64,000 bases of DNA from IMG/VR virus record IMGVR_UViG_3300042261_000868, positions 1-64,000 of that record, one strand, 5' to 3'. A model generated the notes under the pieces. The model was given only the letters and a program-made list of their open reading frames with translations, was not told the DNA's origin and did not search any database. How positions within the stretch are numbered: the stretch's first letter is position 1; every line of letters begins with the position of its first letter. The stretch is from a virus. A program made the position numbers and the translations under genes. Below, one piece after another: positions 1-64,000 of the stretch.

Positions 1-663
1 ACCAACTTCTCCCAAATATTCCCAATTCTAACAAAAACTGGAGTTGTTTGGAATTATATTGGTGGACCAAAGGAGTCTTTGCCTGGTCAGCAGTCTAATT
101 TAGCAAGACAAAAAGATTTATCTGGTAGGGACGCATACGGCAATGAAAGTGCTAGAGAATATCAGCCAGCAATACCCAATATCCCAGACGGTATTCAGAC
201 TCAAGTTTCAAAGACTGATCTTGGAAACTTGAGTGCTGAAGATAGGAAGGTCTTACAAAGTCAACAAAATCAACAGCCTCAAATGCCAGCTATGGCTCCA
301 AATATGACTCCACAACAAATGATGCAGATGATGCAGATGATGATGGCAACCATGATGCAGAACGGTGGTCAAATGCCAGCCGCCCCTAGTCCCGCTATCA
401 TGCAAGATACCAGAAGCATTCATGAACTTGGTGTCGAGGATCGTGCTATCATTGAAAGCAATGTGACTCCACTTTCAAAAGAAGAAAATGACCCAGAATT
501 ACAAAAGCAAATTCAAGAAATGAAAGAAAAAGGAAGTAAGGGAATGGATGTTAATGTGCTTGATGATGCTATAGATCCAGAAGAAATGGCTAGAATGGCT
601 AAGATGACACAATCCATTACTCCAACTAATCCAGAAAACGCACCACCGAGAAGGAAAAGATAA
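1..663 (+). CDS. Met/Gln-rich protein, C-terminal part (5' end outside window)
   Basis: The frame is open from base 1 with no stop before TAA at 661-663, so this is the C-terminal ~220 residues of a longer protein. The first possible start inside the window is a weak TTG at 79, which I do not believe is the true start. The middle is low complexity, with runs of Met and Gln around 290-370 (for example MMQMMQMMMATMMQN). The tail is charged and ends in a basic PPRRKR. I do not recognise the family. The downstream gene begins in a TAATG overlap with this stop, so the two are probably co-translated. In T4 the clamp-loader large subunit precedes gene 62, but no AAA+ motif is visible here. Confidence 0.7.
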   Translation, partial: TNFSQIFPILTKTGVVWNYIGGPKESLPGQQSNLARQKDLSGRDAYGNESAREYQPAIPNIPDGIQTQVSKTDLGNLSAEDRKVLQSQQNQQPQMPAMAPNMTPQQMMQMMQMMMATMMQNGGQMPAAPSPAIMQDTRSIHELGVEDRAIIESNVTPLSKEENDPELQKQIQEMKEKGSKGMDVNVLDDAIDPEEMARMAKMTQSITPTNPENAPPRRKR

Positions 664-1082
664 TGCGAAAGGGTATAGAAAAAAAGAAGAAAGATGGAAG
701 TCCGTTCTACAAGGTAATTGAAGACATTCGATTCAATAAAAACGGAAATCTACTTGATGATGACGAGAATCTAAAAGCTTTTACAAACTTTATGGCATTG
801 AGATTCTTGTCTATGGATAGGGATAATATTGAGCTAACAAATATGTTGAATCAATTCCAAGGAGTTTTGGATAAGAAATCAATGTATGATTTACTTGTTG
901 ATATGATACCCCCAAAGCAAGGGTTTATTAAGTATGTGTCTAATAAGAAAAAAGAACATGAGTATATTCCTTTTATCTGTGAATACTACCAATGCTCCCC
1001 CAAAGAGGCAGCAGAATATATAGACCTAAAAGGTGAGGAATGGGCAAAAGAAATCGCCAAGGAACACGGCGGGAAGATATAA
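663..1082 (+). CDS. 62: Sliding-clamp loader small subunit (T4 gp62-like)
   Basis: A 139-residue protein. In T4, gp62 joins the gp44 ATPase to load the gp45 sliding clamp for DNA polymerase. The sequence follows the pattern I associate with short gp62 relatives of cyanophage type: FMALRFLSMDRDNIELTNMLN near residues 43-64, then LDKKSMYDLLVDMIPP, a basic patch, a YYQCSPKEAAEY segment and a GG close to the C-terminus. Family identity is by recalled pattern, without an alignment. The order gp62 then RegA matches T4, which raises confidence. The start codon overlaps the upstream stop (TAATG). Confidence 0.62.
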   Translation: MRKGIEKKKKDGSPFYKVIEDIRFNKNGNLLDDDENLKAFTNFMALRFLSMDRDNIELTNMLNQFQGVLDKKSMYDLLVDMIPPKQGFIKYVSNKKKEHEYIPFICEYYQCSPKEAAEYIDLKGEEWAKEIAKEHGGKI

Positions 1083-1097
1083 ATAAAAGCTACTTAT

Positions 1098-1140
1098 GTG
1101 GGGCTGAAACACAGTCCACTGACATGTGAAGGGACTTTAT
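1098..1140 (+). promoter_or_regulatory. regA leader with mutually exclusive hairpins over the ribosome binding site
   Basis: The 56-base gap before regA contains GGGCTG (1101-1106), loop AAACA and CAGTCC (1112-1117), a six-pair stem with one G-U. The AGTCC part (1113-1117) can instead pair with GGACT (1132-1136), which overlaps the GAAGGGA Shine-Dalgarno region (1128-1134) just before ATG 1139. The two folds compete, so this could be a translational switch. T4 regA is known to be autoregulated at translation; the structure here is only inferred from base complementarity. Confidence 0.35.
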
Positions 1141-1540
1141 GAGTGAAGAAAATTTTGATTTTGGCATAAGAGTTGAACTACTTGTTGATGAACCAATGGT
1201 ACACGAAAACCTTGAAAGAATAGGTATCGTTAATAAACAAGATAAAATAATTTATCCTAGTTGCTACCTAAGAAAACAACAAGCTAAAGATGGCTCTGCT
1301 GAGTATGTTATAGTCCACTTTAAGGAACTCTTTGCCCTCCAAGGCAAACCAAGTACCTTTAATAAACTTGACGCTATTCGTCGTAATACAATTGTTTATT
1401 GCTTACAGAAGTGGAATCTTGTCAAAGCAATAAATCCAGAAGATATCTCACAGATAACAAAGAAGAAGATTGATGTTATCAAACACTGTAATAAATCTCA
1501 ATATCAAATAATTCATAAATTTAGACATAATAGACAGTAA
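1139..1540 (+). CDS. regA: RegA translational repressor
   Basis: A 133-residue protein. RegA of T4 binds ribosome-binding regions of many early phage mRNAs and shuts down their translation. The match to T4 RegA is clear over the core: RIGIVNKQDKIIYPSCYL corresponds to the T4 segment around RMGIANNKDKVLYQSCHI, followed by YVIVHFKELFALQGK (T4 YIVHFKEMLRMDG) and the AIRRNTIVYCLQKWNLV helix. Length is close to T4 RegA (122). It has a GAAGGGA ribosome-binding site and lies directly after the clamp-loader gene as in T4. T4 continues with DNA polymerase (43); here a primase follows instead. Confidence 0.93.
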   Translation: MSEENFDFGIRVELLVDEPMVHENLERIGIVNKQDKIIYPSCYLRKQQAKDGSAEYVIVHFKELFALQGKPSTFNKLDAIRRNTIVYCLQKWNLVKAINPEDISQITKKKIDVIKHCNKSQYQIIHKFRHNRQ

Positions 1541-1545
1541 ACTAC

Positions 1546-1573
1546 TTGAATTTTAATTTCAAGGACTTATAAT
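1546..1573 (+). promoter_or_regulatory. Sigma-70-like promoter upstream of primase
   Basis: TTGAAT (1546-1551), a 16-base spacer and TATAAT (1568-1573). The same TTGAAT-N16-TATAAT layout recurs at 26628-26655. The predicted transcription start falls on or next to the primase ATG at 1580, which would give a leaderless or nearly leaderless message. Confidence 0.5.
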
Positions 1574-1579
1574 ACTCTT

Positions 1580-2656
1580 ATGAAGCTCCCTAGTTACATT
1601 GTTCAAAACTTATTCTATAGACTTGGTTTAGATGCCGAGCCAGTTAAGTCTTCAAGTATATTCGTTCACAAGGCTAAATGCCCTTTGTGTGCCGATCATG
1701 CTCAACGTCTATATCTAAGAGAGTATTCAAGCTTCTACAGTGTTAAGTGTCATAACTGTGGCTACAATGGAAACTTTGAGAGTTTTTTAAAAGAGAATTA
1801 TTCTAACGAATACGAAGAGTTAAGACCTTTTATTTTAGAATCAATTAAAGACGGATCTATTTTCGCAAAAAGAAAGTGCCTTGGTGTTAATCAGTTAACT
1901 CCATCTAATGTAGCCACCAGTGATCTTATTGATGTTCGTCTTAAAATGTATTTAAAAGAACATGCTTTCCAAATTAATAAGAAACAAGATTCAGTTAAGA
2001 AGGAAGAGCTTCGTAAAAGAATCCTTAAGTATCTTAAGGGTAGAAAGATACCAGAATCAATCTACAATGACTTCTATTGTATGCTTAAAGGTCCATTGAG
2101 GGGTTATATTGGTATTCCCTTCTTTGATAAGAACAAAGAGAACCTAGTCCACATTCAAGGTCGTTTATTCATCAAGATTGGAGAAGGCGATCATCCCAAA
2201 TATATGTTCCTTAAAGATAAGATAGACGGCATAGAGCTAGATAGTAAAGAAATATGGGGACTTTGGAGAACCAACCCTGCCAAGCCAGTTATTATCTGTG
2301 AAGGAACTTTGGATGCTTGTGCTTTTGAGCATGGTGTGGCTACTTGTGGTGCAACTATGGGTGATAACTATATTGAGATAATTAAGAAGCAATTCCCCAA
2401 CAGAATTTGGTGTATTGATAGTTTCTGGACCGATATAGAAGGTAGAAAGTTAACCATCAAATTACTTGAAATGGGCGAGAGATGCTTCATCTTACCTCAG
2501 TCTTCGTTTGTTAAAGATGCTAATGAATTACTTTGTAAGGTACTTGGCACAGAATATATAACAGACGAGATAATAGAAGAGTACACCTACACTGGTCGTT
2601 TCGGGTTAATCAAACTCCGCACGATGGAAGTTACTAGTTTATCCCAAAATATTTAA
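1580..2656 (+). CDS. 61: DNA primase, T4 gp61-like (zinc ribbon plus TOPRIM)
   Basis: A 358-residue primase that should make RNA primers for lagging-strand synthesis together with a gp41-type helicase, which is not in this window. An N-terminal zinc ribbon uses C34, C37, C57 and C60 (CPLC and CHNC). The TOPRIM core begins at E241 in EGTLDACAFEHGVATCGAT, which parallels T4 EGPIDSLFIENGIAITGGQ. RIWCIDSFWTD follows, then LLEMGERCF and KDANELL, again matching the order of T4 gp61 (VWVLDNE, DAGERVMFW, KDVNDMI). Length is close to T4 gp61 (342). No Shine-Dalgarno is evident before ATG 1580; a promoter sits immediately upstream. Confidence 0.9.
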   Translation: MKLPSYIVQNLFYRLGLDAEPVKSSSIFVHKAKCPLCADHAQRLYLREYSSFYSVKCHNCGYNGNFESFLKENYSNEYEELRPFILESIKDGSIFAKRKCLGVNQLTPSNVATSDLIDVRLKMYLKEHAFQINKKQDSVKKEELRKRILKYLKGRKIPESIYNDFYCMLKGPLRGYIGIPFFDKNKENLVHIQGRLFIKIGEGDHPKYMFLKDKIDGIELDSKEIWGLWRTNPAKPVIICEGTLDACAFEHGVATCGATMGDNYIEIIKKQFPNRIWCIDSFWTDIEGRKLTIKLLEMGERCFILPQSSFVKDANELLCKVLGTEYITDEIIEEYTYTGRFGLIKLRTMEVTSLSQNI

Positions 2657-2666
2657 CTCTTTTTGT

Positions 2667-2672
2667 TATAAT
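2667..2672 (+). promoter_or_regulatory. TATAAT -10-like element upstream of gmd
   Basis: TATAAT lies in TTTTTGTTATAAT, 18 bases before the gmd start codon, with GAGGGAG as ribosome-binding site between. The same TTTTTGTTATAAT string occurs at 26923-26935. No good -35 hexamer is visible at the expected distance, so any promoter here would be weak or need an activator. Confidence 0.35.
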
Positions 2673-2690
2673 TACTCTCTGAGGGAGTTT

Positions 2691-3758
2691 ATGTCAAAAA
2701 AAGCTTTTATAACAGGTGCCAACGGCCAAGACGGATCGTATCTCATTGAATTGCTTCTTGAAAAAGGTTACGAGGTACACGGTATCATAAGAAGGTCATC
2801 TGTTTTCAATACACAGAGAATTGAGCATCTTATGGAGAACCCAGAGATTTATAATAAGTCTCTCTTTATCCACTATGGGGATGTTACCGATCCAGTTAAT
2901 ATAAACCAATTAATCTCTTCTATTCAGCCAGATGAGGTCTATAATCTAGCCGCCCAAAGCCATGTTAAAGTGTCTTTTGAAGTCCCTTATTACACCGCAC
3001 AGACAGATGCCATAGGTACTTTAAATGTCCTAGAAGCCGTAAGGAACCATTGTTCCAAGGCAAGGGTCTATCAAGCCTCCACAAGTGAATTATATGGTGG
3101 AATGGGCTACAACATGCCAGCAACGGGCTATACCGAAGAATCCCCAATGCACCCCAGGTCGCCTTATGGGTGTGCTAAGTTGTATGGTTTATGGATTGTA
3201 AAAAACTATAGAGAAGCTTATGGGATGTTTGCTTGTAATGGCATTCTATTTAACCACGAAAGCCCCCGTAGAGGCGATACCTTTGTAACCAAGAAGATTA
3301 CTAATTGGATGTCTAAATTTAGGACTGAAACTCTTAAATCAAGTTGCTGGGAGTTGCCACCGCTTGAGCTTGGAAACCTTAATGCCAAAAGAGATTGGGG
3401 TCATGCCAAGGATTATGTTGAAGCAATGTGGCTAATGCTCCAGCAAGACAAACCAGTAGATTATGTAATAGCAACTAATGCAACATATTCCGTTAAGGAC
3501 TTTATAAACGAATGCTTTGAGCAACTCGCATGGAACAATCATATCTGTTGGGAAGGAGAAGGTCTTAATGAGAAACTTCTTTGGAATACAAACGGATGTC
3601 AAACAGATGGATTGCCTCTTGTTGTCGTAAACCCCAAATACTTTAGACCGTCTGAGGTTGAAGTGCTGCTTGGAGATGCTTCCAAGGCGCAGAAGGAACT
3701 TGGGTGGAAGCCCAAATATAATTTTAAGGAACTAGTAAGGGATATGTTAAATGGATAA
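2691..3758 (+). CDS. gmd: GDP-mannose 4,6-dehydratase
   Basis: Converts GDP-D-mannose to GDP-4-keto-6-deoxy-D-mannose, the common precursor of GDP-L-fucose, GDP-colitose and GDP-perosamine. It is a short-chain dehydrogenase fold. The NADP-binding loop GANGQDG is at residues 9-15, followed by GIIRRSSVFNTQRIEHL, which is typical of Gmd. The catalytic pair is Y159/K163 in YGCAK. FNHESPRRGDTFVTKKIT and RDWGHAKDYVEAMW are near-invariant Gmd blocks. Length (355) is normal for the family. The next gene starts 8 bases inside this one, so the pair is translationally coupled. By eye this gene is less AT-rich than the sugar genes after it. Confidence 0.97.
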   Translation: MSKKAFITGANGQDGSYLIELLLEKGYEVHGIIRRSSVFNTQRIEHLMENPEIYNKSLFIHYGDVTDPVNINQLISSIQPDEVYNLAAQSHVKVSFEVPYYTAQTDAIGTLNVLEAVRNHCSKARVYQASTSELYGGMGYNMPATGYTEESPMHPRSPYGCAKLYGLWIVKNYREAYGMFACNGILFNHESPRRGDTFVTKKITNWMSKFRTETLKSSCWELPPLELGNLNAKRDWGHAKDYVEAMWLMLQQDKPVDYVIATNATYSVKDFINECFEQLAWNNHICWEGEGLNEKLLWNTNGCQTDGLPLVVVNPKYFRPSEVEVLLGDASKAQKELGWKPKYNFKELVRDMLNG

Positions 3759-4680
3759 ACAAAATAATATAGTAGTTTTCGGTAGTAGTGGTCTTGTTGG
3801 ATCTGCTATTGCTAGAAATCTTGCAATAAAAGGATACAAAAACATCTACACCCCTTCGCGGAAAACGGTAAATCTATTAAATAAACCAGAAATTTGTGCA
3901 TACTTGAGTGAAAATGATGTGGGATATGTTTTTTTGGCGGCAGCTAAAGTTGGTGGGATTGCTGCCAACATGAAAGAACCAGCAAGTTTTGGACTTGAAA
4001 ATGGCTTAATAAACCTCAATGTAATTGATTGTTGCTATTTAACTAAAGTTAAAAAATTATTATTTTTAGGTTCAAGTTGTATATATCCAAAGAATTGCCC
4101 TCAACCAATGAAGGAGGAGTATCTCTTAGAAGGGAAATGTGAACCAACCAACGAGATGTATGCTTTATCAAAAATTTATGGCTTAAAACTATGCGAAGCA
4201 TATAATAAGCAATACGGTTGTAATTTTATATCTTGCCAACCAAGTAACATTTATGGCATAGGGGATCATTTTGATTCGGAAAACAGTCATGTTGTTAGTG
4301 CATTAATTTCAAAATTCCACAAAGCAAAAATAAACAATGACCCATTTATAACATTATGGGGAACTGGTTCTGCTATGAGAGAACTTCTTTATGTTGAAGA
4401 TTGTGCTGATGCTTGTATATCCTTAATGGAGAATTATAATAACCCACAGTTCATAAATATTGGTACTGGAATAGATATCAGTATAAGAGATTTAGCGAAT
4501 ATGATAAAGGGAATAGTCGGATACCAAGGCTTAATCCAATGGGATAGTTCAAAACCAGACGGCATGTATAGGAAAATATTAGATGTATCTAGGATACACG
4601 AATTTGGTTGGAAACATAAAACAAATCTTCAAGAAGGGTTACAAAAGACTTATGAATGGTACTTGGGAAACAAAAAATGA
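3751..4680 (+). CDS. fcl: GDP-L-fucose synthase / GDP-L-colitose synthase family (epimerase-reductase)
   Basis: A 309-residue extended SDR enzyme. Fcl performs 3,5-epimerisation and 4-reduction of GDP-4-keto-6-deoxymannose to give GDP-L-fucose. Its homologue ColC does the 5-epimerisation and reduction that ends GDP-L-colitose synthesis. The NADP loop is GSSGLVG (11-17). GSSCIYP carries the family's catalytic Ser and Cys, Y137/K141 sit in YALSK, and the family His is in SENSHVV. All catalytic residues appear intact. Sequence alone does not separate Fcl from ColC; the adjacent ColD-like gene favours a colitose role, or both. It overlaps gmd by 8 bases and shares ATGA with the next gene. Confidence 0.93.
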   Translation: MDKQNNIVVFGSSGLVGSAIARNLAIKGYKNIYTPSRKTVNLLNKPEICAYLSENDVGYVFLAAAKVGGIAANMKEPASFGLENGLINLNVIDCCYLTKVKKLLFLGSSCIYPKNCPQPMKEEYLLEGKCEPTNEMYALSKIYGLKLCEAYNKQYGCNFISCQPSNIYGIGDHFDSENSHVVSALISKFHKAKINNDPFITLWGTGSAMRELLYVEDCADACISLMENYNNPQFINIGTGIDISIRDLANMIKGIVGYQGLIQWDSSKPDGMYRKILDVSRIHEFGWKHKTNLQEGLQKTYEWYLGNKK

Positions 4681-5483
4681 TTAATGTGGTTGTGTGGTCA
4701 AAAAATAGAGCATGTCAATTGGACTTGACTTTAAGCAGTTATAAAAAATATTTTAGTGACTGGCAAAAATGCCAAGTTTCAATAATTTACACATACACCG
4801 ACAATAATTATAAAAAAGGTTACGAGTTATGTCAACAATATAATCCAGAATTTACTTGGATAAAAGAGACTGATTTTCGCCAAGACACTATTAAAGCAAT
4901 ATTCTCATCAAACCATAATTACCAAGCATTCATGGTTGATGATGATGTTTTTATTGATAAGTTCTCACTAGAAGACAAAGAATGTCAAGAATTTCTTACA
5001 AATCACTCAGTGTCGTGTTTATCTCCAAGATTGGCACCCTATGTTAACTATTGCTATACAGCAAACCAAAAACAACCACAACCAACATTTTTAATAGATA
5101 GAGATCACCTATGGGAATGGAGAGGTAAACCGTATGATTGGGGATATCCTTGGTCTGTTTCTGGGTTTCATATATTTAGAAAATCTGATTTAATTAACTT
5201 ACAAAAATTACAATTTAGGGGAGCCAATAGTTTTGAAGGTGGGTTTATATCCGCCTCCCCTTTTGTGGGCAGAGAATTGATGTCTTGCTATAAACAAGCA
5301 AAATGCATTTGTTCTACAAATAACAAAGTCCAAACAGAGAATGGAAACAGGCACGAAAACTCAGACCCGTTGGATATATTAAATTCAATTTTTTTAAATG
5401 GAAAACGGTTAGACCCAAATACCAACAATAAATATGTATTAAATATGTGCCACGGACCTTTAAAATATGAATGGAGAAAATAA
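4677..5483 (+). CDS. GT-A-type glycosyltransferase
   Basis: A 268-residue protein. I place the start at ATG 4677, which overlaps the previous TGA as ATGA, rather than at the in-frame ATG 4656. The N-terminus INVVVWSKNRACQLDLTLSSY is the strand-plus-helix start of a GT-A nucleotide-sugar transferase, and YQAFMVDDDVFID supplies a DxD-like metal site. A Trp/Tyr-rich block follows (WEWRGKPYDWGYPWSVSGFH). Donor and acceptor cannot be read from the sequence. Its place between the epimerase-reductase and the ColD-like gene suggests it uses or accompanies the GDP-6-deoxysugar made there. Confidence 0.7.
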   Translation: MINVVVWSKNRACQLDLTLSSYKKYFSDWQKCQVSIIYTYTDNNYKKGYELCQQYNPEFTWIKETDFRQDTIKAIFSSNHNYQAFMVDDDVFIDKFSLEDKECQEFLTNHSVSCLSPRLAPYVNYCYTANQKQPQPTFLIDRDHLWEWRGKPYDWGYPWSVSGFHIFRKSDLINLQKLQFRGANSFEGGFISASPFVGRELMSCYKQAKCICSTNNKVQTENGNRHENSDPLDILNSIFLNGKRLDPNTNNKYVLNMCHGPLKYEWRK

Positions 5484-6649
5484 TGAAATATTCATTAGCA
5501 ACCGAAACTTGGAGCGATGAGGAAAAATTAGCTGCTAAAAAAGTAATTGATAGTGGTTTTTGTACTATGGGTAAAATAACATTAGAGTTTGAAAAAAAAT
5601 TCGCAGAAAAATTTGGGTCAAAATATGCAGTATTTTCAAACTCTGGTTCCTCCGCTAATCTTTTAGCAATAGCTGCTCTTTGTTTTAAAAAAGAGGAGGC
5701 TCTCAAACCAGGAGATGAAGTCATCGTTCCAGCAATTTCTTGGTCAACTACATACTATCCATTACAACAATATGGACTAAAATTAAAGTTTGTTGATGTA
5801 AATCTTTATGATTTTAATATGTCATTAGAGCAAGTTAAAAATTCAATAACATCTAAAACCAAAGCCATATTTGCAGTTAATTTATTGGGTATGCCTTGTG
5901 ACTTAGAGGAACTTAGAGAAATCTGTAAAGAAAAAAATATATACTTAATAGAAGATAATTGCGAAAGCATGGGAGCAACATATAACGGGAAACAATGCGG
6001 TACTTTTGGTGTAATTGGTACATTTTCGTCCTTTTTTTCGCATCATATGTGTACTATTGAGGGTGGAATAACTGTTACAGATGATGAAGAACTCTATCAA
6101 ATCATGATATCTTTAAGAGCACATGGATGGATTAGAAACTTACCAGATAAAAACCATATTTGCAACAAAACTGGAAACTTCATTGAAGATACCTTTAAGT
6201 TTGTATTGCCTGGTTACAACCTAAGACCTAATGAAGTATTTGCTGCAATAGGGTTGGAACAATTAAAGAAACTTGATAAGTTCATTCAATTTAGAAGAGA
6301 AAATTACGAATACCTTAAGAATAGAATTAATGAAATTTCAAATATTTGCTATAACTTCCAAATGTCAAATAATTCAGTTAAAAGCTCTTCTTGGTTTGGT
6401 TTTGGTTTCTTAACAAAAAACAGAAATAAACTTTCTGAATATTTGATAAAGAATAATATTGAGTGTCGCCCTATAGTTGCTGGTGACTTCACTAAGAATC
6501 CAGTAATAAAATACATGGACTATGAAATACCCTTTAGTTTAGAAAATGCTAAAGTTATAGATCAACATGGTATATTCATTGGAAATAATGGGGAAAATAT
6601 AAAATTGCAAATAGATCATTTCATCGAAGTCGTTAAGAGGTTTGAATGA
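5483..6649 (+). CDS. colD: ColD-like GDP-4-keto-6-deoxy-D-mannose 3-dehydratase (DegT fold)
   Basis: A 388-residue PLP enzyme of the DegT/DnrJ/EryC1 fold. The start is taken as ATG 5483 (TAATG overlap, GGAGA before it), not ATG 5471. The PLP lysine region reads SSFFSHHMCTIEGG: His187 replaces the Schiff-base Lys, the hallmark of the 3-dehydratases ColD and E1 (RfbH) as opposed to aminotransferases. Other blocks resemble what I recall of E. coli ColD: ETWSDEE, FTMGK-like CTMGK, VPAISWSTTYYPLQQYGL, NCESMGATYNGK, RAHGWIRNLPDKN and IECRPIVAG. ColD removes the C3 hydroxyl of the Gmd product without ferredoxin. Together with gmd and the Fcl/ColC-like gene this completes a GDP-colitose route. Confidence 0.85.
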   Translation: MKYSLATETWSDEEKLAAKKVIDSGFCTMGKITLEFEKKFAEKFGSKYAVFSNSGSSANLLAIAALCFKKEEALKPGDEVIVPAISWSTTYYPLQQYGLKLKFVDVNLYDFNMSLEQVKNSITSKTKAIFAVNLLGMPCDLEELREICKEKNIYLIEDNCESMGATYNGKQCGTFGVIGTFSSFFSHHMCTIEGGITVTDDEELYQIMISLRAHGWIRNLPDKNHICNKTGNFIEDTFKFVLPGYNLRPNEVFAAIGLEQLKKLDKFIQFRRENYEYLKNRINEISNICYNFQMSNNSVKSSSWFGFGFLTKNRNKLSEYLIKNNIECRPIVAGDFTKNPVIKYMDYEIPFSLENAKVIDQHGIFIGNNGENIKLQIDHFIEVVKRFE

Positions 6650-7239
6650 AATTTGGTAAAACAATCCACGATTGGAATAATGCCAAAGGCGATTCAACAT
6701 TAAGACTACAGTATAATTTAACACCTAGCAGCACCGTTATAGATGTTGGTAGTTTTAAGGGGGAGTGGCTTAAGAATATAATTAATTTATATTCTTGTAA
6801 TATATTCGCGTATGAACCAACATTAGAAGGATTTGAAACAATAAAGAATCTACAAACCGAAAAAATCATAATTAAAAAATATGGTCTTTTCAATGAACGA
6901 AAAAAGATTAAAATTTCTAATAATGGAAATGCTAGTTCTATAGTAACGAGTAACGGAACAGAAGAGATTGAAGTATTAAATGTTATTGAAGAAATGCCAC
7001 TTTGGGGAAATGTAGATTTAATAAAAATAAATATTGAAGGGGCCGAATATGAACTCCTAGAGGCACTTATAGAAAATAGTAGTTTAGAAAAATTCAAGAA
7101 TCTTCAAATTCAATTTCATAAATTTGATTTCATAAGAGAGCCTTCCGAAAGAAGACAAAAAATCAGAGAAAGTCTATCAAAGACACATCATCTTACATAT
7201 GATTTTGAATTCATATGGGAGAATTGGGAAATTAATTAA
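6646..7239 (+). CDS. FkbM-family SAM-dependent methyltransferase
   Basis: A 197-residue class I methyltransferase. The SAM-binding motif I is VIDVGSFKGEW near residues 31-41, the acidic loop is AYEP, and DLIKINIEGAEYELLE is the FkbM signature. The family O-methylates sugars and other small hydroxyls. ATG 6646 overlaps the upstream TGA (ATGA), so it belongs to the sugar operon and probably methylates a sugar made or transferred by it. Its stop overlaps by 8 bases the end of a convergent gene on the other strand. No terminator hairpin is visible at that junction. Confidence 0.85.
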   Translation: MKFGKTIHDWNNAKGDSTLRLQYNLTPSSTVIDVGSFKGEWLKNIINLYSCNIFAYEPTLEGFETIKNLQTEKIIIKKYGLFNERKKIKISNNGNASSIVTSNGTEEIEVLNVIEEMPLWGNVDLIKINIEGAEYELLEALIENSSLEKFKNLQIQFHKFDFIREPSERRQKIRESLSKTHHLTYDFEFIWENWEIN

Positions 7240-8089
7240 ATTCCTTCCAGATAAACTCCGCAAAGTTTACATTTGTATGTAAACGATCTATTGCGACATC
7301 TGTATTTAGTTTATATTTTTCAGAGTTATTATACACATCAACAATTAAATTAAAAAAATCACTCGCATTATACGGTGCTGTTATATGTGAATCTGCTCCA
7401 AACACATCTGAAATCTGTGTTGCTCCCCAATATATAGGAACACAACCACAAAGAACAGGATCTACAAATTTTTCGGTAATCCAGTATCTTTGTTTCATGT
7501 TCTCAATTACAATAGTATATTCATATGGTGAGAAAACTATACTTTTATCATCTACTGGTCCCTTAATTCTGCCTAAACTATCATTATATAAATGACATCC
7601 TCGCCCATATATATGTATGTCAAGGTTAGTTGCCAATATTTTCCTTATAATATTATGTCTCATTTGATGGCCTTCTAAGAACCCCTTATCAGATGCGATA
7701 ATACTCATTTTAAATTTTTTAGCACATTTGTAAGAATCTTTATTTTGTTTTAAAGGTAAATTCGGTAAAAAGGTATACCATTCTGGAGTAAATGGATATG
7801 CCATATAATTTTTGTCATATACATAATATTTCTTACAATTTAAGTTTATCCATTCAAGATGCTTTCTCATATCTATTAATTGATAAACTTCTTGGTGGAA
7901 ACCAATGACATTTTCTTTAGGAACTTTTAATTTAGGAAAGTTACCATGATTTAAGATAACCGCATGGGTATAATCATCGGTATCAACTATCTCCATATTT
8001 TTATATTTAGTTAAACCAAATCCCCAAGATTTAAAAGCATTCTTTGCTCCAGTTGAGTCACAGTAATCAGAAAATATTCGCACCTTCAT
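7232..8089 (-). CDS. GT10-family (alpha-1,3-fucosyltransferase-like) glycosyltransferase
   Basis: A 285-residue protein whose C-terminal half carries the GT10 fucosyltransferase signature: SPYEYTIVIENMKQRYWITEKFVDP, then LCGCVPIYWGA. These correspond to the family blocks around ENS, Y-TEK and PVY-G, which bind GDP. The N-terminal half has a degenerate Rossmann-like pattern (HGNFP, NVIGFHQE). GT10 enzymes transfer L-fucose from GDP-fucose. Since the neighbouring operon can make GDP-fucose or GDP-colitose, this is the most likely user of that product. It is the last gene of a minus-strand run of four glycosyltransferases. Confidence 0.85.
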   Translation of the reverse strand: MKVRIFSDYCDSTGAKNAFKSWGFGLTKYKNMEIVDTDDYTHAVILNHGNFPKLKVPKENVIGFHQEVYQLIDMRKHLEWINLNCKKYYVYDKNYMAYPFTPEWYTFLPNLPLKQNKDSYKCAKKFKMSIIASDKGFLEGHQMRHNIIRKILATNLDIHIYGRGCHLYNDSLGRIKGPVDDKSIVFSPYEYTIVIENMKQRYWITEKFVDPVLCGCVPIYWGATQISDVFGADSHITAPYNASDFFNLIVDVYNNSEKYKLNTDVAIDRLHTNVNFAEFIWKEFN

Positions 8090-8090
8090 A

Positions 8091-9188
8091 CTATGGGTTC
8101 CTTAACCAAGAAAAACCTTTGATATATTGTCTAAGTTCCAATTCGGACATTCTTTTTATTTTTTCAAACTCAGTTACATTAATTTGATATAAAGGATTTG
8201 AATAATAGCTATTTTGAGTTATCATATGATCCATATGATATAAATGCCCATCAATACTACCTACATTATAGTTTAATTTTTTAATTCTAGATAATCTTTC
8301 TTGATCTTCTGGACCCCAAGAAACCATATTTTCATTTTCCATCCCCGCTGCAATAAATTTTTCTTTATTCATAAAGAAACAGCCACCAGGCGGAATCCCT
8401 TGGTGTGTGATTTTTGTCATCGCATCAATCATATCCAAATCTAATGATTTGTAAAGTAATAGTAAAGAATCTTTTTCAATGTGTTTTAGTGGCTTGTTAA
8501 ATGGATAGCAGAAATCTAATTCTTTACTTCTTATTTTATTAGCAGCTTCAACATATTTTAACGGTGGCAAAAGAACATCACTATCATAGCTAACAACAAT
8601 GTCCGTTTTAACTGTTTTAGTCATAGTGTTCAAAAGTCTCGTTTTGTAAAAAAAGGATGTTTTATTTTCTAAAAACAATAAACGACAAAAACTTGACCAC
8701 TCTTGTTTCCAGAACTGTTTAATTTTCATCTCTTTATCACTCTCACAAATAATCACATTTGTATCAAAATACTTATACAAGTAATCTAGAAGAATAGTTA
8801 AGTTTTTCTTTCTATCTTCTGACTCTATGGATAATGGTATAGTGAATGTTACATCTCTCAAGTCAATTTTACTCATATGTTTCTCGCTTTTATCGTATTT
8901 AATCATTTCGTATACAATCTCATTTTCTTGGTTAATATTGGGGAATTCTTTAGATTCTTGCACAATATTAGAATTAAAATCATATTCTTCTATTTCAGTT
9001 ATAACCTCTGGTTTAGCCAATATGATGTCGGGTTCTTTTATTGGTTTGTTTATTTTTAAAAGACCACTATAACTACTTAGGATATCAGAACCTTCAATAA
9101 ATTGGTTTGGTTTAATCGTAACCTTTTTACCGTCTAACAGTATTACAATATCTTTTTTCGTAACATTTTTATATCTACTAATTCTCAT
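8091..9188 (-). CDS. Galactosyltransferase-like GT (GT2/GT7-C type) with extra N-terminal domain
   Basis: A 365-residue protein. I use ATG 9188 (TAATG overlap with the upstream gene) rather than 9215. Residues ~110-350 form a GT-A domain: DVTFTIPLSIES, a metal-binding YDSDVLLPP, then GGCFFMNKEKFIAAGMENE and SWGPEDQERLSRIK. The last two match the C-terminal galactosyltransferase motif (GG---F-----GG--E-F-GWG-ED-E). Residues 1-105 are a separate short basic domain (VTKKDIVILLDGKKVTIKPNQF) plus an acidic linker, absent from the paralogue encoded next to it. Substrate unknown. Confidence 0.75.
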   Translation of the reverse strand: MRISRYKNVTKKDIVILLDGKKVTIKPNQFIEGSDILSSYSGLLKINKPIKEPDIILAKPEVITEIEEYDFNSNIVQESKEFPNINQENEIVYEMIKYDKSEKHMSKIDLRDVTFTIPLSIESEDRKKNLTILLDYLYKYFDTNVIICESDKEMKIKQFWKQEWSSFCRLLFLENKTSFFYKTRLLNTMTKTVKTDIVVSYDSDVLLPPLKYVEAANKIRSKELDFCYPFNKPLKHIEKDSLLLLYKSLDLDMIDAMTKITHQGIPPGGCFFMNKEKFIAAGMENENMVSWGPEDQERLSRIKKLNYNVGSIDGHLYHMDHMITQNSYYSNPLYQINVTEFEKIKRMSELELRQYIKGFSWLRNP

Positions 9189-9970
9189 TACATAATCCCA
9201 GCCATCCAGCGCCAACTCTTTATATATGCTTCTAATTCCGTTTTAGACATATTTTTTACCTTAATCCATTCCTGTTCATTTTTCTGATAATAAGGGTGTG
9301 AACCATTAGAACTATTCAAACTAGACCCATGATGTAAATGTATTAAACCACCCGAGCATCTTCCAATCTTTAACCCAAGCTTTGTCGCTCTCTCATATCT
9401 CTCATTATCTTCATAACCCCATGAAACGAAATTCTCGTTCTCAAGACCCACCTTAAAGAATTTGTCCTTTGACCAGAAAACAGCCCCACCAACTGAATCT
9501 GCGGCTGGACGAAGGTTTCTACACATTGATGAATCAATAAAAGTAATAGAGTTTGTTTCTTTTACTCTATCAATGAAAGTTGGATGTAAGTCAAGGAAAT
9601 TACCGTCATAAGGATAAACAACATCTTTTTCACCAGATCGAATACTTTCTACTGCTTTAATGTAATTATCAATCGGTAGTAACACATCACAATCATAATT
9701 AACTATAATTGGGGTTGTTGTTTGCTTAGCCATATAATTTAACATCATGGTTCTATGGAAAAGTAGACTCTCTGTTTTCATAAAAATATACTTACAAGTA
9801 ATACCTTCAACATGTTGTTTAACTTTCTGTTCTCTATCCATTTCGCTAATCATAATATTTGTATTGAAATTCTTTCTTAGATAATCAATGCAAATCTTTA
9901 GGTTTCTAACTCTATCTGGTTGGTCTATTTTTACTGGAATAGTAAAAGTGACATCTGTTAAATCATGCAT
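9188..9970 (-). CDS. Galactosyltransferase-like GT, paralogue of the downstream gene
   Basis: About 260 residues from ATG 9970, which overlaps the upstream stop by 8 bases; an in-frame ATG at 10000 is a less likely start, because homology to the paralogue begins at DLTDVTFTIPVKID. It shares with the paralogue the DVTFTIP start, NYDCDVLLP metal site, VGGAVFWSKDKFFKVGLENE and SWGYEDNERYERA. This indicates a tandem duplication followed by divergence, with one copy gaining or keeping an N-terminal extension. Part of a minus-strand glycosyltransferase operon. Confidence 0.75.
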   Translation of the reverse strand: MHDLTDVTFTIPVKIDQPDRVRNLKICIDYLRKNFNTNIMISEMDREQKVKQHVEGITCKYIFMKTESLLFHRTMMLNYMAKQTTTPIIVNYDCDVLLPIDNYIKAVESIRSGEKDVVYPYDGNFLDLHPTFIDRVKETNSITFIDSSMCRNLRPAADSVGGAVFWSKDKFFKVGLENENFVSWGYEDNERYERATKLGLKIGRCSGGLIHLHHGSSLNSSNGSHPYYQKNEQEWIKVKNMSKTELEAYIKSWRWMAGIM

Positions 9971-10691
9971 AGGTATACTCCACTGTGTTGAAAGGAACAT
10001 GGATTTTATTTATGGGTGCATGAAATATTTTTGCATTGTAATCTATATACTTTTGTTTATCTGATTGATTAATACAAGATTCCGAATGAATCCAATCAAT
10101 ATAATCCGAAGTTTCCATAACATGGACATGATAATTAGGATACATTTTTGCAAATGCACATCTTCTGGTGTAATCTGCATGTTCATAACCATACATCTTA
10201 TATCTTAGATCAAATCCACCCACGGCTTCAATGCATTTCTTTGACATAACCATAAGAACACCATTAACATACGCCCCTGTTATACCTAATTGGATACCCT
10301 CTGGATACTGAAGAATCTTTTGTATGTGTTTCCTATAATCGGAGACTATGTAATTGAAATGCTGCATATTAGTAACTCGTATTGCTTTTATGTAAGCATC
10401 TATCCAACCCTCTTTTTTATAAGTAATATCATCTTCGCTTATGAAAACATAATCACAGTCACTTAAATGTTTTATTAGTCTATTTTTATTAACTGGAATT
10501 CCACCATTAGGGCCGTATATGAGTCCAAAATTATCTTTAATCCATCCATAACCACTTAGATTTGTGTCATCTACACTACATATAGTCTTAATGTCATATT
10601 TTTGTCTATCTATAGTATTTAAAATGTCCTTGCAAACTTGAGTAGCCAATTCTGGTCTATTATACGAGCAAACACCTATGCCTATTTTCAT
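9963..10691 (-). CDS. Family 2 glycosyltransferase
   Basis: A 242-residue GT-A protein and first gene of the minus-strand glycosyltransferase run. The N-terminus IGIGVCSYNRPELATQVCKDIL is a classic GT2 beginning, GPNGGIPVNKNRLI fits the nucleotide-sugar loop, and CDYVFISEDDITYKKEGW carries the acidic metal-binding site (EDD). VMSKKCIEAVGGFDLRYKMYGYEHADYTRR is the acceptor-side pattern seen in many GT2 enzymes. A GGGG-type ribosome-binding site precedes ATG 10691. The exact sugar and acceptor are unknown. Confidence 0.82.
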   Translation of the reverse strand: MKIGIGVCSYNRPELATQVCKDILNTIDRQKYDIKTICSVDDTNLSGYGWIKDNFGLIYGPNGGIPVNKNRLIKHLSDCDYVFISEDDITYKKEGWIDAYIKAIRVTNMQHFNYIVSDYRKHIQKILQYPEGIQLGITGAYVNGVLMVMSKKCIEAVGGFDLRYKMYGYEHADYTRRCAFAKMYPNYHVHVMETSDYIDWIHSESCINQSDKQKYIDYNAKIFHAPINKIHVPFNTVEYTYA

Positions 10692-10712
10692 AATAACCCC
10701 TTATACCATAAT

Positions 10713-10718
10713 ATTATA
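10713..10718 (-). promoter_or_regulatory. TATAAT -10-like element for the minus-strand glycosyltransferase operon
   Basis: On the minus strand TATAAT lies 22 bases before ATG 10691, within ATGATATAATATTATGG. A clear -35 hexamer is not visible. It lies back-to-back with a late-promoter octamer on the plus strand, so this gap is a divergent promoter region. Confidence 0.35.
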
Positions 10719-10726
10719 TCATTTCC

Positions 10727-10734
10727 TATAAATA
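10727..10734 (+). promoter_or_regulatory. T4-type late promoter octamer (TATAAATA)
   Basis: An exact TATAAATA, the T4 late-promoter consensus recognised by gp55-type sigma, sits 63 bases upstream of the lysis-type gene at 10798. A T-run follows directly. Exact octamers at similar positions occur before other virion-class genes in this window. Confidence 0.6.
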
Positions 10735-10797
10735 TTTTTTTTAAAAATAATATTTACTTTTAAAAAAAAATCAGTACAATGGTTGCCTGGAGAATTT

Positions 10798-11439
10798 ATG
10801 CTTAAAAATCTCACTATGATAGCTTTAATGTTATGCTCAAGTCTCATTTTCGCTTCTTGGGCTAAACCAGAGAAGCAACCAGAGGTATTTCACCCTATTC
10901 AAGACACCCCATACTCTGAAATTCGGTTTCTCAGGGATGCATATATCTTTAGGGTAAAAAACAAATTGCCTATTCCAGATTTTTATTACGATAAACTTAA
11001 TATTGATAATCCAAACACACCAAGTTGGGCCAAAAAACCCGCACAGGAACCTCTTGTTCCAGAAAGAGTCTCTCCTATCCCTGAGTGGATACTTATTGGT
11101 ATCCTTATGCGAGAAACAAGGTCTTATTATGATACAGATGGAAATATTGTTTTTATAGATAGAGCAATTGGTTCATCTGGAGAAAGAGGTCCATTTCAGT
11201 TAACCCCAATTGCATTTAAACAAATAAAGAAAAAAGGAGAAACCCACAAAAGAGTTATGTGGGATATGGTATATGCCCAAGATTTAACCGAAAGATACTT
11301 AATGTGGCTTTATAATGGTCCAGCAAAAAAGAATTGGGATATTGCAATCCGTATGTATAACGGCGGTCCATCTAGATATAGACTCCGCGCCACTTTAAAG
11401 TATTTAAAGGATGTTAAAAGGGTAGGTAATAAAAATTAA
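10798..11439 (+). CDS. Exported lytic transglycosylase-like protein (SLT fold)
   Basis: A 213-residue protein from ATG 10798 (GGAGAA ribosome site); the in-frame TTG 10783 is rejected. The N-terminus has a signal peptide or signal anchor: K3, a hydrophobic stretch over residues 5-19, then ASWA. The lysozyme-like SLT motifs are in order: catalytic E106 in LMRETRSYY, GERGPFQLTP (128-137) for the GxxQ-type block, and RMYNGGPSRY (185-194) for the AYNxG block. It should cleave peptidoglycan after export, as an endolysin of signal-dependent type or as a tail-associated transglycosylase. A late promoter upstream fits a lysis or virion role. Confidence 0.75.
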   Translation: MLKNLTMIALMLCSSLIFASWAKPEKQPEVFHPIQDTPYSEIRFLRDAYIFRVKNKLPIPDFYYDKLNIDNPNTPSWAKKPAQEPLVPERVSPIPEWILIGILMRETRSYYDTDGNIVFIDRAIGSSGERGPFQLTPIAFKQIKKKGETHKRVMWDMVYAQDLTERYLMWLYNGPAKKNWDIAIRMYNGGPSRYRLRATLKYLKDVKRVGNKN

Positions 11440-11449
11440 GTTCCTCCGT

Positions 11450-11457
11450 TATAAATA
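11450..11457 (+). promoter_or_regulatory. T4-type late promoter octamer (TATAAATA)
   Basis: Exact TATAAATA 26 bases before ATG 11484, with an AAGGAG ribosome-binding site between them. It is in the 44-base gap after the transglycosylase gene. Confidence 0.65.
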
Positions 11458-11483
11458 CATTTATAAGGTCAAGGAGAAATATT

Positions 11484-12140
11484 ATGTCTTATAACGATGA
11501 CGCAAAAATGAAGCTTCTTAAAGAGGCATGGCAGAAGATGGAAGAAGGCGATATTACATATAACGCCAAGAAAACCCCTGCCCCAGAAGGTCTTAAGGGA
11601 ACTAAGGCAACTGGAACCGCTGTTCCACAAGGTCCTGGTGCAAGAGCAACCGTTGCAAAAGCAACCTCTGGAGCTGAGAATCTCGCAGAAGGTGAAGAGG
11701 AAGATACTGGCGCTCCCGCTGGTGCTGCTGATATTGGTGCTGGCGATGCTGGTGCCGTTGATGCTGATGCTGCAATGGATGGCATTGACACCGATCCAGC
11801 AATGGGCGACCCAGCAGCCGCAGTTGGCTCCCCATGGGACCAGCTTGTTGCCGCAGTTGAACAGATGAAAGCCGCTCTTGAGGCAATTGCTGCCGAAGAG
11901 TCGGGCGAAGCCGAACATATGGGTGACGAAGATTTAGGCGCAGAAGGTGATGTTGATATGGACGGTGAAGAACCACCTATCGCAGAAGTCGCTGCTGGCT
12001 ACCTTGAAGAAGCCAAGAAAGTCATGGAGAAGAAAGCCAAGGCTGTCAAGACTGTCAAGGAAGAGAAGAAAGAAGGAGCCAAGACTGCTCCAAAAGCTTT
12101 CGGTGGAAAGCAAGCTCCTCCATTCGTCAAGAAGAAATAA
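11484..12140 (+). CDS. Acidic Ala/Gly/Asp-rich late protein, unknown
   Basis: A 218-residue low-complexity protein. Residues ~55-125 are rich in Ala, Gly, Asp and Glu (GAADIGAGDAGAVDADAAMD), ~118-135 form a helix (WDQLVAAVEQMKAALEAI), and the C-terminal ~50 residues are strongly Lys-rich (EEAKKVMEKKAKAVKTVKEE). The DNA is correspondingly GC-rich and produces long spurious frames. It has its own late promoter and a terminator right after it, so it is probably expressed alone and strongly. An internal head or scaffold-type protein would fit such composition, but this is only a guess and no family is recognised. Confidence 0.8.
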   Translation: MSYNDDAKMKLLKEAWQKMEEGDITYNAKKTPAPEGLKGTKATGTAVPQGPGARATVAKATSGAENLAEGEEEDTGAPAGAADIGAGDAGAVDADAAMDGIDTDPAMGDPAAAVGSPWDQLVAAVEQMKAALEAIAAEESGEAEHMGDEDLGAEGDVDMDGEEPPIAEVAAGYLEEAKKVMEKKAKAVKTVKEEKKEGAKTAPKAFGGKQAPPFVKKK

Positions 12141-12165
12141 TTAAGTAATCCCGTTATAGGATAAG

Positions 12166-12199
12166 TAAAGGTGTGGCATTTGTCACACCTTTATTTTTT
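12166..12199 (+). terminator. Rho-independent terminator
   Basis: Stem TAAAGGTGTG (12166-12175) with CACACCTTTA (12184-12193), an eight-base loop, then TTTTTT (12194-12199). It closes the transcription unit of the acidic protein. Confidence 0.85.
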
Positions 12200-12223
12200 G
12201 GTATTTTGGTATAATACTTAAAG

Positions 12224-12231
12224 TATAAATA
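12224..12231 (+). promoter_or_regulatory. T4-type late promoter octamer, next to a TATAAT box
   Basis: Exact TATAAATA 20 bases before ATG 12252, preceded at 12210-12215 by a TATAAT. The pair lies right after a terminator, so the 1597-residue protein has its own transcription start, possibly used both early (sigma-70-like) and late. A TTTTGG stretch is the only -35-like sequence. Confidence 0.6.
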
Positions 12232-12251
12232 AGGTATCAAGGGACAACATT

Positions 12252-15200
12252 ATGATGATATTAGAAAGTGGATCTGTTGCAAAAGACAGAATTTTACAAG
12301 ACGATATAGTTAATGCTTTTAATACTGTATTAGAGATAGTTTCCTTTCTAAAAACAAACGGTTTAATAAAAGAAGACCCTCAATTCAATCTTGGTTCAAC
12401 TAAGATTGCCTATAGAATTTTCCAAAAGAAACTCAATAAGGTTATTGATGATATTGATAATGAAGACCTTAATAAAGCAGAATTAAAGAGACTTGAGGAT
12501 GGTTTTGGTGACTTAGACATTGATATTGTTTTGGTAGACGGAGTAACTCTTGATGATGTTGAGACAAAAATAACAGAGAAGTTTGGAGATAAGATTTGGA
12601 AAGTAGCGCCGAAGGGAGAAAGAGCACCAGGACAACTTCATTACGGCTTCAAAATAGGAAATAAAGTTCACCAAGTTGACTTTGTGGAACTTAAGGGTGA
12701 AGAGGATAGAAAAGTCAGAGAGTATTTCAGTGGTAGTAGTGCCACGGATGAAGCCCATGGTATCAAAGGACTCTTCAACAAAGAGATGCATTATGCTCTT
12801 TCCAATATGGTTGAACCAAACGCTATTATCAATACCTTTGCTAAAAAAGAAGGAAAACCATTCAACGATAAAGCCAAGGAATATGATATCCTTGAGAAAA
12901 AGGAACTCGCGTTTTTTACTCAAGAAATCAAAGACGAGAAAATCAGCAAAAATTATGTTGTGCAAGTTGAAGGTAAAAAATATCCAGTAGTCGCATCGAC
13001 CAAAGGCAAACTCAAGCTAGGTGGGGAAATCACCGATGAAGAAAACATTGATGTGACCCCTTCTATGGAAATAGAAGCTGCTAAAGCTTCTTTCGTGATC
13101 ATAACCAGAAGAAAAGTGAGTTTAATTGAGTCTAAATTACAAGAGAAATATGGTATCACCTTTCGTCTCTATCTCTACCGCCAGAAATTCAAAGAATCTG
13201 AAGGAAAAGTTAAAACATCTCTTGAAGCGGCACCTAAGAAGGTAGTTCTTGATTATATTCCGCTTTCAGAACCAGATAGTGTCATTAAGGTACTTTTAGG
13301 TGACAAAGCAACCACCAATGAACTTTTCAGCGCCGTAGAGACTGCTAAGTATATTGGCAAGAACTTCGCTGACGATGAGAAACTTGAGTTTTGGGATATG
13401 TTCGTTGAGCAGGCTATCGAGAAGAGAAATAAACCCCGTGTGGACAGAAAAACAAGACAACCAGTTTTAAACCCAGACACGGGAAAACCAGAAATAGTCG
13501 GACAAGTTGATGAAAAGAAATACGATGCCTCTATGAGACTCTTGGGTAAATTTATTGGAATGGATAAGATTCTTGGTGATGATTTTTATGTACTTCCAAA
13601 ATCAGACACTTCTGAAGTTGATGGGGTTATTAAAGAAACTTATAACTCTCTTGTCTTTAATGAAGCAGAATCTATTCGTACTGGCATTGGTCGCTTTGAT
13701 GGAACGGGTAAAGTTTCTGGTGATGATTTCCTCAAAGCACTCAAGGCACTTTACCCATATGTTAAGGAAGACGGTTCCCTACATCCAAACGAAGCACCAA
13801 ATATTGATATCGTAGAGAAGGTTGACTCTTCTTTTTGTCACTTCGGAGTAAATAAAGAAGGTAAATTCTTCCTTGCCTCAAGCAATAGTGGAGAAGTAAC
13901 CGAAGAAAACTTTGAACACAAATTTAAGAATAACCCAGACTTCCTTGAATCTTTCAGATTCCTCAAGGACCACAAGTTACTTCATGTTGTTTTAAAGAAC
14001 ATTTCCAAGGAAATTGGTAAACCCGTTAAGTTTGAAGCGGAGATATTACCTATTCTTACTTATACACCAGACGAAGCGGGTAATGTTACCTTCGTTGGTA
14101 CGAAGTATTCAAAGGAGAAACTTGGTGAAAAAGGTGCCTTTGTGGTGTTCAAAGCACAAGTGTATGAAGGCGATGAATGGATCAGAATCCCATCAAGACA
14201 TCAAAAGAAAATGATTTCCGATGTTGTTGATGCTGATAGTAAGGAATGGAGAATTCTTTCTAATGATGTTCATATGAAAGTTAACCAAGATGTGAATTTT
14301 GGTGTAGACTTTAATCAACTTGACAAGTACCTTGGCACCGATAGTGGCTTTAAGAATCTTCAAGACCTCATGGATGCTAAAATGACTCCAGAGAAGCGTA
14401 GAGTTAAGGAGATATTGAGTGACATAAGAGCAAAGATGCAAGTTGCTCTTGATGGTCTTTCAAATTCATTAACTTCTAATATAGGTAATGATTTTATTGA
14501 GGGAGTCGTTCTTCGCATTAAAGATGAGGACGGACAAGTAATGGAAATCAAGGGAACTTCCGAGAAGTTCTCCAAGAATAAGGAAACACTTTGGAAGCAC
14601 CGCGACCAACTTGAGGAACTTTATGATAATTTCAAGAATTCTATAAAGACTAATGTATTACACCTCAAGCTTACTACAGATCGATCCATTAACCAAACAT
14701 TCCTTGATACTCTTCAAGAATTTGACGCAAGGGGAACTTCTAAGGAAGAAGTTACTGAAAAATTCATGGTAGCAGTTATCAATAAGTTAATTGATAAAAA
14801 TGCCGATTTCTCAAATGTCAAGAAGGACGCTGTTAAAATCGTAAGAGAATATAAAGGTTCTTTAAATGGTCTTAAGCAAGACTTTAAAGCAAATGCAGAA
14901 TCGTTTGATGTTAACTCTGCTAGAAAAACCAAAGAAGCATTTAGTATCTATGGGGATAAATTTGAAACACTCTTTAATATATTATTAACTGAGAGTGACA
15001 ATGACCTCAAATATGTTTTAGATTGCTTCAATGCTATCTATGAGGGTAAAGCAAAGAACCTTTTGGGTACTTTAGAACCAGAAACCGATATACAAACCAA
15101 GAAATGCGCCCTTTGGGTGGGTCGTGCTCAACCTTGGCACAAAGGTCATGATGCAATGGTTAAAATTGGACTCAATAAGGCAGAAGTTGTTTTCGTGGTT

Positions 15201-17045
15201 ATCGTTAAGGGCACAGAGTCGGGTCAAAACCAAGATAAGAATCCAATGAGTGCAGAAACCCAAAAGGAACTTATAAGGTCACTTTATCCAAATGGGGAAG
15301 TTATTGTTTGTGATAACCACCCAACTAAAGCAAGTTTACCTTTCATAATGGTAGAGTTAGACAAGCAAGGATTGGAAGCGGTTGCTTGGTTAGTTGGCGA
15401 AGATAGAAAAGAAGCCTACAAAGGTGAAATAACAAGATTCAATTTTAGTCAGTGGAGTCAAGGACATAAGTATGTTCCAGTTAGACCAAACATCGAATTT
15501 GTTATAACCCCTCGCCTCGCTAGTGCAACTGATGCGAGAGAGATGGCAAAACAAGTCCCTTTTGAGGAGTGGGTGAAAAACTTTGCTCCAGAAGGTTTAT
15601 CTAATGCTGGTAGAAACGCATATAAGAAGGCATATGCAGAGATTCGCGGTCCAGTTGAAGAGGAAACCCGTAATCAAATACTAGAAAACTTTAAAAAAGA
15701 AAAAGACAGCAAAAAAAAAGTTAAGTCAGTAGAACCCTCAATTGAGGACACCCCAGACGATGAACAACCAGATTCACTTGAGAAACCAGAAGTTACTGTT
15801 AAACCAGAAGAAAAAGAATTATATTTTACTAACAAGGAAACTTTGGCGATTGAATTGAGAAGTCTTTTAAACATTTTTGATAATAAAAAAACAGGCATTC
15901 CAGAAGAAACAATAAAAACAGAATTGTCAAAATTTAATGACCCAAATTTTGCCCCATCTTTTTCCCCAGAATTAAAAGAAGCAATAAAATTAATTCTTGA
16001 ATCAATTGAAATACCCATCATTGAAGAAAACCCAGATAAAGAGTTACCAGAAGTTTCGTTAGAGGAAAAAAGATTCTTAGAACAATATTTTGCTGAAATA
16101 ATCGCACCATTAGCACTTAAATATCCTAACCTAATAACTAATAAGGACAGATATGATGAAATAAGCACTACTGTCGGATATGATTGGATCAGCACAAAGG
16201 CAATTAAGTATCCCAAAGATGTATCAAATAATTTATATGATTCTATTTTGATTGGTGACTTTAATCATATGTTAATTTCATCAAAGAATAGTTCAAGTGG
16301 CGCTGCGGCTAGTATTAATACCCTTTACAAATCATTTAATGAACTAGATAAAGAAAATTTAAACCCAGAATATGTAGAAGAACACGCCATAGAAAATAAA
16401 GAAACGAAACATTCGGCTTTAGAAATTATTAATGAATTATTAAATAAACCAAAAACAGAGATTCCATTAAAAGAGTCTACACTTACTGAAAAAAGATTAA
16501 TTACTAGTCAAACTCTATGGGCATATAGTGCATTAGTTCTCGCTAAGTTTACTATAGGCGGATTTACCGACCAAACAAAAAATGACATAGAACATATTTT
16601 AGATTTTGTTCGTAAAACTGTTGGAAACAATAAAATAAACGATTACGAAATCGGAAGAAAAAAACTCTGGGATATTTTGAAAGTTTTGCCAGAGAAGCAA
16701 CTTGTTATGAAAATTAGAGAAAGTCTAAATAGAAAAGATGATGGTATTGGATATGTCTACGGTGTAATTAGTGTAATATCATATTATGCCGCCAATAAAC
16801 TTTCCGAGTCTACATTAGCTAAACCAATCTCTAATTTATTAAGGGAGTTATTAACGAAGTCAAGCATTATGCAGATGAATGCAACGTATGAAAATAATGT
16901 TTTAAAATTTAAGTTAATTCACCCATTGACAATTAAAGAAGGTTTGATAAAATTAGACGGTGGACACAATTATTTCCGTGCCAGTTCTAAATCTGGACAC
17001 AGATCAAGTCCTTCTGGCGGTATTGCTTTTAAATTACCAAATTGA
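12252..17045 (+). CDS. 1597-residue multidomain nucleotidyltransferase (Pol-beta-like + RNA-ligase-like + NMNAT-like)
   Basis: Three nucleotidyl-transfer domains seem fused. (1) Residues ~40-170: GS motif in NLGSTKIA, GDLDIDIVLVDG with D87/D89/D91, then HQVDFVEL with D143, the GS-DxD-D pattern of Pol-beta-type nucleotidyltransferases. (2) Residues ~515-775: EKVDSS with K523 and D525 (KxDG-like motif I with Ser for Gly), EGVVLRIKD with E750 (motif IV) and MEIKG with K767 (motif V), as in RNA ligases. (3) Residues ~950-1100: GRAQPWHKGH (957-966), NPMSAETQ and SATDAR (1091-1096), the HxGH and SxTxxR signatures of NMN-adenylyl/cytidylyltransferases. The last ~450 residues are helical and unknown. 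Substrates are unknown; RNA repair or NAD metabolism are inferences. It has its own late promoter. Confidence 0.65.
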   Translation: MMILESGSVAKDRILQDDIVNAFNTVLEIVSFLKTNGLIKEDPQFNLGSTKIAYRIFQKKLNKVIDDIDNEDLNKAELKRLEDGFGDLDIDIVLVDGVTLDDVETKITEKFGDKIWKVAPKGERAPGQLHYGFKIGNKVHQVDFVELKGEEDRKVREYFSGSSATDEAHGIKGLFNKEMHYALSNMVEPNAIINTFAKKEGKPFNDKAKEYDILEKKELAFFTQEIKDEKISKNYVVQVEGKKYPVVASTKGKLKLGGEITDEENIDVTPSMEIEAAKASFVIITRRKVSLIESKLQEKYGITFRLYLYRQKFKESEGKVKTSLEAAPKKVVLDYIPLSEPDSVIKVLLGDKATTNELFSAVETAKYIGKNFADDEKLEFWDMFVEQAIEKRNKPRVDRKTRQPVLNPDTGKPEIVGQVDEKKYDASMRLLGKFIGMDKILGDDFYVLPKSDTSEVDGVIKETYNSLVFNEAESIRTGIGRFDGTGKVSGDDFLKALKALYPYVKEDGSLHPNEAPNIDIVEKVDSSFCHFGVNKEGKFFLASSNSGEVTEENFEHKFKNNPDFLESFRFLKDHKLLHVVLKNISKEIGKPVKFEAEILPILTYTPDEAGNVTFVGTKYSKEKLGEKGAFVVFKAQVYEGDEWIRIPSRHQKKMISDVVDADSKEWRILSNDVHMKVNQDVNFGVDFNQLDKYLGTDSGFKNLQDLMDAKMTPEKRRVKEILSDIRAKMQVALDGLSNSLTSNIGNDFIEGVVLRIKDEDGQVMEIKGTSEKFSKNKETLWKHRDQLEELYDNFKNSIKTNVLHLKLTTDRSINQTFLDTLQEFDARGTSKEEVTEKFMVAVINKLIDKNADFSNVKKDAVKIVREYKGSLNGLKQDFKANAESFDVNSARKTKEAFSIYGDKFETLFNILLTESDNDLKYVLDCFNAIYEGKAKNLLGTLEPETDIQTKKCALWVGRAQPWHKGHDAMVKIGLNKAEVVFVVIVKGTESGQNQDKNPMSAETQKELIRSLYPNGEVIVCDNHPTKASLPFIMVELDKQGLEAVAWLVGEDRKEAYKGEITRFNFSQWSQGHKYVPVRPNIEFVITPRLASATDAREMAKQVPFEEWVKNFAPEGLSNAGRNAYKKAYAEIRGPVEEETRNQILENFKKEKDSKKKVKSVEPSIEDTPDDEQPDSLEKPEVTVKPEEKELYFTNKETLAIELRSLLNIFDNKKTGIPEETIKTELSKFNDPNFAPSFSPELKEAIKLILESIEIPIIEENPDKELPEVSLEEKRFLEQYFAEIIAPLALKYPNLITNKDRYDEISTTVGYDWISTKAIKYPKDVSNNLYDSILIGDFNHMLISSKNSSSGAAASINTLYKSFNELDKENLNPEYVEEHAIENKETKHSALEIINELLNKPKTEIPLKESTLTEKRLITSQTLWAYSALVLAKFTIGGFTDQTKNDIEHILDFVRKTVGNNKINDYEIGRKKLWDILKVLPEKQLVMKIRESLNRKDDGIGYVYGVISVISYYAANKLSESTLAKPISNLLRELLTKSSIMQMNATYENNVLKFKLIHPLTIKEGLIKLDGGHNYFRASSKSGHRSSPSGGIAFKLPN

Positions 17046-17052
17046 GGTTAAT

Positions 17053-17211
17053 ATGAAAATTAGAAGATATAGAAATGGTGTTTTGGTTTCGGAAGAGGTT
17101 TCTAACACACCCGCACCAACACCCACACCAACAGAGTCACCACAAAAACAAAAGACTCAAATCCCAACTGCACCTAAGAAGGATTGCGGTTGCGGAAAAA
17201 AGAAACCGTAA
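17053..17211 (+). CDS. Small Pro/Thr-rich protein with Cys-Gly-Cys basic tail
   Basis: A 52-residue protein. The start is ATG 17053 with GAGG upstream; a longer in-frame start at 16960 lies inside the previous gene and is rejected. The N-terminus is basic (MKIRRYRNGVLVSEE), the middle is a PAPTPTPTESP linker, and the C-terminus is KKDCGCGKKKP. The two Cys could bind metal or form a disulfide with a partner. No family is recognised. It follows the multidomain nucleotidyltransferase by seven bases and is probably co-expressed with it. Confidence 0.65.
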   Translation: MKIRRYRNGVLVSEEVSNTPAPTPTPTESPQKQKTQIPTAPKKDCGCGKKKP

Positions 17212-17349
17212 TTTTTGGCAATTGATTTTTCAGACTGAGTTGATAAAATTAACTCAGAAAGAAATTATTTATAGCAATTGATCCTAGCACTCACTTGTAA
17301 AAATTTAATAAAAATTCAATAAATACACTAACCGAATTAGGAGGTAATG

Positions 17350-19716
17350 ATGTCCATTAAAGTTTTAAGAGAATATACGAGATATGCCAAGTATGCGAAG
17401 TACAACAAAGAAGCAAAAAGAAGAGAAACATGGGAAGAACAAGTAAACCGTGTTTTTGGAATGCACGAAGAAAAATTTAAAGATAAAATTTCTACTTTTA
17501 AAGAAGAGTTTGATTTTGCAAAAGAAATGGTAAATAAAAAGCTTATCTTAGGTTCACAAAGAGCTTTACAGTTTGGTGGAATTGCCATTCTTAGTAAAGA
17601 AGCCAGAATGTATAACTGCACGGTTAGTTACTGTGACCGCCCTAGATTCTTTCAAGAGGCAATGTGGTTATTACTTTGTGGTTGTGGTGTTGGGTTCAGT
17701 GTGCAAACACATCATATTGCAAAGTTGCCAAAATTAGCTCCATTAACTGGAAAAACAGTTACATTTAAAGTACCTGATACCATTGAGGGTTGGAGTGATG
17801 CTATTGGTATCTTAATAAACTCCTATTTCGGAAAAGAAGGTATTTTCGAGGACTACAGAAGCAAGAGAGTGGAGTTTGATTTTTCTGAGATTCGTCCAGC
17901 GGGTGCTCCTCTCTCATGGGGTGGTAAAGCCCCAGGTCCAGATGGACTCAAGAGTTCGCTTGAAAAGATACGTTCAGTTCTAGAAACCGCTTTAAATAAT
18001 AAACAAGAATATCTAAGACCAATTGATGCCTACGATGTTATTATGCATGCATCTGATGCCGTTCTTTCTGGTGGTATCCGCCGTAGTGCAACTATTTGTC
18101 TTTTCAGTGTTGATGACACCGAAATGATTAATGCTAAAACTGGTGATTGGTTTATTAAGAACCCACAGCGCGGTCGCTCAAATAACTCTGCCATTTTAAT
18201 TAGAAATAAGACATCTAGAGAACAGTTTGGTACTCTTATGAAAAGTGTTAAAGAGTTTGGTGAACCAGGGTTCGTATGGGTCGATGATACTGAGGCACTC
18301 TATAATCCTTGTGTTGAAATCGGAATGAGAGCCTATGATGAACAAGGTAATACTGGTTGGCAATTCTGCAACCTTTGTGAAATTAATATGAAGAAATGTA
18401 AGACAGAGAAAGACTTCCTCCTTGCTTGCAAGGGTGCCGCTATCCTTGGAACACTTCAAGCCGCATATGATAACTTCCCATATTTGGGAGAAGTAACCAA
18501 CCGTATCGTTAAGAGAGAAGCCCTTTTGGGTGTCTCAATGACAGGTATGATGGATAGCCCAGAAATCGCATTTGATCCAGAGATTCAAAAGAAGGGGGCT
18601 AAAGAGGTACTTCGTGTCAATGCTGAGTTTGCACCAAAGGTCGGCATAAATGTTTGTGCTAGAGCAACTTGTGTCAAACCCGCTGGATCTACTTCGTGCT
18701 TACTTGGTACTGCTTCTGGTATCCACCCACATCATGCTCGTCGCTACTTCCGTAGAGTCCAATCAAATGTTATGGAATATCCTTTGCAATACTTTGAAGC
18801 TCACAATCCTCGTGCCGTTGAAAAGTCAGTCTGGTCTAATACTGGTACTGACAAGGTTATTACCTTCCTTTGCGAAGTTCCAGAAGGGGCTAGAACGAAG
18901 AATCAACTTGTGGCTACCGAGTTACTTGAACATGTTAAGTTAACCCAGCAAAATTGGGTTGAGTATGGTACTCGTAAAGATGTTTGTGTTGCTCCTTGGT
19001 TAAGACACAATGTGTCAAATACCATTACAGTATTACCCGAGGAATGGGATGGGGTAGAAAATTTTATCTATGACAACCGTAAATGGTTTGCTGGTATCTC
19101 ATTGCTCCCTGCTTCTGGTGACTTAGATTATCCTCAAGCTCCTTTCTGCAAGGTTCTTGATTACAAGGAAATCGTAGCAGAGTATGGAGAAGGTGCTTTG
19201 TTTGCTTCTGGTTTGATTGTAGATGGTCAACGTGCTTTCAATGATAACTTATGGGCTGCTTGTGATTGTGCCTTGGGAATAGGCGAAAAACTCGAACTAC
19301 CGCCTAAGCCAGAGGAACCAGCAATGCCAGTTAAGAATGGATATACCGATAAAGTATTCGCTGAGAAACTTAAAGTTTATACCGAAGCATTGAACAAGTA
19401 CCTTGTTGATAAAGAGAACCACGAAATTATCTCTTTAAAGTTGGATTGGAACAGAAGGTTTACTCAATTTGCTGATAGGTATGTTGAAGGTAATAAACGT
19501 AAATGCAGTCACCTTCTCAAGTATGTATCCCTTTGGAAACAGTGGATTGATTTAAAGAGGGAATATGTAGATGTTGATTGGTCATTGGCTTTAGAAGAAG
19601 AACACGAAATTGATGTCTCCACCATTGGCGGGGAGGCATGTGCTGGTGGGAAATGCGACATAGGCGATCTAGGCAAGAAGATTGAAGAGACTAAACAAGT
19701 TAAAAGAGAAGCTTAA
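17350..19716 (+). CDS. nrdJ: Adenosylcobalamin-dependent (class II) ribonucleotide reductase
   Basis: About 788 residues, monomeric RTPR-like. It reduces ribonucleotides to deoxyribonucleotides using a B12-derived radical. ATG 17350 fits AGGAGG (17339-17344) better than the adjacent ATG 17347. Visible motifs are GSQRALQFGG, the MYNCTVSYC region for the first redox Cys, GGIRRSATICLFS, NPCVEIG with the radical-bearing Cys (C322 counted from 17347) and Glu, and KPAGSTSCLLGTASGIHPHHARRYFRR. The C-terminal CAGGKC supplies the shuttle disulfide. T4 uses class I and III enzymes; class II works with or without oxygen but needs cobalamin from the host or surroundings. Confidence 0.96.
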   Translation: MSIKVLREYTRYAKYAKYNKEAKRRETWEEQVNRVFGMHEEKFKDKISTFKEEFDFAKEMVNKKLILGSQRALQFGGIAILSKEARMYNCTVSYCDRPRFFQEAMWLLLCGCGVGFSVQTHHIAKLPKLAPLTGKTVTFKVPDTIEGWSDAIGILINSYFGKEGIFEDYRSKRVEFDFSEIRPAGAPLSWGGKAPGPDGLKSSLEKIRSVLETALNNKQEYLRPIDAYDVIMHASDAVLSGGIRRSATICLFSVDDTEMINAKTGDWFIKNPQRGRSNNSAILIRNKTSREQFGTLMKSVKEFGEPGFVWVDDTEALYNPCVEIGMRAYDEQGNTGWQFCNLCEINMKKCKTEKDFLLACKGAAILGTLQAAYDNFPYLGEVTNRIVKREALLGVSMTGMMDSPEIAFDPEIQKKGAKEVLRVNAEFAPKVGINVCARATCVKPAGSTSCLLGTASGIHPHHARRYFRRVQSNVMEYPLQYFEAHNPRAVEKSVWSNTGTDKVITFLCEVPEGARTKNQLVATELLEHVKLTQQNWVEYGTRKDVCVAPWLRHNVSNTITVLPEEWDGVENFIYDNRKWFAGISLLPASGDLDYPQAPFCKVLDYKEIVAEYGEGALFASGLIVDGQRAFNDNLWAACDCALGIGEKLELPPKPEEPAMPVKNGYTDKVFAEKLKVYTEALNKYLVDKENHEIISLKLDWNRRFTQFADRYVEGNKRKCSHLLKYVSLWKQWIDLKREYVDVDWSLALEEEHEIDVSTIGGEACAGGKCDIGDLGKKIEETKQVKREA

Positions 19717-19756
19717 AAAAAATAATTTGTGATAAAATACATAAAAGGAGTTTAAA

Positions 19757-20020
19757 ATGAATATTAATGATTTACAAAATGTGATTGCTCTTGCCCGTAA
19801 GGGTCTTTCAGTGGTTGCAGCAAATCTCTCATCCCAAGAGGGAGCTTCCGCATTCAATTCCATTGGAGAAGTTGAAAAATTCGTCAGTGGACTTATTGAG
19901 CAACAGAATAAACAAATGGAAGCCCAAAAGCAACTGGAAGCCCAAAAGCAACTGGAAGCCCAAAAGCAACTTGAAGCTCAGCCTAATGTTGAGGTAATTC
20001 AAGTTAATCAACAGCCCTAA
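19757..20020 (+). CDS. Small coiled-coil protein with EAQKQL repeats
   Basis: An 87-residue protein. Residues 1-50 are a helical region (LQNVIALARKGLSVVAANLS, then EVEKFVSGLIEQQN). Residues ~54-75 are perfect hexapeptide repeats of EAQKQL, encoded by near-identical 18-base units. A strong AAAGGAG site precedes ATG 19757. The function is unknown; the N-terminal pattern could be a small dimerisation domain. It follows the reductase by 40 bases and precedes a glycosyltransferase. Confidence 0.72.
   Translation: MNINDLQNVIALARKGLSVVAANLSSQEGASAFNSIGEVEKFVSGLIEQQNKQMEAQKQLEAQKQLEAQKQLEAQPNVEVIQVNQQP
19918..19971 (+). repeat. Three perfect tandem 18-bp repeats
   Basis: GGAAGCCCAAAAGCAACT occurs three times head-to-tail (19918, 19936, 19954), followed by a degenerate copy. 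Each copy encodes EAQKQL in frame. The copies are identical at DNA level, which implies recent slippage. Confidence 0.9.
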
Positions 20021-20027
20021 TGTGATA

Positions 20028-20894
20028 ATGAGTAAGCCAATTTCATCTGAGACATCTATTAGCGATTTTTATAAAATAAAGATAACTGATAAATGCTCTG
20101 GTAAGTATAGATTAACCGATAAGGAAGCAACGAGGTTTGGCTACAGCCAAACCTTTTTGCAGAATTTGAAGGGTGTTATACTTATGCCCAATAGCCCAAA
20201 TAACGATGCTGCGGTTAATAATATGTTAGTCGGCAAATATGATACCGACTTGGTTTTCACACATCCAGGTCAAGGTGGGGCTTTTGGTGATTCGTTTGGA
20301 TGGATTTCTTTCATTTGTAGACTTTCAGAAGCATCTGGGAAAAGAATAAAAGTAGCTAGGTTACATTCAAAGGCAATTCTTCTAGGTAAAGAGTTATTAA
20401 ACACAACTGGTGTCTTTGAAGAGGTTAATACCGACAAGGTTTTCCGTTTACCAGGCGGAACCAAGGGAGGCTATAGAGAGGTTTATTCTACTTTATTCCT
20501 ACCAGCAAAGACACAATGGGTATTCAATGAAAGCAAAGTTGTTGCTGTTCAGTTTGGTAAAAGAGGATTAGCAGATAGAAGAATCCAAGATCCTAAAGAC
20601 GAGGAAAGAATCATCAAGGCACTTGAAGACAAAGGATATACTGTTAAGCAAATTGGTGGTCACTTATCAAACATTGAATGTATGGAATTGGCTGCCTCTT
20701 GTCAGTTTTTCGTGGGTACTTGTAGTGGTATGTCTCATCTTTGTCATTCGGTAGGAACTCCCGTACATATGCTAACTAACAACCGAAGTCTTGAGAGAGT
20801 TTCTGCTGGTCATGTAAAAAATGTCCGATCCCCATATCCAACCATATTCTGGCAAACCCCAAAGGATTTTATTGAATATGTCAAATCACTCTAA
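20028..20894 (+). CDS. GT-B-type glycosyltransferase, heptosyltransferase (GT9)-like
   Basis: About 288 residues from ATG 20028; a GTG six bases upstream is also possible. No strong Shine-Dalgarno is seen. The C-terminal half resembles GT9-type enzymes: VVAVQFGKRGLADRRI, ALEDKGYTVKQIGGHLS, then LAASCQFFVGTCSGMSHLCHS and VGTPVHML, the donor-binding GT-B pattern. The N-terminal half has a GQGGAFGDSFGWISF glycine-rich segment. Part of a three-gene cassette with another glycosyltransferase and a methyltransferase. Substrate unknown. Confidence 0.6.
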   Translation: MSKPISSETSISDFYKIKITDKCSGKYRLTDKEATRFGYSQTFLQNLKGVILMPNSPNNDAAVNNMLVGKYDTDLVFTHPGQGGAFGDSFGWISFICRLSEASGKRIKVARLHSKAILLGKELLNTTGVFEEVNTDKVFRLPGGTKGGYREVYSTLFLPAKTQWVFNESKVVAVQFGKRGLADRRIQDPKDEERIIKALEDKGYTVKQIGGHLSNIECMELAASCQFFVGTCSGMSHLCHSVGTPVHMLTNNRSLERVSAGHVKNVRSPYPTIFWQTPKDFIEYVKSL

Positions 20895-21723
20895 CACAGA
20901 CGCAATTAGTTTAGTGGTTTTTTGTGTTGACAAGAAAAATCCCAATGCTCAATATGCATATCTTAAATCACTTGAAGACAGTATTGATGTTGTTTCACGA
21001 AGCCTAAAATCACAAATAGATATTCATCAACTTTTTAAGATACCAAATTTAGTTATATTAACCAATTTTGATTTTACATATAAAGGTATAACTGCTATAA
21101 ACATGCCACATGCGGTTTGTGAAAAAAACTTCTTTGGTAACAAATATACCCTTCCGTTCCAATACATCAAAGAAAAAAACATAAATCAAGATATATGGTT
21201 ACATGATTTTGATTGTTTCCCTCAATCAAATTTTCCATTTCCTCAAATAACAAAAGAACAAATTGGGGGTGTATTAACCAAACCCAATTACATTAACAGC
21301 GGAAGTCTTTTTATTAAAAAAGAAGACTTAGATTTCTTTACTTATTTTAAGCAAATATATGACATCACACCTTATCATAAAATGGACGAATATCTCCTAA
21401 ATGATCTCATATATAGAAAACAAATCATAATTGATAAATACTGCAACAAACACTTAACAGATATATTTAAAAGATTTAATAAGGGAATTTGTAGCTTGAA
21501 TAGTACCTATAATTATTCAAATTCTATGGCTAAAAGAGTTAGAAAACTCGATTTCACACCTCTAGCAATACACTTCCATCCAGAGAAACCAGAACAACAT
21601 CGATGCTTTGAAGGAAAAAATATAATTAAAGAAGAGTTAAACAAAATATTCCTTGAGCATTGTCCGATTGAATACCGTAATAGGAACTTAGAGCTTTATA
21701 ATAAATGGAGACATCCGAAATGA
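20878..21723 (+). CDS. GT-A-type glycosyltransferase (GT8-like)
   Basis: About 281 residues from ATG 20878, which overlaps the previous gene by 17 bases; an in-frame ATG at 20821 would overlap much more. DIWLHDFDCFPQ carries a DxD-type metal site, INSGSLFIKKEDLDFF is the pattern after the metal site in GT8-like enzymes, and LAIHFHPEKPEQHRCF provides late His residues. Assignment to a family is tentative. It is noticeably AT-rich. The next gene starts in an ATGA overlap. Confidence 0.6.
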   Translation: MSNHSNTDAISLVVFCVDKKNPNAQYAYLKSLEDSIDVVSRSLKSQIDIHQLFKIPNLVILTNFDFTYKGITAINMPHAVCEKNFFGNKYTLPFQYIKEKNINQDIWLHDFDCFPQSNFPFPQITKEQIGGVLTKPNYINSGSLFIKKEDLDFFTYFKQIYDITPYHKMDEYLLNDLIYRKQIIIDKYCNKHLTDIFKRFNKGICSLNSTYNYSNSMAKRVRKLDFTPLAIHFHPEKPEQHRCFEGKNIIKEELNKIFLEHCPIEYRNRNLELYNKWRHPK

Positions 21724-22469
21724 TTAAAAGAAAACCACCAACCCAAGTACCAGAATCATCAGAACCAATGGATTATGGTTTCCTTAAGAACACCGAATTA
21801 ACTGATTTCTTTAAGCAGAATCTACATAAAATTACATCAACCAAATATCTTGAAGATATTATTAAATTTAAAGTAGGGTTTGACCTTAGTAGAAAAGTAG
21901 TTAAGTTTTCCCCCGAATTGAAAACGGGTGGATTATGTGCTAACCAAGTTCCAAACGAGATTGCTGGCTTTCTTTTCCATATCCTCACTAACCACTACAG
22001 GATTGATCGTTATATGGAAGTTGGAGTCAACATGGGCGGAACCTTTTATTTAATTGATTCCTTCCTAAGAGCAATAAACCCAAACTATGCTGGTGCGGTT
22101 GCTGTTGATAAAAAGAATGTTCTATTGGATTCTGATAATTACTTTAAAAAATATCCAACCACCAAGATACTTATTGGTGATTCAAAAAGAATGATTATCC
22201 CAGAAAAATTTGACTTGATTTTTATAGATGGCGACCACACCTATCTTGGTGCTAAGGCTGACTATTTAAATTTCAAATCTTGTTCAGATTTTATGGCATT
22301 TCACGATGTTGAAATACTCCATAGATCAACTAATGTTAAGAAGTTATGGGAAGAGATTAAGAAAGAGTATCCTAACAATACCATGGAGTTCTTTAATAAA
22401 TCCTCCGAATTTCAAACAACTTTAGGCATAGGAGTCTTAATAAAGACCAAACCTAAAGTAATGGCTTGA
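21720..22469 (+). CDS. Class I SAM-dependent methyltransferase (Methyltransf_24-like)
   Basis: About 249 residues from ATG 21720 (ATGA overlap). Motif I is YMEVGVNMGGTF, the acidic residue is in AVAVDKKN, and FDLIFIDGDHTYLGAKADY with MAFHDVE matches the Methyltransf_24 group, whose members often act on sugars or on rhamnosyl/antibiotic scaffolds. It closes the second glycosylation cassette and probably modifies a sugar attached by the two upstream transferases. Its stop overlaps the -35 hexamer of the next gene's promoter. Confidence 0.78.
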   Translation: MIKRKPPTQVPESSEPMDYGFLKNTELTDFFKQNLHKITSTKYLEDIIKFKVGFDLSRKVVKFSPELKTGGLCANQVPNEIAGFLFHILTNHYRIDRYMEVGVNMGGTFYLIDSFLRAINPNYAGAVAVDKKNVLLDSDNYFKKYPTTKILIGDSKRMIIPEKFDLIFIDGDHTYLGAKADYLNFKSCSDFMAFHDVEILHRSTNVKKLWEEIKKEYPNNTMEFFNKSSEFQTTLGIGVLIKTKPKVMA

Positions 22470-22492
22470 CATTTAAGAATAATAAATATAAT
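22466..22492 (+). promoter_or_regulatory. Strong sigma-70-like promoter ahead of the HNH gene
   Basis: TTGACA (22466-22471), 15-base spacer, TATAAT (22487-22492). Both hexamers are perfect consensus; the spacer is two bases shorter than ideal. It argues against the TTG at 22466 as start codon of the next gene. Confidence 0.7.
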
Positions 22493-22522
22493 AGTGCCAC
22501 ACCCATAACAAAAGGGGGATAT

Positions 22523-23092
22523 GTGCGTTGCATGGTTCTAAATCAAGATTACCAACTGTTGAATATTGCCGAGTGGAATAAGGCTCTCAACCTTATTCTT
22601 GAAGGCAAGGTCACTGTTCTAGAGAAGTACGACACGAAGATTAACTCAGCAACACAAAGCTGGGAAATGCCAGCCGTTGTATGCTTGAATTACTTCGTTC
22701 ATGCTAAAAAGAAGAACAAAGTCTTTAATGCCCCAACAAAGAGGAACATCTTCATCAGAGATGAATACACATGTCAATACTGTGGTATCAAAGTTAGCTT
22801 GACCACTGGTACACTTGATCACGTTATGCCTCTTTCTCGTGGTGGTCCAAACACGGTTGGCAACATTGTTTGTGCATGTAAGAAGTGTAACAACAACAAG
22901 GCTGACATGACTGCTAAGGAGTTTGAGAACTGGCAAGACAAGCACACAGGCGACCATGGCTATCCTCTCAAGAACCTACCTCGCTCTCTCAATGAGGATG
23001 AGAAACTTAAGTGTATCTTGAAGTCTTACAAGAGTAAGGAAAGACTCACTTGGTTGAAATGTTTGAAGGAGCATGGTATTGAACTATGGTAA
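22523..23092 (+). CDS. HNH endonuclease
   Basis: About 189 residues. GTG 22523, four bases after GGGGGAT, is my preferred start; ATG 22532 is possible, and TTG 22466 lies in the promoter. The N-terminal VLNQDYQLLNIAEWNKALNLI is the usual lead-in of this HNH group. The nuclease core is RDEYTCQYCG, TLDHVMPLSRGG, NIVCACKKCNNNKAD, with two CxxC zinc knuckles and the His of DH. It has its own consensus promoter, as is common for free-standing homing-type endonucleases in T4-like phages, but a packaging or repair role is also possible. Confidence 0.88.
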   Translation: MRCMVLNQDYQLLNIAEWNKALNLILEGKVTVLEKYDTKINSATQSWEMPAVVCLNYFVHAKKKNKVFNAPTKRNIFIRDEYTCQYCGIKVSLTTGTLDHVMPLSRGGPNTVGNIVCACKKCNNNKADMTAKEFENWQDKHTGDHGYPLKNLPRSLNEDEKLKCILKSYKSKERLTWLKCLKEHGIELW

Positions 23093-23346
23093 AATATCAT
23101 AAGGTGAAACTCGTACCCTTGAACGAGAGAGCTACCAAGATAGTTAACTACTATCAAAATAGCCTTCTCATTCAAGAGTATGATGTTTTAGGAAAACCAT
23201 TATCTATTGCCCCTAACGGAAAACAAGGCATATATTGTGTCTCTCCAGATTTTTCTTGGAGGGGTTGGTTTGTTTTGGATGATGATGTTCGATTTAGCCT
23301 TGAACAAAACCAACTTGATGATATAATTGCTAAAGTGAAGGGATAA
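23086..23346 (+). CDS. Small protein of unknown function
   Basis: An 86-residue protein starting seven bases inside the end of the HNH gene. A basic N-terminus (MVKYHKVKLVPLNERATKIV) is followed by a beta-rich core and SWRGWFVLDDDVRFSL. The GWF-LD-x-F pattern recurs in the next gene (EGWFHLDQKFF), suggesting a shared small fold or an ancient duplication. No family recognised. Confidence 0.65.
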   Translation: MVKYHKVKLVPLNERATKIVNYYQNSLLIQEYDVLGKPLSIAPNGKQGIYCVSPDFSWRGWFVLDDDVRFSLEQNQLDDIIAKVKG

Positions 23347-23347
23347 A

Positions 23348-23599
23348 ATGAATAAAAAATTAAGAGGTTTTTTACGCCTTAAAAAAGGCATAGTTCAAAA
23401 CTTACATCCCGATTTAAAAATATTAGATGAAACCAATATTCCATTTGAGGGTTGGTTTCATCTAGATCAGAAATTTTTCTATATAAATTATGGATACGAC
23501 AATCTTGAGAAAGGGGTAATAACCCAAACCGTAAAATTTATCGTACAAGTTATAAAAGAATATGAACAAGATTATAAAGAACTTAAAACAGGAGTTTAA
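23348..23599 (+). CDS. Small protein of unknown function, possible paralogue of its neighbour
   Basis: An 83-residue protein one base after the previous stop. The N-terminus is very basic (MNKKLRGFLRLKKG), and IPFEGWFHLDQKFFYINYG is a short beta pattern like that in the upstream small gene. A C-terminal helix (VKFIVQVIKEYEQDYKELK) follows. Function unknown. Confidence 0.65.
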   Translation: MNKKLRGFLRLKKGIVQNLHPDLKILDETNIPFEGWFHLDQKFFYINYGYDNLEKGVITQTVKFIVQVIKEYEQDYKELKTGV

Positions 23600-23601
23600 C
23601 A

Positions 23602-23859
23602 ATGATTCTATATTGTGATGATGAAAAAGAAATTTATATAGGTGTTTGTGGGATTGATACTGATGAGTCAAAAATAATCAAAAAAGTATCAAAAATTTTA
23701 GGAATTGATTTTGAAAAATCAGCGGTTGTTCCAGATGAAATTGAACCTCATATGATTCTTGATTTTGAAATGGATACAATTGTGGTTCAATATAATGACT
23801 ATAATGAGGATTTTGCTGAACTCTCTGAGAAGGGTATTGCAATTTATATTATCCCATGA
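23602..23859 (+). CDS. Small acidic protein of unknown function
   Basis: An 85-residue, strongly acidic protein with AGGAG ahead of ATG 23602. Alternating beta and helix segments (ILYCDDEKEIYIGVCGI, then DESKIIKKVSKILGI and MDTIVVQYNDY). The stop overlaps the next start as ATGA, so it is coupled to the nuclease gene. The acidity could suit a nucleic-acid-mimic or inhibitor, but nothing supports a specific role. Confidence 0.65.
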   Translation: MILYCDDEKEIYIGVCGIDTDESKIIKKVSKILGIDFEKSAVVPDEIEPHMILDFEMDTIVVQYNDYNEDFAELSEKGIAIYIIP

Positions 23860-24650
23860 CTGTTGTAAAACCAGAGGAAAAGGATAAAGACCTATGGATT
23901 AGTCATAGCTCCATGGAGTCTATGGAACAATGTCTTCTAAAATGGTACTTGCGATATATTGAGAAGAATAAGCCAGTTGTAGATAGTTTTGATGCCCTTC
24001 TAGGAGACATAACCCACAAGACCATCCAAGCTTATGAAGGGGTTAACTCAAAGTCGCTTAATGAAACTTTTAAGAAAGCACTTGCAGAAGCTAACCCCAA
24101 ATCGGAGTTTTTAGATCAATATAAACCAAGACTCGCCAAGGCACTTAGAAACTTCGCCAAGTTTTGGAATGACCGCCTTAAGAATGTTGGATTAACCAAA
24201 AACGAAAAGGAAAGAAAATTCTTCCTTCCCGCTCCAGTTGAGGGATTCAAAATAATCGGTATTATGGATATCTACTTTAAAAGAAACGATATCATTACCC
24301 TTTTAGATTGGAAGACCAGTAAGAAAGTTTCGGATCATACCGAACAGCTTGCTTTTTATTTCTTAATCCTTAAGTTGACCAATGAAATCCCTGAAGATGT
24401 AAATACTTTCGATGCTGAAATTGTCTATCTTTCATTAGTAGATGACAAAGATGATTATGTCACTGTCAAGTACCATCTTGATGAAAAAGACCTTGATGCA
24501 GCCTGTTATAGACTTGAATCTTATATTAGGCGAATCCAACAAAAAGGTGTTTTAAAAGAGAATTACCCAAAGAAACCTGGACCTCTCTGCCCTTGGTGCG
24601 ATTACTATAAAGCTGGTATTTGCAACGGAAAAGAAGACTTGCAATCTTGA
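23856..24650 (+). CDS. PD-(D/E)XK nuclease, Cas4/RecB C-terminal-like, with four-Cys Fe-S motif
   Basis: A 264-residue protein. SHSSMESMEQCLLKWYL opens the RecB-like domain with C26. LLGDITHKTIQ has the motif with His, GIMDIYF the Asp, and LLDWKTSKK the catalytic D-x-K. QLAFYF is the usual following Q-Y-type helix. At the C-terminus CPWCDYYKAGIC gives C245, C248 and C256, so with C26 the set expected for a Cas4/AddB-type 4Fe-4S cluster is complete. The likely role is a DNA exonuclease in recombination or end processing. It is coupled to the upstream small gene and precedes DNA ligase. Confidence 0.85.
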   Translation: MTVVKPEEKDKDLWISHSSMESMEQCLLKWYLRYIEKNKPVVDSFDALLGDITHKTIQAYEGVNSKSLNETFKKALAEANPKSEFLDQYKPRLAKALRNFAKFWNDRLKNVGLTKNEKERKFFLPAPVEGFKIIGIMDIYFKRNDIITLLDWKTSKKVSDHTEQLAFYFLILKLTNEIPEDVNTFDAEIVYLSLVDDKDDYVTVKYHLDEKDLDAACYRLESYIRRIQQKGVLKENYPKKPGPLCPWCDYYKAGICNGKEDLQS

Positions 24651-24666
24651 ATTTTTGGGTTATAAT
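24639..24666 (+). promoter_or_regulatory. Sigma-70-like promoter ahead of ligA
   Basis: TTGCAA (24639-24644), 16-base spacer, TATAAT (24661-24666), then AAAGGA and ATG 24684. The -35 overlaps the end of the nuclease gene. Confidence 0.5.
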
Positions 24667-24683
24667 TCCGCAAAGGATTCTAT

Positions 24684-26618
24684 ATGTCCCCAGCCATTCA
24701 AAGACTTATTAAGCAACTCCAAGATGCCGATAGTGCCTACTATAATGATGGTAGTTCAACCTTAACCGATAAGGAATATGATCGCCTCAAGGATCTTTTA
24801 AGAAACCTTGATCCCGATAATGCTTATCTTAAAGAAGTTGCTCACGAAAACCTAACTGTAACTGAATGGGAGAAGGTTAAACACAAGTATCCTCTAGGTA
24901 GCTTAAATAAGTGTAACGAGGAAGATGAGCTTCGTAAATGGTTGGGGGACACACTAGTTGTCGGTCAAGAGAAACTTGATGGTCTTTCCATCGCCTTAAC
25001 TTATCTTAACGGAAATATCTCAAGTGCTGTAACCCGTGGTGATGGCGAAGTTGGTGATAATATCCTTCAAAATGTTGTGAAGATGAAAGGTGTCCCGAGG
25101 CAAATTAAGTTTCAAAAGCCACTTGTGGTCCGTGCTGAAATTCTTTTAAAGCATTCCGAATGGTTTAAGATGCCAGTTGAGGATCGTGGTAAGAATCCTA
25201 GAAATACTGCTGCTGGTGCTGCTAAGGAACTTAATGGTTCCAAGTGCAAGTATTTGAGTGTGGTTGCTTATAGCATTCTCAATAGCGAAAGCGATAGTGA
25301 AATTGTTGACCTTGAGCTACTAGAGAAACTTGGGTTTGAGGTTGTCCCATATTTCATTCCAGTGAATATATATGCTTTAGTTACTCAGTATCATGTGTAT
25401 AATGTAACTTCTCGTAATAAGCTTGATTATGACATTGATGGTCTTGTTATTAAATCAATTGAAAAGGATTCTTCTGATGATTGGAAGTATCCCAAGTCCC
25501 AAATTGCTTGGAAGTTTCCTCACCAGACCACTGAAACCATTTTACGGGATGTTGTTTGGCAAGTTAGTGGCGACCGTGTAACTCCAGTTGCGGTATTTGA
25601 TCCCGTTGACTTGGCTGGTGTTACTATCAGTAGAGCAAGCCTCCATAACATGGAATACATCAAGCGACTTAATGTTCGCATTGGTGATAAGATTGAGATA
25701 ACTCGCCGTAACGATGTCATTCCTCAAGTTGAGAGAGTCCTTATCTCTAATGGCGGTAATGAAATCACCGCTCCAGAGAAATGCCCAATGTGTGGTAAAC
25801 ATGTCGCCTTTGATAAGAACATTAATGAAGATGATATGGCTTGGTTAGTATGCACCAACACTGATTGTCCAGCCAAGGTTCTCAAGAATATCATCAAGTG
25901 GCTTGAAGTCCACGATACTAAAGGTGTTGCTGAGAAGATGGTTGAGACACTTTTCAATCACAGTGTTTTCTATTCTCTTCCTGACTTCCTTCAATTGGCA
26001 GGAATCGATTCGGTAAAGGAGAAGAATATCCTTTCTATTGAAGGTATGGGCGAGGCGAAACTCCAGATCCTTCAAGAGCAAATTAAAAAGACAATAAACT
26101 GTGACCTTATAAGTTTCTTTGGGGGGCTTAATGTGTCTGGGTTTGGTCGCAGGATGTGGGAGAGGATTATTAAGTACCTCCAAATTGAGAAAGACACGGT
26201 TACTGTAAACGATGTAATTGATTTTATTTCTCTCCCATATATGAAGGGGTTGGGTCATATTGAAGGTTTTGCTGAGACAAATACCAAGGAGCTTCAAAGC
26301 TACATTAAGACTCACACAACCTATATCAATGAAATGATTAATATTGTTAAGCCCCAAGACTATAGCAAGCCATCCTTGACCTCAGAAAACCTCAAAGGCA
26401 AGTCTTTCTGCTTTACGGGGGAGTTAACCGCTATGCCCCGTAAAGAGGCCCAAGATGCCGTTCTACGCAATGGTGGAGAGATTAAGTCATCTGTAACCAA
26501 GGGTCTTACTTATCTTGTCACCAATGATCCCAACTCTGGCTCAACCAAAAATAAAAAGGCACAAGCTTTGGGGACCACAATAATTGGCGAAGTTGAGTTT
26601 TTAAAGTTAATTAAATAA
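24684..26618 (+). CDS. ligA: NAD-dependent DNA ligase
   Basis: A 644-residue LigA. It seals nicks using NAD+. Domains run in normal order: the NAD-binding Ia domain at the N-terminus (SAYYNDGSSTLTDKEYDRL), the adenylation domain with nucleophile K97 in QEKLDGLS and RGDGEVGDN, then an OB-fold. A four-Cys zinc finger (C367, C370, C390, C395) follows, then helix-hairpin-helix repeats (SIEGMGEAKLQIL, SGFGRRMWE) and a C-terminal BRCT domain from ~570 (GKSFCFTGEL to VEFLKLI). The gene is complete and looks functional. T4 itself encodes an ATP-dependent ligase, so this is a replacement. It has its own promoter. Confidence 0.98.
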   Translation: MSPAIQRLIKQLQDADSAYYNDGSSTLTDKEYDRLKDLLRNLDPDNAYLKEVAHENLTVTEWEKVKHKYPLGSLNKCNEEDELRKWLGDTLVVGQEKLDGLSIALTYLNGNISSAVTRGDGEVGDNILQNVVKMKGVPRQIKFQKPLVVRAEILLKHSEWFKMPVEDRGKNPRNTAAGAAKELNGSKCKYLSVVAYSILNSESDSEIVDLELLEKLGFEVVPYFIPVNIYALVTQYHVYNVTSRNKLDYDIDGLVIKSIEKDSSDDWKYPKSQIAWKFPHQTTETILRDVVWQVSGDRVTPVAVFDPVDLAGVTISRASLHNMEYIKRLNVRIGDKIEITRRNDVIPQVERVLISNGGNEITAPEKCPMCGKHVAFDKNINEDDMAWLVCTNTDCPAKVLKNIIKWLEVHDTKGVAEKMVETLFNHSVFYSLPDFLQLAGIDSVKEKNILSIEGMGEAKLQILQEQIKKTINCDLISFFGGLNVSGFGRRMWERIIKYLQIEKDTVTVNDVIDFISLPYMKGLGHIEGFAETNTKELQSYIKTHTTYINEMINIVKPQDYSKPSLTSENLKGKSFCFTGELTAMPRKEAQDAVLRNGGEIKSSVTKGLTYLVTNDPNSGSTKNKKAQALGTTIIGEVEFLKLIK

Positions 26619-26627
26619 TCTTGGTTA

Positions 26628-26655
26628 TTGAATTGTCAAGAGAATCTTCTATAAT
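26628..26655 (+). promoter_or_regulatory. Sigma-70-like promoter for the small basic protein
   Basis: TTGAAT (26628-26633), 16-base spacer, TATAAT (26650-26655), followed by AAAAGGAGG six bases before ATG 26681. The geometry is the same as the promoter at 1546-1573. Confidence 0.6.
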
Positions 26656-26680
26656 ACACACATAGAAAAGGAGGAACAGT

Positions 26681-26872
26681 ATGAAAAATACCCGTTTCGT
26701 TGTTTATGGTCGTGACACTGGAGGTATGTACCTTGCACTCCGCAAGACTCGCAAGAGTGTTACCCAACCAAAGTATACTTGGTGCAAAGATCGCTCTCGT
26801 GCCGTTAGGCTTACCGCCGAAGCTGCCCGTAAGGTCGCTGCCCGTTACTATGGTTTAGTTAAGTCAATCTGA
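26681..26872 (+). CDS. Small basic protein, unknown, single-gene transcript
   Basis: A 63-residue, strongly basic protein (about 14 Lys/Arg) with no family recognised. A beta-like start (TRFVVYGRDTGGMYLALRK) is followed by WCKDRSRAVRLTAEAARKVAARYYG, a helix with basic faces. The gene has its own promoter, the best Shine-Dalgarno in the window and a strong terminator, so it is a compact monocistronic unit likely expressed early and highly. A nucleic-acid-binding or host-takeover role is plausible but unproven. Confidence 0.8.
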   Translation: MKNTRFVVYGRDTGGMYLALRKTRKSVTQPKYTWCKDRSRAVRLTAEAARKVAARYYGLVKSI

Positions 26873-26900
26873 TTACTTTCGGAAACTTAAACCAAAAAAA

Positions 26901-26927
26901 GCCACCCCTAAAAAGGGTGGCTTTTTT
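26901..26927 (+). terminator. Rho-independent terminator
   Basis: Stem GCCACCC (26901-26907) and GGGTGGC (26915-26921), seven-base loop, then TTTTTT. It separates the small basic gene from the baseplate block. Confidence 0.92.
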
Positions 26928-26929
26928 GT

Positions 26930-26935
26930 TATAAT
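26930..26935 (+). promoter_or_regulatory. TATAAT element at the start of the baseplate block
   Basis: TATAAT in TTTTTTGTTATAATCA directly after the terminator T-run and 19 bases before ATG 26955. No -35 is obvious because the terminator occupies that position. The same TTTTTGTTATAAT string precedes gmd. Confidence 0.4.
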
Positions 26936-26954
26936 CATATATGGAGAATTTTTT

Positions 26955-27401
26955 ATGAGTTCATTATCAATACCAATGGCTGAAGTTTTAGAGTTAATTA
27001 AATCAGATAAAACACTAAGAGCCGCTATTTTAGAAAAAGATGATGCAATCATTGATGATCTTTATAAGTTTATAGGCACACCAAATTGCCCATCTTGTAT
27101 TGCTAAAGTGCAAGATTTTGTAAATCAAAATATTGATTTTATAAATACATTAGTAAAGAGCATTCAGAAACCAATCCCCAGCCCAGAGAAAGTAACACCA
27201 CCTAAAGTCACCGAATCTCACCCCGCTGTCCCCACACCAATGAAGGTAGCTGGTGAAGTATATGAGATAGATGCTGACCCAAACCAATATAAAGAGCTAA
27301 TTGAGTTATCTCAATCTCAAAGGTGGTTATATAGAGGATTAACGGTAGTTGAGAAAATTAACGATGAGGGTAAAAAGGTTTGGATGATAATGTTCTATTA
27401 A
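26955..27401 (+). CDS. Unknown protein at head of baseplate operon
   Basis: A 148-residue protein. Residues 1-75 are helical with a CPSC pair (GTPNCPSCIAKVQDFVNQN), ~76-100 form a Pro-rich linker (PIPSPEKVTPPKVTESHPAVP), and the C-terminal ~45 residues are a small alpha-beta region (YKELIELSQSQRWLYRGLTVVE to VWMIMFY). It lies 10 bases upstream of the gp5-like hub gene, the position taken by gene 53 in T4, but no similarity to gp53 is visible. Confidence 0.75.
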   Translation: MSSLSIPMAEVLELIKSDKTLRAAILEKDDAIIDDLYKFIGTPNCPSCIAKVQDFVNQNIDFINTLVKSIQKPIPSPEKVTPPKVTESHPAVPTPMKVAGEVYEIDADPNQYKELIELSQSQRWLYRGLTVVEKINDEGKKVWMIMFY

Positions 27402-27411
27402 AGGAATATAA

Positions 27412-29199
27412 ATGGATGTAGATTATTCAAATTTTGAAAAAGAAGATTTTTCAATCAATGGGTTTTATAGAGCATTCGTTGAGGATAATGTAGATCCACT
27501 TAGCGTTGGGAGACTCAGAGTTCGTATTTTGGGCATCCATTCAATGGATATACTAGAAGCCCCTACGGAAAATTTACCTTGGGCTGAACCAGTTATACCT
27601 ATAGCTTATAGTGGGGGTGCTAATCTCCAGAATATTGATGTTAAGCCAGGTGTCTCCGCTGTTCCTCAAAGCAAATATGTACCAGCCCCAGTAGTCGCCC
27701 CATTAGCACAGCAAATTCCAACAACACCAACCGATAGTGTCAATAAAGCCACAACCGAATTTGTTACTATTCCAATACACCAAGATGCAAATCTTTGTAA
27801 TAGTGGAACTGGTGGGCACTTTGCTGTTCCAGCCAAAGGCTCTCTTGTTTGGGTTTTCTTTGATGGTGGGTGTCACTTAAGACCACATTATTTTGCTATG
27901 GCTACTCAAGCCAGAGATTGGAAAGCACAAAAACTTAAGATGCAAGGGGACATAGTTGACAGAGAGAATATAATTACTACATTATTTTCAACACTTTCAG
28001 CCGCCTCTGATGTAGCACCCCATAAATTTACTGGAACAGCAACCCCAAGCTCAGAAGTAAAAACCGCACTCCAAGCACCTACTTATACCCCAACTGGTAA
28101 TACCTTTGATCTCAATAATAGAACCGAAAATTTAACTTCGTGGACAACACCAGGCGGTACGACTATCCTCGTAAACCATACTTGGGGGAAAGAACAGCTT
28201 TATATAATACACAAAGGTTATTCTCAATTTATTGACGAAAAAGGTCAAGTTACAAAAGTTGTTGGTCATACTGCCCCAACACCAGTAAATACAACAACCG
28301 CATTAAACCCAACAAATGCCAGTGGTCTTGCTAATGATGAAACGGAAATAAATGCTGGTTTAAAGAATCTTTATATCATTGGTGACTATAATATGCTTAC
28401 TGTTGGCAATTGTGTTATTCAATGTAATAGTAATGTTCAAATAAACGCAATGTCAAATGTTGGAGTGGTTGCTCGCCAAGGTAATGTAAATGTACTTGCG
28501 GAATTAGGTTCAATAAACTTGGAAGCTAGTAAAGCTTCAATAAACTTAAAAGCACTTGATATTCAATTTGAAGCAGACAATAATATAACATTTAAATCAA
28601 AAAACTCAATAGATATGAATGCTGTTGCTGATGTTCAGATGAAAAGCAACGGTAAAATACTTTTAGAATCTACAAATATTGAAAGTAAAGCCACTGGTGC
28701 TTTTTCTGTAGATGCAACCAGTTCAGTTAATTTGAAAGCTGCTGGTATATCTACATATTCTTCCGATGGTGGACTAACCATTACCTCTTCAAAAACATCA
28801 GTTAATGGTGATACCTTAGTGTTGATTAATTCCGCTTTAGTTGAAATAAAAGGTACTGGTGGGGTCAATATAGAGGGAACAACCACGAATATTAAAGGTG
28901 CTACCGTTAATGTAAATGGGGATGGTGTGGTTAGTATTCTTGGTGCAACTACAAATGTTTACGGTACTGGTGCTGCTATGATTGGTGGCACTATTGCTAC
29001 TATGGGTGGGGCTATAACCAATATAACGGGAATATTAACTTTGGGGATAGGTTCTGTTATTGCTGGACCTCCCGCTACACCCGTGTCTAATACTTTTACA
29101 AAACCAGAAATTCCTCCAGTAAACCCTTATGTAGAATCCCCATTCGTCCCTGCCGCTGCGGATATACCAATAGTCGCAACACCATCTCAAATTGTATAA
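27412..29199 (+). CDS. 5: Baseplate hub / tail spike protein, T4 gp5-like without lysozyme domain
   Basis: A 595-residue protein. The N-terminus (~15-60) is the gp5 OB-fold type: NGFYRAFVEDNVDPLSVGRLRVRI then PWAEPVIPIAY. HFAVPAKGSLVWVFFDGG (~140-157) continues that domain. From ~330 to ~560 there is a long run of short beta repeats (NVNVLAELGSINLEASKASI, IDMNAVADVQMKSNGKILLE and so on), the pattern of the membrane-puncturing triple-stranded beta-helix of gp5/VgrG. No lysozyme motif is visible between them, unlike T4 gp5. The C-terminus is a Pro-rich tail. Confidence 0.85.
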   Translation: MDVDYSNFEKEDFSINGFYRAFVEDNVDPLSVGRLRVRILGIHSMDILEAPTENLPWAEPVIPIAYSGGANLQNIDVKPGVSAVPQSKYVPAPVVAPLAQQIPTTPTDSVNKATTEFVTIPIHQDANLCNSGTGGHFAVPAKGSLVWVFFDGGCHLRPHYFAMATQARDWKAQKLKMQGDIVDRENIITTLFSTLSAASDVAPHKFTGTATPSSEVKTALQAPTYTPTGNTFDLNNRTENLTSWTTPGGTTILVNHTWGKEQLYIIHKGYSQFIDEKGQVTKVVGHTAPTPVNTTTALNPTNASGLANDETEINAGLKNLYIIGDYNMLTVGNCVIQCNSNVQINAMSNVGVVARQGNVNVLAELGSINLEASKASINLKALDIQFEADNNITFKSKNSIDMNAVADVQMKSNGKILLESTNIESKATGAFSVDATSSVNLKAAGISTYSSDGGLTITSSKTSVNGDTLVLINSALVEIKGTGGVNIEGTTTNIKGATVNVNGDGVVSILGATTNVYGTGAAMIGGTIATMGGAITNITGILTLGIGSVIAGPPATPVSNTFTKPEIPPVNPYVESPFVPAAADIPIVATPSQIV

Positions 29200-29202
29200 A
29201 TA
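29195..29202 (+). promoter_or_regulatory. T4-type late promoter octamer (TATAAATA)
   Basis: Exact TATAAATA overlapping the stop of the hub gene and 16 bases before ATG 29219 of the gp25-like gene. Confidence 0.6.
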
Positions 29203-29218
29203 ATAAAAAGAGACTAAA

Positions 29219-29623
29219 ATGGCAAATACAAGTAACAACGAAAAGATTTTTGCTTCTGATTTAGCATTTAAGCCAACTGTATCAAACACAGGGGACTTAT
29301 CTGTGGTTACTAATAGAGCAGCTATTAATCAATCTCTTTTTAACATAATTAAAACCAGAAAAGGTTCCCGTGTTGGGAATCCAGAATTTGGGGCTGGTGT
29401 GGAGACTTTTCTTTTTGAACCACTAACTCAAGATACAGCAGAAGCGATGGGTAAAGCTATCGTGAGTCAAATTACACTTTGGGAACCAAGAATAAATATA
29501 TTATCTACTGAGATGAAAGTTTATGATGCTCCACAAGCAGGATATGAATTAAGTATAAGATATATAATACTCCAGACATTCACCGAAGGGGATTATTCTT
29601 TGTTCTTAACTAAGCAAATTTAA
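29219..29623 (+). CDS. 25: Baseplate wedge subunit gp25 (GPW/gp25 family)
   Basis: A 134-residue protein of typical gp25 length. gp25 starts sheath assembly at the baseplate wedge. The core VVTNRAAINQSLFNIIKTRKGSRVGNPEFG and TFLFEPLTQDTAEAMGKAI follows the gp25/GpW pattern: an R-GxR-x-P-x-FG segment and an F-P-x-x helix. The C-terminal part (YELSIRYIILQTFTEGDYSLF) supplies the last strands. It sits between the hub and the gp6-like wedge, and has its own late promoter. Confidence 0.93.
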   Translation: MANTSNNEKIFASDLAFKPTVSNTGDLSVVTNRAAINQSLFNIIKTRKGSRVGNPEFGAGVETFLFEPLTQDTAEAMGKAIVSQITLWEPRINILSTEMKVYDAPQAGYELSIRYIILQTFTEGDYSLFLTKQI

Positions 29624-29632
29624 AGGTTTAAA

Positions 29633-32600
29633 ATGAAAAAAACAATAGACTATACAAAAATAGAATTTTCAGATTTAAGAGCAGAATTAATCTCTTACTT
29701 AAAAGAAACGAACACTTTTAAGGATATTGATATTGAAGGTTCTAATATAAAGACATTCGTTGATATATTTGCTTACATTGGTCAATTATTTGGGTTTTAT
29801 ACATATGCATCAGCTAACGAACTTTTCCTTCCTACTGTCAAAAAATATAGTAATTTAATAAAAATAGCAGAACTTTTAAAATATGAACCAAGAGGAATAA
29901 CATCAGCCAAGTTAGATGTTGTTGGTTCATTAAATCCAGATTATGTTATTAGTAAAGATGGACAACAAATTGAGATTCCAGCATATTCAATTTTCCCAGC
30001 TTCTCGTCAAACCGAATTAGGTAAAAACTTTCAATTTACCAATGTAGAACCAGTAAATTATATTATTAGAAGTTATGGTGTTAAAGCTGTTGAACAAAGT
30101 GATATTTACTATGCTGGTTACAAGTTACCTTTAACTGCCCCAGCCGCTTTCTTCACTAACTCGAATGCTGTTCAATTGCTCCCAACCGCTTTTACATTAC
30201 CTCTTTCTAAAAATAAACAATTAAGAATACTTGAGAGAAACGATGTAACCAATTATCGTTCACCAGATATCTCAAACTACCCAGCATCTAATGGAACATC
30301 AAGTCAAGGGCAGCCATTTGAGAAAACAATCAATGCTATTGACTATGCAACCCCAATAACACCTAACACCATATGCTATTTGGTATTTAATTACTCTCAA
30401 AGTAACTCAGAACCATATCTTTCATTAACAATTGATTCAAACATATTTAACACAAAAGAGGACGATGTTATATGTTCGTTGCAGCTAGTACCAACCGATA
30501 ATACAAACACATATTATACCCTTCAAACAATTGATGTATTAACACACAATCGCTTCTATGTTGGCACCTTGGGATTATATAATCTTGAGAGTGTGAATCT
30601 AGAGTTCCAAACAATGCAAAATCGTCCAAAGTCTCTTGAAAAAATCATTATGCATATTAATAAGGATGGGACAAACCCAGAATTAGGTGTTCTAATTAAC
30701 GGGAATACCTATACCTTTAGTTCTGGTACAATTGAATCACAGAAACTAAAACCAAATTCTTTTGACTTATCAGTTACCGAATATAATGTAAATCTTTGTC
30801 TTGATTCACCCGACTCACCAGAAATAAATTATGGTGCAAGACTCGAAATAACAACAAACTCTCCAATAGACTCACAAGCAACCATAGCAAAAATATACAC
30901 CCAAAGACAAGATACACTAACAGCCACCCCAACAATTACAAATACCAACGGTGGTAGATTCGGTGACATAGCTGTAGTCAGTGTCATTGAACCAGAAACC
31001 TCTAATCAAAAGAACGGAATAGTTACTTTCTCATCTGGACAAGACAACTCAAAAGTTGTTTTTAATAAACCATTTAGTACAAATAACTATCATATTTCTT
31101 TAGGTTCCACACAAAATATCAGAAAATGGTATGCAAACCAAAACATAAATGGGTTCACTCTTTATATTGAACCAGATTCCAACTTTAGTGGAGATATATC
31201 TTGGGTAGCCACCGAAACGATCCCAAATAATCTCACCGAAATAAAAGTGTTTTTTGATAAACCACTTCCAAAAGTATTGGAAAACAACACATTAACCAGT
31301 AACTATATGGTTTCATTAACACCTAGCGAAAACATTGAGATTTGGTACGAAAACCTAACTCAAGATGGGTTCACTATAAAAACAAGTCGCAATTATGCTG
31401 GTAGAGTTTCTTGGAGTGCTTATAATTATTTTGACAATGAATTTACACCAGTAGAAAACATAAGTCAATCTCTCCGTCAAACTGGTAAAGTTGTCTTGAG
31501 AGCAGTTAGTACATATAATATAGTTCTTGAGACGCCAATAAGTGACGAGAACTATTCCATACAATTAACTACAGATAAAGATGTTAAAGTTTGGTACACA
31601 GACAAATTATCACAAGGTTTCACTATTAATGTTGAAGAAAGTGCCTCCTCAAGTGATACTACAGTTAACTGGACTGTAGAAAGTTCAGAAACAGATTATC
31701 TATATCAAGCACATGGAGAAGTTCAATTCGCTGGTCAAACCACCCTCCACAACTATATACCTGGCTATACTTTCACAAACATACCAGAATCATTCCAAAT
31801 CAACAACCTTTACGAAGGCACCCCTAAAATATCACATATTAACTCAAACCTTGTTATTGACACGGTTGGTAATGCTCTTCAATTATCATTAGATCCACAT
31901 AGAATTTATGAGGATGATGTAAAATTCATAATCGGTAATACTGTCATATCATCAAACACCATTAGAGTATTCGTCAAAAATAGCGAAGGTAAGTGGGACG
32001 AGTGGGAAAGAGCGGGGTTTGTATTCAATAAGACATTAAATGTCGGGGAGAAAATCTTTAAGATATCCATAAATTCTGATAGTAAACTTAGTATTGAATT
32101 TGGTAACGGGTCAAACTGGGGAACCAGTATTAAGGATACCGAGTTAATTGTATTTGGATTAGAGTCTGTGGGTAAAGAAGGAAACATCACAAAAGGCACC
32201 CTTTCATCAAATGTTATACTTTCCCAATATATCTTAGGTAATGATATTACATCGGTTGATTTTGAGCAAAACCTAATAAACTTAATCGGTTTAAAACAAA
32301 AACTCTATTTCTCTGGCAACTCTGTTGAAACATCAATTATAGACTCAGAAAATACAAAACTTGAATTTACTGATATTACGGTTGAACAAAACAAAAATGC
32401 CTTCGGCGGAAATGAAATTGAATCAACTGAAGAGTTACGTCAAAACGCAAATAACTTTTTCGTATCTCAAAGTAGACTTGTATCACTAGATGATTATAAT
32501 AGATACATATCATCTGCATTCACTGATTATCTTTTAAAGACCAAGGTTTTGTCTTTCAAAGAAGCAAAGGAATTTGGTTTAATTCCATCAACCGAGCCAG

Positions 32601-33211
32601 CAAATTATTGGTTTAACTATATCTTTGTAATTGGTTTAAATAAAGACGGATCAAACATCATAAGTAAGATTCTTAAAGACTTCTTAATTGATTCCCTTGA
32701 TAAATCAACATTTAAAATGGTTGGCGTTGACCACGAAATTATCAATGCAAATTGGGTGCCTATAGATATCGCTATTCGCTATAAGAAGTCTAAAGGCGGA
32801 AGCTACCAGAACATTGAAACACAAATGAAGAATAACCTTGAGCAATATTTTTCTGACTACTCAATACACGAACTTGGTGAAACTATTTACCACTCCACTA
32901 TCAGTTCACTAATCAAAGTAGATAATGTTGAAACTTTTGAAGTTATGCTTAACAAAAACCCAGATAATAAACTACAAGCAAACGACTACAATGTTAACTT
33001 CTCAACATCAGATGCCGATGTAAATATTGCTAGAAGAAATAGATTGATGGAATTAGTTGCTAAAGATCCAAGTTTAGTTAAAATCTATCAACCTTTATTT
33101 GACACCCTAAATGTAGATGGTACGAGAGAATGGAATTACAGTCTTGATGTAACTCTCGAACAATTTGAATATCCAAAGCTTGGAAGTGTTATAATCGAGA
33201 AACAAGGATAA
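29633..33211 (+). CDS. 6: Baseplate wedge protein gp6-like (baseplate J-like) with three inserted beta modules
   Basis: A 1192-residue protein. The N-terminus DYTKIEFSDLRAELISYLKE, SNIKTFVDIFAYIGQLFGFY and ELFLPTVKKYSNLIKIAELLKYEPRG is the gp6 wedge beginning. The C-terminal third (EELRQNANNFFVSQSRLVSLDDYNRYI and later WVPIDIAIRYKKSKGG) is baseplate-J like. T4 gp6 is 660 residues. The excess includes three successive ~60-residue modules at about 31021-31690, each with Y-x-V/I-x-L, a W-Y, GFTI and a final W. The same module recurs in three other tail genes here, so it was probably inserted. Confidence 0.88.
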   Translation: MKKTIDYTKIEFSDLRAELISYLKETNTFKDIDIEGSNIKTFVDIFAYIGQLFGFYTYASANELFLPTVKKYSNLIKIAELLKYEPRGITSAKLDVVGSLNPDYVISKDGQQIEIPAYSIFPASRQTELGKNFQFTNVEPVNYIIRSYGVKAVEQSDIYYAGYKLPLTAPAAFFTNSNAVQLLPTAFTLPLSKNKQLRILERNDVTNYRSPDISNYPASNGTSSQGQPFEKTINAIDYATPITPNTICYLVFNYSQSNSEPYLSLTIDSNIFNTKEDDVICSLQLVPTDNTNTYYTLQTIDVLTHNRFYVGTLGLYNLESVNLEFQTMQNRPKSLEKIIMHINKDGTNPELGVLINGNTYTFSSGTIESQKLKPNSFDLSVTEYNVNLCLDSPDSPEINYGARLEITTNSPIDSQATIAKIYTQRQDTLTATPTITNTNGGRFGDIAVVSVIEPETSNQKNGIVTFSSGQDNSKVVFNKPFSTNNYHISLGSTQNIRKWYANQNINGFTLYIEPDSNFSGDISWVATETIPNNLTEIKVFFDKPLPKVLENNTLTSNYMVSLTPSENIEIWYENLTQDGFTIKTSRNYAGRVSWSAYNYFDNEFTPVENISQSLRQTGKVVLRAVSTYNIVLETPISDENYSIQLTTDKDVKVWYTDKLSQGFTINVEESASSSDTTVNWTVESSETDYLYQAHGEVQFAGQTTLHNYIPGYTFTNIPESFQINNLYEGTPKISHINSNLVIDTVGNALQLSLDPHRIYEDDVKFIIGNTVISSNTIRVFVKNSEGKWDEWERAGFVFNKTLNVGEKIFKISINSDSKLSIEFGNGSNWGTSIKDTELIVFGLESVGKEGNITKGTLSSNVILSQYILGNDITSVDFEQNLINLIGLKQKLYFSGNSVETSIIDSENTKLEFTDITVEQNKNAFGGNEIESTEELRQNANNFFVSQSRLVSLDDYNRYISSAFTDYLLKTKVLSFKEAKEFGLIPSTEPANYWFNYIFVIGLNKDGSNIISKILKDFLIDSLDKSTFKMVGVDHEIINANWVPIDIAIRYKKSKGGSYQNIETQMKNNLEQYFSDYSIHELGETIYHSTISSLIKVDNVETFEVMLNKNPDNKLQANDYNVNFSTSDADVNIARRNRLMELVAKDPSLVKIYQPLFDTLNVDGTREWNYSLDVTLEQFEYPKLGSVIIEKQG

Positions 33212-33218
33212 ATTTTAA

Positions 33219-36200
33219 ATGGCATTTAACGCAGATTTTACTATTGATAATGATGGTATCCACGCCAACGAAAAGATTTATTTTAAAAACACATCAACAA
33301 GTGGGTTTTTGATAGACAGTGATTTCTTGGAGATTGATGGGGATGTTACAAAAGCAGATTTAGACCTATCTAATTATATAGTAAGTAGTATTAGTAAATT
33401 ACAATGGTCATTCACTGATGGTAACTTTTTTAATACTGACGATGTTATCCATAGATTTAAAGAATCTAAAACTGAGAGAGTCACTCTAAAGATTTGGTCA
33501 GAGGCTTTCGTTTATCAAGGAACCACCTTTTACTTCACACATAACATAACTAAAGATGTAGATGTTCAGTCTAGATTCTATAAGTTTATAAAGGATCATT
33601 ATCCAATCTACGACGACATTACATCAAACGAACTTGATGATTTAATGAAGTCGGCTGGTAAGTTTTTTGATAGAATGCATACCGATATTGGTGGATTAAC
33701 TTCTCTAATAGATATTCATAGAATAGACCCAGAGTATCTTGAATATTGGGCACTTACTTTAGGACACACAGAGTATGCAAAGAAGGTTGGATATCAACTT
33801 AAAACAAATGATTTTGACAACTATGATATCTTTGATAAAATTAAATATAATACAGCAACGAGTAAAGAGATAGATACATTAAGAAACTTTTTACTCTTTA
33901 GTGCTGATTTGTTTAGAAATAAGGGAACCCCCGATAATATTATTAAGTTCCTTAAGTTCTTTGGTGTTGATGCTAAAATCAAAGACCTATGGACACAATC
34001 TTGGACAGCTATTCTCAGACCATCTATCGTTGAAACATTTAGTGGTTATACAGACTTTGACGATAACCAATTAAAATTAAAATGGGATAACATAAAGGTT
34101 GCCGATTTTGATAACTCAAAGAGTCACTTCATAAAGAACTTTAGTTCTATAATTCTTGATAGTTACCATATCGTTGAGGAGATTGAGAATCCTTATGATG
34201 AAGTAGCAACTGTTGCTGTGTCTGGTGATAAACTTGGTTGGAAGGAATTTGAATTAACCACTAATTACGGTTTAACTGCCTCTCCATCTATAATCTCGCA
34301 TATCTTTAAAATAAACGGAAGCCCAGTATTAGACTCAGAAACCGATGACTTCACTCTTTATACAGATGTGGTTCCAAACAACCCAACCAGATTTGACTCA
34401 GAGAAGTATTCGGTATTACAAATTGATCCAACAGTAATAGCTGACGGAGATAGATTTAGCATACTTTACGATTTACCATACGATGGTAAGAAAGACTGTA
34501 TCGTTACCACAACAACTGAAAAGGTTAAAGATTTTGACTTAAAGGTTTCTTTTAGGACAAAACAAGAGAACACAAGGACCAATCTCTACAGGGCACCAGA
34601 CAATGAAATATTCGTTTCATTTAGAGGAACAAAGAGTTCAATAGACAACAATTCAGATTATAATAACTTCTATAAATTCTCTATTAACACAGATAGATCA
34701 ACATTCTCCCTTTCAAAAATCATCTTAAGCGAAAGCATAAACGACTACTTGACTCAACACATTAGTCTTAGTTATAATAACGACGAAGTTTATGAGCCAA
34801 TTATAATCTATCCAGAAACATCTTCTATCTCAGCCAGTGAGGTATTTGTATTTGATCGTGAAAAAGAATATGAGCTTCTTTTAATGGTCAATGGTTCTTC
34901 ACTTTCAAGTTATGTTAGAGAAAAGAGAAACGAAAATGAAGTTAAAGCTGATATAAGCAACTTCAAAGGAAACAATAACATTTATGGTGTTACAGAAATT
35001 GAATGGACACCGCTCATTGAGAACTTCTCTTTTGATGTTCTTCCAAAAAAAGTAAAGACGGTTGATGCTTATGGTAACGAGATGTATGCCGAGACATACA
35101 AAGTAATTAACGAGGCTGGATATTATGGATTTGGTGTTAAAGACGGTATAGTTGAATATACCAGAATTGAACTAAATAACCTTGACCCAGATACTCGTTT
35201 ATATAACGAAGTTGAAAAGGAATTGGAATTAAAACCAAAACATCTTGAAAGAATACCATCCTATGAAACCAGAATGGATAACTACGAGAATACAAAAAAG
35301 GACTTCTTAAAGGTTGTTTCAGAAGACTTTAAGACAAACTCCACATATGATGTATCAAAAGAGGAATCCAAATCCCTTGATATCTTATTCGTAGACAAGG
35401 CATCTGTTCCTCAAACATTAGGAACAAGACTTACTGTTAACTTCAACCAAAATTGGATTAATAGCAATTTCACAAGTGACGAAGATTTAATTAATAAAAT
35501 AATTATTCCAATTGGTAGCCAAAGAAACTGGTTTATACCAGAACAAAGAGTCTTAAGTAGTTCAAACTACGAAAGTTACAACACAACAAGTGGAGCACCT
35601 GGCTTCTTCTCTGCTGATTTCTCCCCAATGCTTGGTGAATATTCCCTTGAGCCACTTGATAGTTTCTCGTCAGTGTCAAGAGCAAACATTGATACATATA
35701 CACTCAACTTTAATAGCAGACTACAGCAATATATTGATTATAGGTCCGATGGGTTTACCCTTGATGGTGTTTGGGAAGAGGTATATCCTTATTCAAATGT
35801 TTTTGAGTCTATTTCCAAAGATATTGTTTTAGATGACTCGTCCATATATGTGAATAAAATGTTCGTACCTATTACGGTTGACATTGCAGAGGGTACAAGA
35901 ATATTGGGAGTCAAGTTCAAGAACTGCGATAACATAAAGTCCCTCATAAGCAGATATGGTACAGAGTTCAATAAAGAAGTCCAATTGTGGGGTAGCTTTA
36001 CCTTCCATGTGCCTTGCAATACTACTCTTTATAAGCCATCTTCTTACCCATTAGAAGAATCCAATAAGTTCCCTGGTCACTATATGATGACCATTTTCGT
36101 ACCGCTTGGTATATTAAACGAAGCTGTTTTGAATTATAGTTTAGGTAGAGAGTTCACCCAACAGAGCGATAACTATCCTTCTGTGATTGATTTAAATGGT

Positions 36201-38576
36201 ATTTTTGCTAAACTTGTCCCAGAGAAGCTAACTGTATCATCTAGTAGTGCTACCGTAATTGTACCAAACCCCTATGAGAGTGCAGAAAAGGGTCTTATGG
36301 TGAAATATTTCGTTTCTGGAAAGATGGACTTATTAACCAAAATAACAAAACCAATTTCTTCCTCAAGCGAAAAAAGAAATTATGTCTTCACCCTAGACCA
36401 ACAACCAAGAGAGTTCCTTGACAGTCTTTCATCATCTGAAAGTGATTTCAACTGGTGGGCACCAACCGAAGTTTGGAGAAGAAGAGACTTTGAGATTCAG
36501 CAAGTAGATTTAGAAGAGGACATCGCTTCTGGTATTAATTTCGCTGATAAGTCAATGGATGAAAACAACAACTCTAAGTTGTTCTTTGGTAAAGAAATCC
36601 CAACCAGTAACCCAAATGTTAAGAGTTTAAGCATCAAGTTAACCGATGGTGTTATAACCCCAGGTACTATGTATTATGCCAGAGTGAAGCTTAACATTAC
36701 TTATTCTGGTGTGAGTTCCCAAAATCTAGATAGTTTGACAGAATCAGAAAAGAACAACATTAAGATTAACGGACAGAAATACACAGATGATCTAAAACTT
36801 GCTGCTGTTAAAGTATGCAAAGAAATGATAGTTCCTATTGCTTGGTATGGGCAAGACGAGTTAACGATATCAAACCCAAACTATGATAAGTGTTCAACCA
36901 ATCCAGCAGTTTCCGCTACCTTTGTATTAAGCGATACCCTTGAATATGCTAACTTCATTGAGAGAAGTTTCAAAGGAAACGAAACCATTACTTTTGCTCC
37001 TATGGGTCTAATGACAGAGGCGATCAATCAGAAACCAATTTCCAACATTAATATCCTTTTAAACAACGAAGATTTGGCTAAATTTGTTTCTGAATCCGAA
37101 TGGAATCACAATAGTTGGAATAAGTTCTTTATTGAACATTTGGAAATTTCGGAAATTATTGAAGAGGTTCAACCAGAAAATTTCAAGTTATTTGATAAGT
37201 ATATAATCCTTGCTCAAAGTAAAATAAACATTGGTGCTAACCTTGAGTTCTCTTATAACTCAGCAGAACTTGATTGGGATGTTTTAAAGAACTTCAGTTA
37301 CTTTATAAACAACCATGTTAACGAGGATTTGATTTTTGACATACCATACGACTTAATAGACATCAACGATTGGAATAAGAATATTAAAGAGGTACTCTTA
37401 AACAGATATGTCATTGATAATTCCCTCTACACCATTGGTGATAGCACAATCACGGTTGGAACCAGTGACTTGTTAGAAAACCTCGTTGGGGGTATTCTAA
37501 CTGCCAGATATAACTTTGATTTTTACTTTGATAAAGAAAGAAAATACAAAACAGTTGAAGATGACTTCAATATAACCCGCCAAATTAAATGGATTCCATA
37601 TGAGTCTAACTCAACCGAGATTTATGAGAACATGAAGAGAATACCATCTGATAACTTACTTCTTGGATTACCAGCAAATAATAGCACAAGTAGCCATGAC
37701 ATTATTGTTAAAGACAATGTTTATGCCTTCAGATCACTTAATAAGAACTCATTGTATCCATTTGAAGGAAGACAGAGTGGAACGAGAGTTAATAATCGTT
37801 CAGTTAACATAACTCAAAACGAACCAAATGCTCGTCGTATCTTTATGATAGATAACGATAATTTCATATTTGACATACAAGCAGATGTGTATTTTGATGC
37901 AAAACTTAATGACATTAAAAACTATAGAGGTAAGAAGTTTGAAATGATTCTCAAAGCAAGCGAAACATTTGATACAGATTTAGGAAAAAATATCCTCAAT
38001 AACTACTACTTTGCTGGTATTGGTTCATATGACTTTGATGTTGCTATGGGTGTTTCGCAATATAACAAAGATACAAAAAAGAATGAAAGTTCCTTCGTAG
38101 CTGGTTTTGGTGACTATAACACTAAAAACATCAAATCAAATGTCTGGTATAGGCTAAGATGTATCGTTACTAACGATTACATTAGAGTTCTTTTTAACGA
38201 AAAAGATGAATCAGAGAGACTTGTTATGAACTACTTTATTAACAAAGATTACCAGACAGATACCGCAAGGTATTTGTCGGGAGACTTTGAAGAATTAGTT
38301 TATAATGTTACTGGTCTTGATAAACTCAACATTGTATATCCAGAGAAGGCAGGAGAAAACACCAATAATAAGTTCGTTAGAAGATATATTAATAATGAGC
38401 TTATTCCAACAGTTAGACCAACTGGCTCGCTTTGTGGGTTTAGAATTTATAATGAATATACCTATATGACGAATGTTCAATATAAGTATCTTTCTGAGGA
38501 TGGTTATCAAGTCGGTAATGCATTTGATGTTAGTAACTTAAGTGATATGATTTCGGACATAAATAAGAAATATTGA
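33219..38576 (+). CDS. Large baseplate wedge protein (gp7-like; P2 gpI-like segment)
   Basis: A 1785-residue protein directly after the gp6-like gene, where T4 has gene 7 (1032 residues). Residues ~1-110 look PKD/Ig-like (SKLQWSFTDGNFF). Residues ~120-260 resemble phage tail protein I: FYKFIKDHYPIYDD, IDPEYLEYWALTLG, and FRNKGTPDNIIKFLKFFGVDA at ~230-250. The rest is a long series of beta-rich domains, some concanavalin-like, without recognisable signatures. Likely a wedge component that also links to the fibre network. Assignment to gp7 is by position, size and the gpI-like segment. Confidence 0.72.
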   Translation: MAFNADFTIDNDGIHANEKIYFKNTSTSGFLIDSDFLEIDGDVTKADLDLSNYIVSSISKLQWSFTDGNFFNTDDVIHRFKESKTERVTLKIWSEAFVYQGTTFYFTHNITKDVDVQSRFYKFIKDHYPIYDDITSNELDDLMKSAGKFFDRMHTDIGGLTSLIDIHRIDPEYLEYWALTLGHTEYAKKVGYQLKTNDFDNYDIFDKIKYNTATSKEIDTLRNFLLFSADLFRNKGTPDNIIKFLKFFGVDAKIKDLWTQSWTAILRPSIVETFSGYTDFDDNQLKLKWDNIKVADFDNSKSHFIKNFSSIILDSYHIVEEIENPYDEVATVAVSGDKLGWKEFELTTNYGLTASPSIISHIFKINGSPVLDSETDDFTLYTDVVPNNPTRFDSEKYSVLQIDPTVIADGDRFSILYDLPYDGKKDCIVTTTTEKVKDFDLKVSFRTKQENTRTNLYRAPDNEIFVSFRGTKSSIDNNSDYNNFYKFSINTDRSTFSLSKIILSESINDYLTQHISLSYNNDEVYEPIIIYPETSSISASEVFVFDREKEYELLLMVNGSSLSSYVREKRNENEVKADISNFKGNNNIYGVTEIEWTPLIENFSFDVLPKKVKTVDAYGNEMYAETYKVINEAGYYGFGVKDGIVEYTRIELNNLDPDTRLYNEVEKELELKPKHLERIPSYETRMDNYENTKKDFLKVVSEDFKTNSTYDVSKEESKSLDILFVDKASVPQTLGTRLTVNFNQNWINSNFTSDEDLINKIIIPIGSQRNWFIPEQRVLSSSNYESYNTTSGAPGFFSADFSPMLGEYSLEPLDSFSSVSRANIDTYTLNFNSRLQQYIDYRSDGFTLDGVWEEVYPYSNVFESISKDIVLDDSSIYVNKMFVPITVDIAEGTRILGVKFKNCDNIKSLISRYGTEFNKEVQLWGSFTFHVPCNTTLYKPSSYPLEESNKFPGHYMMTIFVPLGILNEAVLNYSLGREFTQQSDNYPSVIDLNGIFAKLVPEKLTVSSSSATVIVPNPYESAEKGLMVKYFVSGKMDLLTKITKPISSSSEKRNYVFTLDQQPREFLDSLSSSESDFNWWAPTEVWRRRDFEIQQVDLEEDIASGINFADKSMDENNNSKLFFGKEIPTSNPNVKSLSIKLTDGVITPGTMYYARVKLNITYSGVSSQNLDSLTESEKNNIKINGQKYTDDLKLAAVKVCKEMIVPIAWYGQDELTISNPNYDKCSTNPAVSATFVLSDTLEYANFIERSFKGNETITFAPMGLMTEAINQKPISNINILLNNEDLAKFVSESEWNHNSWNKFFIEHLEISEIIEEVQPENFKLFDKYIILAQSKINIGANLEFSYNSAELDWDVLKNFSYFINNHVNEDLIFDIPYDLIDINDWNKNIKEVLLNRYVIDNSLYTIGDSTITVGTSDLLENLVGGILTARYNFDFYFDKERKYKTVEDDFNITRQIKWIPYESNSTEIYENMKRIPSDNLLLGLPANNSTSSHDIIVKDNVYAFRSLNKNSLYPFEGRQSGTRVNNRSVNITQNEPNARRIFMIDNDNFIFDIQADVYFDAKLNDIKNYRGKKFEMILKASETFDTDLGKNILNNYYFAGIGSYDFDVAMGVSQYNKDTKKNESSFVAGFGDYNTKNIKSNVWYRLRCIVTNDYIRVLFNEKDESERLVMNYFINKDYQTDTARYLSGDFEELVYNVTGLDKLNIVYPEKAGENTNNKFVRRYINNELIPTVRPTGSLCGFRIYNEYTYMTNVQYKYLSEDGYQVGNAFDVSNLSDMISDINKKY

Positions 38577-38583
38577 GGGATAC

Positions 38584-39060
38584 ATGTCATCCAGTTCCAT
38601 AAGCGATTCTAGTCTTTTTGATGAGTTTCCAGAATTAACCTATTTTGGTAAGACTCTTAATGGGACGAATGTTCTTGTATACAACAATTCATTGTTCTAC
38701 AAGAAGCAAGGACAGAATATCATCAAGTATTGTGATAATGTTCGTAAAGTAGAGGTTCATAATAATCAAATAATCCTTCTTTATAACCAAAATAATTGGA
38801 CCGAATCTTTAGATTTGGTTGTTTTAAAAGAAAATTTTTCAGATACTAAAAAAGTATTCGTAAAAGATAAAGCTTTTGATGTGGACGATATTAATAATTA
38901 TTTAAAATACAGCAACCGAACTATTAAGGACTTCTATGTTACTGGGGGTGAATTATTCGTTGTATTCCAAAATCTAGTTGGAGATGTTAGTTCGTCTAGT
39001 ATATCTCTCAGTTCCTTCTCAAGCGATTCAGATTCAGAGAGTAGCTCCAGTTCATTGTAA
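38584..39060 (+). CDS. Ser-tailed small structural protein, unknown
   Basis: A 158-residue protein beginning eight bases after the wedge gene. Both ends are Ser-rich (MSSSSISDSSLF at the start, SSSSISLSSFSSDSDSESS near the end). The core is beta-rich with repeated short strands (NVLVYNNSLFYKKQGQNIIKY, NNQIILLYNQ, ELFVVFQNL), resembling half of a small propeller or beta-sandwich. Ser tracts like these act as flexible linkers in the larger adhesin at 56549. Function unknown. Confidence 0.75.
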   Translation: MSSSSISDSSLFDEFPELTYFGKTLNGTNVLVYNNSLFYKKQGQNIIKYCDNVRKVEVHNNQIILLYNQNNWTESLDLVVLKENFSDTKKVFVKDKAFDVDDINNYLKYSNRTIKDFYVTGGELFVVFQNLVGDVSSSSISLSSFSSDSDSESSSSSL

Positions 39061-39087
39061 ATCTTGAAAATTATATCTTATTAAAAG

Positions 39088-39095
39088 TATAAATA
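39088..39095 (+). promoter_or_regulatory. T4-type late promoter octamer (TATAAATA)
   Basis: Exact TATAAATA in the 58-base gap, 23 bases before ATG 39119, with a TATAAT just downstream at 39099-39104. Confidence 0.65.
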
Positions 39096-39118
39096 GGGTA
39101 TAATGAGACAAGATATTT

Positions 39119-42100
39119 ATGATAACTTATAGACCATCAATTGGTAATAATGAAACAAAAGTAGGCGTCACAAGTGACGGCAAATTCTTCGGTAAATCTA
39201 CTGGAGGCAAGGTTCTTTTGAACCTCAGAACAAACGATGAGCCAAAGTCCACCTACTATAAAAACAACTACACCGATTTATCAAATGACTCTTCTTGGTT
39301 TTTTAAATCAATAACCGACACTGATTTCTTGGGTGGATCAATAACCTATAGAGCAATCTATATTGGTGCCAACGAGAGATATGAAGAAAACGAAATCCTA
39401 GGCACTATTTCAACTTCGGTAACTAATGACGATGGTGATCCTTTATTAGTAAATTCGGTCACTACAAGCCTCTGGGTGGAGGGTTTCTACACCGAGCTAA
39501 CTAGTGATGGATCTTTAAGCCTTCAAGACGAGAATGACAGATATGACCAATTGGTTGCCGCTGGTGCCACATGGTCTAATAGTATTACATATACCAATAC
39601 CCTTTTGCCTGGTCAATTTATTAAGGTTTGGGTTAAGACTGTTGTAACCGATAATGCTAGTATAACAGATATAAACGATTTCAACTATTTGATTACCGTA
39701 GGTGACTTGACCTTTACTGTTAGAAAAACTCCAAGTCGCTTATCGTATAGTAGGTTATTCAAAGCCAAACTCAATGCCGAAACAATAACCCTTAAAGAAG
39801 CAATGTCAGCCGAATTTGGCACTACTAACTACGATGGTGTCTTTAAGGTAATTAAAAAAGATGACTTTGTAAATCTCTTTTATATAACAAATTGCGAACA
39901 GGGTGATTTAGAAGACTATGATTCAAGTGTCAATGAATTAAGATTATTGGTTACAAAAACTGGCGATAATCTTGGTGAATATAAGTATATTGATGTTCCG
40001 TTAACCCCTCTCTTTAACAATTCAGAGATTTTAACTGATACCAATTACCAACAGTATCTTAAGGTAATGACTTGCGATCTTCCAATTACCATTCAAGCAA
40101 CCGATTCTAATGGTGGAGTTACGACCAATGAACATGACGATATTAGCTTATCCGTTTCAACATCTGGTGATGGGGTGTATGTAACCAACATAGCCGAGAA
40201 ATTGCCAGGCAGAAAGTTCATTGTAGATGTCTTCGTTTCTAGAAAAGAAGATATAAACTATGCCCATGTATTTTATGCTGAATTGCATACTGATTACACC
40301 ACACGAGACATTCTTAACTATCAGCATATCTTTTACAAGTGGGTCTTTAAAGTCGCTACGATTGATTTAAACCATATTAACAATAAACTATTTGACAGAG
40401 TAGAATATGGCTATTCAAATAAACATACTTCATTCATAACGGAGTGGTATGATGTGGTAATAAAGAGTTACTTTTATCCTACAAATATAATATTACAAGA
40501 TGATTTGTTTACTGCGGTTGGGTTTGAAACAGAGGATTGCTACTTTAAAAACTATAAAGGTAAACTCCTCTTCATTTGGGAAAAAGATTTAATTTTAAGA
40601 GACTTTAAGGTTCAAGAAAGTCACTTCCCAAGAAACGATTATAGTGACTTTAGAACTATAGAGAATCTTACTCAAAAGCCAACCCTTTTGAAATTTGGTA
40701 ATTTAGCACAAGTAGCACCAACAACAGATATTGAACGTGCTTTTATATCTGGTAGTTATAATTATATTAATATGGGTCCACCTCATATTAAATCAGTAAA
40801 TCACGGTGCTTCTTCCGTGTTCTATGATTTGGACAACTCAAAGATAAACGAATATAACACGACTTGGGCATTCAATATTAGTAGCGAGAACATCGCCGCT
40901 TCTGGAAGTAATGTCTCTCTTATGGTCTATGATTTGTTTGACCCTCGCTCAATGCATGCGGTATATGCCAGTGATTATACAAACATATCTGGCGGAGCAA
41001 TCGTTGCTGTTTCTGGAAGTAACTTTATAGATGAAAATATCTCTATTTTCTCAATTAATTGCCAAGATGATATAACAGAAAAGGCACTTGAAGTTACTTA
41101 TAATTTCAATACAGATGCTTGGGTAATCAACAGAAAAGATGCTGATTGTATTCCAATTACAGAGAGTATTAGTGGAGCAAGTCTTCCTTTATTAACTCCA
41201 GATCAACAGTCAGTCATAACTGTAGAATTATTCACACATGAGGTAAGTGGTGGAACAACAACTGAGTTCTTCCCAGGTGGATTTAGAATCAATAATGGTT
41301 GCATTAAAAGAACCATTATCAACTATCGTGTCTATGTAAACGGTAAGCTTTTGACCATTGGTGATACGTGTTCATTAAATAATGTTAATATCTACCAAAT
41401 AACACATAACCCTAACGGTGACTTTACTGGTAGTATTAGCTATTGGGACATTAGAGAACCAGTAGAAGATTTAGATACTTATGTCTCTGCTCTTCATAGG
41501 ATTCATTTAAACATTGTTTGGGGACTTCTAGATATTGAGAAGCCAGTTAAGACCTCTGACCCACGTTTCAACAACTTCAATGCTAGAAGAAAAGTCACCT
41601 TACAACACTTAACACCGTTTAAAGACACGATGATAGTTCCTTTGGTTCTTTATGGCAACTCATATAGTGCTACTACCTATAATAACCAGACTCTAAACAC
41701 AGAAGTAACCAGAAGTATCTTTGATTTCAATAAATTGAGTTTAAACAAGAAGTCATTTGGGTTCTTTATTGAGAAGACCTTTGTTCCAGTTGAGTTTAAT
41801 GTGCAGCCATATGATTTTGACAATGATATTCTTGTTATTTGGTTAAGACTTGAGAATTGGCAAGGCGAGGCTATTCAAATGTTCTATTCTGATGCTATTT
41901 TAAATGTCAACGACCCACAAAACATCGTAAAAGACTATTATGGGTTCTGGAGAATGGATGACTTTATTAAAGAAAGCATCAACCGTTTCACCGACCAAAG
42001 GCTATTTAATGCTGGTGAAACTGTGCTAATGACCAAGAAAGATGAAAATGTTTATTTAACTTTAATAAATAACATAGTAAGGTTTGGTGACTCTAAGTAT

Positions 42101-42283
42101 TATAAGAGTAACTACTTTGATGTTGAATTTGATGATTTGGCTGTTACAAAAGACGAGATGCCTAAAATCCAAGAGTTCATCTCAGATAATGTTAAATTAT
42201 TCAAACCTGGGTTTATGGAAATAAGAGATGTAAAGAGTCTCTATGATTACAAGTTAGAGACAAACAATACAGGGGAGAATTAA
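39119..42283 (+). CDS. Large tail/baseplate structural protein with DUF2341-like domain
   Basis: A 1054-residue beta-rich protein with its own late promoter. Residues ~815-940 resemble the DUF2341 concanavalin-like domain: FNARRKVTLQHL, then MIVPLVLYGN, DFNKLSLNKKSFGFFIE, FDNDILVIWLRLENWQ and IQMFYSD. DUF2341 domains are usually part of surface or receptor-binding proteins. The N-terminal 200 residues and the middle contain several Ig-like patterns without a named match. It lies in the place where T4 has genes 8-11. A tail-fibre attachment or short-fibre role is inferred from location. Confidence 0.7.
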   Translation: MITYRPSIGNNETKVGVTSDGKFFGKSTGGKVLLNLRTNDEPKSTYYKNNYTDLSNDSSWFFKSITDTDFLGGSITYRAIYIGANERYEENEILGTISTSVTNDDGDPLLVNSVTTSLWVEGFYTELTSDGSLSLQDENDRYDQLVAAGATWSNSITYTNTLLPGQFIKVWVKTVVTDNASITDINDFNYLITVGDLTFTVRKTPSRLSYSRLFKAKLNAETITLKEAMSAEFGTTNYDGVFKVIKKDDFVNLFYITNCEQGDLEDYDSSVNELRLLVTKTGDNLGEYKYIDVPLTPLFNNSEILTDTNYQQYLKVMTCDLPITIQATDSNGGVTTNEHDDISLSVSTSGDGVYVTNIAEKLPGRKFIVDVFVSRKEDINYAHVFYAELHTDYTTRDILNYQHIFYKWVFKVATIDLNHINNKLFDRVEYGYSNKHTSFITEWYDVVIKSYFYPTNIILQDDLFTAVGFETEDCYFKNYKGKLLFIWEKDLILRDFKVQESHFPRNDYSDFRTIENLTQKPTLLKFGNLAQVAPTTDIERAFISGSYNYINMGPPHIKSVNHGASSVFYDLDNSKINEYNTTWAFNISSENIAASGSNVSLMVYDLFDPRSMHAVYASDYTNISGGAIVAVSGSNFIDENISIFSINCQDDITEKALEVTYNFNTDAWVINRKDADCIPITESISGASLPLLTPDQQSVITVELFTHEVSGGTTTEFFPGGFRINNGCIKRTIINYRVYVNGKLLTIGDTCSLNNVNIYQITHNPNGDFTGSISYWDIREPVEDLDTYVSALHRIHLNIVWGLLDIEKPVKTSDPRFNNFNARRKVTLQHLTPFKDTMIVPLVLYGNSYSATTYNNQTLNTEVTRSIFDFNKLSLNKKSFGFFIEKTFVPVEFNVQPYDFDNDILVIWLRLENWQGEAIQMFYSDAILNVNDPQNIVKDYYGFWRMDDFIKESINRFTDQRLFNAGETVLMTKKDENVYLTLINNIVRFGDSKYYKSNYFDVEFDDLAVTKDEMPKIQEFISDNVKLFKPGFMEIRDVKSLYDYKLETNNTGEN

Positions 42284-42284
42284 T

Positions 42285-43082
42285 ATGTCAAGTGTCTTAG
42301 TTGATAACCAGAAGTTATCGGGTGGCCTCCTTGCCAATGCTGGAAACAATACCAATGCTTGGTATACAAGATTAAGTAACGATGAGTTCCAAGTTAACGG
42401 TGCCTTTAATCCACTTGAAGGTGTCTTTGATTGGGTTTTAACCAAAACAACAAACACTCATTATGTGAAATCCGATATAATTCGCTTTAAATCGCCCCGT
42501 CAGATCGTTCAAGTTACCTTTAAGTCAACATTTGCGGACGAAAACTACTATGTTTTCTTTACCTCTAATTCAAATGTTAACCTTTACTGGTCAAACAAGA
42601 AGAGAACTGGGTTCGTTATTAATTCAAGTGCCCCGTTTGAATCAGAAGTTACATGGTTAGCCATCCACAAGTCCTTTGCTCAACTAACTGGGGTTAATAA
42701 CCCAGGCACCATATACTCTGGAACTCGCTCCTTGGTCTATGACACCATTGACTGTAGTGAATTGGTTCCTAATTGCGGAGACAATGATCTCTGTATTGAC
42801 CAAGAGCTTGATATAACCAAAGATTGCCATGCTAATCTCCAAGGCTGGTATGAAAATGAATATATTATTAAACCAACAGCATATTCCGATAACCCAAACA
42901 TCCCAATGAACTTTGATGATGGGCTGTTTTCTGTCCTCACAACAACTAATGTTAATATAAATACATATTGGCTTGAAAAAGCTAATGATAGGGCGAAAAT
43001 TGGCACAAGTTTCCCCATTAAGTGTATAATAGATTATCTTTTTATAAAGAATGGTTACGATTGGTGGGATGAGTTGCCTTAA
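42285..43082 (+). CDS. Tail structural protein with one GF/W beta module
   Basis: A 265-residue protein that starts two bases after the preceding stop, with GGGGAGA as ribosome site inside the upstream gene. Residues ~70-130 hold the shared module: RQIVQVTFKSTFADENYYVFF, then VNLYWSNKKRTGFVIN and VTWLAIH. The second half has six Cys in a short stretch (DCSELVPNCGDNDLCIDQ, then DCHANLQGWYENEY), which may bind metal or form disulfides. No named family. Confidence 0.7.
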   Translation: MSSVLVDNQKLSGGLLANAGNNTNAWYTRLSNDEFQVNGAFNPLEGVFDWVLTKTTNTHYVKSDIIRFKSPRQIVQVTFKSTFADENYYVFFTSNSNVNLYWSNKKRTGFVINSSAPFESEVTWLAIHKSFAQLTGVNNPGTIYSGTRSLVYDTIDCSELVPNCGDNDLCIDQELDITKDCHANLQGWYENEYIIKPTAYSDNPNIPMNFDDGLFSVLTTTNVNINTYWLEKANDRAKIGTSFPIKCIIDYLFIKNGYDWWDELP

Positions 43083-43097
43083 GGAGCTATAAAGCAA

Positions 43098-44423
43098 ATG
43101 AATGACTTTAATAAAAATATTGACCTTTTAAATCCTACGTTATTTGTCAATGACACTAACTACAATGCTCCTTTAAAGCAACTTCTTGAAAACGACGAAT
43201 ACATTCTAAAGTTTTTAAATGGAAACAGAATAGTTTTAAAAAGCTTCTTAGGCAACTTACTTGACTACAACTCAACTGGAGAAAAGATTCTTTCTAACGG
43301 TGGGAGATTTAATACCTACAAGAAGTGTAACACCTGGAAGGCTTTAAAGAGTTTTGCAATTAATAACGATGAAGACATAACCTTTGACGAAGCAAATGAG
43401 ATGTTGGTTTATAAGGGATATTGCGATACGGCAACTTGTCTACCCGACTACAATGTAAACAGAGAGACTTGGATTGAGAGAGAAATCTATATCCCAGAGA
43501 TGCTTAGAGGTCAACAGTTGTTGTTAGCCATAAAGGCTGCCAGCTTTGAGACTGATTCAAATTGGGATTTAGCAACAGCAGAAGCAATTTCCACCGCTTC
43601 TATTTCTGGTGGGTTTGAAACATTAGCAGTTGAGATCCTCAACGGTGAACAAACAGTTAGGGAATTTAAAGTTGTTGGGCCATGGGACAATCATGCTGAT
43701 TATGAACACCCATCAGCCGCCCCAGAAATGTTAACTGCCTCTGTTTCTTTTAGAGTTAAGCCATCCACTAAGTCAATTAAGATAAAAATCTTTAGAACAG
43801 CCAATGTTGGATACCTACACATCAATAAAATTTTCTTGGGTGCTGTTACATTACCTTACGACAACTCAATAGAATCATATGATTTAGATGGTATTGACAT
43901 TAACAACTTCTATGACTTTGATAATGATGTTGCAAAAGTAACCGCAACAACAGTAGTTGGACATAAAGTTGCTCGCTTAACCGATACTCCAAAGCAAAAC
44001 GACTTACTTTTAATGTATCATATGTATGAGGAAATAAGGAAAAATTGGTCTTACAGAGCTATTCTTACGGGCACACCAGATTCTACATTGCCAGAACACG
44101 GTGTTATAAATTTGGATACAGCTAACAGGGTTTATACCATAACCCATCATCCAATTGAAATTGGCGAATCGCACCCATTAGTAACCCTAGTGGCACCAAC
44201 AAGTGGTTCAACTCTTTATGTCCAATCTGTCTTTGATGTTCAAGCAAGTGACTTTAAGGTTGTTTTATCTGACTTCCCAGATAATAATAGCTATAAATTA
44301 AATTGGTTTATCCCAACAATTGAAACTGCCGATATAATAGATCAATGGACCGTTTCAGCCCCAGTTTCCGCTGCTGCCGCAACAATATACCCAGATATTT
44401 TTGATTACGAGAATGAATTTTAA
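43098..44423 (+). CDS. Tail structural protein, unknown
   Basis: A 441-residue protein with GGAG before ATG 43098. The first ~100 residues are helical (NPTLFVNDTNYNAPLKQLLEN). The middle is a beta-sandwich (VNRETWIEREIYIPEMLRGQQLLLAIKAASFE to VSFRVKPSTKSIKIKIFRTANVGYLHINKIFLG), the pattern of a carbohydrate-binding-module-like jelly roll. The C-terminal ~130 residues include SYRAILTGTPDSTLPEHG. It lies between two module-bearing tail genes. Function inferred as structural from context only. Confidence 0.68.
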   Translation: MNDFNKNIDLLNPTLFVNDTNYNAPLKQLLENDEYILKFLNGNRIVLKSFLGNLLDYNSTGEKILSNGGRFNTYKKCNTWKALKSFAINNDEDITFDEANEMLVYKGYCDTATCLPDYNVNRETWIEREIYIPEMLRGQQLLLAIKAASFETDSNWDLATAEAISTASISGGFETLAVEILNGEQTVREFKVVGPWDNHADYEHPSAAPEMLTASVSFRVKPSTKSIKIKIFRTANVGYLHINKIFLGAVTLPYDNSIESYDLDGIDINNFYDFDNDVAKVTATTVVGHKVARLTDTPKQNDLLLMYHMYEEIRKNWSYRAILTGTPDSTLPEHGVINLDTANRVYTITHHPIEIGESHPLVTLVAPTSGSTLYVQSVFDVQASDFKVVLSDFPDNNSYKLNWFIPTIETADIIDQWTVSAPVSAAAATIYPDIFDYENEF

Positions 44424-44432
44424 GGTTAAACA

Positions 44433-47400
44433 ATGGAAGTAAATGATACCAAAAAGGCTCTATTAACAAAAGAGCTTAGACTTCAAACAGATAAACTTTT
44501 AGCTGAAGTATCAACTCAAAGTACATCTGGGTCTGAGGTAACAAATATAGACTCATTTAAGTTCTCCGATGAATGGACGAATAATAAAAATGTATTCTCC
44601 AATGCGACGGTTGAAAAAATTAAAAGCACAACTATTGCTGATTTGGTTAATATTCCCGAAGGGCTTGTATACAACAATGTCAATGATACTCTAACTTTCG
44701 TTGATGAAAGCCTTTCGAAATATTTTGGTTCATCTTGCAAAATTGAAGGATCAAACCAAATTACTCTTAATGAGTTAGTTTCAGATATTGAGATTTTTGA
44801 TACCCTTGACAAGATAAACAACTTCGGTGATGTGTATGATTTCCAATTTAGACAGCTTGATTTTAGTACGAATAAGTATTCAAATGTCAAACCTTTCGTT
44901 ACCTTTGAGAAAATACTAGGATACTTCTCTATTGATAAGTTACTTAATGATGAATTAATAAGAAAGAACAGCCAAACGGCACTTAACGAAGAATATGCAA
45001 ATACCGATAGGTCATCGGAGTTCCCACCATATAGTGGCTTCTTAATCAATTCAGAGTATTTGAACAATGGTTGGGTAAGTATTGACCAGATTATCCGTTC
45101 AGCATATAACGACGATTATGCATACGACACGGAGGCTTCACTTGCTATAAGAACAACAAAGATTAAAGAAGCAAAAAGAGCTTTAATCGTGTTAACATTA
45201 AGCTATGTTTGTGATATCTTTAATCTCAACTCTTTCAATAAGCTTTCTGATTTTGGCGTGAGAATAATTGATAGAACAACTGGTAAGGAATTATCTGTCA
45301 CAAACACAAAAAACGAGTTAATTGAGAAAATCGCAACCACAATTGTTGCTACATACAGCGGACAGTTAGAAGAACCAACTAATGGTGAACAAATAAATGT
45401 CGCATCAAATTTAAATCAAACTAAAACCAAATGCAATAAAATCAAAACAAACAAATGCAACGGAACATTGTTTACAACAAGTGATAAGCAAAACACAAAT
45501 ACAGAAGAAAACGGATTTATTCACGAAATTGATGCTCAAGTAAGATTAAATCCTTTTAGAGAATTGTTACTAGCTAAACCAGATATTTTAAATACAATTG
45601 ATCCTATTCACTGGACTTCTGGTGTAGATAATCTCACACAAACTGGAGAGCTTTATGATATCATTAAAGAGTTTGGTGGAAACACATATAAGAGCGGTAA
45701 ATTAAATCAAGATAGAGCATTTGCATATGGGTCTGGTGAATTTACTAATGGTATTGCTATTGGTGGATATTTTCATGACTCAAATAATATTGGTATAACC
45801 AACTCAACCGAATCTTGGAACGGAATTGCTTGGACAAATAGAGAAAATTGTCCATTAGATGCTGCCTGTGGATTAACTGGCGGAAACCAAGACCTCGCAG
45901 TTATGTCATATGGTCTTAGTAGTTCTTGGACAAACGAAGATAAAACCTTTGATAACTTTTTTAAACCATCAATAAACACATTAACCACACAATCAGCTAT
46001 TTTCCAAAACAATACTTGGAAGATAATTTCTGAAATTTCACCAGTATTACCAAGACATAGTGTAGCTGGAAAAATAAATATAAAGTATGACGAGTCTGTT
46101 CCAGGTGAAAACATAGAACAGATTTATGACAAAACTATCTTTCCTATGTGTAATGTGGCAATTTCACAAGCCAAGCAATTTGCTTCTCAAAAATTTGACT
46201 TCTCAACTGAAGCTAGTAGTTTAAGTGGTGCTGTTGAAACTCCAAACACAAGCCCTAGAGTCTGGTTTGATATTTGGCAATGCAACGGTGTTGCATTTGG
46301 CGGCTCTAATTCAGAACACCAACCAATGAATACAATAACAGATAAAAGCGAATTATCCACTGGCATAACTGATGAATTTGAATCTATCAATTGGACACAC
46401 ATTAACAAAAACACTATCAATCCAGAAGATTCGGAATTAGTGGTTGAAACCCAAACCTTCGGCTGTTGGTTCGTTGATCCAACTAGAAAATATCCTATAA
46501 AGGCTCTTGGTGTTTCGTATGTCGGAACCAATGACAGTGGTTTAGCAACTGGCGGAAAAACATCAAATTCTCTTAGCAATGAGACAAGAGATAATGTTAA
46601 AGTTAATATGAAAACATATTACTTTGATGTTGAGAAATACAACCAGAACAATTTGTCAGTTATTCCATACTGCTATGAGAATAACGGTATCTCTTGGATT
46701 CGTAGAGACGATTTACCAGAAGCCGTATATTATCATGCTGGGGTTGGTGACAACGAATATGCTTTGTTCTTTGGTGGACTACATGGATCACTCGAAACAC
46801 CACAAGTTTACACATCCTTCAAGAATTGTCAAGATTGGGAAACACTTATTAATCTATATGGTGGTGCATTTGCAAGAAACGGTGCCTTCTCGTTAAATGG
46901 AAATCTTCGTTACTCTTCTTTCTCAAATATCTACGACGGTAATTCGGTTGGTGCGGAAAACAGTTATGGTAACTCCTACTTCAAGAATAGAAACAATCAA
47001 ACCACCGATACATCTACTGTTATATATTCCTCTGAATATTTAAATTCAGAAAACCAAACATTACAAGACATATATCCAAATATAACAGATTTCCTCTCAG
47101 TACAAGACCCTGAGTTTACATTCCCAAATAAGCAGATACATACAAATGTTTATAAAAAATTAATCTATACATACAACAAATTATATTTTAAGGCAACCCA
47201 TTATTCCATCGTTTATGATCTTGTTTTTGACCAAAAGATCGTATCAGATTATGAAAAAATAACAGTTAATATGATTGATGGTACAATAACCGTTTTAGCA
47301 ACTGAAGACAATGAAGAAGCAGTCAAGCAATACTTTGGTACTTTGAATAACATATTACTAACTAGTGAAGATTATATAGTTATCTCGTCTGTATTCAAAA

Positions 47401-50400
47401 GCGGAACTAATAAGTTAATATCCCTTAGAGAAGATTCTCCAGCTAATAAAACATCAGTTTTAGATATTTGGGAAGAAAAATTAACAGATGCCAATATTGG
47501 TACATTGGGGGAATTCACATATTATATTGCAAACCACCCACAAAAATTCATTGAAACTTATACACCAAGTGGTTTAATACCATACGGTGTTGCGGCATCT
47601 CCAGAAAACTATCTAAGTAATTTAGGTGCAATTTATGCTGGACATCCATCCGATGGCGGGTTGTGGTTGTGTTCTAGACCAACCATTGGTGAAGTTCTAT
47701 ATGATCCAAAAAACTTCTTAAACGAAAACTGTCCAAAGAATGAATTAATCCAACACGGATTTAATGCTGTCAGTGGCTCCGAAAAATATACTTATTTCGT
47801 CTCTCCTGCATTATTTGAAACATACACTAACACGATTAACGGTAATAAAACACAATATCCAAATTATATATATACTGGGCTTTATCAGTATCTTGAAAAA
47901 GAAAATGACGAATATACTATTAATGAAACTTGGAAAAGCAATATCCAAAGAAATCCAGCTTTACTTGTCAACATAAAAAAGAAAGTAACCAGAGACGGAT
48001 ATAGCCCAACAGAAAAACGCGAGTTAATTAAGTTCCCATACTATGGAACTGATTGCTCTGGTTCATTTGTGTTTTATAATACAGAAAAATACAATTCATT
48101 TAATCAGGTGTTTTCGGAATTCATTTCAGATCAATTTATTTCCCCAGAAATTATACTTGATAGAGACTTAATACATATTCATATGTATGATAACGACTCA
48201 ACTGGATATCTTGGTTATGGTGATAAGAAGTCAAGTAGTATAAGAGATAAGGCTGGACTTTGGCCTTGGGTTGATTTGTTAGGCGCGGACGCATCAAATG
48301 ATTGTGTTGTTGGTGAATACACATATCGCTGGGATCTTAGTGGTAATCTTTATTTTGCCTTAGTTGAAGAAGTTAATACCCTCACTGACGAAATTGTTGG
48401 TGCATATAAGCAGGAGAAAATTAAGATAACCAAATATCTTTCAAATGGCAAGAAGGCATTTGATTACACCATAGATTATAGAGAAAATCTTGATATCACT
48501 AAGATGACCAAAATAAGCAAGAACGATATGGTTTATGCGGGAGAAGGCACAAAAACATTCCAAGACCACCTTGCGGAAAAAAATAACGAGTATGGTATCT
48601 TCAACATCTTCGGTAATTCAATAAAACGTCAAATAATTAAAAACAATCTTTACAATAGCTTACATGTTTATGGGAATAAACAGAATTACGAAAATACCGA
48701 CAGAACTGTTATTTCTTACAATTGGGACGAAGTTTGCAAAGACGAATTTAATGAGAGCAGTATTAGTGGATATCCTTTCAAGTACACCAATATTTGTGAA
48801 CTTATAAAAGAGAATGATTTGTATAACAATCCAAAAAGATATCAGTTTTACCTCGAATCTTATTCTTTTGGTGACGGTTCATTTAGTATTACTCCAGCAA
48901 CCGAATGGTACACTCCAATATATCACCAAGAAAACACTAAGGTAAAAACAATAATACCTCCACAAATTCTAACAGAAAATCTCTGTGGAATACGCGAGAA
49001 CCTCATAAAGCTCCGTTACAATCTATTTTCCCTTGTCGCACACAATGGTCTATTCTTTGGTGATATTCGTGTAATGGGCGAAGACCTAGATCGTTGCTAT
49101 ATGCCAAGCAATTGCTCAACAATTGCTTGTGGTGATGCTCCAACTTTCGTATTTGATTATGATGCAACAAAGGGACAACCAGAATATTATATGGATAAGC
49201 TAACAAATCCAAATAATCTTGAATGGCGTGACACTGGTATCGCAACTGATTTTACTTCTAATATGTTTGCAAGATTCAGAAGAGATGTGTTAGCGGATAA
49301 TAGACTTGATACAGAATTCTTAGTATCAAATGGATTGAATGTATATCCTCTAACATACAAAGACTCTAATAATAAATACTGGAGTCCTCTTGATATTGCC
49401 ACAAATAGTGCTATAACTAATAAAACACTTGATGCTAAAGCAAATGCGGTAATTTTCTGTGGTGGTGTTTTTGATGTGATGTACGACAAAAACTTCTATG
49501 AAACCATTTACTTCCTTGAAGAAATGGCTAAATTAGCACAAAATGAGCATGTTTGGGTTATATTCTTAACTATTCCACCAAGAGCAATGATGCAATATGA
49601 TGTTGCCATTGAGAGACATGTTTGGTATAATAATTTAGTCGGCGGCGGAAGATTAGATGATCCAGCGGGACAGGTTAGAATGAGTATTAAAGAACAACCA
49701 ATCACTGGTGACACTTGGAATGTTCCAATGGGATTTGGACCATATAGTGGCTTAGTTGATCCGTTCATTGGCAAGACAAAACTTGAAAAACTTGTTGCTA
49801 TAAACGAATGGATGAAATCTAAACTCACTTCATATGACCACGATGTTTTGGATCTTTATGATTTCTTTGCAGATAAGACTACCCCAGCAATAAATCAACA
49901 GAAGTATGTTTTCAACCCAGCAGATAACACAATAAGCCCAACGGGTGAAGAGATTTATGGTTTTATTAACCCAGAATACACCAATGGAAGATTCTCAAAT
50001 GATGCACAGAATCAATTCAATGGGTTAATCTCTTATGTTGGTAATGAAGCAATGATTAACTTTATCTATGAATCTGTTGACTTAACACCAAGATTTAATG
50101 CAAAAATAATGGACTTTGATGGAAACATAATTGATCCAAAGCAAATCTTTGACTATGAATACCCACATTTATCCAGAAACCAAAGAGATGTTTATTATGA
50201 CTTACACAAAGTTGGAGTTGAAAATACTTTCCATGAAACCCCAGGCGATTATGATCCGTCCATTGATATTGAATCAGTTAGATTGAAGCCAGGCGAAAAT
50301 GGAAGCTTTAGTAACTTAATCCACAAAGTATGCTATGAAACCCTTTACTTTGATTTGCTATGCTGCTTATTAAAGCAAGATACTTGTTATGCCTCTTGTT

Positions 50401-51914
50401 ACGAAACAATTTGTGATATATTGGGAGATAATAAGGACGATCCAAAGTACAAATGGAAGCAACACAATCACGAAGAATGGACCACCCCAATCCTTGAATC
50501 ACCATTTGCTGGACCATTCAGCACCGACGAATTCAATGTTTGGTTAGCTTCTGGTAATACCAAAGGCAACCGTTGGGGTACTAATATTTGGGCATCAGAT
50601 GAGGGTGGAGTCATAACGGTTCATCACAAGAAGCAAAGAATCGGTATTAATGACCCACAAGCTGGTTATGCCGTTGAAGACGGTGTTTGGAAGCAAATTG
50701 AAAAATCCGCAAATCGCGGACATCTATACTATGCTACAATTACCACAGAAGTTAAGATTTCACATATTGAAGTATCAGAACTTGAGAAACCAACTGCTTG
50801 TAGAGTCTTCTATGACGAGTTTATCTTTGATTTAGATGCTTATTCCGAACAAGGAATAGATACGTTAGTTAAAGACATAATTAGTGTATCTTATCCTAGC
50901 TACAGTGGTACTGAATTAGTCCCACATGCACAAGAATACAACACTAAGTATGAGATTCTAGGGCTTGAATGCGACGAGAATGTAAATGCATACCAGCCAG
51001 CGGAAAGCCAACTAAATCCATATGTCGGTGGAGATTCCCTTTGTAACTCAGAGTCGTTCTCATACACTGAATGGGTAACAAGCTTCTTACAAGAGATGAA
51101 GAACAATGTTGGCTTAAGAAAAATTGTTGACCAAAAGGAAAACAAATACTTCTTTAAGTATGACATTAACAGACCTTTCGGAAGTACCACCTATAAGGAT
51201 TCCGATTCCATTGAGTTAACCAATGATATTAAGATCGTTGAAACTGAGTGGAGACGTTATCAAGATGGTGTTGGATTGGGTGGTGATGTCCCAATTCTCA
51301 ATGTCAGTAGTGACAATAAGTTGGTTTGTAACGATTTGAACTCTTGGTTCATCGGCCAAACCGCATTTGGTACACCAGACAGAGCAGTTGTGTTTGGTGG
51401 ATTTGAATTCCCAGCAGACGGTAAGGTTAATGTAAGTACCCTCTGGTGGGAGAATCTTACAACAGACCTTACATTTAAATGGAATAAGTTTGCTATAAGC
51501 CCAGAAGATACCTTTAATAAAAATTATTCTAATAGAATTCTATCTTCAGTTTTTACAAATAAAGAGCCAACTACAGCCAAATCCTCATTAGGGGCTGTAA
51601 TATTTGACTTAACTAACAACATTCTTGTTGAAAGACATGGCACAGCTATATTTGATAAGCAGAATTCAGTCCAGGTAACTGTTGAGTTGCCAGAAATTTT
51701 GGTCAATAAAGATAAATACAGTATAACATTGACACCTAGTGATAACATCAACTGCTGGTGGGAAAATAAGACTCCAAGCAGCTTTACAATTAAAATAGAT
51801 GCAGAGGAATGGTCTGGGTCGGTTGAGTGGTTTGTTACCTTAAACGACAAAGTTACTAGTGAAGATGTAGATAAGGACTCAAATAAGGCTTTCAATAGCT
51901 ACGAGGAACTCTAA
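44433..51914 (+). CDS. Giant (2493-residue) tail fibre-like protein with kelch-like, possible SGNH-like and GF/W modules
   Basis: The largest gene in the window. Residues ~425-800 contain kelch-like units typical of phage fibres: GSGEFTNGIAIGGYF, ESWNGIAWTNRENCPLDAAC, NQDLAVMSYG, then VAFGGSNSEHQPM and EYALFFGGLHGSL. Around 1665-1880 AVIFCGGVFDVMY, VWVIFLTIPPRAMM and VLDLYDFFADKT with NGRFSNDAQNQFNGL recall the block order of SGNH/GDSL hydrolases, but the catalytic Ser and the final D-x-x-H are not clear, so activity is doubtful. A last kelch-like unit (FGTPDRAVVFGGF) precedes a C-terminal GF/W module. Probably a receptor-binding or fibre protein. Confidence 0.7.
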   Translation: MEVNDTKKALLTKELRLQTDKLLAEVSTQSTSGSEVTNIDSFKFSDEWTNNKNVFSNATVEKIKSTTIADLVNIPEGLVYNNVNDTLTFVDESLSKYFGSSCKIEGSNQITLNELVSDIEIFDTLDKINNFGDVYDFQFRQLDFSTNKYSNVKPFVTFEKILGYFSIDKLLNDELIRKNSQTALNEEYANTDRSSEFPPYSGFLINSEYLNNGWVSIDQIIRSAYNDDYAYDTEASLAIRTTKIKEAKRALIVLTLSYVCDIFNLNSFNKLSDFGVRIIDRTTGKELSVTNTKNELIEKIATTIVATYSGQLEEPTNGEQINVASNLNQTKTKCNKIKTNKCNGTLFTTSDKQNTNTEENGFIHEIDAQVRLNPFRELLLAKPDILNTIDPIHWTSGVDNLTQTGELYDIIKEFGGNTYKSGKLNQDRAFAYGSGEFTNGIAIGGYFHDSNNIGITNSTESWNGIAWTNRENCPLDAACGLTGGNQDLAVMSYGLSSSWTNEDKTFDNFFKPSINTLTTQSAIFQNNTWKIISEISPVLPRHSVAGKINIKYDESVPGENIEQIYDKTIFPMCNVAISQAKQFASQKFDFSTEASSLSGAVETPNTSPRVWFDIWQCNGVAFGGSNSEHQPMNTITDKSELSTGITDEFESINWTHINKNTINPEDSELVVETQTFGCWFVDPTRKYPIKALGVSYVGTNDSGLATGGKTSNSLSNETRDNVKVNMKTYYFDVEKYNQNNLSVIPYCYENNGISWIRRDDLPEAVYYHAGVGDNEYALFFGGLHGSLETPQVYTSFKNCQDWETLINLYGGAFARNGAFSLNGNLRYSSFSNIYDGNSVGAENSYGNSYFKNRNNQTTDTSTVIYSSEYLNSENQTLQDIYPNITDFLSVQDPEFTFPNKQIHTNVYKKLIYTYNKLYFKATHYSIVYDLVFDQKIVSDYEKITVNMIDGTITVLATEDNEEAVKQYFGTLNNILLTSEDYIVISSVFKSGTNKLISLREDSPANKTSVLDIWEEKLTDANIGTLGEFTYYIANHPQKFIETYTPSGLIPYGVAASPENYLSNLGAIYAGHPSDGGLWLCSRPTIGEVLYDPKNFLNENCPKNELIQHGFNAVSGSEKYTYFVSPALFETYTNTINGNKTQYPNYIYTGLYQYLEKENDEYTINETWKSNIQRNPALLVNIKKKVTRDGYSPTEKRELIKFPYYGTDCSGSFVFYNTEKYNSFNQVFSEFISDQFISPEIILDRDLIHIHMYDNDSTGYLGYGDKKSSSIRDKAGLWPWVDLLGADASNDCVVGEYTYRWDLSGNLYFALVEEVNTLTDEIVGAYKQEKIKITKYLSNGKKAFDYTIDYRENLDITKMTKISKNDMVYAGEGTKTFQDHLAEKNNEYGIFNIFGNSIKRQIIKNNLYNSLHVYGNKQNYENTDRTVISYNWDEVCKDEFNESSISGYPFKYTNICELIKENDLYNNPKRYQFYLESYSFGDGSFSITPATEWYTPIYHQENTKVKTIIPPQILTENLCGIRENLIKLRYNLFSLVAHNGLFFGDIRVMGEDLDRCYMPSNCSTIACGDAPTFVFDYDATKGQPEYYMDKLTNPNNLEWRDTGIATDFTSNMFARFRRDVLADNRLDTEFLVSNGLNVYPLTYKDSNNKYWSPLDIATNSAITNKTLDAKANAVIFCGGVFDVMYDKNFYETIYFLEEMAKLAQNEHVWVIFLTIPPRAMMQYDVAIERHVWYNNLVGGGRLDDPAGQVRMSIKEQPITGDTWNVPMGFGPYSGLVDPFIGKTKLEKLVAINEWMKSKLTSYDHDVLDLYDFFADKTTPAINQQKYVFNPADNTISPTGEEIYGFINPEYTNGRFSNDAQNQFNGLISYVGNEAMINFIYESVDLTPRFNAKIMDFDGNIIDPKQIFDYEYPHLSRNQRDVYYDLHKVGVENTFHETPGDYDPSIDIESVRLKPGENGSFSNLIHKVCYETLYFDLLCCLLKQDTCYASCYETICDILGDNKDDPKYKWKQHNHEEWTTPILESPFAGPFSTDEFNVWLASGNTKGNRWGTNIWASDEGGVITVHHKKQRIGINDPQAGYAVEDGVWKQIEKSANRGHLYYATITTEVKISHIEVSELEKPTACRVFYDEFIFDLDAYSEQGIDTLVKDIISVSYPSYSGTELVPHAQEYNTKYEILGLECDENVNAYQPAESQLNPYVGGDSLCNSESFSYTEWVTSFLQEMKNNVGLRKIVDQKENKYFFKYDINRPFGSTTYKDSDSIELTNDIKIVETEWRRYQDGVGLGGDVPILNVSSDNKLVCNDLNSWFIGQTAFGTPDRAVVFGGFEFPADGKVNVSTLWWENLTTDLTFKWNKFAISPEDTFNKNYSNRILSSVFTNKEPTTAKSSLGAVIFDLTNNILVERHGTAIFDKQNSVQVTVELPEILVNKDKYSITLTPSDNINCWWENKTPSSFTIKIDAEEWSGSVEWFVTLNDKVTSEDVDKDSNKAFNSYEEL

Positions 51915-51915
51915 T

Positions 51916-53190
51916 ATGACTGAAGAAGCAAAGAAATTTACATCAGACGGTGTGGTATTAAGAGGTCCAGCATCTTTTGGCTCTAATGGCTACTTAACCG
52001 ATGTTGAGATGGGCATTTTTATAAACGAAAAAGGTGATTTGATTTTTAGAGACAATTATGTTAAAAATGTACTTAAAAAAGATGCCATATCCCTTAGAGA
52101 ACTTTATAATAAAAACAAAGGTGTATTTTCAGAAGTATCAGATGGAGTTGAAAAACTCTTTTTTAAAGATTCCACCGTTAGTAGAGCCTATTCCTTAGAA
52201 GAAATTGTTAACCTCTGTCAGAGTGCTAGAAAGAGCCTCATCACTGGTCCTCTTTGGTGGGTTGGTAGAACAGAAATTGATCATACTGAATGTGCAAACA
52301 TTACTATTGAAACCGAAAAGGATAATCCAGATGCTCCACACCTTCTATGGAGCTTGGATAGATACTTGTCGGAAGTTACCAATACGAAACCTTGTGATTC
52401 TCCAAGCCCAATGACTTTCTATGAGAAAACCATAGACCCAAAAACTGGCGAATGGATTTGGTGGGATGTTCAGAACCTTGAGATAGTTGTTCCTCCAGTT
52501 TCAGATCCATATAAACTTGCGACAATCATTGCTAAGTTAAGTTACCAAACATATAACTCAGAAGAACCAGTTATTTTCAGACTATATGATGCAACTATTG
52601 GTAAGGAATTAACCAGAACCGCCGTAATCCAAGCAAACAAGGGTAAATTGCTAACCCCAGTTACTATGACTTATTTTGGAAATATATACGACCAAAATAG
52701 CCTTATAAATTCAACAACAAACTGTTCTACTGATGATTGTAGTTGCACCACGGTTGATTGCTTTGACGGTGATGGTAACTGCTTCGTTCCTAATGTTAAA
52801 TATGTGAACAGCACATATATGACCCAATCACACATTATTAAGGTTCAATTCCATGTTACTAATTATCAACCTAACCATTGGGAAAGAGTGATGGGTGCGG
52901 CATATGGGACGGAATCGGTTACTAAATCAAGTATTGAAGCAGTAATGTTTGATATCAACCCAAGTTCCCGTATTAGCAGAAAACAAGGAACAGCAGAAAT
53001 AGCAAATTCAGACACCTTTAAAGTTACTCTTGACAGCAATTTTGCCACTTCATCATATTCCATTCAATTAACCCCAAATAAAAATGTAAAAGTTTGGGTC
53101 ATTGACAAGTCTGAAAGTGGATTCACTATTAAATGCTCCAAAAAAATAACTTGTTCAGTTGATTGGACTGCGATACTTTTAAATAAATAG
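51916..53190 (+). CDS. Tail protein with C-terminal GF/W module
   Basis: A 424-residue protein two bases after the giant gene. The N-terminus is beta-rich (SDGVVLRGPASFGSNGYLTD). A Cys-rich strip (NCSTDDCSCTTVDCFDGDGNC) lies at ~275-300. The last ~110 residues repeat the C-terminal end of the upstream giant protein: KSSIEAVMFDIN versus KSSLGAVIFDLT, then a GTA, SYSIQLTPNKNVKVWVIDK and SGFTIKC, ending in DWTAI. This points to duplication of a domain between adjacent genes. No named family. Confidence 0.72.
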   Translation: MTEEAKKFTSDGVVLRGPASFGSNGYLTDVEMGIFINEKGDLIFRDNYVKNVLKKDAISLRELYNKNKGVFSEVSDGVEKLFFKDSTVSRAYSLEEIVNLCQSARKSLITGPLWWVGRTEIDHTECANITIETEKDNPDAPHLLWSLDRYLSEVTNTKPCDSPSPMTFYEKTIDPKTGEWIWWDVQNLEIVVPPVSDPYKLATIIAKLSYQTYNSEEPVIFRLYDATIGKELTRTAVIQANKGKLLTPVTMTYFGNIYDQNSLINSTTNCSTDDCSCTTVDCFDGDGNCFVPNVKYVNSTYMTQSHIIKVQFHVTNYQPNHWERVMGAAYGTESVTKSSIEAVMFDINPSSRISRKQGTAEIANSDTFKVTLDSNFATSSYSIQLTPNKNVKVWVIDKSESGFTIKCSKKITCSVDWTAILLNK

Positions 53191-53197
53191 ATAAATA
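53190..53197 (+). promoter_or_regulatory. Possible variant late promoter (GATAAATA)
   Basis: GATAAATA followed by AGG lies 11 bases before ATG 53208 and differs from the consensus octamer at its first base. The downstream flank ATAAATAAGG is shared with the exact site at 12224-12231. Position is right, but one mismatch makes it weak. Confidence 0.25.
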
Positions 53198-53207
53198 AGG
53201 ATACATT

Positions 53208-55766
53208 ATGGCTGGCACACCCTTTTTAGCATCAGAAATAAATATTGGCGACTTAGCAAACAAAATAAGTATTGCTAGTGATGGGAGTATGACATTCACC
53301 GATCCATATGTCCCTACTATAAAATTAAAGGATTTATCGATCATTAATGAAAGAAGTGCTAGAATAAGTGGAGATGCTATTCTCCAAGATCAAATTTCCG
53401 ACTTAGCAAGTATAACTGGTGACTATACATTACTCACCACTACTGAAAGCATCTCTGGTGACTTACAATCTCAAATTGACTCAAACTCTATTTCAATTAA
53501 TAACTTAGCAAGTATAACTGGTAACTATACATTACTCACCACTACTGAAAGCATCTCTGGTGACTTACAATCTCAAATTGACTCAAACTCTATTTCAATT
53601 AATAACTTAGCAAGTATAACTGGTAACTATACATTACTCACCACTACTGAAAGTATCTCTGGTGACTTACAATCTCAAATTGACTCAAAGCAACCTCATA
53701 TAACTCTTGTTGCTGGAAGTAATATAAGTATCGTAGAGTCACCTATAGATACTTGGACAATTGGTTCCAATGGTAGCATTGCGGCAACTACTAATGCTAC
53801 GAATACCACAAGGTATCCTTTGTTTGCGAGTAGCATAAGTGGTGATGTATCTCTCTACACGGATGGTGACTTAACATATAATCCTTCAACAAACTTATGG
53901 ACAGTTAAGGCAATATCTTCACCGAAGTCGGTAGATTCAAGTCAAGGGTTTGGACTTGATGCTCTAAAAAATAATACGGGGGCAAATAATACTGCTGTTG
54001 GTTATCAAGGACTCTTTACTAACATCACTGGAGGTGGCAACGTTGCCATAGGATACCAAGCGGGGTATTACGAAACTGGAAGCAACAAACTCCACATTGC
54101 CAATAACTCTAGCAGTTCCCTGGTCTACGGTGACTTCGATGCAGGTACTCTTGCGATCAACCTCGCATCGTCTAGGCAGGCCCTTTTCAGTCTACAGGGA
54201 TCAACATATGCTGACCTGAATCTCGGTGGCGGCGCTGGTGCGCTGGGGCAACTCACGCTCCATAGCGATGGGGCACCGACCACCGCAGATCGTGCCAGAA
54301 TCAGATTCACCACGAGCAGCGTAGGCGATGATTGGGCTATTCAGCGCGTGGGGGCGGGTTCCCCGAATCTCGGGAAGCGCATATCCTTCTGCTATGGAAA
54401 TCTGTCCGGTGCACCGCTCGAAGTGATGGGTCTGTACCAGGACGGCGGCGTGCAGATCGGCGGCACCTACGGCACCAGCCCAGGTGCCGGTAATCTTTCA
54501 ATTAACAGTAATTCAGCGGCATTACCATCATTAACAGTAAAAGGTGCAACTGGTCAGACTGCCGACCTCCAGCAATGGCAGGACAGCTCTGGAAACTCGC
54601 TAGTCGCGGTCCACAGTGAAGGGTTCAGCGTCCGCACTCGTCCTGGTGGCGCCAACCAGCGAATCTACATCCGCCCGATTGCTGGGAATGAAACGGGCGA
54701 GATGGAGATTGCCGCCGACAGCGTGATGTCCCTCAAAGCTGCTAGTTTCTACCAGTACTACATCGGCGGCAGTAGTTATCGAGTCGATCTGTACAATAGT
54801 CGATTCCGCTTCAAGGACAACCTCACGTTTGGCGAAGCGGCAGCCGGATTGTCTGCCAATGTGCAGTTCGAGGTTGCGACTCAGATCCGCAGCAACAATG
54901 CGGCGGCGATCCCCTTGTACGTTCGCGGATTCACCGGGCAGACCGCCAACCTGCAAGAGTGGCAGAACAGCGCCGGGCAAATCCTGGCCTTCGTAGCGAG
55001 TAACGGAGCGGTCTCGCTCAACCCCCTCCAGGCCGCAATAACCCCGCTCACAGTCAATATGGGTTCCACCAGAACTGCCATATTCAGTCTGAACTCGTCG
55101 ACGTATGCCGACTTGAATCTTGGTGGTGGCGCTGGGGCATTGGGTCAGCTAACGCTTCATTCGGACGGCCTCCCTACCACCGTAAATCAAGCCAGGATCA
55201 GATTCACCACGAACACCGGGTCCGACAGCTGGTTGATTCAGCGTGTCGGGCAGGGCAGTCCCAACCTCAACAAGCGTCTCGCCTTCCAGTACGGGACCAT
55301 CGGTGGAACGCTTCTTGAACCCCTCGGCCTGTACCAGGACGGTGGCGTTCAGGTCGGTGGCACCTTCAGCACTAGTCCAGGTTCCGGCAATCTCGCAATC
55401 AACAGTAATTCAGCGGCACTACCATCATTGACAGTAAAAGGTGCGGCTGCCCAGACGGCCAACCTCCAAGAGTGGCGGAATTCAACGAATAGTATATTAA
55501 CATCTATAGCATCTGATGGTAACATATCTTTAATAAAAGGAGTTCCTTATAGTTGGCCTTCCAGCAACTCAATAGGAACTTTAACAAATAATGGATCTGG
55601 TGGATTATCGTGGCAACAACCAAGTTCATCATTTATAAACCTAGATTCTGTTCCAACCCCAACAACTAGTGGCTCATTTGGTCAAATGGGTGTAATTAGT
55701 GGCTACATGTATATATGGACTGGAATAAATACTGTCGTTAGACAAGTAGTAGAAACTTCATGGTAA
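53208..55766 (+). CDS. Tail fibre protein with coiled-coil repeats and duplicated GC-rich core
   Basis: An 852-residue fibre protein. Residues ~60-162 are three 34-residue repeats (ASITGNYTLLTTTESISGDL-QSQIDSNSISINN) likely forming a trimeric coiled coil. GANNTAVGYQGLF and GGGNVAIGYQAGYYETGSN (~260-295) are the fibre/YadA-head pattern. From ~305 to ~760 two long copies of one domain (STYADLNLGGGAGALGQLT to LPSLTVKG) flank a unique segment; this part is GC-rich, unlike the rest. The C-terminus (SFGQMGVISGYMYIWTGIN) is the usual tip strand pattern. It is likely a receptor-binding fibre with an imported middle. Confidence 0.82.
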   Translation: MAGTPFLASEINIGDLANKISIASDGSMTFTDPYVPTIKLKDLSIINERSARISGDAILQDQISDLASITGDYTLLTTTESISGDLQSQIDSNSISINNLASITGNYTLLTTTESISGDLQSQIDSNSISINNLASITGNYTLLTTTESISGDLQSQIDSKQPHITLVAGSNISIVESPIDTWTIGSNGSIAATTNATNTTRYPLFASSISGDVSLYTDGDLTYNPSTNLWTVKAISSPKSVDSSQGFGLDALKNNTGANNTAVGYQGLFTNITGGGNVAIGYQAGYYETGSNKLHIANNSSSSLVYGDFDAGTLAINLASSRQALFSLQGSTYADLNLGGGAGALGQLTLHSDGAPTTADRARIRFTTSSVGDDWAIQRVGAGSPNLGKRISFCYGNLSGAPLEVMGLYQDGGVQIGGTYGTSPGAGNLSINSNSAALPSLTVKGATGQTADLQQWQDSSGNSLVAVHSEGFSVRTRPGGANQRIYIRPIAGNETGEMEIAADSVMSLKAASFYQYYIGGSSYRVDLYNSRFRFKDNLTFGEAAAGLSANVQFEVATQIRSNNAAAIPLYVRGFTGQTANLQEWQNSAGQILAFVASNGAVSLNPLQAAITPLTVNMGSTRTAIFSLNSSTYADLNLGGGAGALGQLTLHSDGLPTTVNQARIRFTTNTGSDSWLIQRVGQGSPNLNKRLAFQYGTIGGTLLEPLGLYQDGGVQVGGTFSTSPGSGNLAINSNSAALPSLTVKGAAAQTANLQEWRNSTNSILTSIASDGNISLIKGVPYSWPSSNSIGTLTNNGSGGLSWQQPSSSFINLDSVPTPTTSGSFGQMGVISGYMYIWTGINTVVRQVVETSW
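53401..53690 (+). repeat. Tandem 102-bp repeats in fibre gene
   Basis: Copies begin at 53401, 53503 and 53605 (period 102, 34 codons); the third is shortened. They are nearly identical at DNA level, with only a few substitutions, which implies recent expansion by slippage or recombination. Confidence 0.92.
54115..55480 (+). other. GC-rich block inside the fibre gene, probably acquired
   Basis: Between about 54115 and 55480 the base composition shifts sharply to GC-rich while the frame stays open. Short AT-rich stretches (about 54490-54550 and 55400-55440) interrupt it, giving a mosaic. The flanks and all other genes are AT-rich. The boundaries are judged by eye. Confidence 0.8.
54174..54600 (+). 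repeat. Long diverged repeat, copy 1 (fibre domain)
   Basis: Encodes FSLQGSTYADLNLGGGAGAL through LTVKGATGQTADLQQWQDS. It aligns over its whole length with 55070-55495 without frame change, at clearly higher protein than DNA identity. Confidence 0.85.
55070..55495 (+). repeat. Long diverged repeat, copy 2 (fibre domain)
   Basis: Encodes FSLNSSTYADLNLGGGAGAL through LTVKGAAAQTANLQEWRNS. A shorter third piece of the end unit (GFTGQTANLQEWQNSAG) lies at about 54927-54977. Confidence 0.85.
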
Positions 55767-55787
55767 TCAAATAATAAGGAGAAAAAT

Positions 55788-56159
55788 ATGCCAACAAATT
55801 ATAAACAATCAGATGTAGTAGGTACTTTCTGGAAACGTGCCAATTCTGTTAGTATACAAAATACACTAAACGGTACACCAAGTATCACTTATCACGAGTT
55901 TGATGCAATTCAAATCGCAGATAAAATAATAGAAAACTCTGTTAGTAGTGTTTCGCAAACAATGATTGACGAAAATGTGACATTTCCTTTAGTCAATTCA
56001 GAGAATTGGTCAGAACCTATGATCCAATCATATAAAGATGCAATGGTCGCTGCTATTCAATCTGGTGAAGTTCCTATTTGGGTAATTTATCAATTACTCA
56101 ATAGCCATTATGCACATCTAGCAACAACAAGAGATTTAGCCCCAGAGAATAATCAATAA
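55788..56159 (+). CDS. Small protein following tail fibre, unknown
   Basis: A 123-residue protein with AAGGAG before ATG 55788. It is mainly helical: HEFDAIQIADKIIENSVSS, MIQSYKDAMVAAIQSG, IWVIYQLLNSHYAHL. Its place directly after the fibre gene is where phages often keep a fibre chaperone or attachment factor, but no sequence motif supports that. Unknown function. Confidence 0.72.
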   Translation: MPTNYKQSDVVGTFWKRANSVSIQNTLNGTPSITYHEFDAIQIADKIIENSVSSVSQTMIDENVTFPLVNSENWSEPMIQSYKDAMVAAIQSGEVPIWVIYQLLNSHYAHLATTRDLAPENNQ

Positions 56160-56173
56160 ATATATTATATGAT

Positions 56174-56425
56174 ATGAGTCATATCCAAATAGTAAATACT
56201 AATGATGGGATTGGTAAGTCCCTAGAAGAAAATTTAGGTATATCAACTGTTGCTACCTCCACCGAATCTTTATCTTTTGAACCAACTGATATAAGAGGCG
56301 GGATAGCAATAAAATCAGATTCCTTACCCACCGATCCAACCCCAGGTACTATTTCTATAGATTCAAACGATGGAAATACTCTTAAGTGGTGGAACGGAAC
56401 AATCTGGAAGTCCGCTGGGCAGTAA
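56174..56425 (+). CDS. Small fibre-tip-like protein
   Basis: An 83-residue protein. The second half (IAIKSDSLPTDPTPGTISID, then GNTLKWWNGTIWKSAG) is the short beta pattern found at the ends of phage head or tail fibres, where a strand is followed by WW-NG-x-W. Beginning 14 bases after its neighbour, it may be a small capsid or fibre decoration. A promoter-bearing gap of 123 bases follows. Confidence 0.68.
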   Translation: MSHIQIVNTNDGIGKSLEENLGISTVATSTESLSFEPTDIRGGIAIKSDSLPTDPTPGTISIDSNDGNTLKWWNGTIWKSAGQ

Positions 56426-56524
56426 GTTATTAATAACCCCAATATAATATACAAGATTTCAATATAATAATTAATAAACCATTATTATTTTTAATAAACT
56501 TAAAGAGATGACATATAAGGAAAA

Positions 56525-56532
56525 TATAAATA
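56525..56532 (+). promoter_or_regulatory. T4-type late promoter octamer (TATAAATA)
   Basis: Exact TATAAATA 16 bases before ATG 56549 at the end of a very AT-rich 123-base gap. Nothing else is evident in this gap. Confidence 0.6.
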
Positions 56533-56548
56533 GATAAGAGCATGAATT

Positions 56549-59500
56549 ATGCAGTTTCCATATAAAATTTATCAAGTAAGAAATCCATCTGTTCCAGCAT
56601 ATGTCTATATGGGTAAGGCCACCATCGCTGGATATTATGGTGCAAAATCATCTAATTTCCCCCACCAAGTCCGTAAGGACTGTCAAGATATTTTTCTTTT
56701 TGCTACTATAGTTGGTGGTAAGAATATTAAAATAACAGCAGCAACCGAAACCGACCCATATATGTATATTGATACAAGATGGACTAATTTTGTATCATCT
56801 GCCGATACTTCAGCATCTTATAGTTTTCTTAAAGAAGCAACAACCGATTCTAATTTTACCTTAAAAGCATCTTTCCGCTCCCTTAATAGCGATGGATCAT
56901 TGTTAATAAAATCTGGAGCAAATTCCAAATTTTTCTGGAATGGTGTTGAAAATGTAGTTGATCCAGACTTACCTTCAAATTTAACATGTCAAACCGATGA
57001 TGTCACAGAAGAAGACGGTCAGATAATAATTAAAAGATATGACTATACTCTAGTTGATAACCCAATCACCAAGCCATATTGGGATAAGAAATCAGTATCG
57101 TTGATTGATACTAAACTAGTGGATCAAGATAACTATAAAGTCTTAATGCAATTAAAGTCAATTGTTGGTAGTGAATGTATCAAAGTTGAAGATACCGATA
57201 GAGGAACAATTAGAATAAGTTATAACAAAGAATTGTGTCCATGTGGCTGCTTCGACTTTGACACCAGTGTTTCGTCTAGTTCAAGCTCTATCGAGGTCTG
57301 TGCTGGTTTAAGCTCCTTCTGCGATTCTTCGTCCTCCTTGTCCAGTAGTTCAAGTTCCTCCAGCTCCTCAAGTTCCTCCAGCTCCTCAAGTTCCTCCAGC
57401 TCCTCAAGTTCCTCAAGTTCCTCCAGCTCCTCAAGTTCCTCCAGCTCCTCAAGTTCCTCAAGCAGTACCAGTGAATCCAGCACTTCTTCATCAAGTACCT
57501 CAAGCAACTCTAGCTCCAGTTCTTCTTTTGATGAGCGATGTGAGCCGTTTGTTTATGCTTCTACTCCAGTTGTGGATTCGTTATTTGGGCAGAGTATTGC
57601 AGTATCCGAAGACGGTGAATGGGTAGCGGTTGGAGCACCAGGCGAAAAGGCTGTTTATATTTTCCAAACCCCAGTAAGTCTCCCAACTGGTTTACCTGGA
57701 TATACACAAATCGCAAAGATAACAAGTACAGACAAAGACTTTGGCTGGAGTGTTGACTTCTCATCTGATGCCGAATGGTTAGTTGTTGGTGCCCCAGGAT
57801 ACAACAATGATCAAGGCCGTATACATATCTTCTCAGAAACCGCCATTGGTGGTTGGGCATTGGCATCGGTCCCAACATATACCATTTCTGGTACAGGTAC
57901 ACTTCAAAGGGGATTAACGCTAAACCTTATTGGTCATAGATTCGGCCAGAGTGTGTGTATTAACAACGGTGCTACGGTTGGTGCTGCTAGTGTATTAGTC
58001 GGTTGCCCATACTTCACCGAAAATCCAAATGTATATGGCATAAATGCTGGTTCAGCATTTAGTTACAAGTATTCTGGTGGTCCTTGGGTTGAAGAAAGAA
58101 TCATACCATTTGATGCAGAACAACAAGATAAATTTGGTTGGGATGTTGCATTAACATCAGACGGCCTTTCAGCAGTAATAGGTAGCTATGAAGATGCTGA
58201 CAATGGCATTCAAAGTGGCTCTGCTTATGTTTATAGTTATTCTGGGTCTTGGACTTTGAATACAAAATTATTAGCATCTGATGGTCAAGAAGGCGACAGA
58301 TATGGAAGTGCAGTAGCTATTGCCGATAATAGCGGCACACTTCACGTTGCTATCGGTTCACCTCAACATAATAGCGACTTGGGTGCTGTTTATATGTATA
58401 ACAATGCCTCTGGTTGGCAAGAGCAGAAGATGACATCAATAAACCCAATTTCAAATGAGAGATTTGGTTTTGATGTTTCTCTTAATAGTTGTGGAAGTAT
58501 GGCTGCTATTTCTTCTGTTCCTAGAAATTATTCATATGAGCCATTCTCTGGGTTTGCTAAGTTATTAACAAGAGACACATTAACTCATTGGACAATAGAT
58601 GAAGAGCTTATGTTCTCTGGTCAAACCATTAACGATGGTTATGCTTTTGCAGTTGACTTATCCGAAACTGGAAGTCATGTTGGTATTGCTGCACCTTACT
58701 ACGATTCAAAAACTGGTTATATTAGATTAATCAGTCTTGAATCGGACTGTTATAATTGGATAGTTCCTTGTGTCGGAGAGGAGAGATCAAGTTCATCATC
58801 AAGTTCTTCTTCAAATTTATCATCAAATTCTTCTTCAAGTTCATCATCAAGTTCTTCTTCAAGTTCATCATCAAGTTCTTCTTCAAGTTCATCATCAAGT
58901 TCTTCTTCAAGTTCATCATCAAGTTCTTCCACAAGTAGCTCAAGTTCCTCTTATTATGAAACATATGGGTCGCAAGGTATTAATATTGGAACTGGAAGTC
59001 CACCAGGAAGTTCCACTTGTTCTGGTGGTATATGGACTATAGTTGGTGGCGGTGGTGGTACTATTGGTGGTGTTTCTAATTTCCCCGTTGAAAATTCATA
59101 TATGCATTATAGATATATGGAAGTTTCTGGTGATTTCTACTTGGGGGCACGTATTACCTCTTTTTCAGCAGATGGAATAAATAGGATGGGTGGAATAATA
59201 TTCCGCGAAACCCTAGAACCCGATTCGAGAGAAATGGCTTTTGTATTGTCAGATATCCCAGGAGGAGTATATAATAAAATACATACTTCTCATCGTGGCA
59301 ATATTGATAATATCTATTATTGGTCAGATGGACAATACGCTCCTGATTTGTCCACAACACCACCTAATATATGGTTGGGAATAGAGAGATATGGAGATGA
59401 GTTCTTTACTTATTATTCTATAGATGGAACAAACTGGCATGGGTGGGTATTTGCTAACATACCAATGAATTCTAATTATTTTGTTGGATTGGCTGCATCT

Positions 59501-59584
59501 AATTTAGATGGAAATGTATCAATTACCTTCTCTGATGTTTATCCACAAATAGGAAACAGTATTGATGTTCCTCCCAACCCATAA
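56549..59584 (+). CDS. Adhesin-like fibre: FG-GAP propeller between poly-Ser linkers, concanavalin-like C-terminus
   Basis: A 1011-residue protein. Residues 1-240 are an N-terminal attachment domain with CPCGCFDFD near its end. A nearly pure poly-Ser linker runs ~242-325. Residues ~335-735 show seven-fold-type FG-GAP repeats: FGQSIAVSEDGEWVAVGAPG, FGWSVDFSSDAEWLVVGAPG, FGWDVALTSDGLSAVIGS, YGSAVAIADNSG and FGFDVSLNSCGSMAAIS. A second Ser linker spans ~745-800. The C-terminal ~200 residues resemble the DUF1349/concanavalin-like group (GDFYLGARITSF, MGGIIFRET, WLGIERYGDEFFTYYSIDGTNW, YFVGLAASN). A modular receptor- or glycan-binding protein is likely. It has its own late promoter. Confidence 0.82.
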   Translation: MQFPYKIYQVRNPSVPAYVYMGKATIAGYYGAKSSNFPHQVRKDCQDIFLFATIVGGKNIKITAATETDPYMYIDTRWTNFVSSADTSASYSFLKEATTDSNFTLKASFRSLNSDGSLLIKSGANSKFFWNGVENVVDPDLPSNLTCQTDDVTEEDGQIIIKRYDYTLVDNPITKPYWDKKSVSLIDTKLVDQDNYKVLMQLKSIVGSECIKVEDTDRGTIRISYNKELCPCGCFDFDTSVSSSSSSIEVCAGLSSFCDSSSSLSSSSSSSSSSSSSSSSSSSSSSSSSSSSSSSSSSSSSSSSSSTSESSTSSSSTSSNSSSSSSFDERCEPFVYASTPVVDSLFGQSIAVSEDGEWVAVGAPGEKAVYIFQTPVSLPTGLPGYTQIAKITSTDKDFGWSVDFSSDAEWLVVGAPGYNNDQGRIHIFSETAIGGWALASVPTYTISGTGTLQRGLTLNLIGHRFGQSVCINNGATVGAASVLVGCPYFTENPNVYGINAGSAFSYKYSGGPWVEERIIPFDAEQQDKFGWDVALTSDGLSAVIGSYEDADNGIQSGSAYVYSYSGSWTLNTKLLASDGQEGDRYGSAVAIADNSGTLHVAIGSPQHNSDLGAVYMYNNASGWQEQKMTSINPISNERFGFDVSLNSCGSMAAISSVPRNYSYEPFSGFAKLLTRDTLTHWTIDEELMFSGQTINDGYAFAVDLSETGSHVGIAAPYYDSKTGYIRLISLESDCYNWIVPCVGEERSSSSSSSSSNLSSNSSSSSSSSSSSSSSSSSSSSSSSSSSSSSSSSSSTSSSSSSYYETYGSQGINIGTGSPPGSSTCSGGIWTIVGGGGGTIGGVSNFPVENSYMHYRYMEVSGDFYLGARITSFSADGINRMGGIIFRETLEPDSREMAFVLSDIPGGVYNKIHTSHRGNIDNIYYWSDGQYAPDLSTTPPNIWLGIERYGDEFFTYYSIDGTNWHGWVFANIPMNSNYFVGLAASNLDGNVSITFSDVYPQIGNSIDVPPNP
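57341..57461 (+). repeat. Poly-Ser coding repeat, 18-bp unit
   Basis: Copies of CTCCAGCTCCTCAAGTTC, in tandem with small interruptions, encode only Ser. The reverse strand therefore shows a spurious Leu/Glu frame. Confidence 0.88.
58786..58935 (+). repeat. Poly-Ser coding repeat, 24-bp unit
   Basis: Copies of a 24-base unit built from TCAAGTTCATCA plus TCAAGTTCTTCT, again encoding Ser. The unit differs from the first Ser linker, so the two linkers expanded independently. Confidence 0.88.
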
Positions 59585-59586
59585 AG

Positions 59587-59625
59587 GGATTGGGCTTCTA
59601 AAGTAAAACTTTAGAAGCCCAATCC
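59587..59625. terminator. Long perfect inverted repeat at end of the structural operon
   Basis: 18-base arms (59587-59604 and 59608-59625) around an AAA loop. The arms are GGATTGGGCTTCTAAAGT and its exact complement. No T-run follows, so it may be a transcript-end stabiliser or a bidirectional stop rather than a simple intrinsic terminator. Confidence 0.7.
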
Positions 59626-59634
59626 GACATTCAT

Positions 59635-59673
59635 CCCATCGGCTAAACCCATCGGCTAAAGCCAATGGGTTTT
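59635..59673 (+). terminator. Tandem 13-bp repeat and second hairpin with T-run
   Basis: CCCATCGGCTAAA is repeated exactly at 59635 and 59648. The second copy folds with GCCAATGGG (59661-59669): CCCAT/ATGGG and GGC/GCC pairs, one C-A mismatch, TAAA loop, then TTTT. Confidence 0.6.
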
Positions 59674-59689
59674 CTGGTGGGACAATGAT

Positions 59690-59719
59690 AAAAAAGGAGG
59701 CTTTTATGCCTCCTTTTTT
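59690..59719. terminator. Bidirectional rho-independent terminator between convergent operons
   Basis: Arms AAAAAAGGAGGC (59690-59701) and GCCTCCTTTTTT (59708-59719) with a six-base loop. The A-run and T-run make it work on both strands, ending the plus-strand tail block and the minus-strand operon. Confidence 0.92.
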
Positions 59720-59720
59720 G

Positions 59721-60446
59721 TTAAATATTCTTTTTCGCTTTATCAAATAAAAGTCGCTTTAATGTATTCATCTGTGACATTAGATTAGATTTAGTTTTCT
59801 CATCAGTTGCTTTAGAGATTTCATATTCTAATTTTTTATAAATGGTTTCTACCATACCCTCTTGTTTATTGTTAAGACTATACTTACAGTCTTTAACAAG
59901 AGTCCCAGCAATAGAACACCAATCAGTGACTTCCTCAATACGATACTTCGTATTTTTCTCCATTAACTTCATTTCAAAAGCGATGCTTTCGCGTTTAATT
60001 TGAAGTCTTTTTAAATCAAACTTCATTAACATTGGATCACCCATTTCTTTAGGAACTTCATTTGATTCAATAAGAGCGTGGAGTGCGCCTATTTTATAAT
60101 CTAATTCTTCTATGTCAACTTTAATAGACTCAATTTTATAAACATTCCTAACGAGTTCATTAAAGTGGACCTCTGCCTCTGCCTTACATTGCCAAAATTT
60201 AGCATCGGCTGTGGGGAATTGACCATCTGAAAGCACAGATGCCAATTTAACAATCATTGGTCTATATTGTGGGGTGTCCACAAAAGATGATATAGCAAAA
60301 TCCTTAGCAGCATTGAGTGCCTTAATATCCTCTGGGGATATTAAGGTTTGCTCAACGAAAACCTTAAGGATATTTTTAGTCTCTTCGGCTACTTGGGTAC
60401 TTGCTTCAAGTTTCTTAAGTGGAACTATGCTCTGATTATCTGTCAT
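59721..60446 (-). CDS. Coiled-coil protein, unknown
   Basis: A 241-residue, mostly helical protein. Residues ~95-165 look like a coiled coil (KIESIKVDIEELDYKIGALHALIES, LKRLQIKRESIAFEMKLMEKN), and the C-terminus is another long helix (MVETIYKKLEYEISKATDEKTKSN). It starts four bases inside the ClpP-like gene (ATGA), so the two are coupled. No family recognised; it could be a protease partner or adaptor by position, which is speculation. Confidence 0.75.
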   Translation of the reverse strand: MTDNQSIVPLKKLEASTQVAEETKNILKVFVEQTLISPEDIKALNAAKDFAISSFVDTPQYRPMIVKLASVLSDGQFPTADAKFWQCKAEAEVHFNELVRNVYKIESIKVDIEELDYKIGALHALIESNEVPKEMGDPMLMKFDLKRLQIKRESIAFEMKLMEKNTKYRIEEVTDWCSIAGTLVKDCKYSLNNKQEGMVETIYKKLEYEISKATDEKTKSNLMSQMNTLKRLLFDKAKKNI

Positions 60447-61078
60447 TTTTTTCCTTTTTTATGTTTCTTATTTTTATTTGGGATAACCTCATCTGCAATA
60501 TTAAACTTCAAGGCTTCTTGGGCTGTTAACCAGATGTCGTGTTCAGCAAGTAATTCTTTTTCAATCTCTTTCTTTCTAAGACCCGTGCAGTTCATATAAT
60601 GAGCAAGCATACGATCATATGTGCTTTTGAATTCTTTATTAACAGAGATAAGGTTATTATGACCACCAGCGGCACCCCAACTATAAAGATGACTCATGAT
60701 GGATGTTTTTTCGGTAACAACTCTTTTTCCAGGTTCACCATTCATAAAAATCATTAAAGCGGCACTTGCGATTTGCCCTAAACCAGTTGTGTAAACTGGA
60801 GTAGTAATATAATCCATAACATCACAAATTTGCCAAGCAGCATTAATAGAACCACCGCCACTATTAATAATCATTGTAATTGGGTGGAAGTTATTAGTCA
60901 TATTGTTTATTTTGTCTAATGCGACCATTTGTTGTGTTGCCGCAACTGCTGTTTGAAGGGTAATTTCACCGACAATGTAAACGATATAATCAAGTGGATT
61001 TATTCTAATGACTGATTCTTCGTGCTCATCATCCTGATCTTGCTCGTTAACTACTTCTTCGTTTGGTTTTTTAATCAT
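60443..61078 (-). CDS. clpP: ClpP-like serine protease
   Basis: A 211-residue ClpP-fold protease. IINSGGGSINAAWQICDVM is the oxyanion/handle strand, GQIASAALMIF holds nucleophile S105, MSHLYSWGAAGG holds H130, and AEHDIWLTAQEALKFNIADEV holds D181, so the triad is intact. The first ~25 residues are an acidic tail and the last ~15 are very basic (NKNKKHKKGKK), both unusual additions. ClpP normally works with an unfoldase, none of which is seen in the window. It may serve in head maturation, host protein degradation or with a host ClpX/ClpA. Confidence 0.94.
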   Translation of the reverse strand: MIKKPNEEVVNEQDQDDEHEESVIRINPLDYIVYIVGEITLQTAVAATQQMVALDKINNMTNNFHPITMIINSGGGSINAAWQICDVMDYITTPVYTTGLGQIASAALMIFMNGEPGKRVVTEKTSIMSHLYSWGAAGGHNNLISVNKEFKSTYDRMLAHYMNCTGLRKKEIEKELLAEHDIWLTAQEALKFNIADEVIPNKNKKHKKGKK

Positions 61079-61087
61079 TGAAGCCTT

Positions 61088-61324
61088 TCATTGTTTTGGG
61101 GGTGCTTGTCCGATATTCTCGTTTGGAGTCATAACTGTTGATATATCTATCATTAAAGATAATTCTTTATAGTTTTTTCCTTTTCTTTCTAGAAAGTGCG
61201 AACCGCCTCGAATTGCGAGCGACCCACACGAACACTTCTCATATTTATTTGCATCTTTGGAGATAAGAATATCTCCACAATCCAAACATTTTGCTTTATT
61301 TAACTTTACCATTCCTAAGCTCAT
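61088..61324 (-). CDS. Small zinc-ribbon protein
   Basis: A 78-residue protein. CLDCGDILISKDANKYEKC-SCGSLAIRGG has a CxxC and a CxC pair arranged like a one-domain zinc ribbon, typical of small phage regulatory or accessory proteins. The C-terminus is a disordered tail (TPNENIGQAPPKQ). It overlaps the end of the kinase gene upstream by four bases. Role unknown. Confidence 0.75.
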   Translation of the reverse strand: MSLGMVKLNKAKCLDCGDILISKDANKYEKCSCGSLAIRGGSHFLERKGKNYKELSLMIDISTVMTPNENIGQAPPKQ

Positions 61325-61938
61325 AATATTTTCTCCATGTGCATTATACTGAATACTTGTTCTTTAAGGCGATCTATCCATCCGTCGCGGTCTTCGTTAA
61401 TTACAATGTAATCCCAAACTTCAGGCTTTTCAATATCTGGTAACTCACCATCAGCCCCGTCATTTTTAAATACTCCACCAGGGCGATGAATTAAAATCTT
61501 TAATAATCTTGGTGTGGGTTCATCCTTTATATATTTCTTTTTATAAAATTCAAAAGAGCGAGTAAAACAAGCACTTTCATTTGGGAATCTATAATCAGAT
61601 ACGATACCAATTTTTGCATCTGAAAGGAGTAATTCTTGATAAACACTATTGGCCCACACATCAGACCAGATCGCTCTTGCTGCACAACCCTCTTTAATAA
61701 GAACATCTCTGACACTTAAACCACCTAGATGCTCTGGCTTAGACATTTTATAGTTATTATCGTCCATCTTATAAAAGTCTAAATTATACCTTTCAGCGAC
61801 TTGCTGTTTCAATAGTTTTGCAAAATAACTCCTACAATATGGAATTTTTTTATCTTTAAAAGTCTCTTCAAGGATATTACAACAAGTATCTTTACCGTGC
61901 TGTTGACGGTGGCCGAACAAAAGAATATGGGACAACAT
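61321..61938 (-). CDS. 1: Deoxynucleoside monophosphate kinase (T4 gp1-like)
   Basis: A 205-residue kinase that phosphorylates dNMPs for phage DNA synthesis. The P-loop is GHRQQHGKDT (9-18) with K16. The LID/substrate region includes SVRDVLIKEGCAARAIWSDVW, and IVSDYRFPNE is the Walker-B-like D-x-R-FPNE segment characteristic of phage dNMP kinases. Length is a little shorter than T4 gp1 (241). It is coupled to the downstream zinc-ribbon gene and probably transcribed from the promoter just before it. Confidence 0.86.
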   Translation of the reverse strand: MLSHILLFGHRQQHGKDTCCNILEETFKDKKIPYCRSYFAKLLKQQVAERYNLDFYKMDDNNYKMSKPEHLGGLSVRDVLIKEGCAARAIWSDVWANSVYQELLLSDAKIGIVSDYRFPNESACFTRSFEFYKKKYIKDEPTPRLLKILIHRPGGVFKNDGADGELPDIEKPEVWDYIVINEDRDGWIDRLKEQVFSIMHMEKIL

Positions 61939-61966
61939 AAACGACTCCTTCGCTATTATTACACTT

Positions 61967-61993
61967 ATTATAAGTGCAAGATAATAGTTTCAA
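61967..61993 (-). promoter_or_regulatory. Sigma-70-like promoter for dNMP kinase operon, with palindrome
   Basis: On the minus strand TTGAAA (61993-61988), a 15-base spacer and TATAAT (61972-61967). A small palindrome, CACTTAT-T-ATAAGTG (61962-61976), covers the -10 region and could be an operator. AAGGAG precedes the kinase start. Confidence 0.45.
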
Positions 61994-62181
61994 TCACTGT
62001 TTTTTGATTTACGGAAGAAGCCATCGCCCAAATTTTCATTTTGCTCGCTTTTTTGTTCAAGCATCACAGAGCTAATACCTTCACGAAGGCATTTTGGACA
62101 AATGATATTCTGATTACAACTTCCAGCTTTTACTGAAATAGTTACACTCTGACATGTTGGACATCTAAACATTATTTCCAT
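61990..62181 (-). CDS. Small zinc-ribbon protein
   Basis: A 63-residue protein with two CxxC knuckles: FRCPTCQSV at the start and NIICPKCLREG after ~18 residues. This is a complete four-Cys zinc ribbon. The C-terminal ~25 residues are charged and disordered. Start either at ATG 62181 or three codons later. It follows its upstream neighbour by one base. Function unknown; such ribbons often bind nucleic acid or RNA polymerase. Confidence 0.72.
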   Translation of the reverse strand: MEIMFRCPTCQSVTISVKAGSCNQNIICPKCLREGISSVMLEQKSEQNENLGDGFFRKSKNSD

Positions 62182-62182
62182 A

Positions 62183-62560
62183 TTATTTCCTTAAACCAAA
62201 CCTCTGATATAGTAATTGATCTTGAGTTAACTTTGGTTTGTTTAAATAGCTCAAGTTAGAATTAGATTGCTGCTCTTGGAATCGTGCCATCTGAATTCGC
62301 TGTTGTGGGCGTAAGTGTTGTATGTTTGGAGGAGGTGGTGCTTGACGTTTGATACCAAGCATTTCTGGACTAATATCAGCGGGTAAACCATTTTCTTGAA
62401 TAATACCCATTGCTATTTGCTTCCTAATAGCTTGTTTAGTTTCTTCTTGCTCTTTAATGGTGTGATTAAGATTAGCTCTTACGACAAACCATTTTGTTTG
62501 CTTAGGATCGTATGGCAATTCTTCTGGGTTGTCAAAATCTGTTTCTGAGCTAATATACAT
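62183..62560 (-). CDS. Gln/Pro-rich protein, unknown
   Basis: A 125-residue protein. The N-terminal half is a small helical region (KWFVVRANLNHTIKEQEETKQA). The second half is a disordered Pro/Gln-rich tail (RQAPPPPNIQHLRPQQRIQ) ending in LTQDQLLYQRFGLRK. AGGAGA precedes ATG 62560, and a late-promoter octamer lies only ten bases upstream. No family recognised. Confidence 0.72.
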   Translation of the reverse strand: MYISSETDFDNPEELPYDPKQTKWFVVRANLNHTIKEQEETKQAIRKQIAMGIIQENGLPADISPEMLGIKRQAPPPPNIQHLRPQQRIQMARFQEQQSNSNLSYLNKPKLTQDQLLYQRFGLRK

Positions 62561-62569
62561 AACATCTCC

Positions 62570-62577
62570 TATTTATA
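62570..62577 (-). promoter_or_regulatory. T4-type late promoter octamer on minus strand (TATAAATA)
   Basis: Exact TATAAATA on the minus strand in the 21-base gap between two minus-strand genes, directly followed by GGAGA and ATG 62560. The expected transcript start would be very near the start codon, which may cut off the Shine-Dalgarno. It could be real or a chance match. Confidence 0.35.
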
Positions 62578-62581
62578 AGAG

Positions 62582-63577
62582 TCAGAGTACCAAGTATCCA
62601 TGTGTTGTAACATTCATGCAATACTTATAGACGGTTTCATACTCTTTAAGTAATTGCACTATTTTAACAGTTTTCTCTAATTTATCTCCATTAACTTCAT
62701 AGAGACTTAAAATTTTAAGTTGCTTGTGGGCATGGAGAAGATAATTATAGAAGTTAATAACCCCATGCACAGTTCGAGCCAATAAACGATTATTAAATGC
62801 CATAGCAACTTGTGGGTGCTTAACAATGTTCTCTGGGAGTGTCTTATGGGAAACTTCTGTCCAAATTTTTCCAATGTTGTTGCAAGTATCCCTAATATCA
62901 GCGGAAACCGATCTAGCGGGATTGTTCTGTTTTTGGAGTGCTATGTTTTCCCTCTGCATCTGAATGATGTTCTCCATTAAATCGTCAGGAATAAAAAACT
63001 CTGGCTCATCACAACCGATTAGATAAAGATAGTCCCTTGATTTATCATTAGCTTTTATGCTGGCAACATATTGAATCGTCTGTGGTTTGTTTGTCCAATT
63101 ATTGCAGATAAGAGCATATCTCTTAAACTCTTCCTCATCGGAGCCGCTATTGCACTTATTGATAATTGTTTGTTTGCTTCCTTTCATCTGAAAGCAACCA
63201 AAAAAGGTAGATGTGCTGGACTCTGAACGTCTCCCAAACAACTGATCCAAGGTTTTAATTTTACGGTTCTTAAGATATTTCGTGGAGTTACCTCCAAAGA
63301 AATCTGGAGTGTTGATTCGCTCATGCTGGCTAGTAAACCCAACATTCCAGATGGTAGAAAGCCCAATGTGGTCAAATGGATTACCTTGCTCCTTTTCCAA
63401 TTCAGACAATTCAAAAAACATATTCAAGTATGACTTAGCAGAAATTGAAGCAGTTGGAGTATTGGTACTATCTGTACCCGATGCTGGGTCAAGGCTAATA
63501 ATAGTCCCACCCATAATTGCGGTACGGAGATTGTTTATTTTAAAAGTCTCTTCAATTTTCTTGATGGGATCACTCAT
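62582..63577 (-). CDS. Unknown 331-residue protein
   Basis: I do not recognise this protein. It is mixed alpha-beta: IMGGTIISLDPASGTDST near the start, then ELSELEKEQGNPFDHIGLST and an aromatic FFGGNSTKYLKNRKIKTLDQLFG. A long C-terminal helical part (LLARTVHGVINFYNYLLHAH, VKIVQLLKEYETVYKYCMN) follows. The start overlaps the upstream gene by eight bases. It is the longest gene of the minus-strand operon and is probably co-translated with its neighbour. Confidence 0.75.
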   Translation of the reverse strand: MSDPIKKIEETFKINNLRTAIMGGTIISLDPASGTDSTNTPTASISAKSYLNMFFELSELEKEQGNPFDHIGLSTIWNVGFTSQHERINTPDFFGGNSTKYLKNRKIKTLDQLFGRRSESSTSTFFGCFQMKGSKQTIINKCNSGSDEEEFKRYALICNNWTNKPQTIQYVASIKANDKSRDYLYLIGCDEPEFFIPDDLMENIIQMQRENIALQKQNNPARSVSADIRDTCNNIGKIWTEVSHKTLPENIVKHPQVAMAFNNRLLARTVHGVINFYNYLLHAHKQLKILSLYEVNGDKLEKTVKIVQLLKEYETVYKYCMNVTTHGYLVL

Positions 63578-64000
63578 ATGTCATCCATTCCTTAAGGTTT
63601 TTGGGTTCTGTTAGGACTCCTTTTTTAACAAGGTAATCGCATACCTTTATGTTAAACTCTACATCCATAAGTATTCTGTCTTTAATAATAGGATTGCCGT
63701 TGAATATAGCAGCACAAGAGTCAGATGGTACGATAGCATTGTTAAAGAACTTAAACATCCAATCCATGTCATTAATGGTCAATGTATCCTTACGATCATT
63801 GATCCAATTATTGATTGAATCAATGAGTTTTCCAAGGATATCAACACGTTCTGTCTTAACACCTTCAATCTTGGTAGTTAATGCTTCGGTAATCAACTGT
63901 TCATTATTATCATAGTCAAGCAAATGGTCAATAGTTATATTACAACCCCTCTTTGAGAATTCGGCCAACCATTCATCGGCAAATTGTTCACCCAAATAGG
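63570..64000 (-). CDS. Unknown protein, 5' end outside window
   Basis: The frame is open up to the window edge. The only in-window start near the edge is a TTG at 63995, and the codons before it remain open, so the true start probably lies beyond base 64000. About 143 residues are visible. They are mostly helical: ADEWLAEFSKRGCNITIDHLL, DILGKLIDSINNWINDRK and EFNIKVCDYLVKKGV. Not recognised. Confidence 0.7.
   Translation of the reverse strand, partial: YLGEQFADEWLAEFSKRGCNITIDHLLDYDNNEQLITEALTTKIEGVKTERVDILGKLIDSINNWINDRKDTLTINDMDWMFKFFNNAIVPSDSCAAIFNGNPIIKDRILMDVEFNIKVCDYLVKKGVLTEPKNLKEWMTYE

Follow-up and report, generated by a model that had tools for sequence, protein, structure and literature searches.

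A single gene of a T4-like phage was found to encode a chain of 1597 amino acids in which a Pol-beta-type module, a module with a ligase fold and an NMNAT-like domain, each with its own conserved set of active-site residues, are followed by a mostly helical tail. The gene (12252..17045, plus strand, as are all its parts given below) begins with ATG, has no internal stops and lies in the window, by which we mean the whole stretch of 64,000 nucleotides that was analysed, taken from a virus record of 80,664 bases. A preliminary description of the sequence had reported this open reading frame with three nucleotidyl-transfer signatures; it is present exactly as given, and the signature residues proved invariant across homologs. 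The three modules are linked in every related locus, a T4-type late promoter precedes the gene, and protease-type sites at its module borders fit sites in these phages' own proteins. We hold it a little better than an even chance that the product is a capsid-delivered polyprotein that would be processed in the head and injected as a kit for RNA repair, and for NAD+ as well.

The late promoter -10 element, TATAAATA, was located at 12224..12231 with a spacer of 20 nt to the ATG, and a Shine-Dalgarno-like AAGGGA lies at 12239..12244. T4-like cyanophages are known to use the same motif as their late promoter (PMC2984593). Eight of its 11 copies in the window sit 12-65 nt 5' of a same-strand gene start (P ~3e-12), and while the count itself is not enriched (11 observed against 8.4 expected), this significant placement before genes bears out the late promoter suggested earlier. 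The surrounding genes are those of a T4-like myovirus and include baseplate hub/lysozyme and wedge genes, with ribonucleotide reductase directly downstream. The window phage needs NAD+, since it encodes a phage-type NAD-dependent DNA ligase (24684-26618, plus strand; PHROG_3869, 2.6e-149), and this dependence fits an NMNAT-like partner. Just upstream of the fused gene, an acidic low-complexity ORF (11484-12140, plus strand) has its own copy of TATAAATA and LLKE|A near its start, and its product is possibly another head-core or packaged protein. Elsewhere in the window, two glycosyltransferase-like tandem paralogues (8091-9215 and 9188-10000, minus strand; PHROG_15655) belong to a sugar-modification cluster at ~3.7-10.7 kb, and an ORF of 2493 aa (44433-51914, plus strand) falls in what is presumed to be the tail region.

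Relatives were collected from viral contigs and comprise 14 distinct loci in T4-like phages (L001, L002, L003, L006, L007, L009, L010, L011, L013, L015, L016, L036, L038 and L039, with L037 a copy of L036), whose best segments are 27-35% identical. All three modules were present in 15 of 15 loci, the window counted, in three arrangements. Pol-beta, ligase and NMNAT follow one another in one chain in seven (the window, L001, L002, L003, L006, L010 and L013); the Pol-beta part is a separate preceding ORF in five (L007, L009, L011, L015 and L016); and the order is permuted to NMNAT-Pol-beta-ligase in the remaining three (L036, L038 and L039). Near position 10985 in L007, L009 and L011, the Pol-beta ORF ends in ...GE-stop directly before the start of the ligase ORF (MPREGIGRF), as if the junction Glu had been turned into a chain end. 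Among cultured phages, Xanthomonas phage X1 has neighbouring genes for Pol-beta, an unknown gene, a ligase (KLDG...EGVV; weak profile match) and an NMNAT, and Stenotrophomonas phage Mendera has separate genes in the same order. Vibrio phage Va1 has a Pol-beta gene with a ligase-NMNAT fusion nearby, and Microcystis phage Mel-JY01 an NMNAT-ligase fusion (WWT39297); relatives of the Pol-beta protein occur in 38 isolate records. The triple arrangement noted earlier is therefore real but not unique, since the three modules turn up elsewhere as a fusion, in split or permuted form and as adjacent genes, and this recurrence in different formats argues for a joint function of the trio. A search with PADLOC gave no relation to defence systems. 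In L001, a separate RNA ligase (12633-13703, plus strand; PF09414 2.8e-13, PHROG_548 1e-67) lies 1.3 kb 3' of the fused gene. In L002, another ORF (1708-3012, plus strand) begins in a CTS-like manner (SLVENWKAYLEE) and matches Pol-beta/NTP_transf_2 weakly (0.011); it perhaps encodes a second packaged nucleotidyltransferase.

Conservation was counted over 12 to 20 homologs depending on the module, at ~14-36% identity. The core of the N-terminal module, residues 6-190 (12267..12821), contains a G-[S/N] and a Dh-Dh pair with a third carboxylate on the following strand, the pattern of the Pol-beta superfamily, and D87 (12510), D89 (12516), Q141, D143 (12678) and K172 were invariant in 20 of 20 homologs. 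Of the catalytic residues proposed in the preliminary description, D87 and D143 stand, but the metal-binding pair is D87/D89 and not D87/D91, because residue 91 is not Asp in several relatives. The structural model, with strands at 87-94 and 138-147, was confident mainly at residues ~10-190 and poor at ~191-333, so that the remainder of the module, residues 191-475 (12822..13676), is modelled at low confidence in part. Foldseek matched the model to Pol lambda, beta and mu (prob 1.00, rmsd ~5 A, E weak at 0.01). A Pol-beta fold is thus likely, mainly on account of the invariant DxD...D, and the earlier assignment gains from both the motifs and this moderate structural match. In the window the GS lies far from DLDID, while the permuted members show the classic close spacing (GNFSKPLLGDIDI; GN...GDIDI). 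The RlaP Pfam model had no match at E <= 1 in the window protein or its relatives, and any likeness to RlaP would be one of working only.

The middle module begins with a putative adenylyltransferase domain of the RNA/DNA ligase superfamily, residues 476-790 (13677..14621), and continues with a helical C-terminal part, residues 791-947 (14622..15092), whose AlphaFold2 helices mostly have pLDDT values of ~80-98. K523, D525 (K523-x-D525 at 13818), E597 (14040), E750-G751 (E750 at 14499) and K767-GTS (K767 at 14550) were invariant in 15 of 15 sequences, with motifs I, III, IV and V in order. The AlphaFold2 model of residues 476-947, built from 15 sequences, had a mean pLDDT of 90.8. Its best Foldseek match in the PDB was the adenylyltransferase domain of the Candida (fungal Trl1) tRNA ligase (E 7e-5, prob 1.00), followed by an archaeal ATP-dependent RNA ligase (2e-4) and then by DNA ligases, including human LIG1 and those of T4 and ASFV. 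Against viral models, the named matches were mostly RNA ligases, and one was a 623-aa cytidyltransferase-like phage protein. TM-scores against the PDB were low (0.2-0.3), perhaps because the subdomains are set differently, and they support membership in the ligase superfamily rather than a close relation to the matched structures. Motif order and predicted fold together place the module in this superfamily. The RNA-ligase-like motifs K523, E750 and K767 recognised earlier are thus upheld, but two others had been missed: motif III, with E597 in 'SE(M/L)FPVLTH', and a motif-Ia-like 'ESSNSGEVT'. In the window, motif I departs from the canonical form ('VDSS'), and a textbook K-x-D-G is found in L015, L016 and L036 (EKFDGS / EKLDGS). 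Doubt over the window's unusual motif I and Pol-beta spacing is lessened by the canonical forms in these relatives and in the permuted members, respectively. When the ligase and Pol-beta alignments were searched against the PDB as sequence profiles, only coiled-coil and CRP noise came back, and both folds were visible only by structure comparison. The ligase alignment, scanned against genome contigs, picked up no bacterial relative, and the module therefore looks phage-specific in that collection. The order of the structural matches, with RNA ligases first, makes RNA rather than DNA a reasonably probable substrate.

The third domain, residues 948-1150 (15093..15701), is NMNAT/cytidylyltransferase-like. 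It combines GRxQPxHxGH with a later DR and S-x-T-x-x-R, as expected of the NMNAT / nucleotidylyltransferase (HxGH) superfamily, and G957-R-x-QP-x-H-x-GH (H963 at 15138, H966 at 15147), N997-P998, D1051-R1052, S1091 and R1096 were invariant in 12 of 12 homologs, the permuted members being left out. Matches were obtained to PHROG_395 (cytidyltransferase; 2e-12), to NadM profiles (1e-6) and to NadM in the PDB (8e-4); the sole Pfam match of the whole protein was a sub-threshold CTP_transf_like. By sequence the domain is NadM-like, in agreement with the motifs first reported, but far below the curated family cut-offs (best profiles 24-28 bits against 127-409). Whether its role is NAD+ synthesis we regard as evenly balanced. 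Every phage bearing NadM is reported to have NadV (PMC9503650), and this NAPRTase was absent from all 15 locus records, which are fragments; a complete NAD+ salvage pathway is therefore unsupported.

The tail, residues 1151-1597 (15702..17042), is mostly helical, as described before, and its ~450 residues matched nothing in the libraries searched. It contains several (L/I)xE|(A/S) motifs (LKE1243|A, ILE1250|S and LKE1408|S). Homology of this tail to the 'STGINVLEDLL' domain that follows the NMNAT in L001-L003, L006, L010 and L013 was considered and is unsupported (hhalign probability 0.2). The latter domain, directly after the NMNAT, is fused at the C-termini of L001 and L002 and is a separate ORF in four phages (L003 10308-11150, L006 13198-13959, L010 13207-13959 and L013 10197-11069). 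A Glu site (LILE|A, ILRE|A or FIKE|A) lies slightly before it in several loci, and it is probably another packaged head protein.

In T4, propeptides are capsid targeting sequences, of which Alt loses only 7 residues, and gp21 cuts after Glu, with LIE said to fit its logo (PMC9026906). Candidate sites of this type were seen at two borders of the fused protein. The candidate propeptide MMILE (12252..12266) would be removed by a predicted cut at E5|S6, before the conserved G7; the site reads MILE|SG with Ser at P1', and such a propeptide ends in (L/I)xE like those of the T4 internal proteins. In 16 of 16 longer homologs, permuted and internal modules included, a similar (L/I/M)xE immediately precedes the conserved GG of the Pol-beta module, with that of L001 one residue earlier. 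At the Pol-beta/ligase junction, the window has the candidate FNE471|A472 (13656..13667), which with Phe at P3 is a weaker match than the ideal motif, and a second candidate, IKE462|T463 (13629-13640). All ten fused members carry (L/I/V/M/F)xE|(A/G) at this junction. The strict form (L/I)xE|(A/G) is found in 7/10 (P ~2e-10 at a background of 0.0017 per residue, relatedness ignored) and, after dereplication, which removes relatedness in part, in 5/7 (P ~7e-8). Across the ORFs of the loci, 29 such sites were observed in the first 27 residues against 12.6 expected (P 3e-5).

The phages' own head genes carry sites of the same kind. In two related records that contain head genes (G003 and G007), both a gp21-type S77 protease and gp23 were present, with LLKE|S and LLRE|A near residue 60 in the N-terminal regions of gp23 and LCE|GG near the start of gp21. 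The cut in T4 gp23 is at a similar place, 65. Neither gp21 nor gp23 was found in the window's own record (80.7-kb fragment). The conserved GG forms the ORF start (MGGN) in X1, Mendera, Va1 and L013, so that these lack a propeptide, as do the ligase ORFs where they are split off (L007, L009 and L011), and packaging may therefore not be universal.

Mass spectrometry has detected NMNAT or cytidyltransferase proteins in the virions of several T4-like cyanophages (PMC10665884, PMC9602691). In S-SCSM1, a stand-alone NMNAT (ORF91) was detected in this way, but the study could not establish whether the virion encloses it (PMC9602691). We found that ORF91 begins MKSFLQFLKE|AAESG and that gp23 of the same phage carries FLAE|A, and this candidate site offers a reason to think that the NMNAT is carried inside the virion. 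A Pol-beta relative was not among the gel bands of the published virion proteome of Campylobacter phage CP220. The earlier guess of a late, perhaps packaged protein is thus right about the promoter, and its second part is strengthened by the prohead-protease-type sites and the S-SCSM1 proteomics (PMC9602691); we consider packaging and cleavage probable.

In the mechanism that we favour, the gene would be transcribed late, and the short N-terminal propeptide would direct the fused protein into the prohead, where a gp21-type protease would trim the N-terminus and cut at the Pol-beta/ligase border. Maturation would yield at least two products, a Pol-beta-type nucleotidyltransferase whose N-terminus is Gly-rich and a protein of ligase and NMNAT; these would be injected with the DNA and act immediately, before phage gene expression. 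Several defences drain NAD+, and the NadM-like enzyme would make or restore it. The Pol-beta enzyme would restore lost nucleotides, and the ATP-dependent ligase would seal the break, most likely in RNA, for example in tRNAs that host anticodon nucleases have cleaved. RlaP proteins, phage Pol-beta enzymes that occur alongside RNA ligases, are thought to replace nucleotides removed by RNases ahead of ligation (PMC7824862). RNA repair or tagging and the rebuilding of NAD had been suggested before; the three folds behind that suggestion hold, but the function itself, including the immediate repair and NAD+ steps, is inferred.

The same modules could instead serve incoming DNA. A head-packaged end-repair kit, in which Pol lambda/mu-like gap filling and the sealing of DNA nicks in the incoming genome would be primary and NMNAT-like activity secondary, would agree with the Pol lambda, beta and mu matches, with the human, T4 and ASFV DNA ligases among the ligase matches, and with a gene, PD-(D/E)xK-like by eye, that adjoins the trio in X1, Mendera and Va1. 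We think it unlikely, however, because the best ligase matches are RNA and tRNA ligases, the window phage already has the NAD-dependent DNA ligase described above, and the nuclease reading of that fourth gene is an eye-level impression without profile support, which was left out of the explanation. Genes of this appearance were seen in L049 (2135-3139), L051 (3318-4262), L053 (9944-10738) and L024 (1459-2793); they lie near the trio in isolates, and the one in S-SCSM1 (ORF90, itself annotated as a virion protein) is beside the virion NMNAT. In PHROG_12709, Mendera gene 049 and the ligase gene 050 are fused.

An equally improbable reading is that of an ordinary late or auxiliary enzyme, an unpackaged RNA-repair and NAD+ fusion whose (L/I)xE motifs would be chance occurrences or flexible linkers. 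T4 makes its own RNA repair enzymes inside the cell, and the versions in X1, Mendera and Va1 have no propeptide; against this stand the site statistics at two independent borders, permuted members included, the identical site type in gp21 and gp23, the late promoter and the stand-alone NMNATs detected in cyanophage virions. More doubtful still is a modifier of host macromolecules, whose Pol-beta and NMNAT-like domains would nucleotidylate host proteins or RNA (AMP, CMP or NAD tagging), much as T4 Alt, which ADP-ribosylates it, acts on RNA polymerase. Such a role leaves the constant presence of an RNA-ligase-type domain unexplained, even though Alt is an injected, head-processed enzyme (PMC9026906) and Pol-beta nucleotidyltransferases have been listed among the protein-modifying domains that injected polyvalent proteins contain (PMC5512222).

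Parts of the packaged RNA-repair reading are already known from RlaP/ligase pairs, from the internal proteins of T4 and from injected multidomain 'polyvalent' proteins. The last of these, described from phages and conjugative elements (Iyer et al. 2017, PMC5512222), likewise join several unrelated enzyme domains in a chain, Pol-beta nucleotidyltransferases among them; it is predicted that they are injected together with the DNA and that their domains separate once deployed. They often carry their own metallopeptidase, whereas profile searches found no peptidase domain in the window protein, for which a gp21-type protease acting at (L/I)xE is predicted instead; the enzyme set here, Pol-beta with ligase and NMNAT, also differs from theirs. 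T4 internal head proteins (Alt, IPI-III) share the short N-terminal propeptide (7 residues in Alt), the gp21 cut after Glu, and packaging and ejection; unlike them, the window protein is multidomain, has sites between domains as well and would have another activity. The RlaP and RNA ligase pairs of jumbo phages (PMC7824862) resemble it in their enzymes and predicted order of action, but here no Pfam RlaP match was obtained, an NMNAT-like domain is fused and packaging is predicted. The virion NMNAT/cytidyltransferases of cyanophages (S-SCSM1 ORF91, S-CREM2 and S-CBWM1) are NMNAT-like domains detected in particles by mass spectrometry, with a CTS-like start in S-SCSM1, whose protein is, in contrast, stand-alone, with no Pol-beta or ligase domain. 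Mel-JY01 WWT39297 and PHROG_27149 (Vibrio Va1_166) unite a ligase and an NMNAT-like domain in one protein, in Mel-JY01 with IIAE|GG in between, but their chains are without Pol-beta. In the open-licence papers searched, we found neither this trio described nor prohead-protease sites set between one enzyme domain and the next.

Known phage systems for RNA repair and NAD+ restoration have been described as made after infection, by which time fast defences, anticodon nucleases or NADases for instance, could already have done their work; a kit made beforehand and brought along in the head would, if the proposal is true, act at time zero. With the (L/I)xE|GG rule, other packaged enzymes can be sought in sequence data, and functions can be suggested for three PHROGs of cultured phages listed as of 'unknown function' (19290, Pol-beta-type; 12709, X+ligase-type; 27149, ligase-NMNAT-type). 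We give even odds to the broader idea that T4-like phages build a 'capsid polyprotein', a single chain with a single targeting signal whose enzymes would be separated by the protease that matures the capsid. A constant set of gap-filling polymerase, RNA ligase and NAD+-making enzyme would then enter the host together and arm the phage in advance, ahead of all phage gene expression, against RNA-cutting and NAD+-depleting defences. A prohead protease that frees several enzymes from one chain would, if true, represent a general delivery logic.
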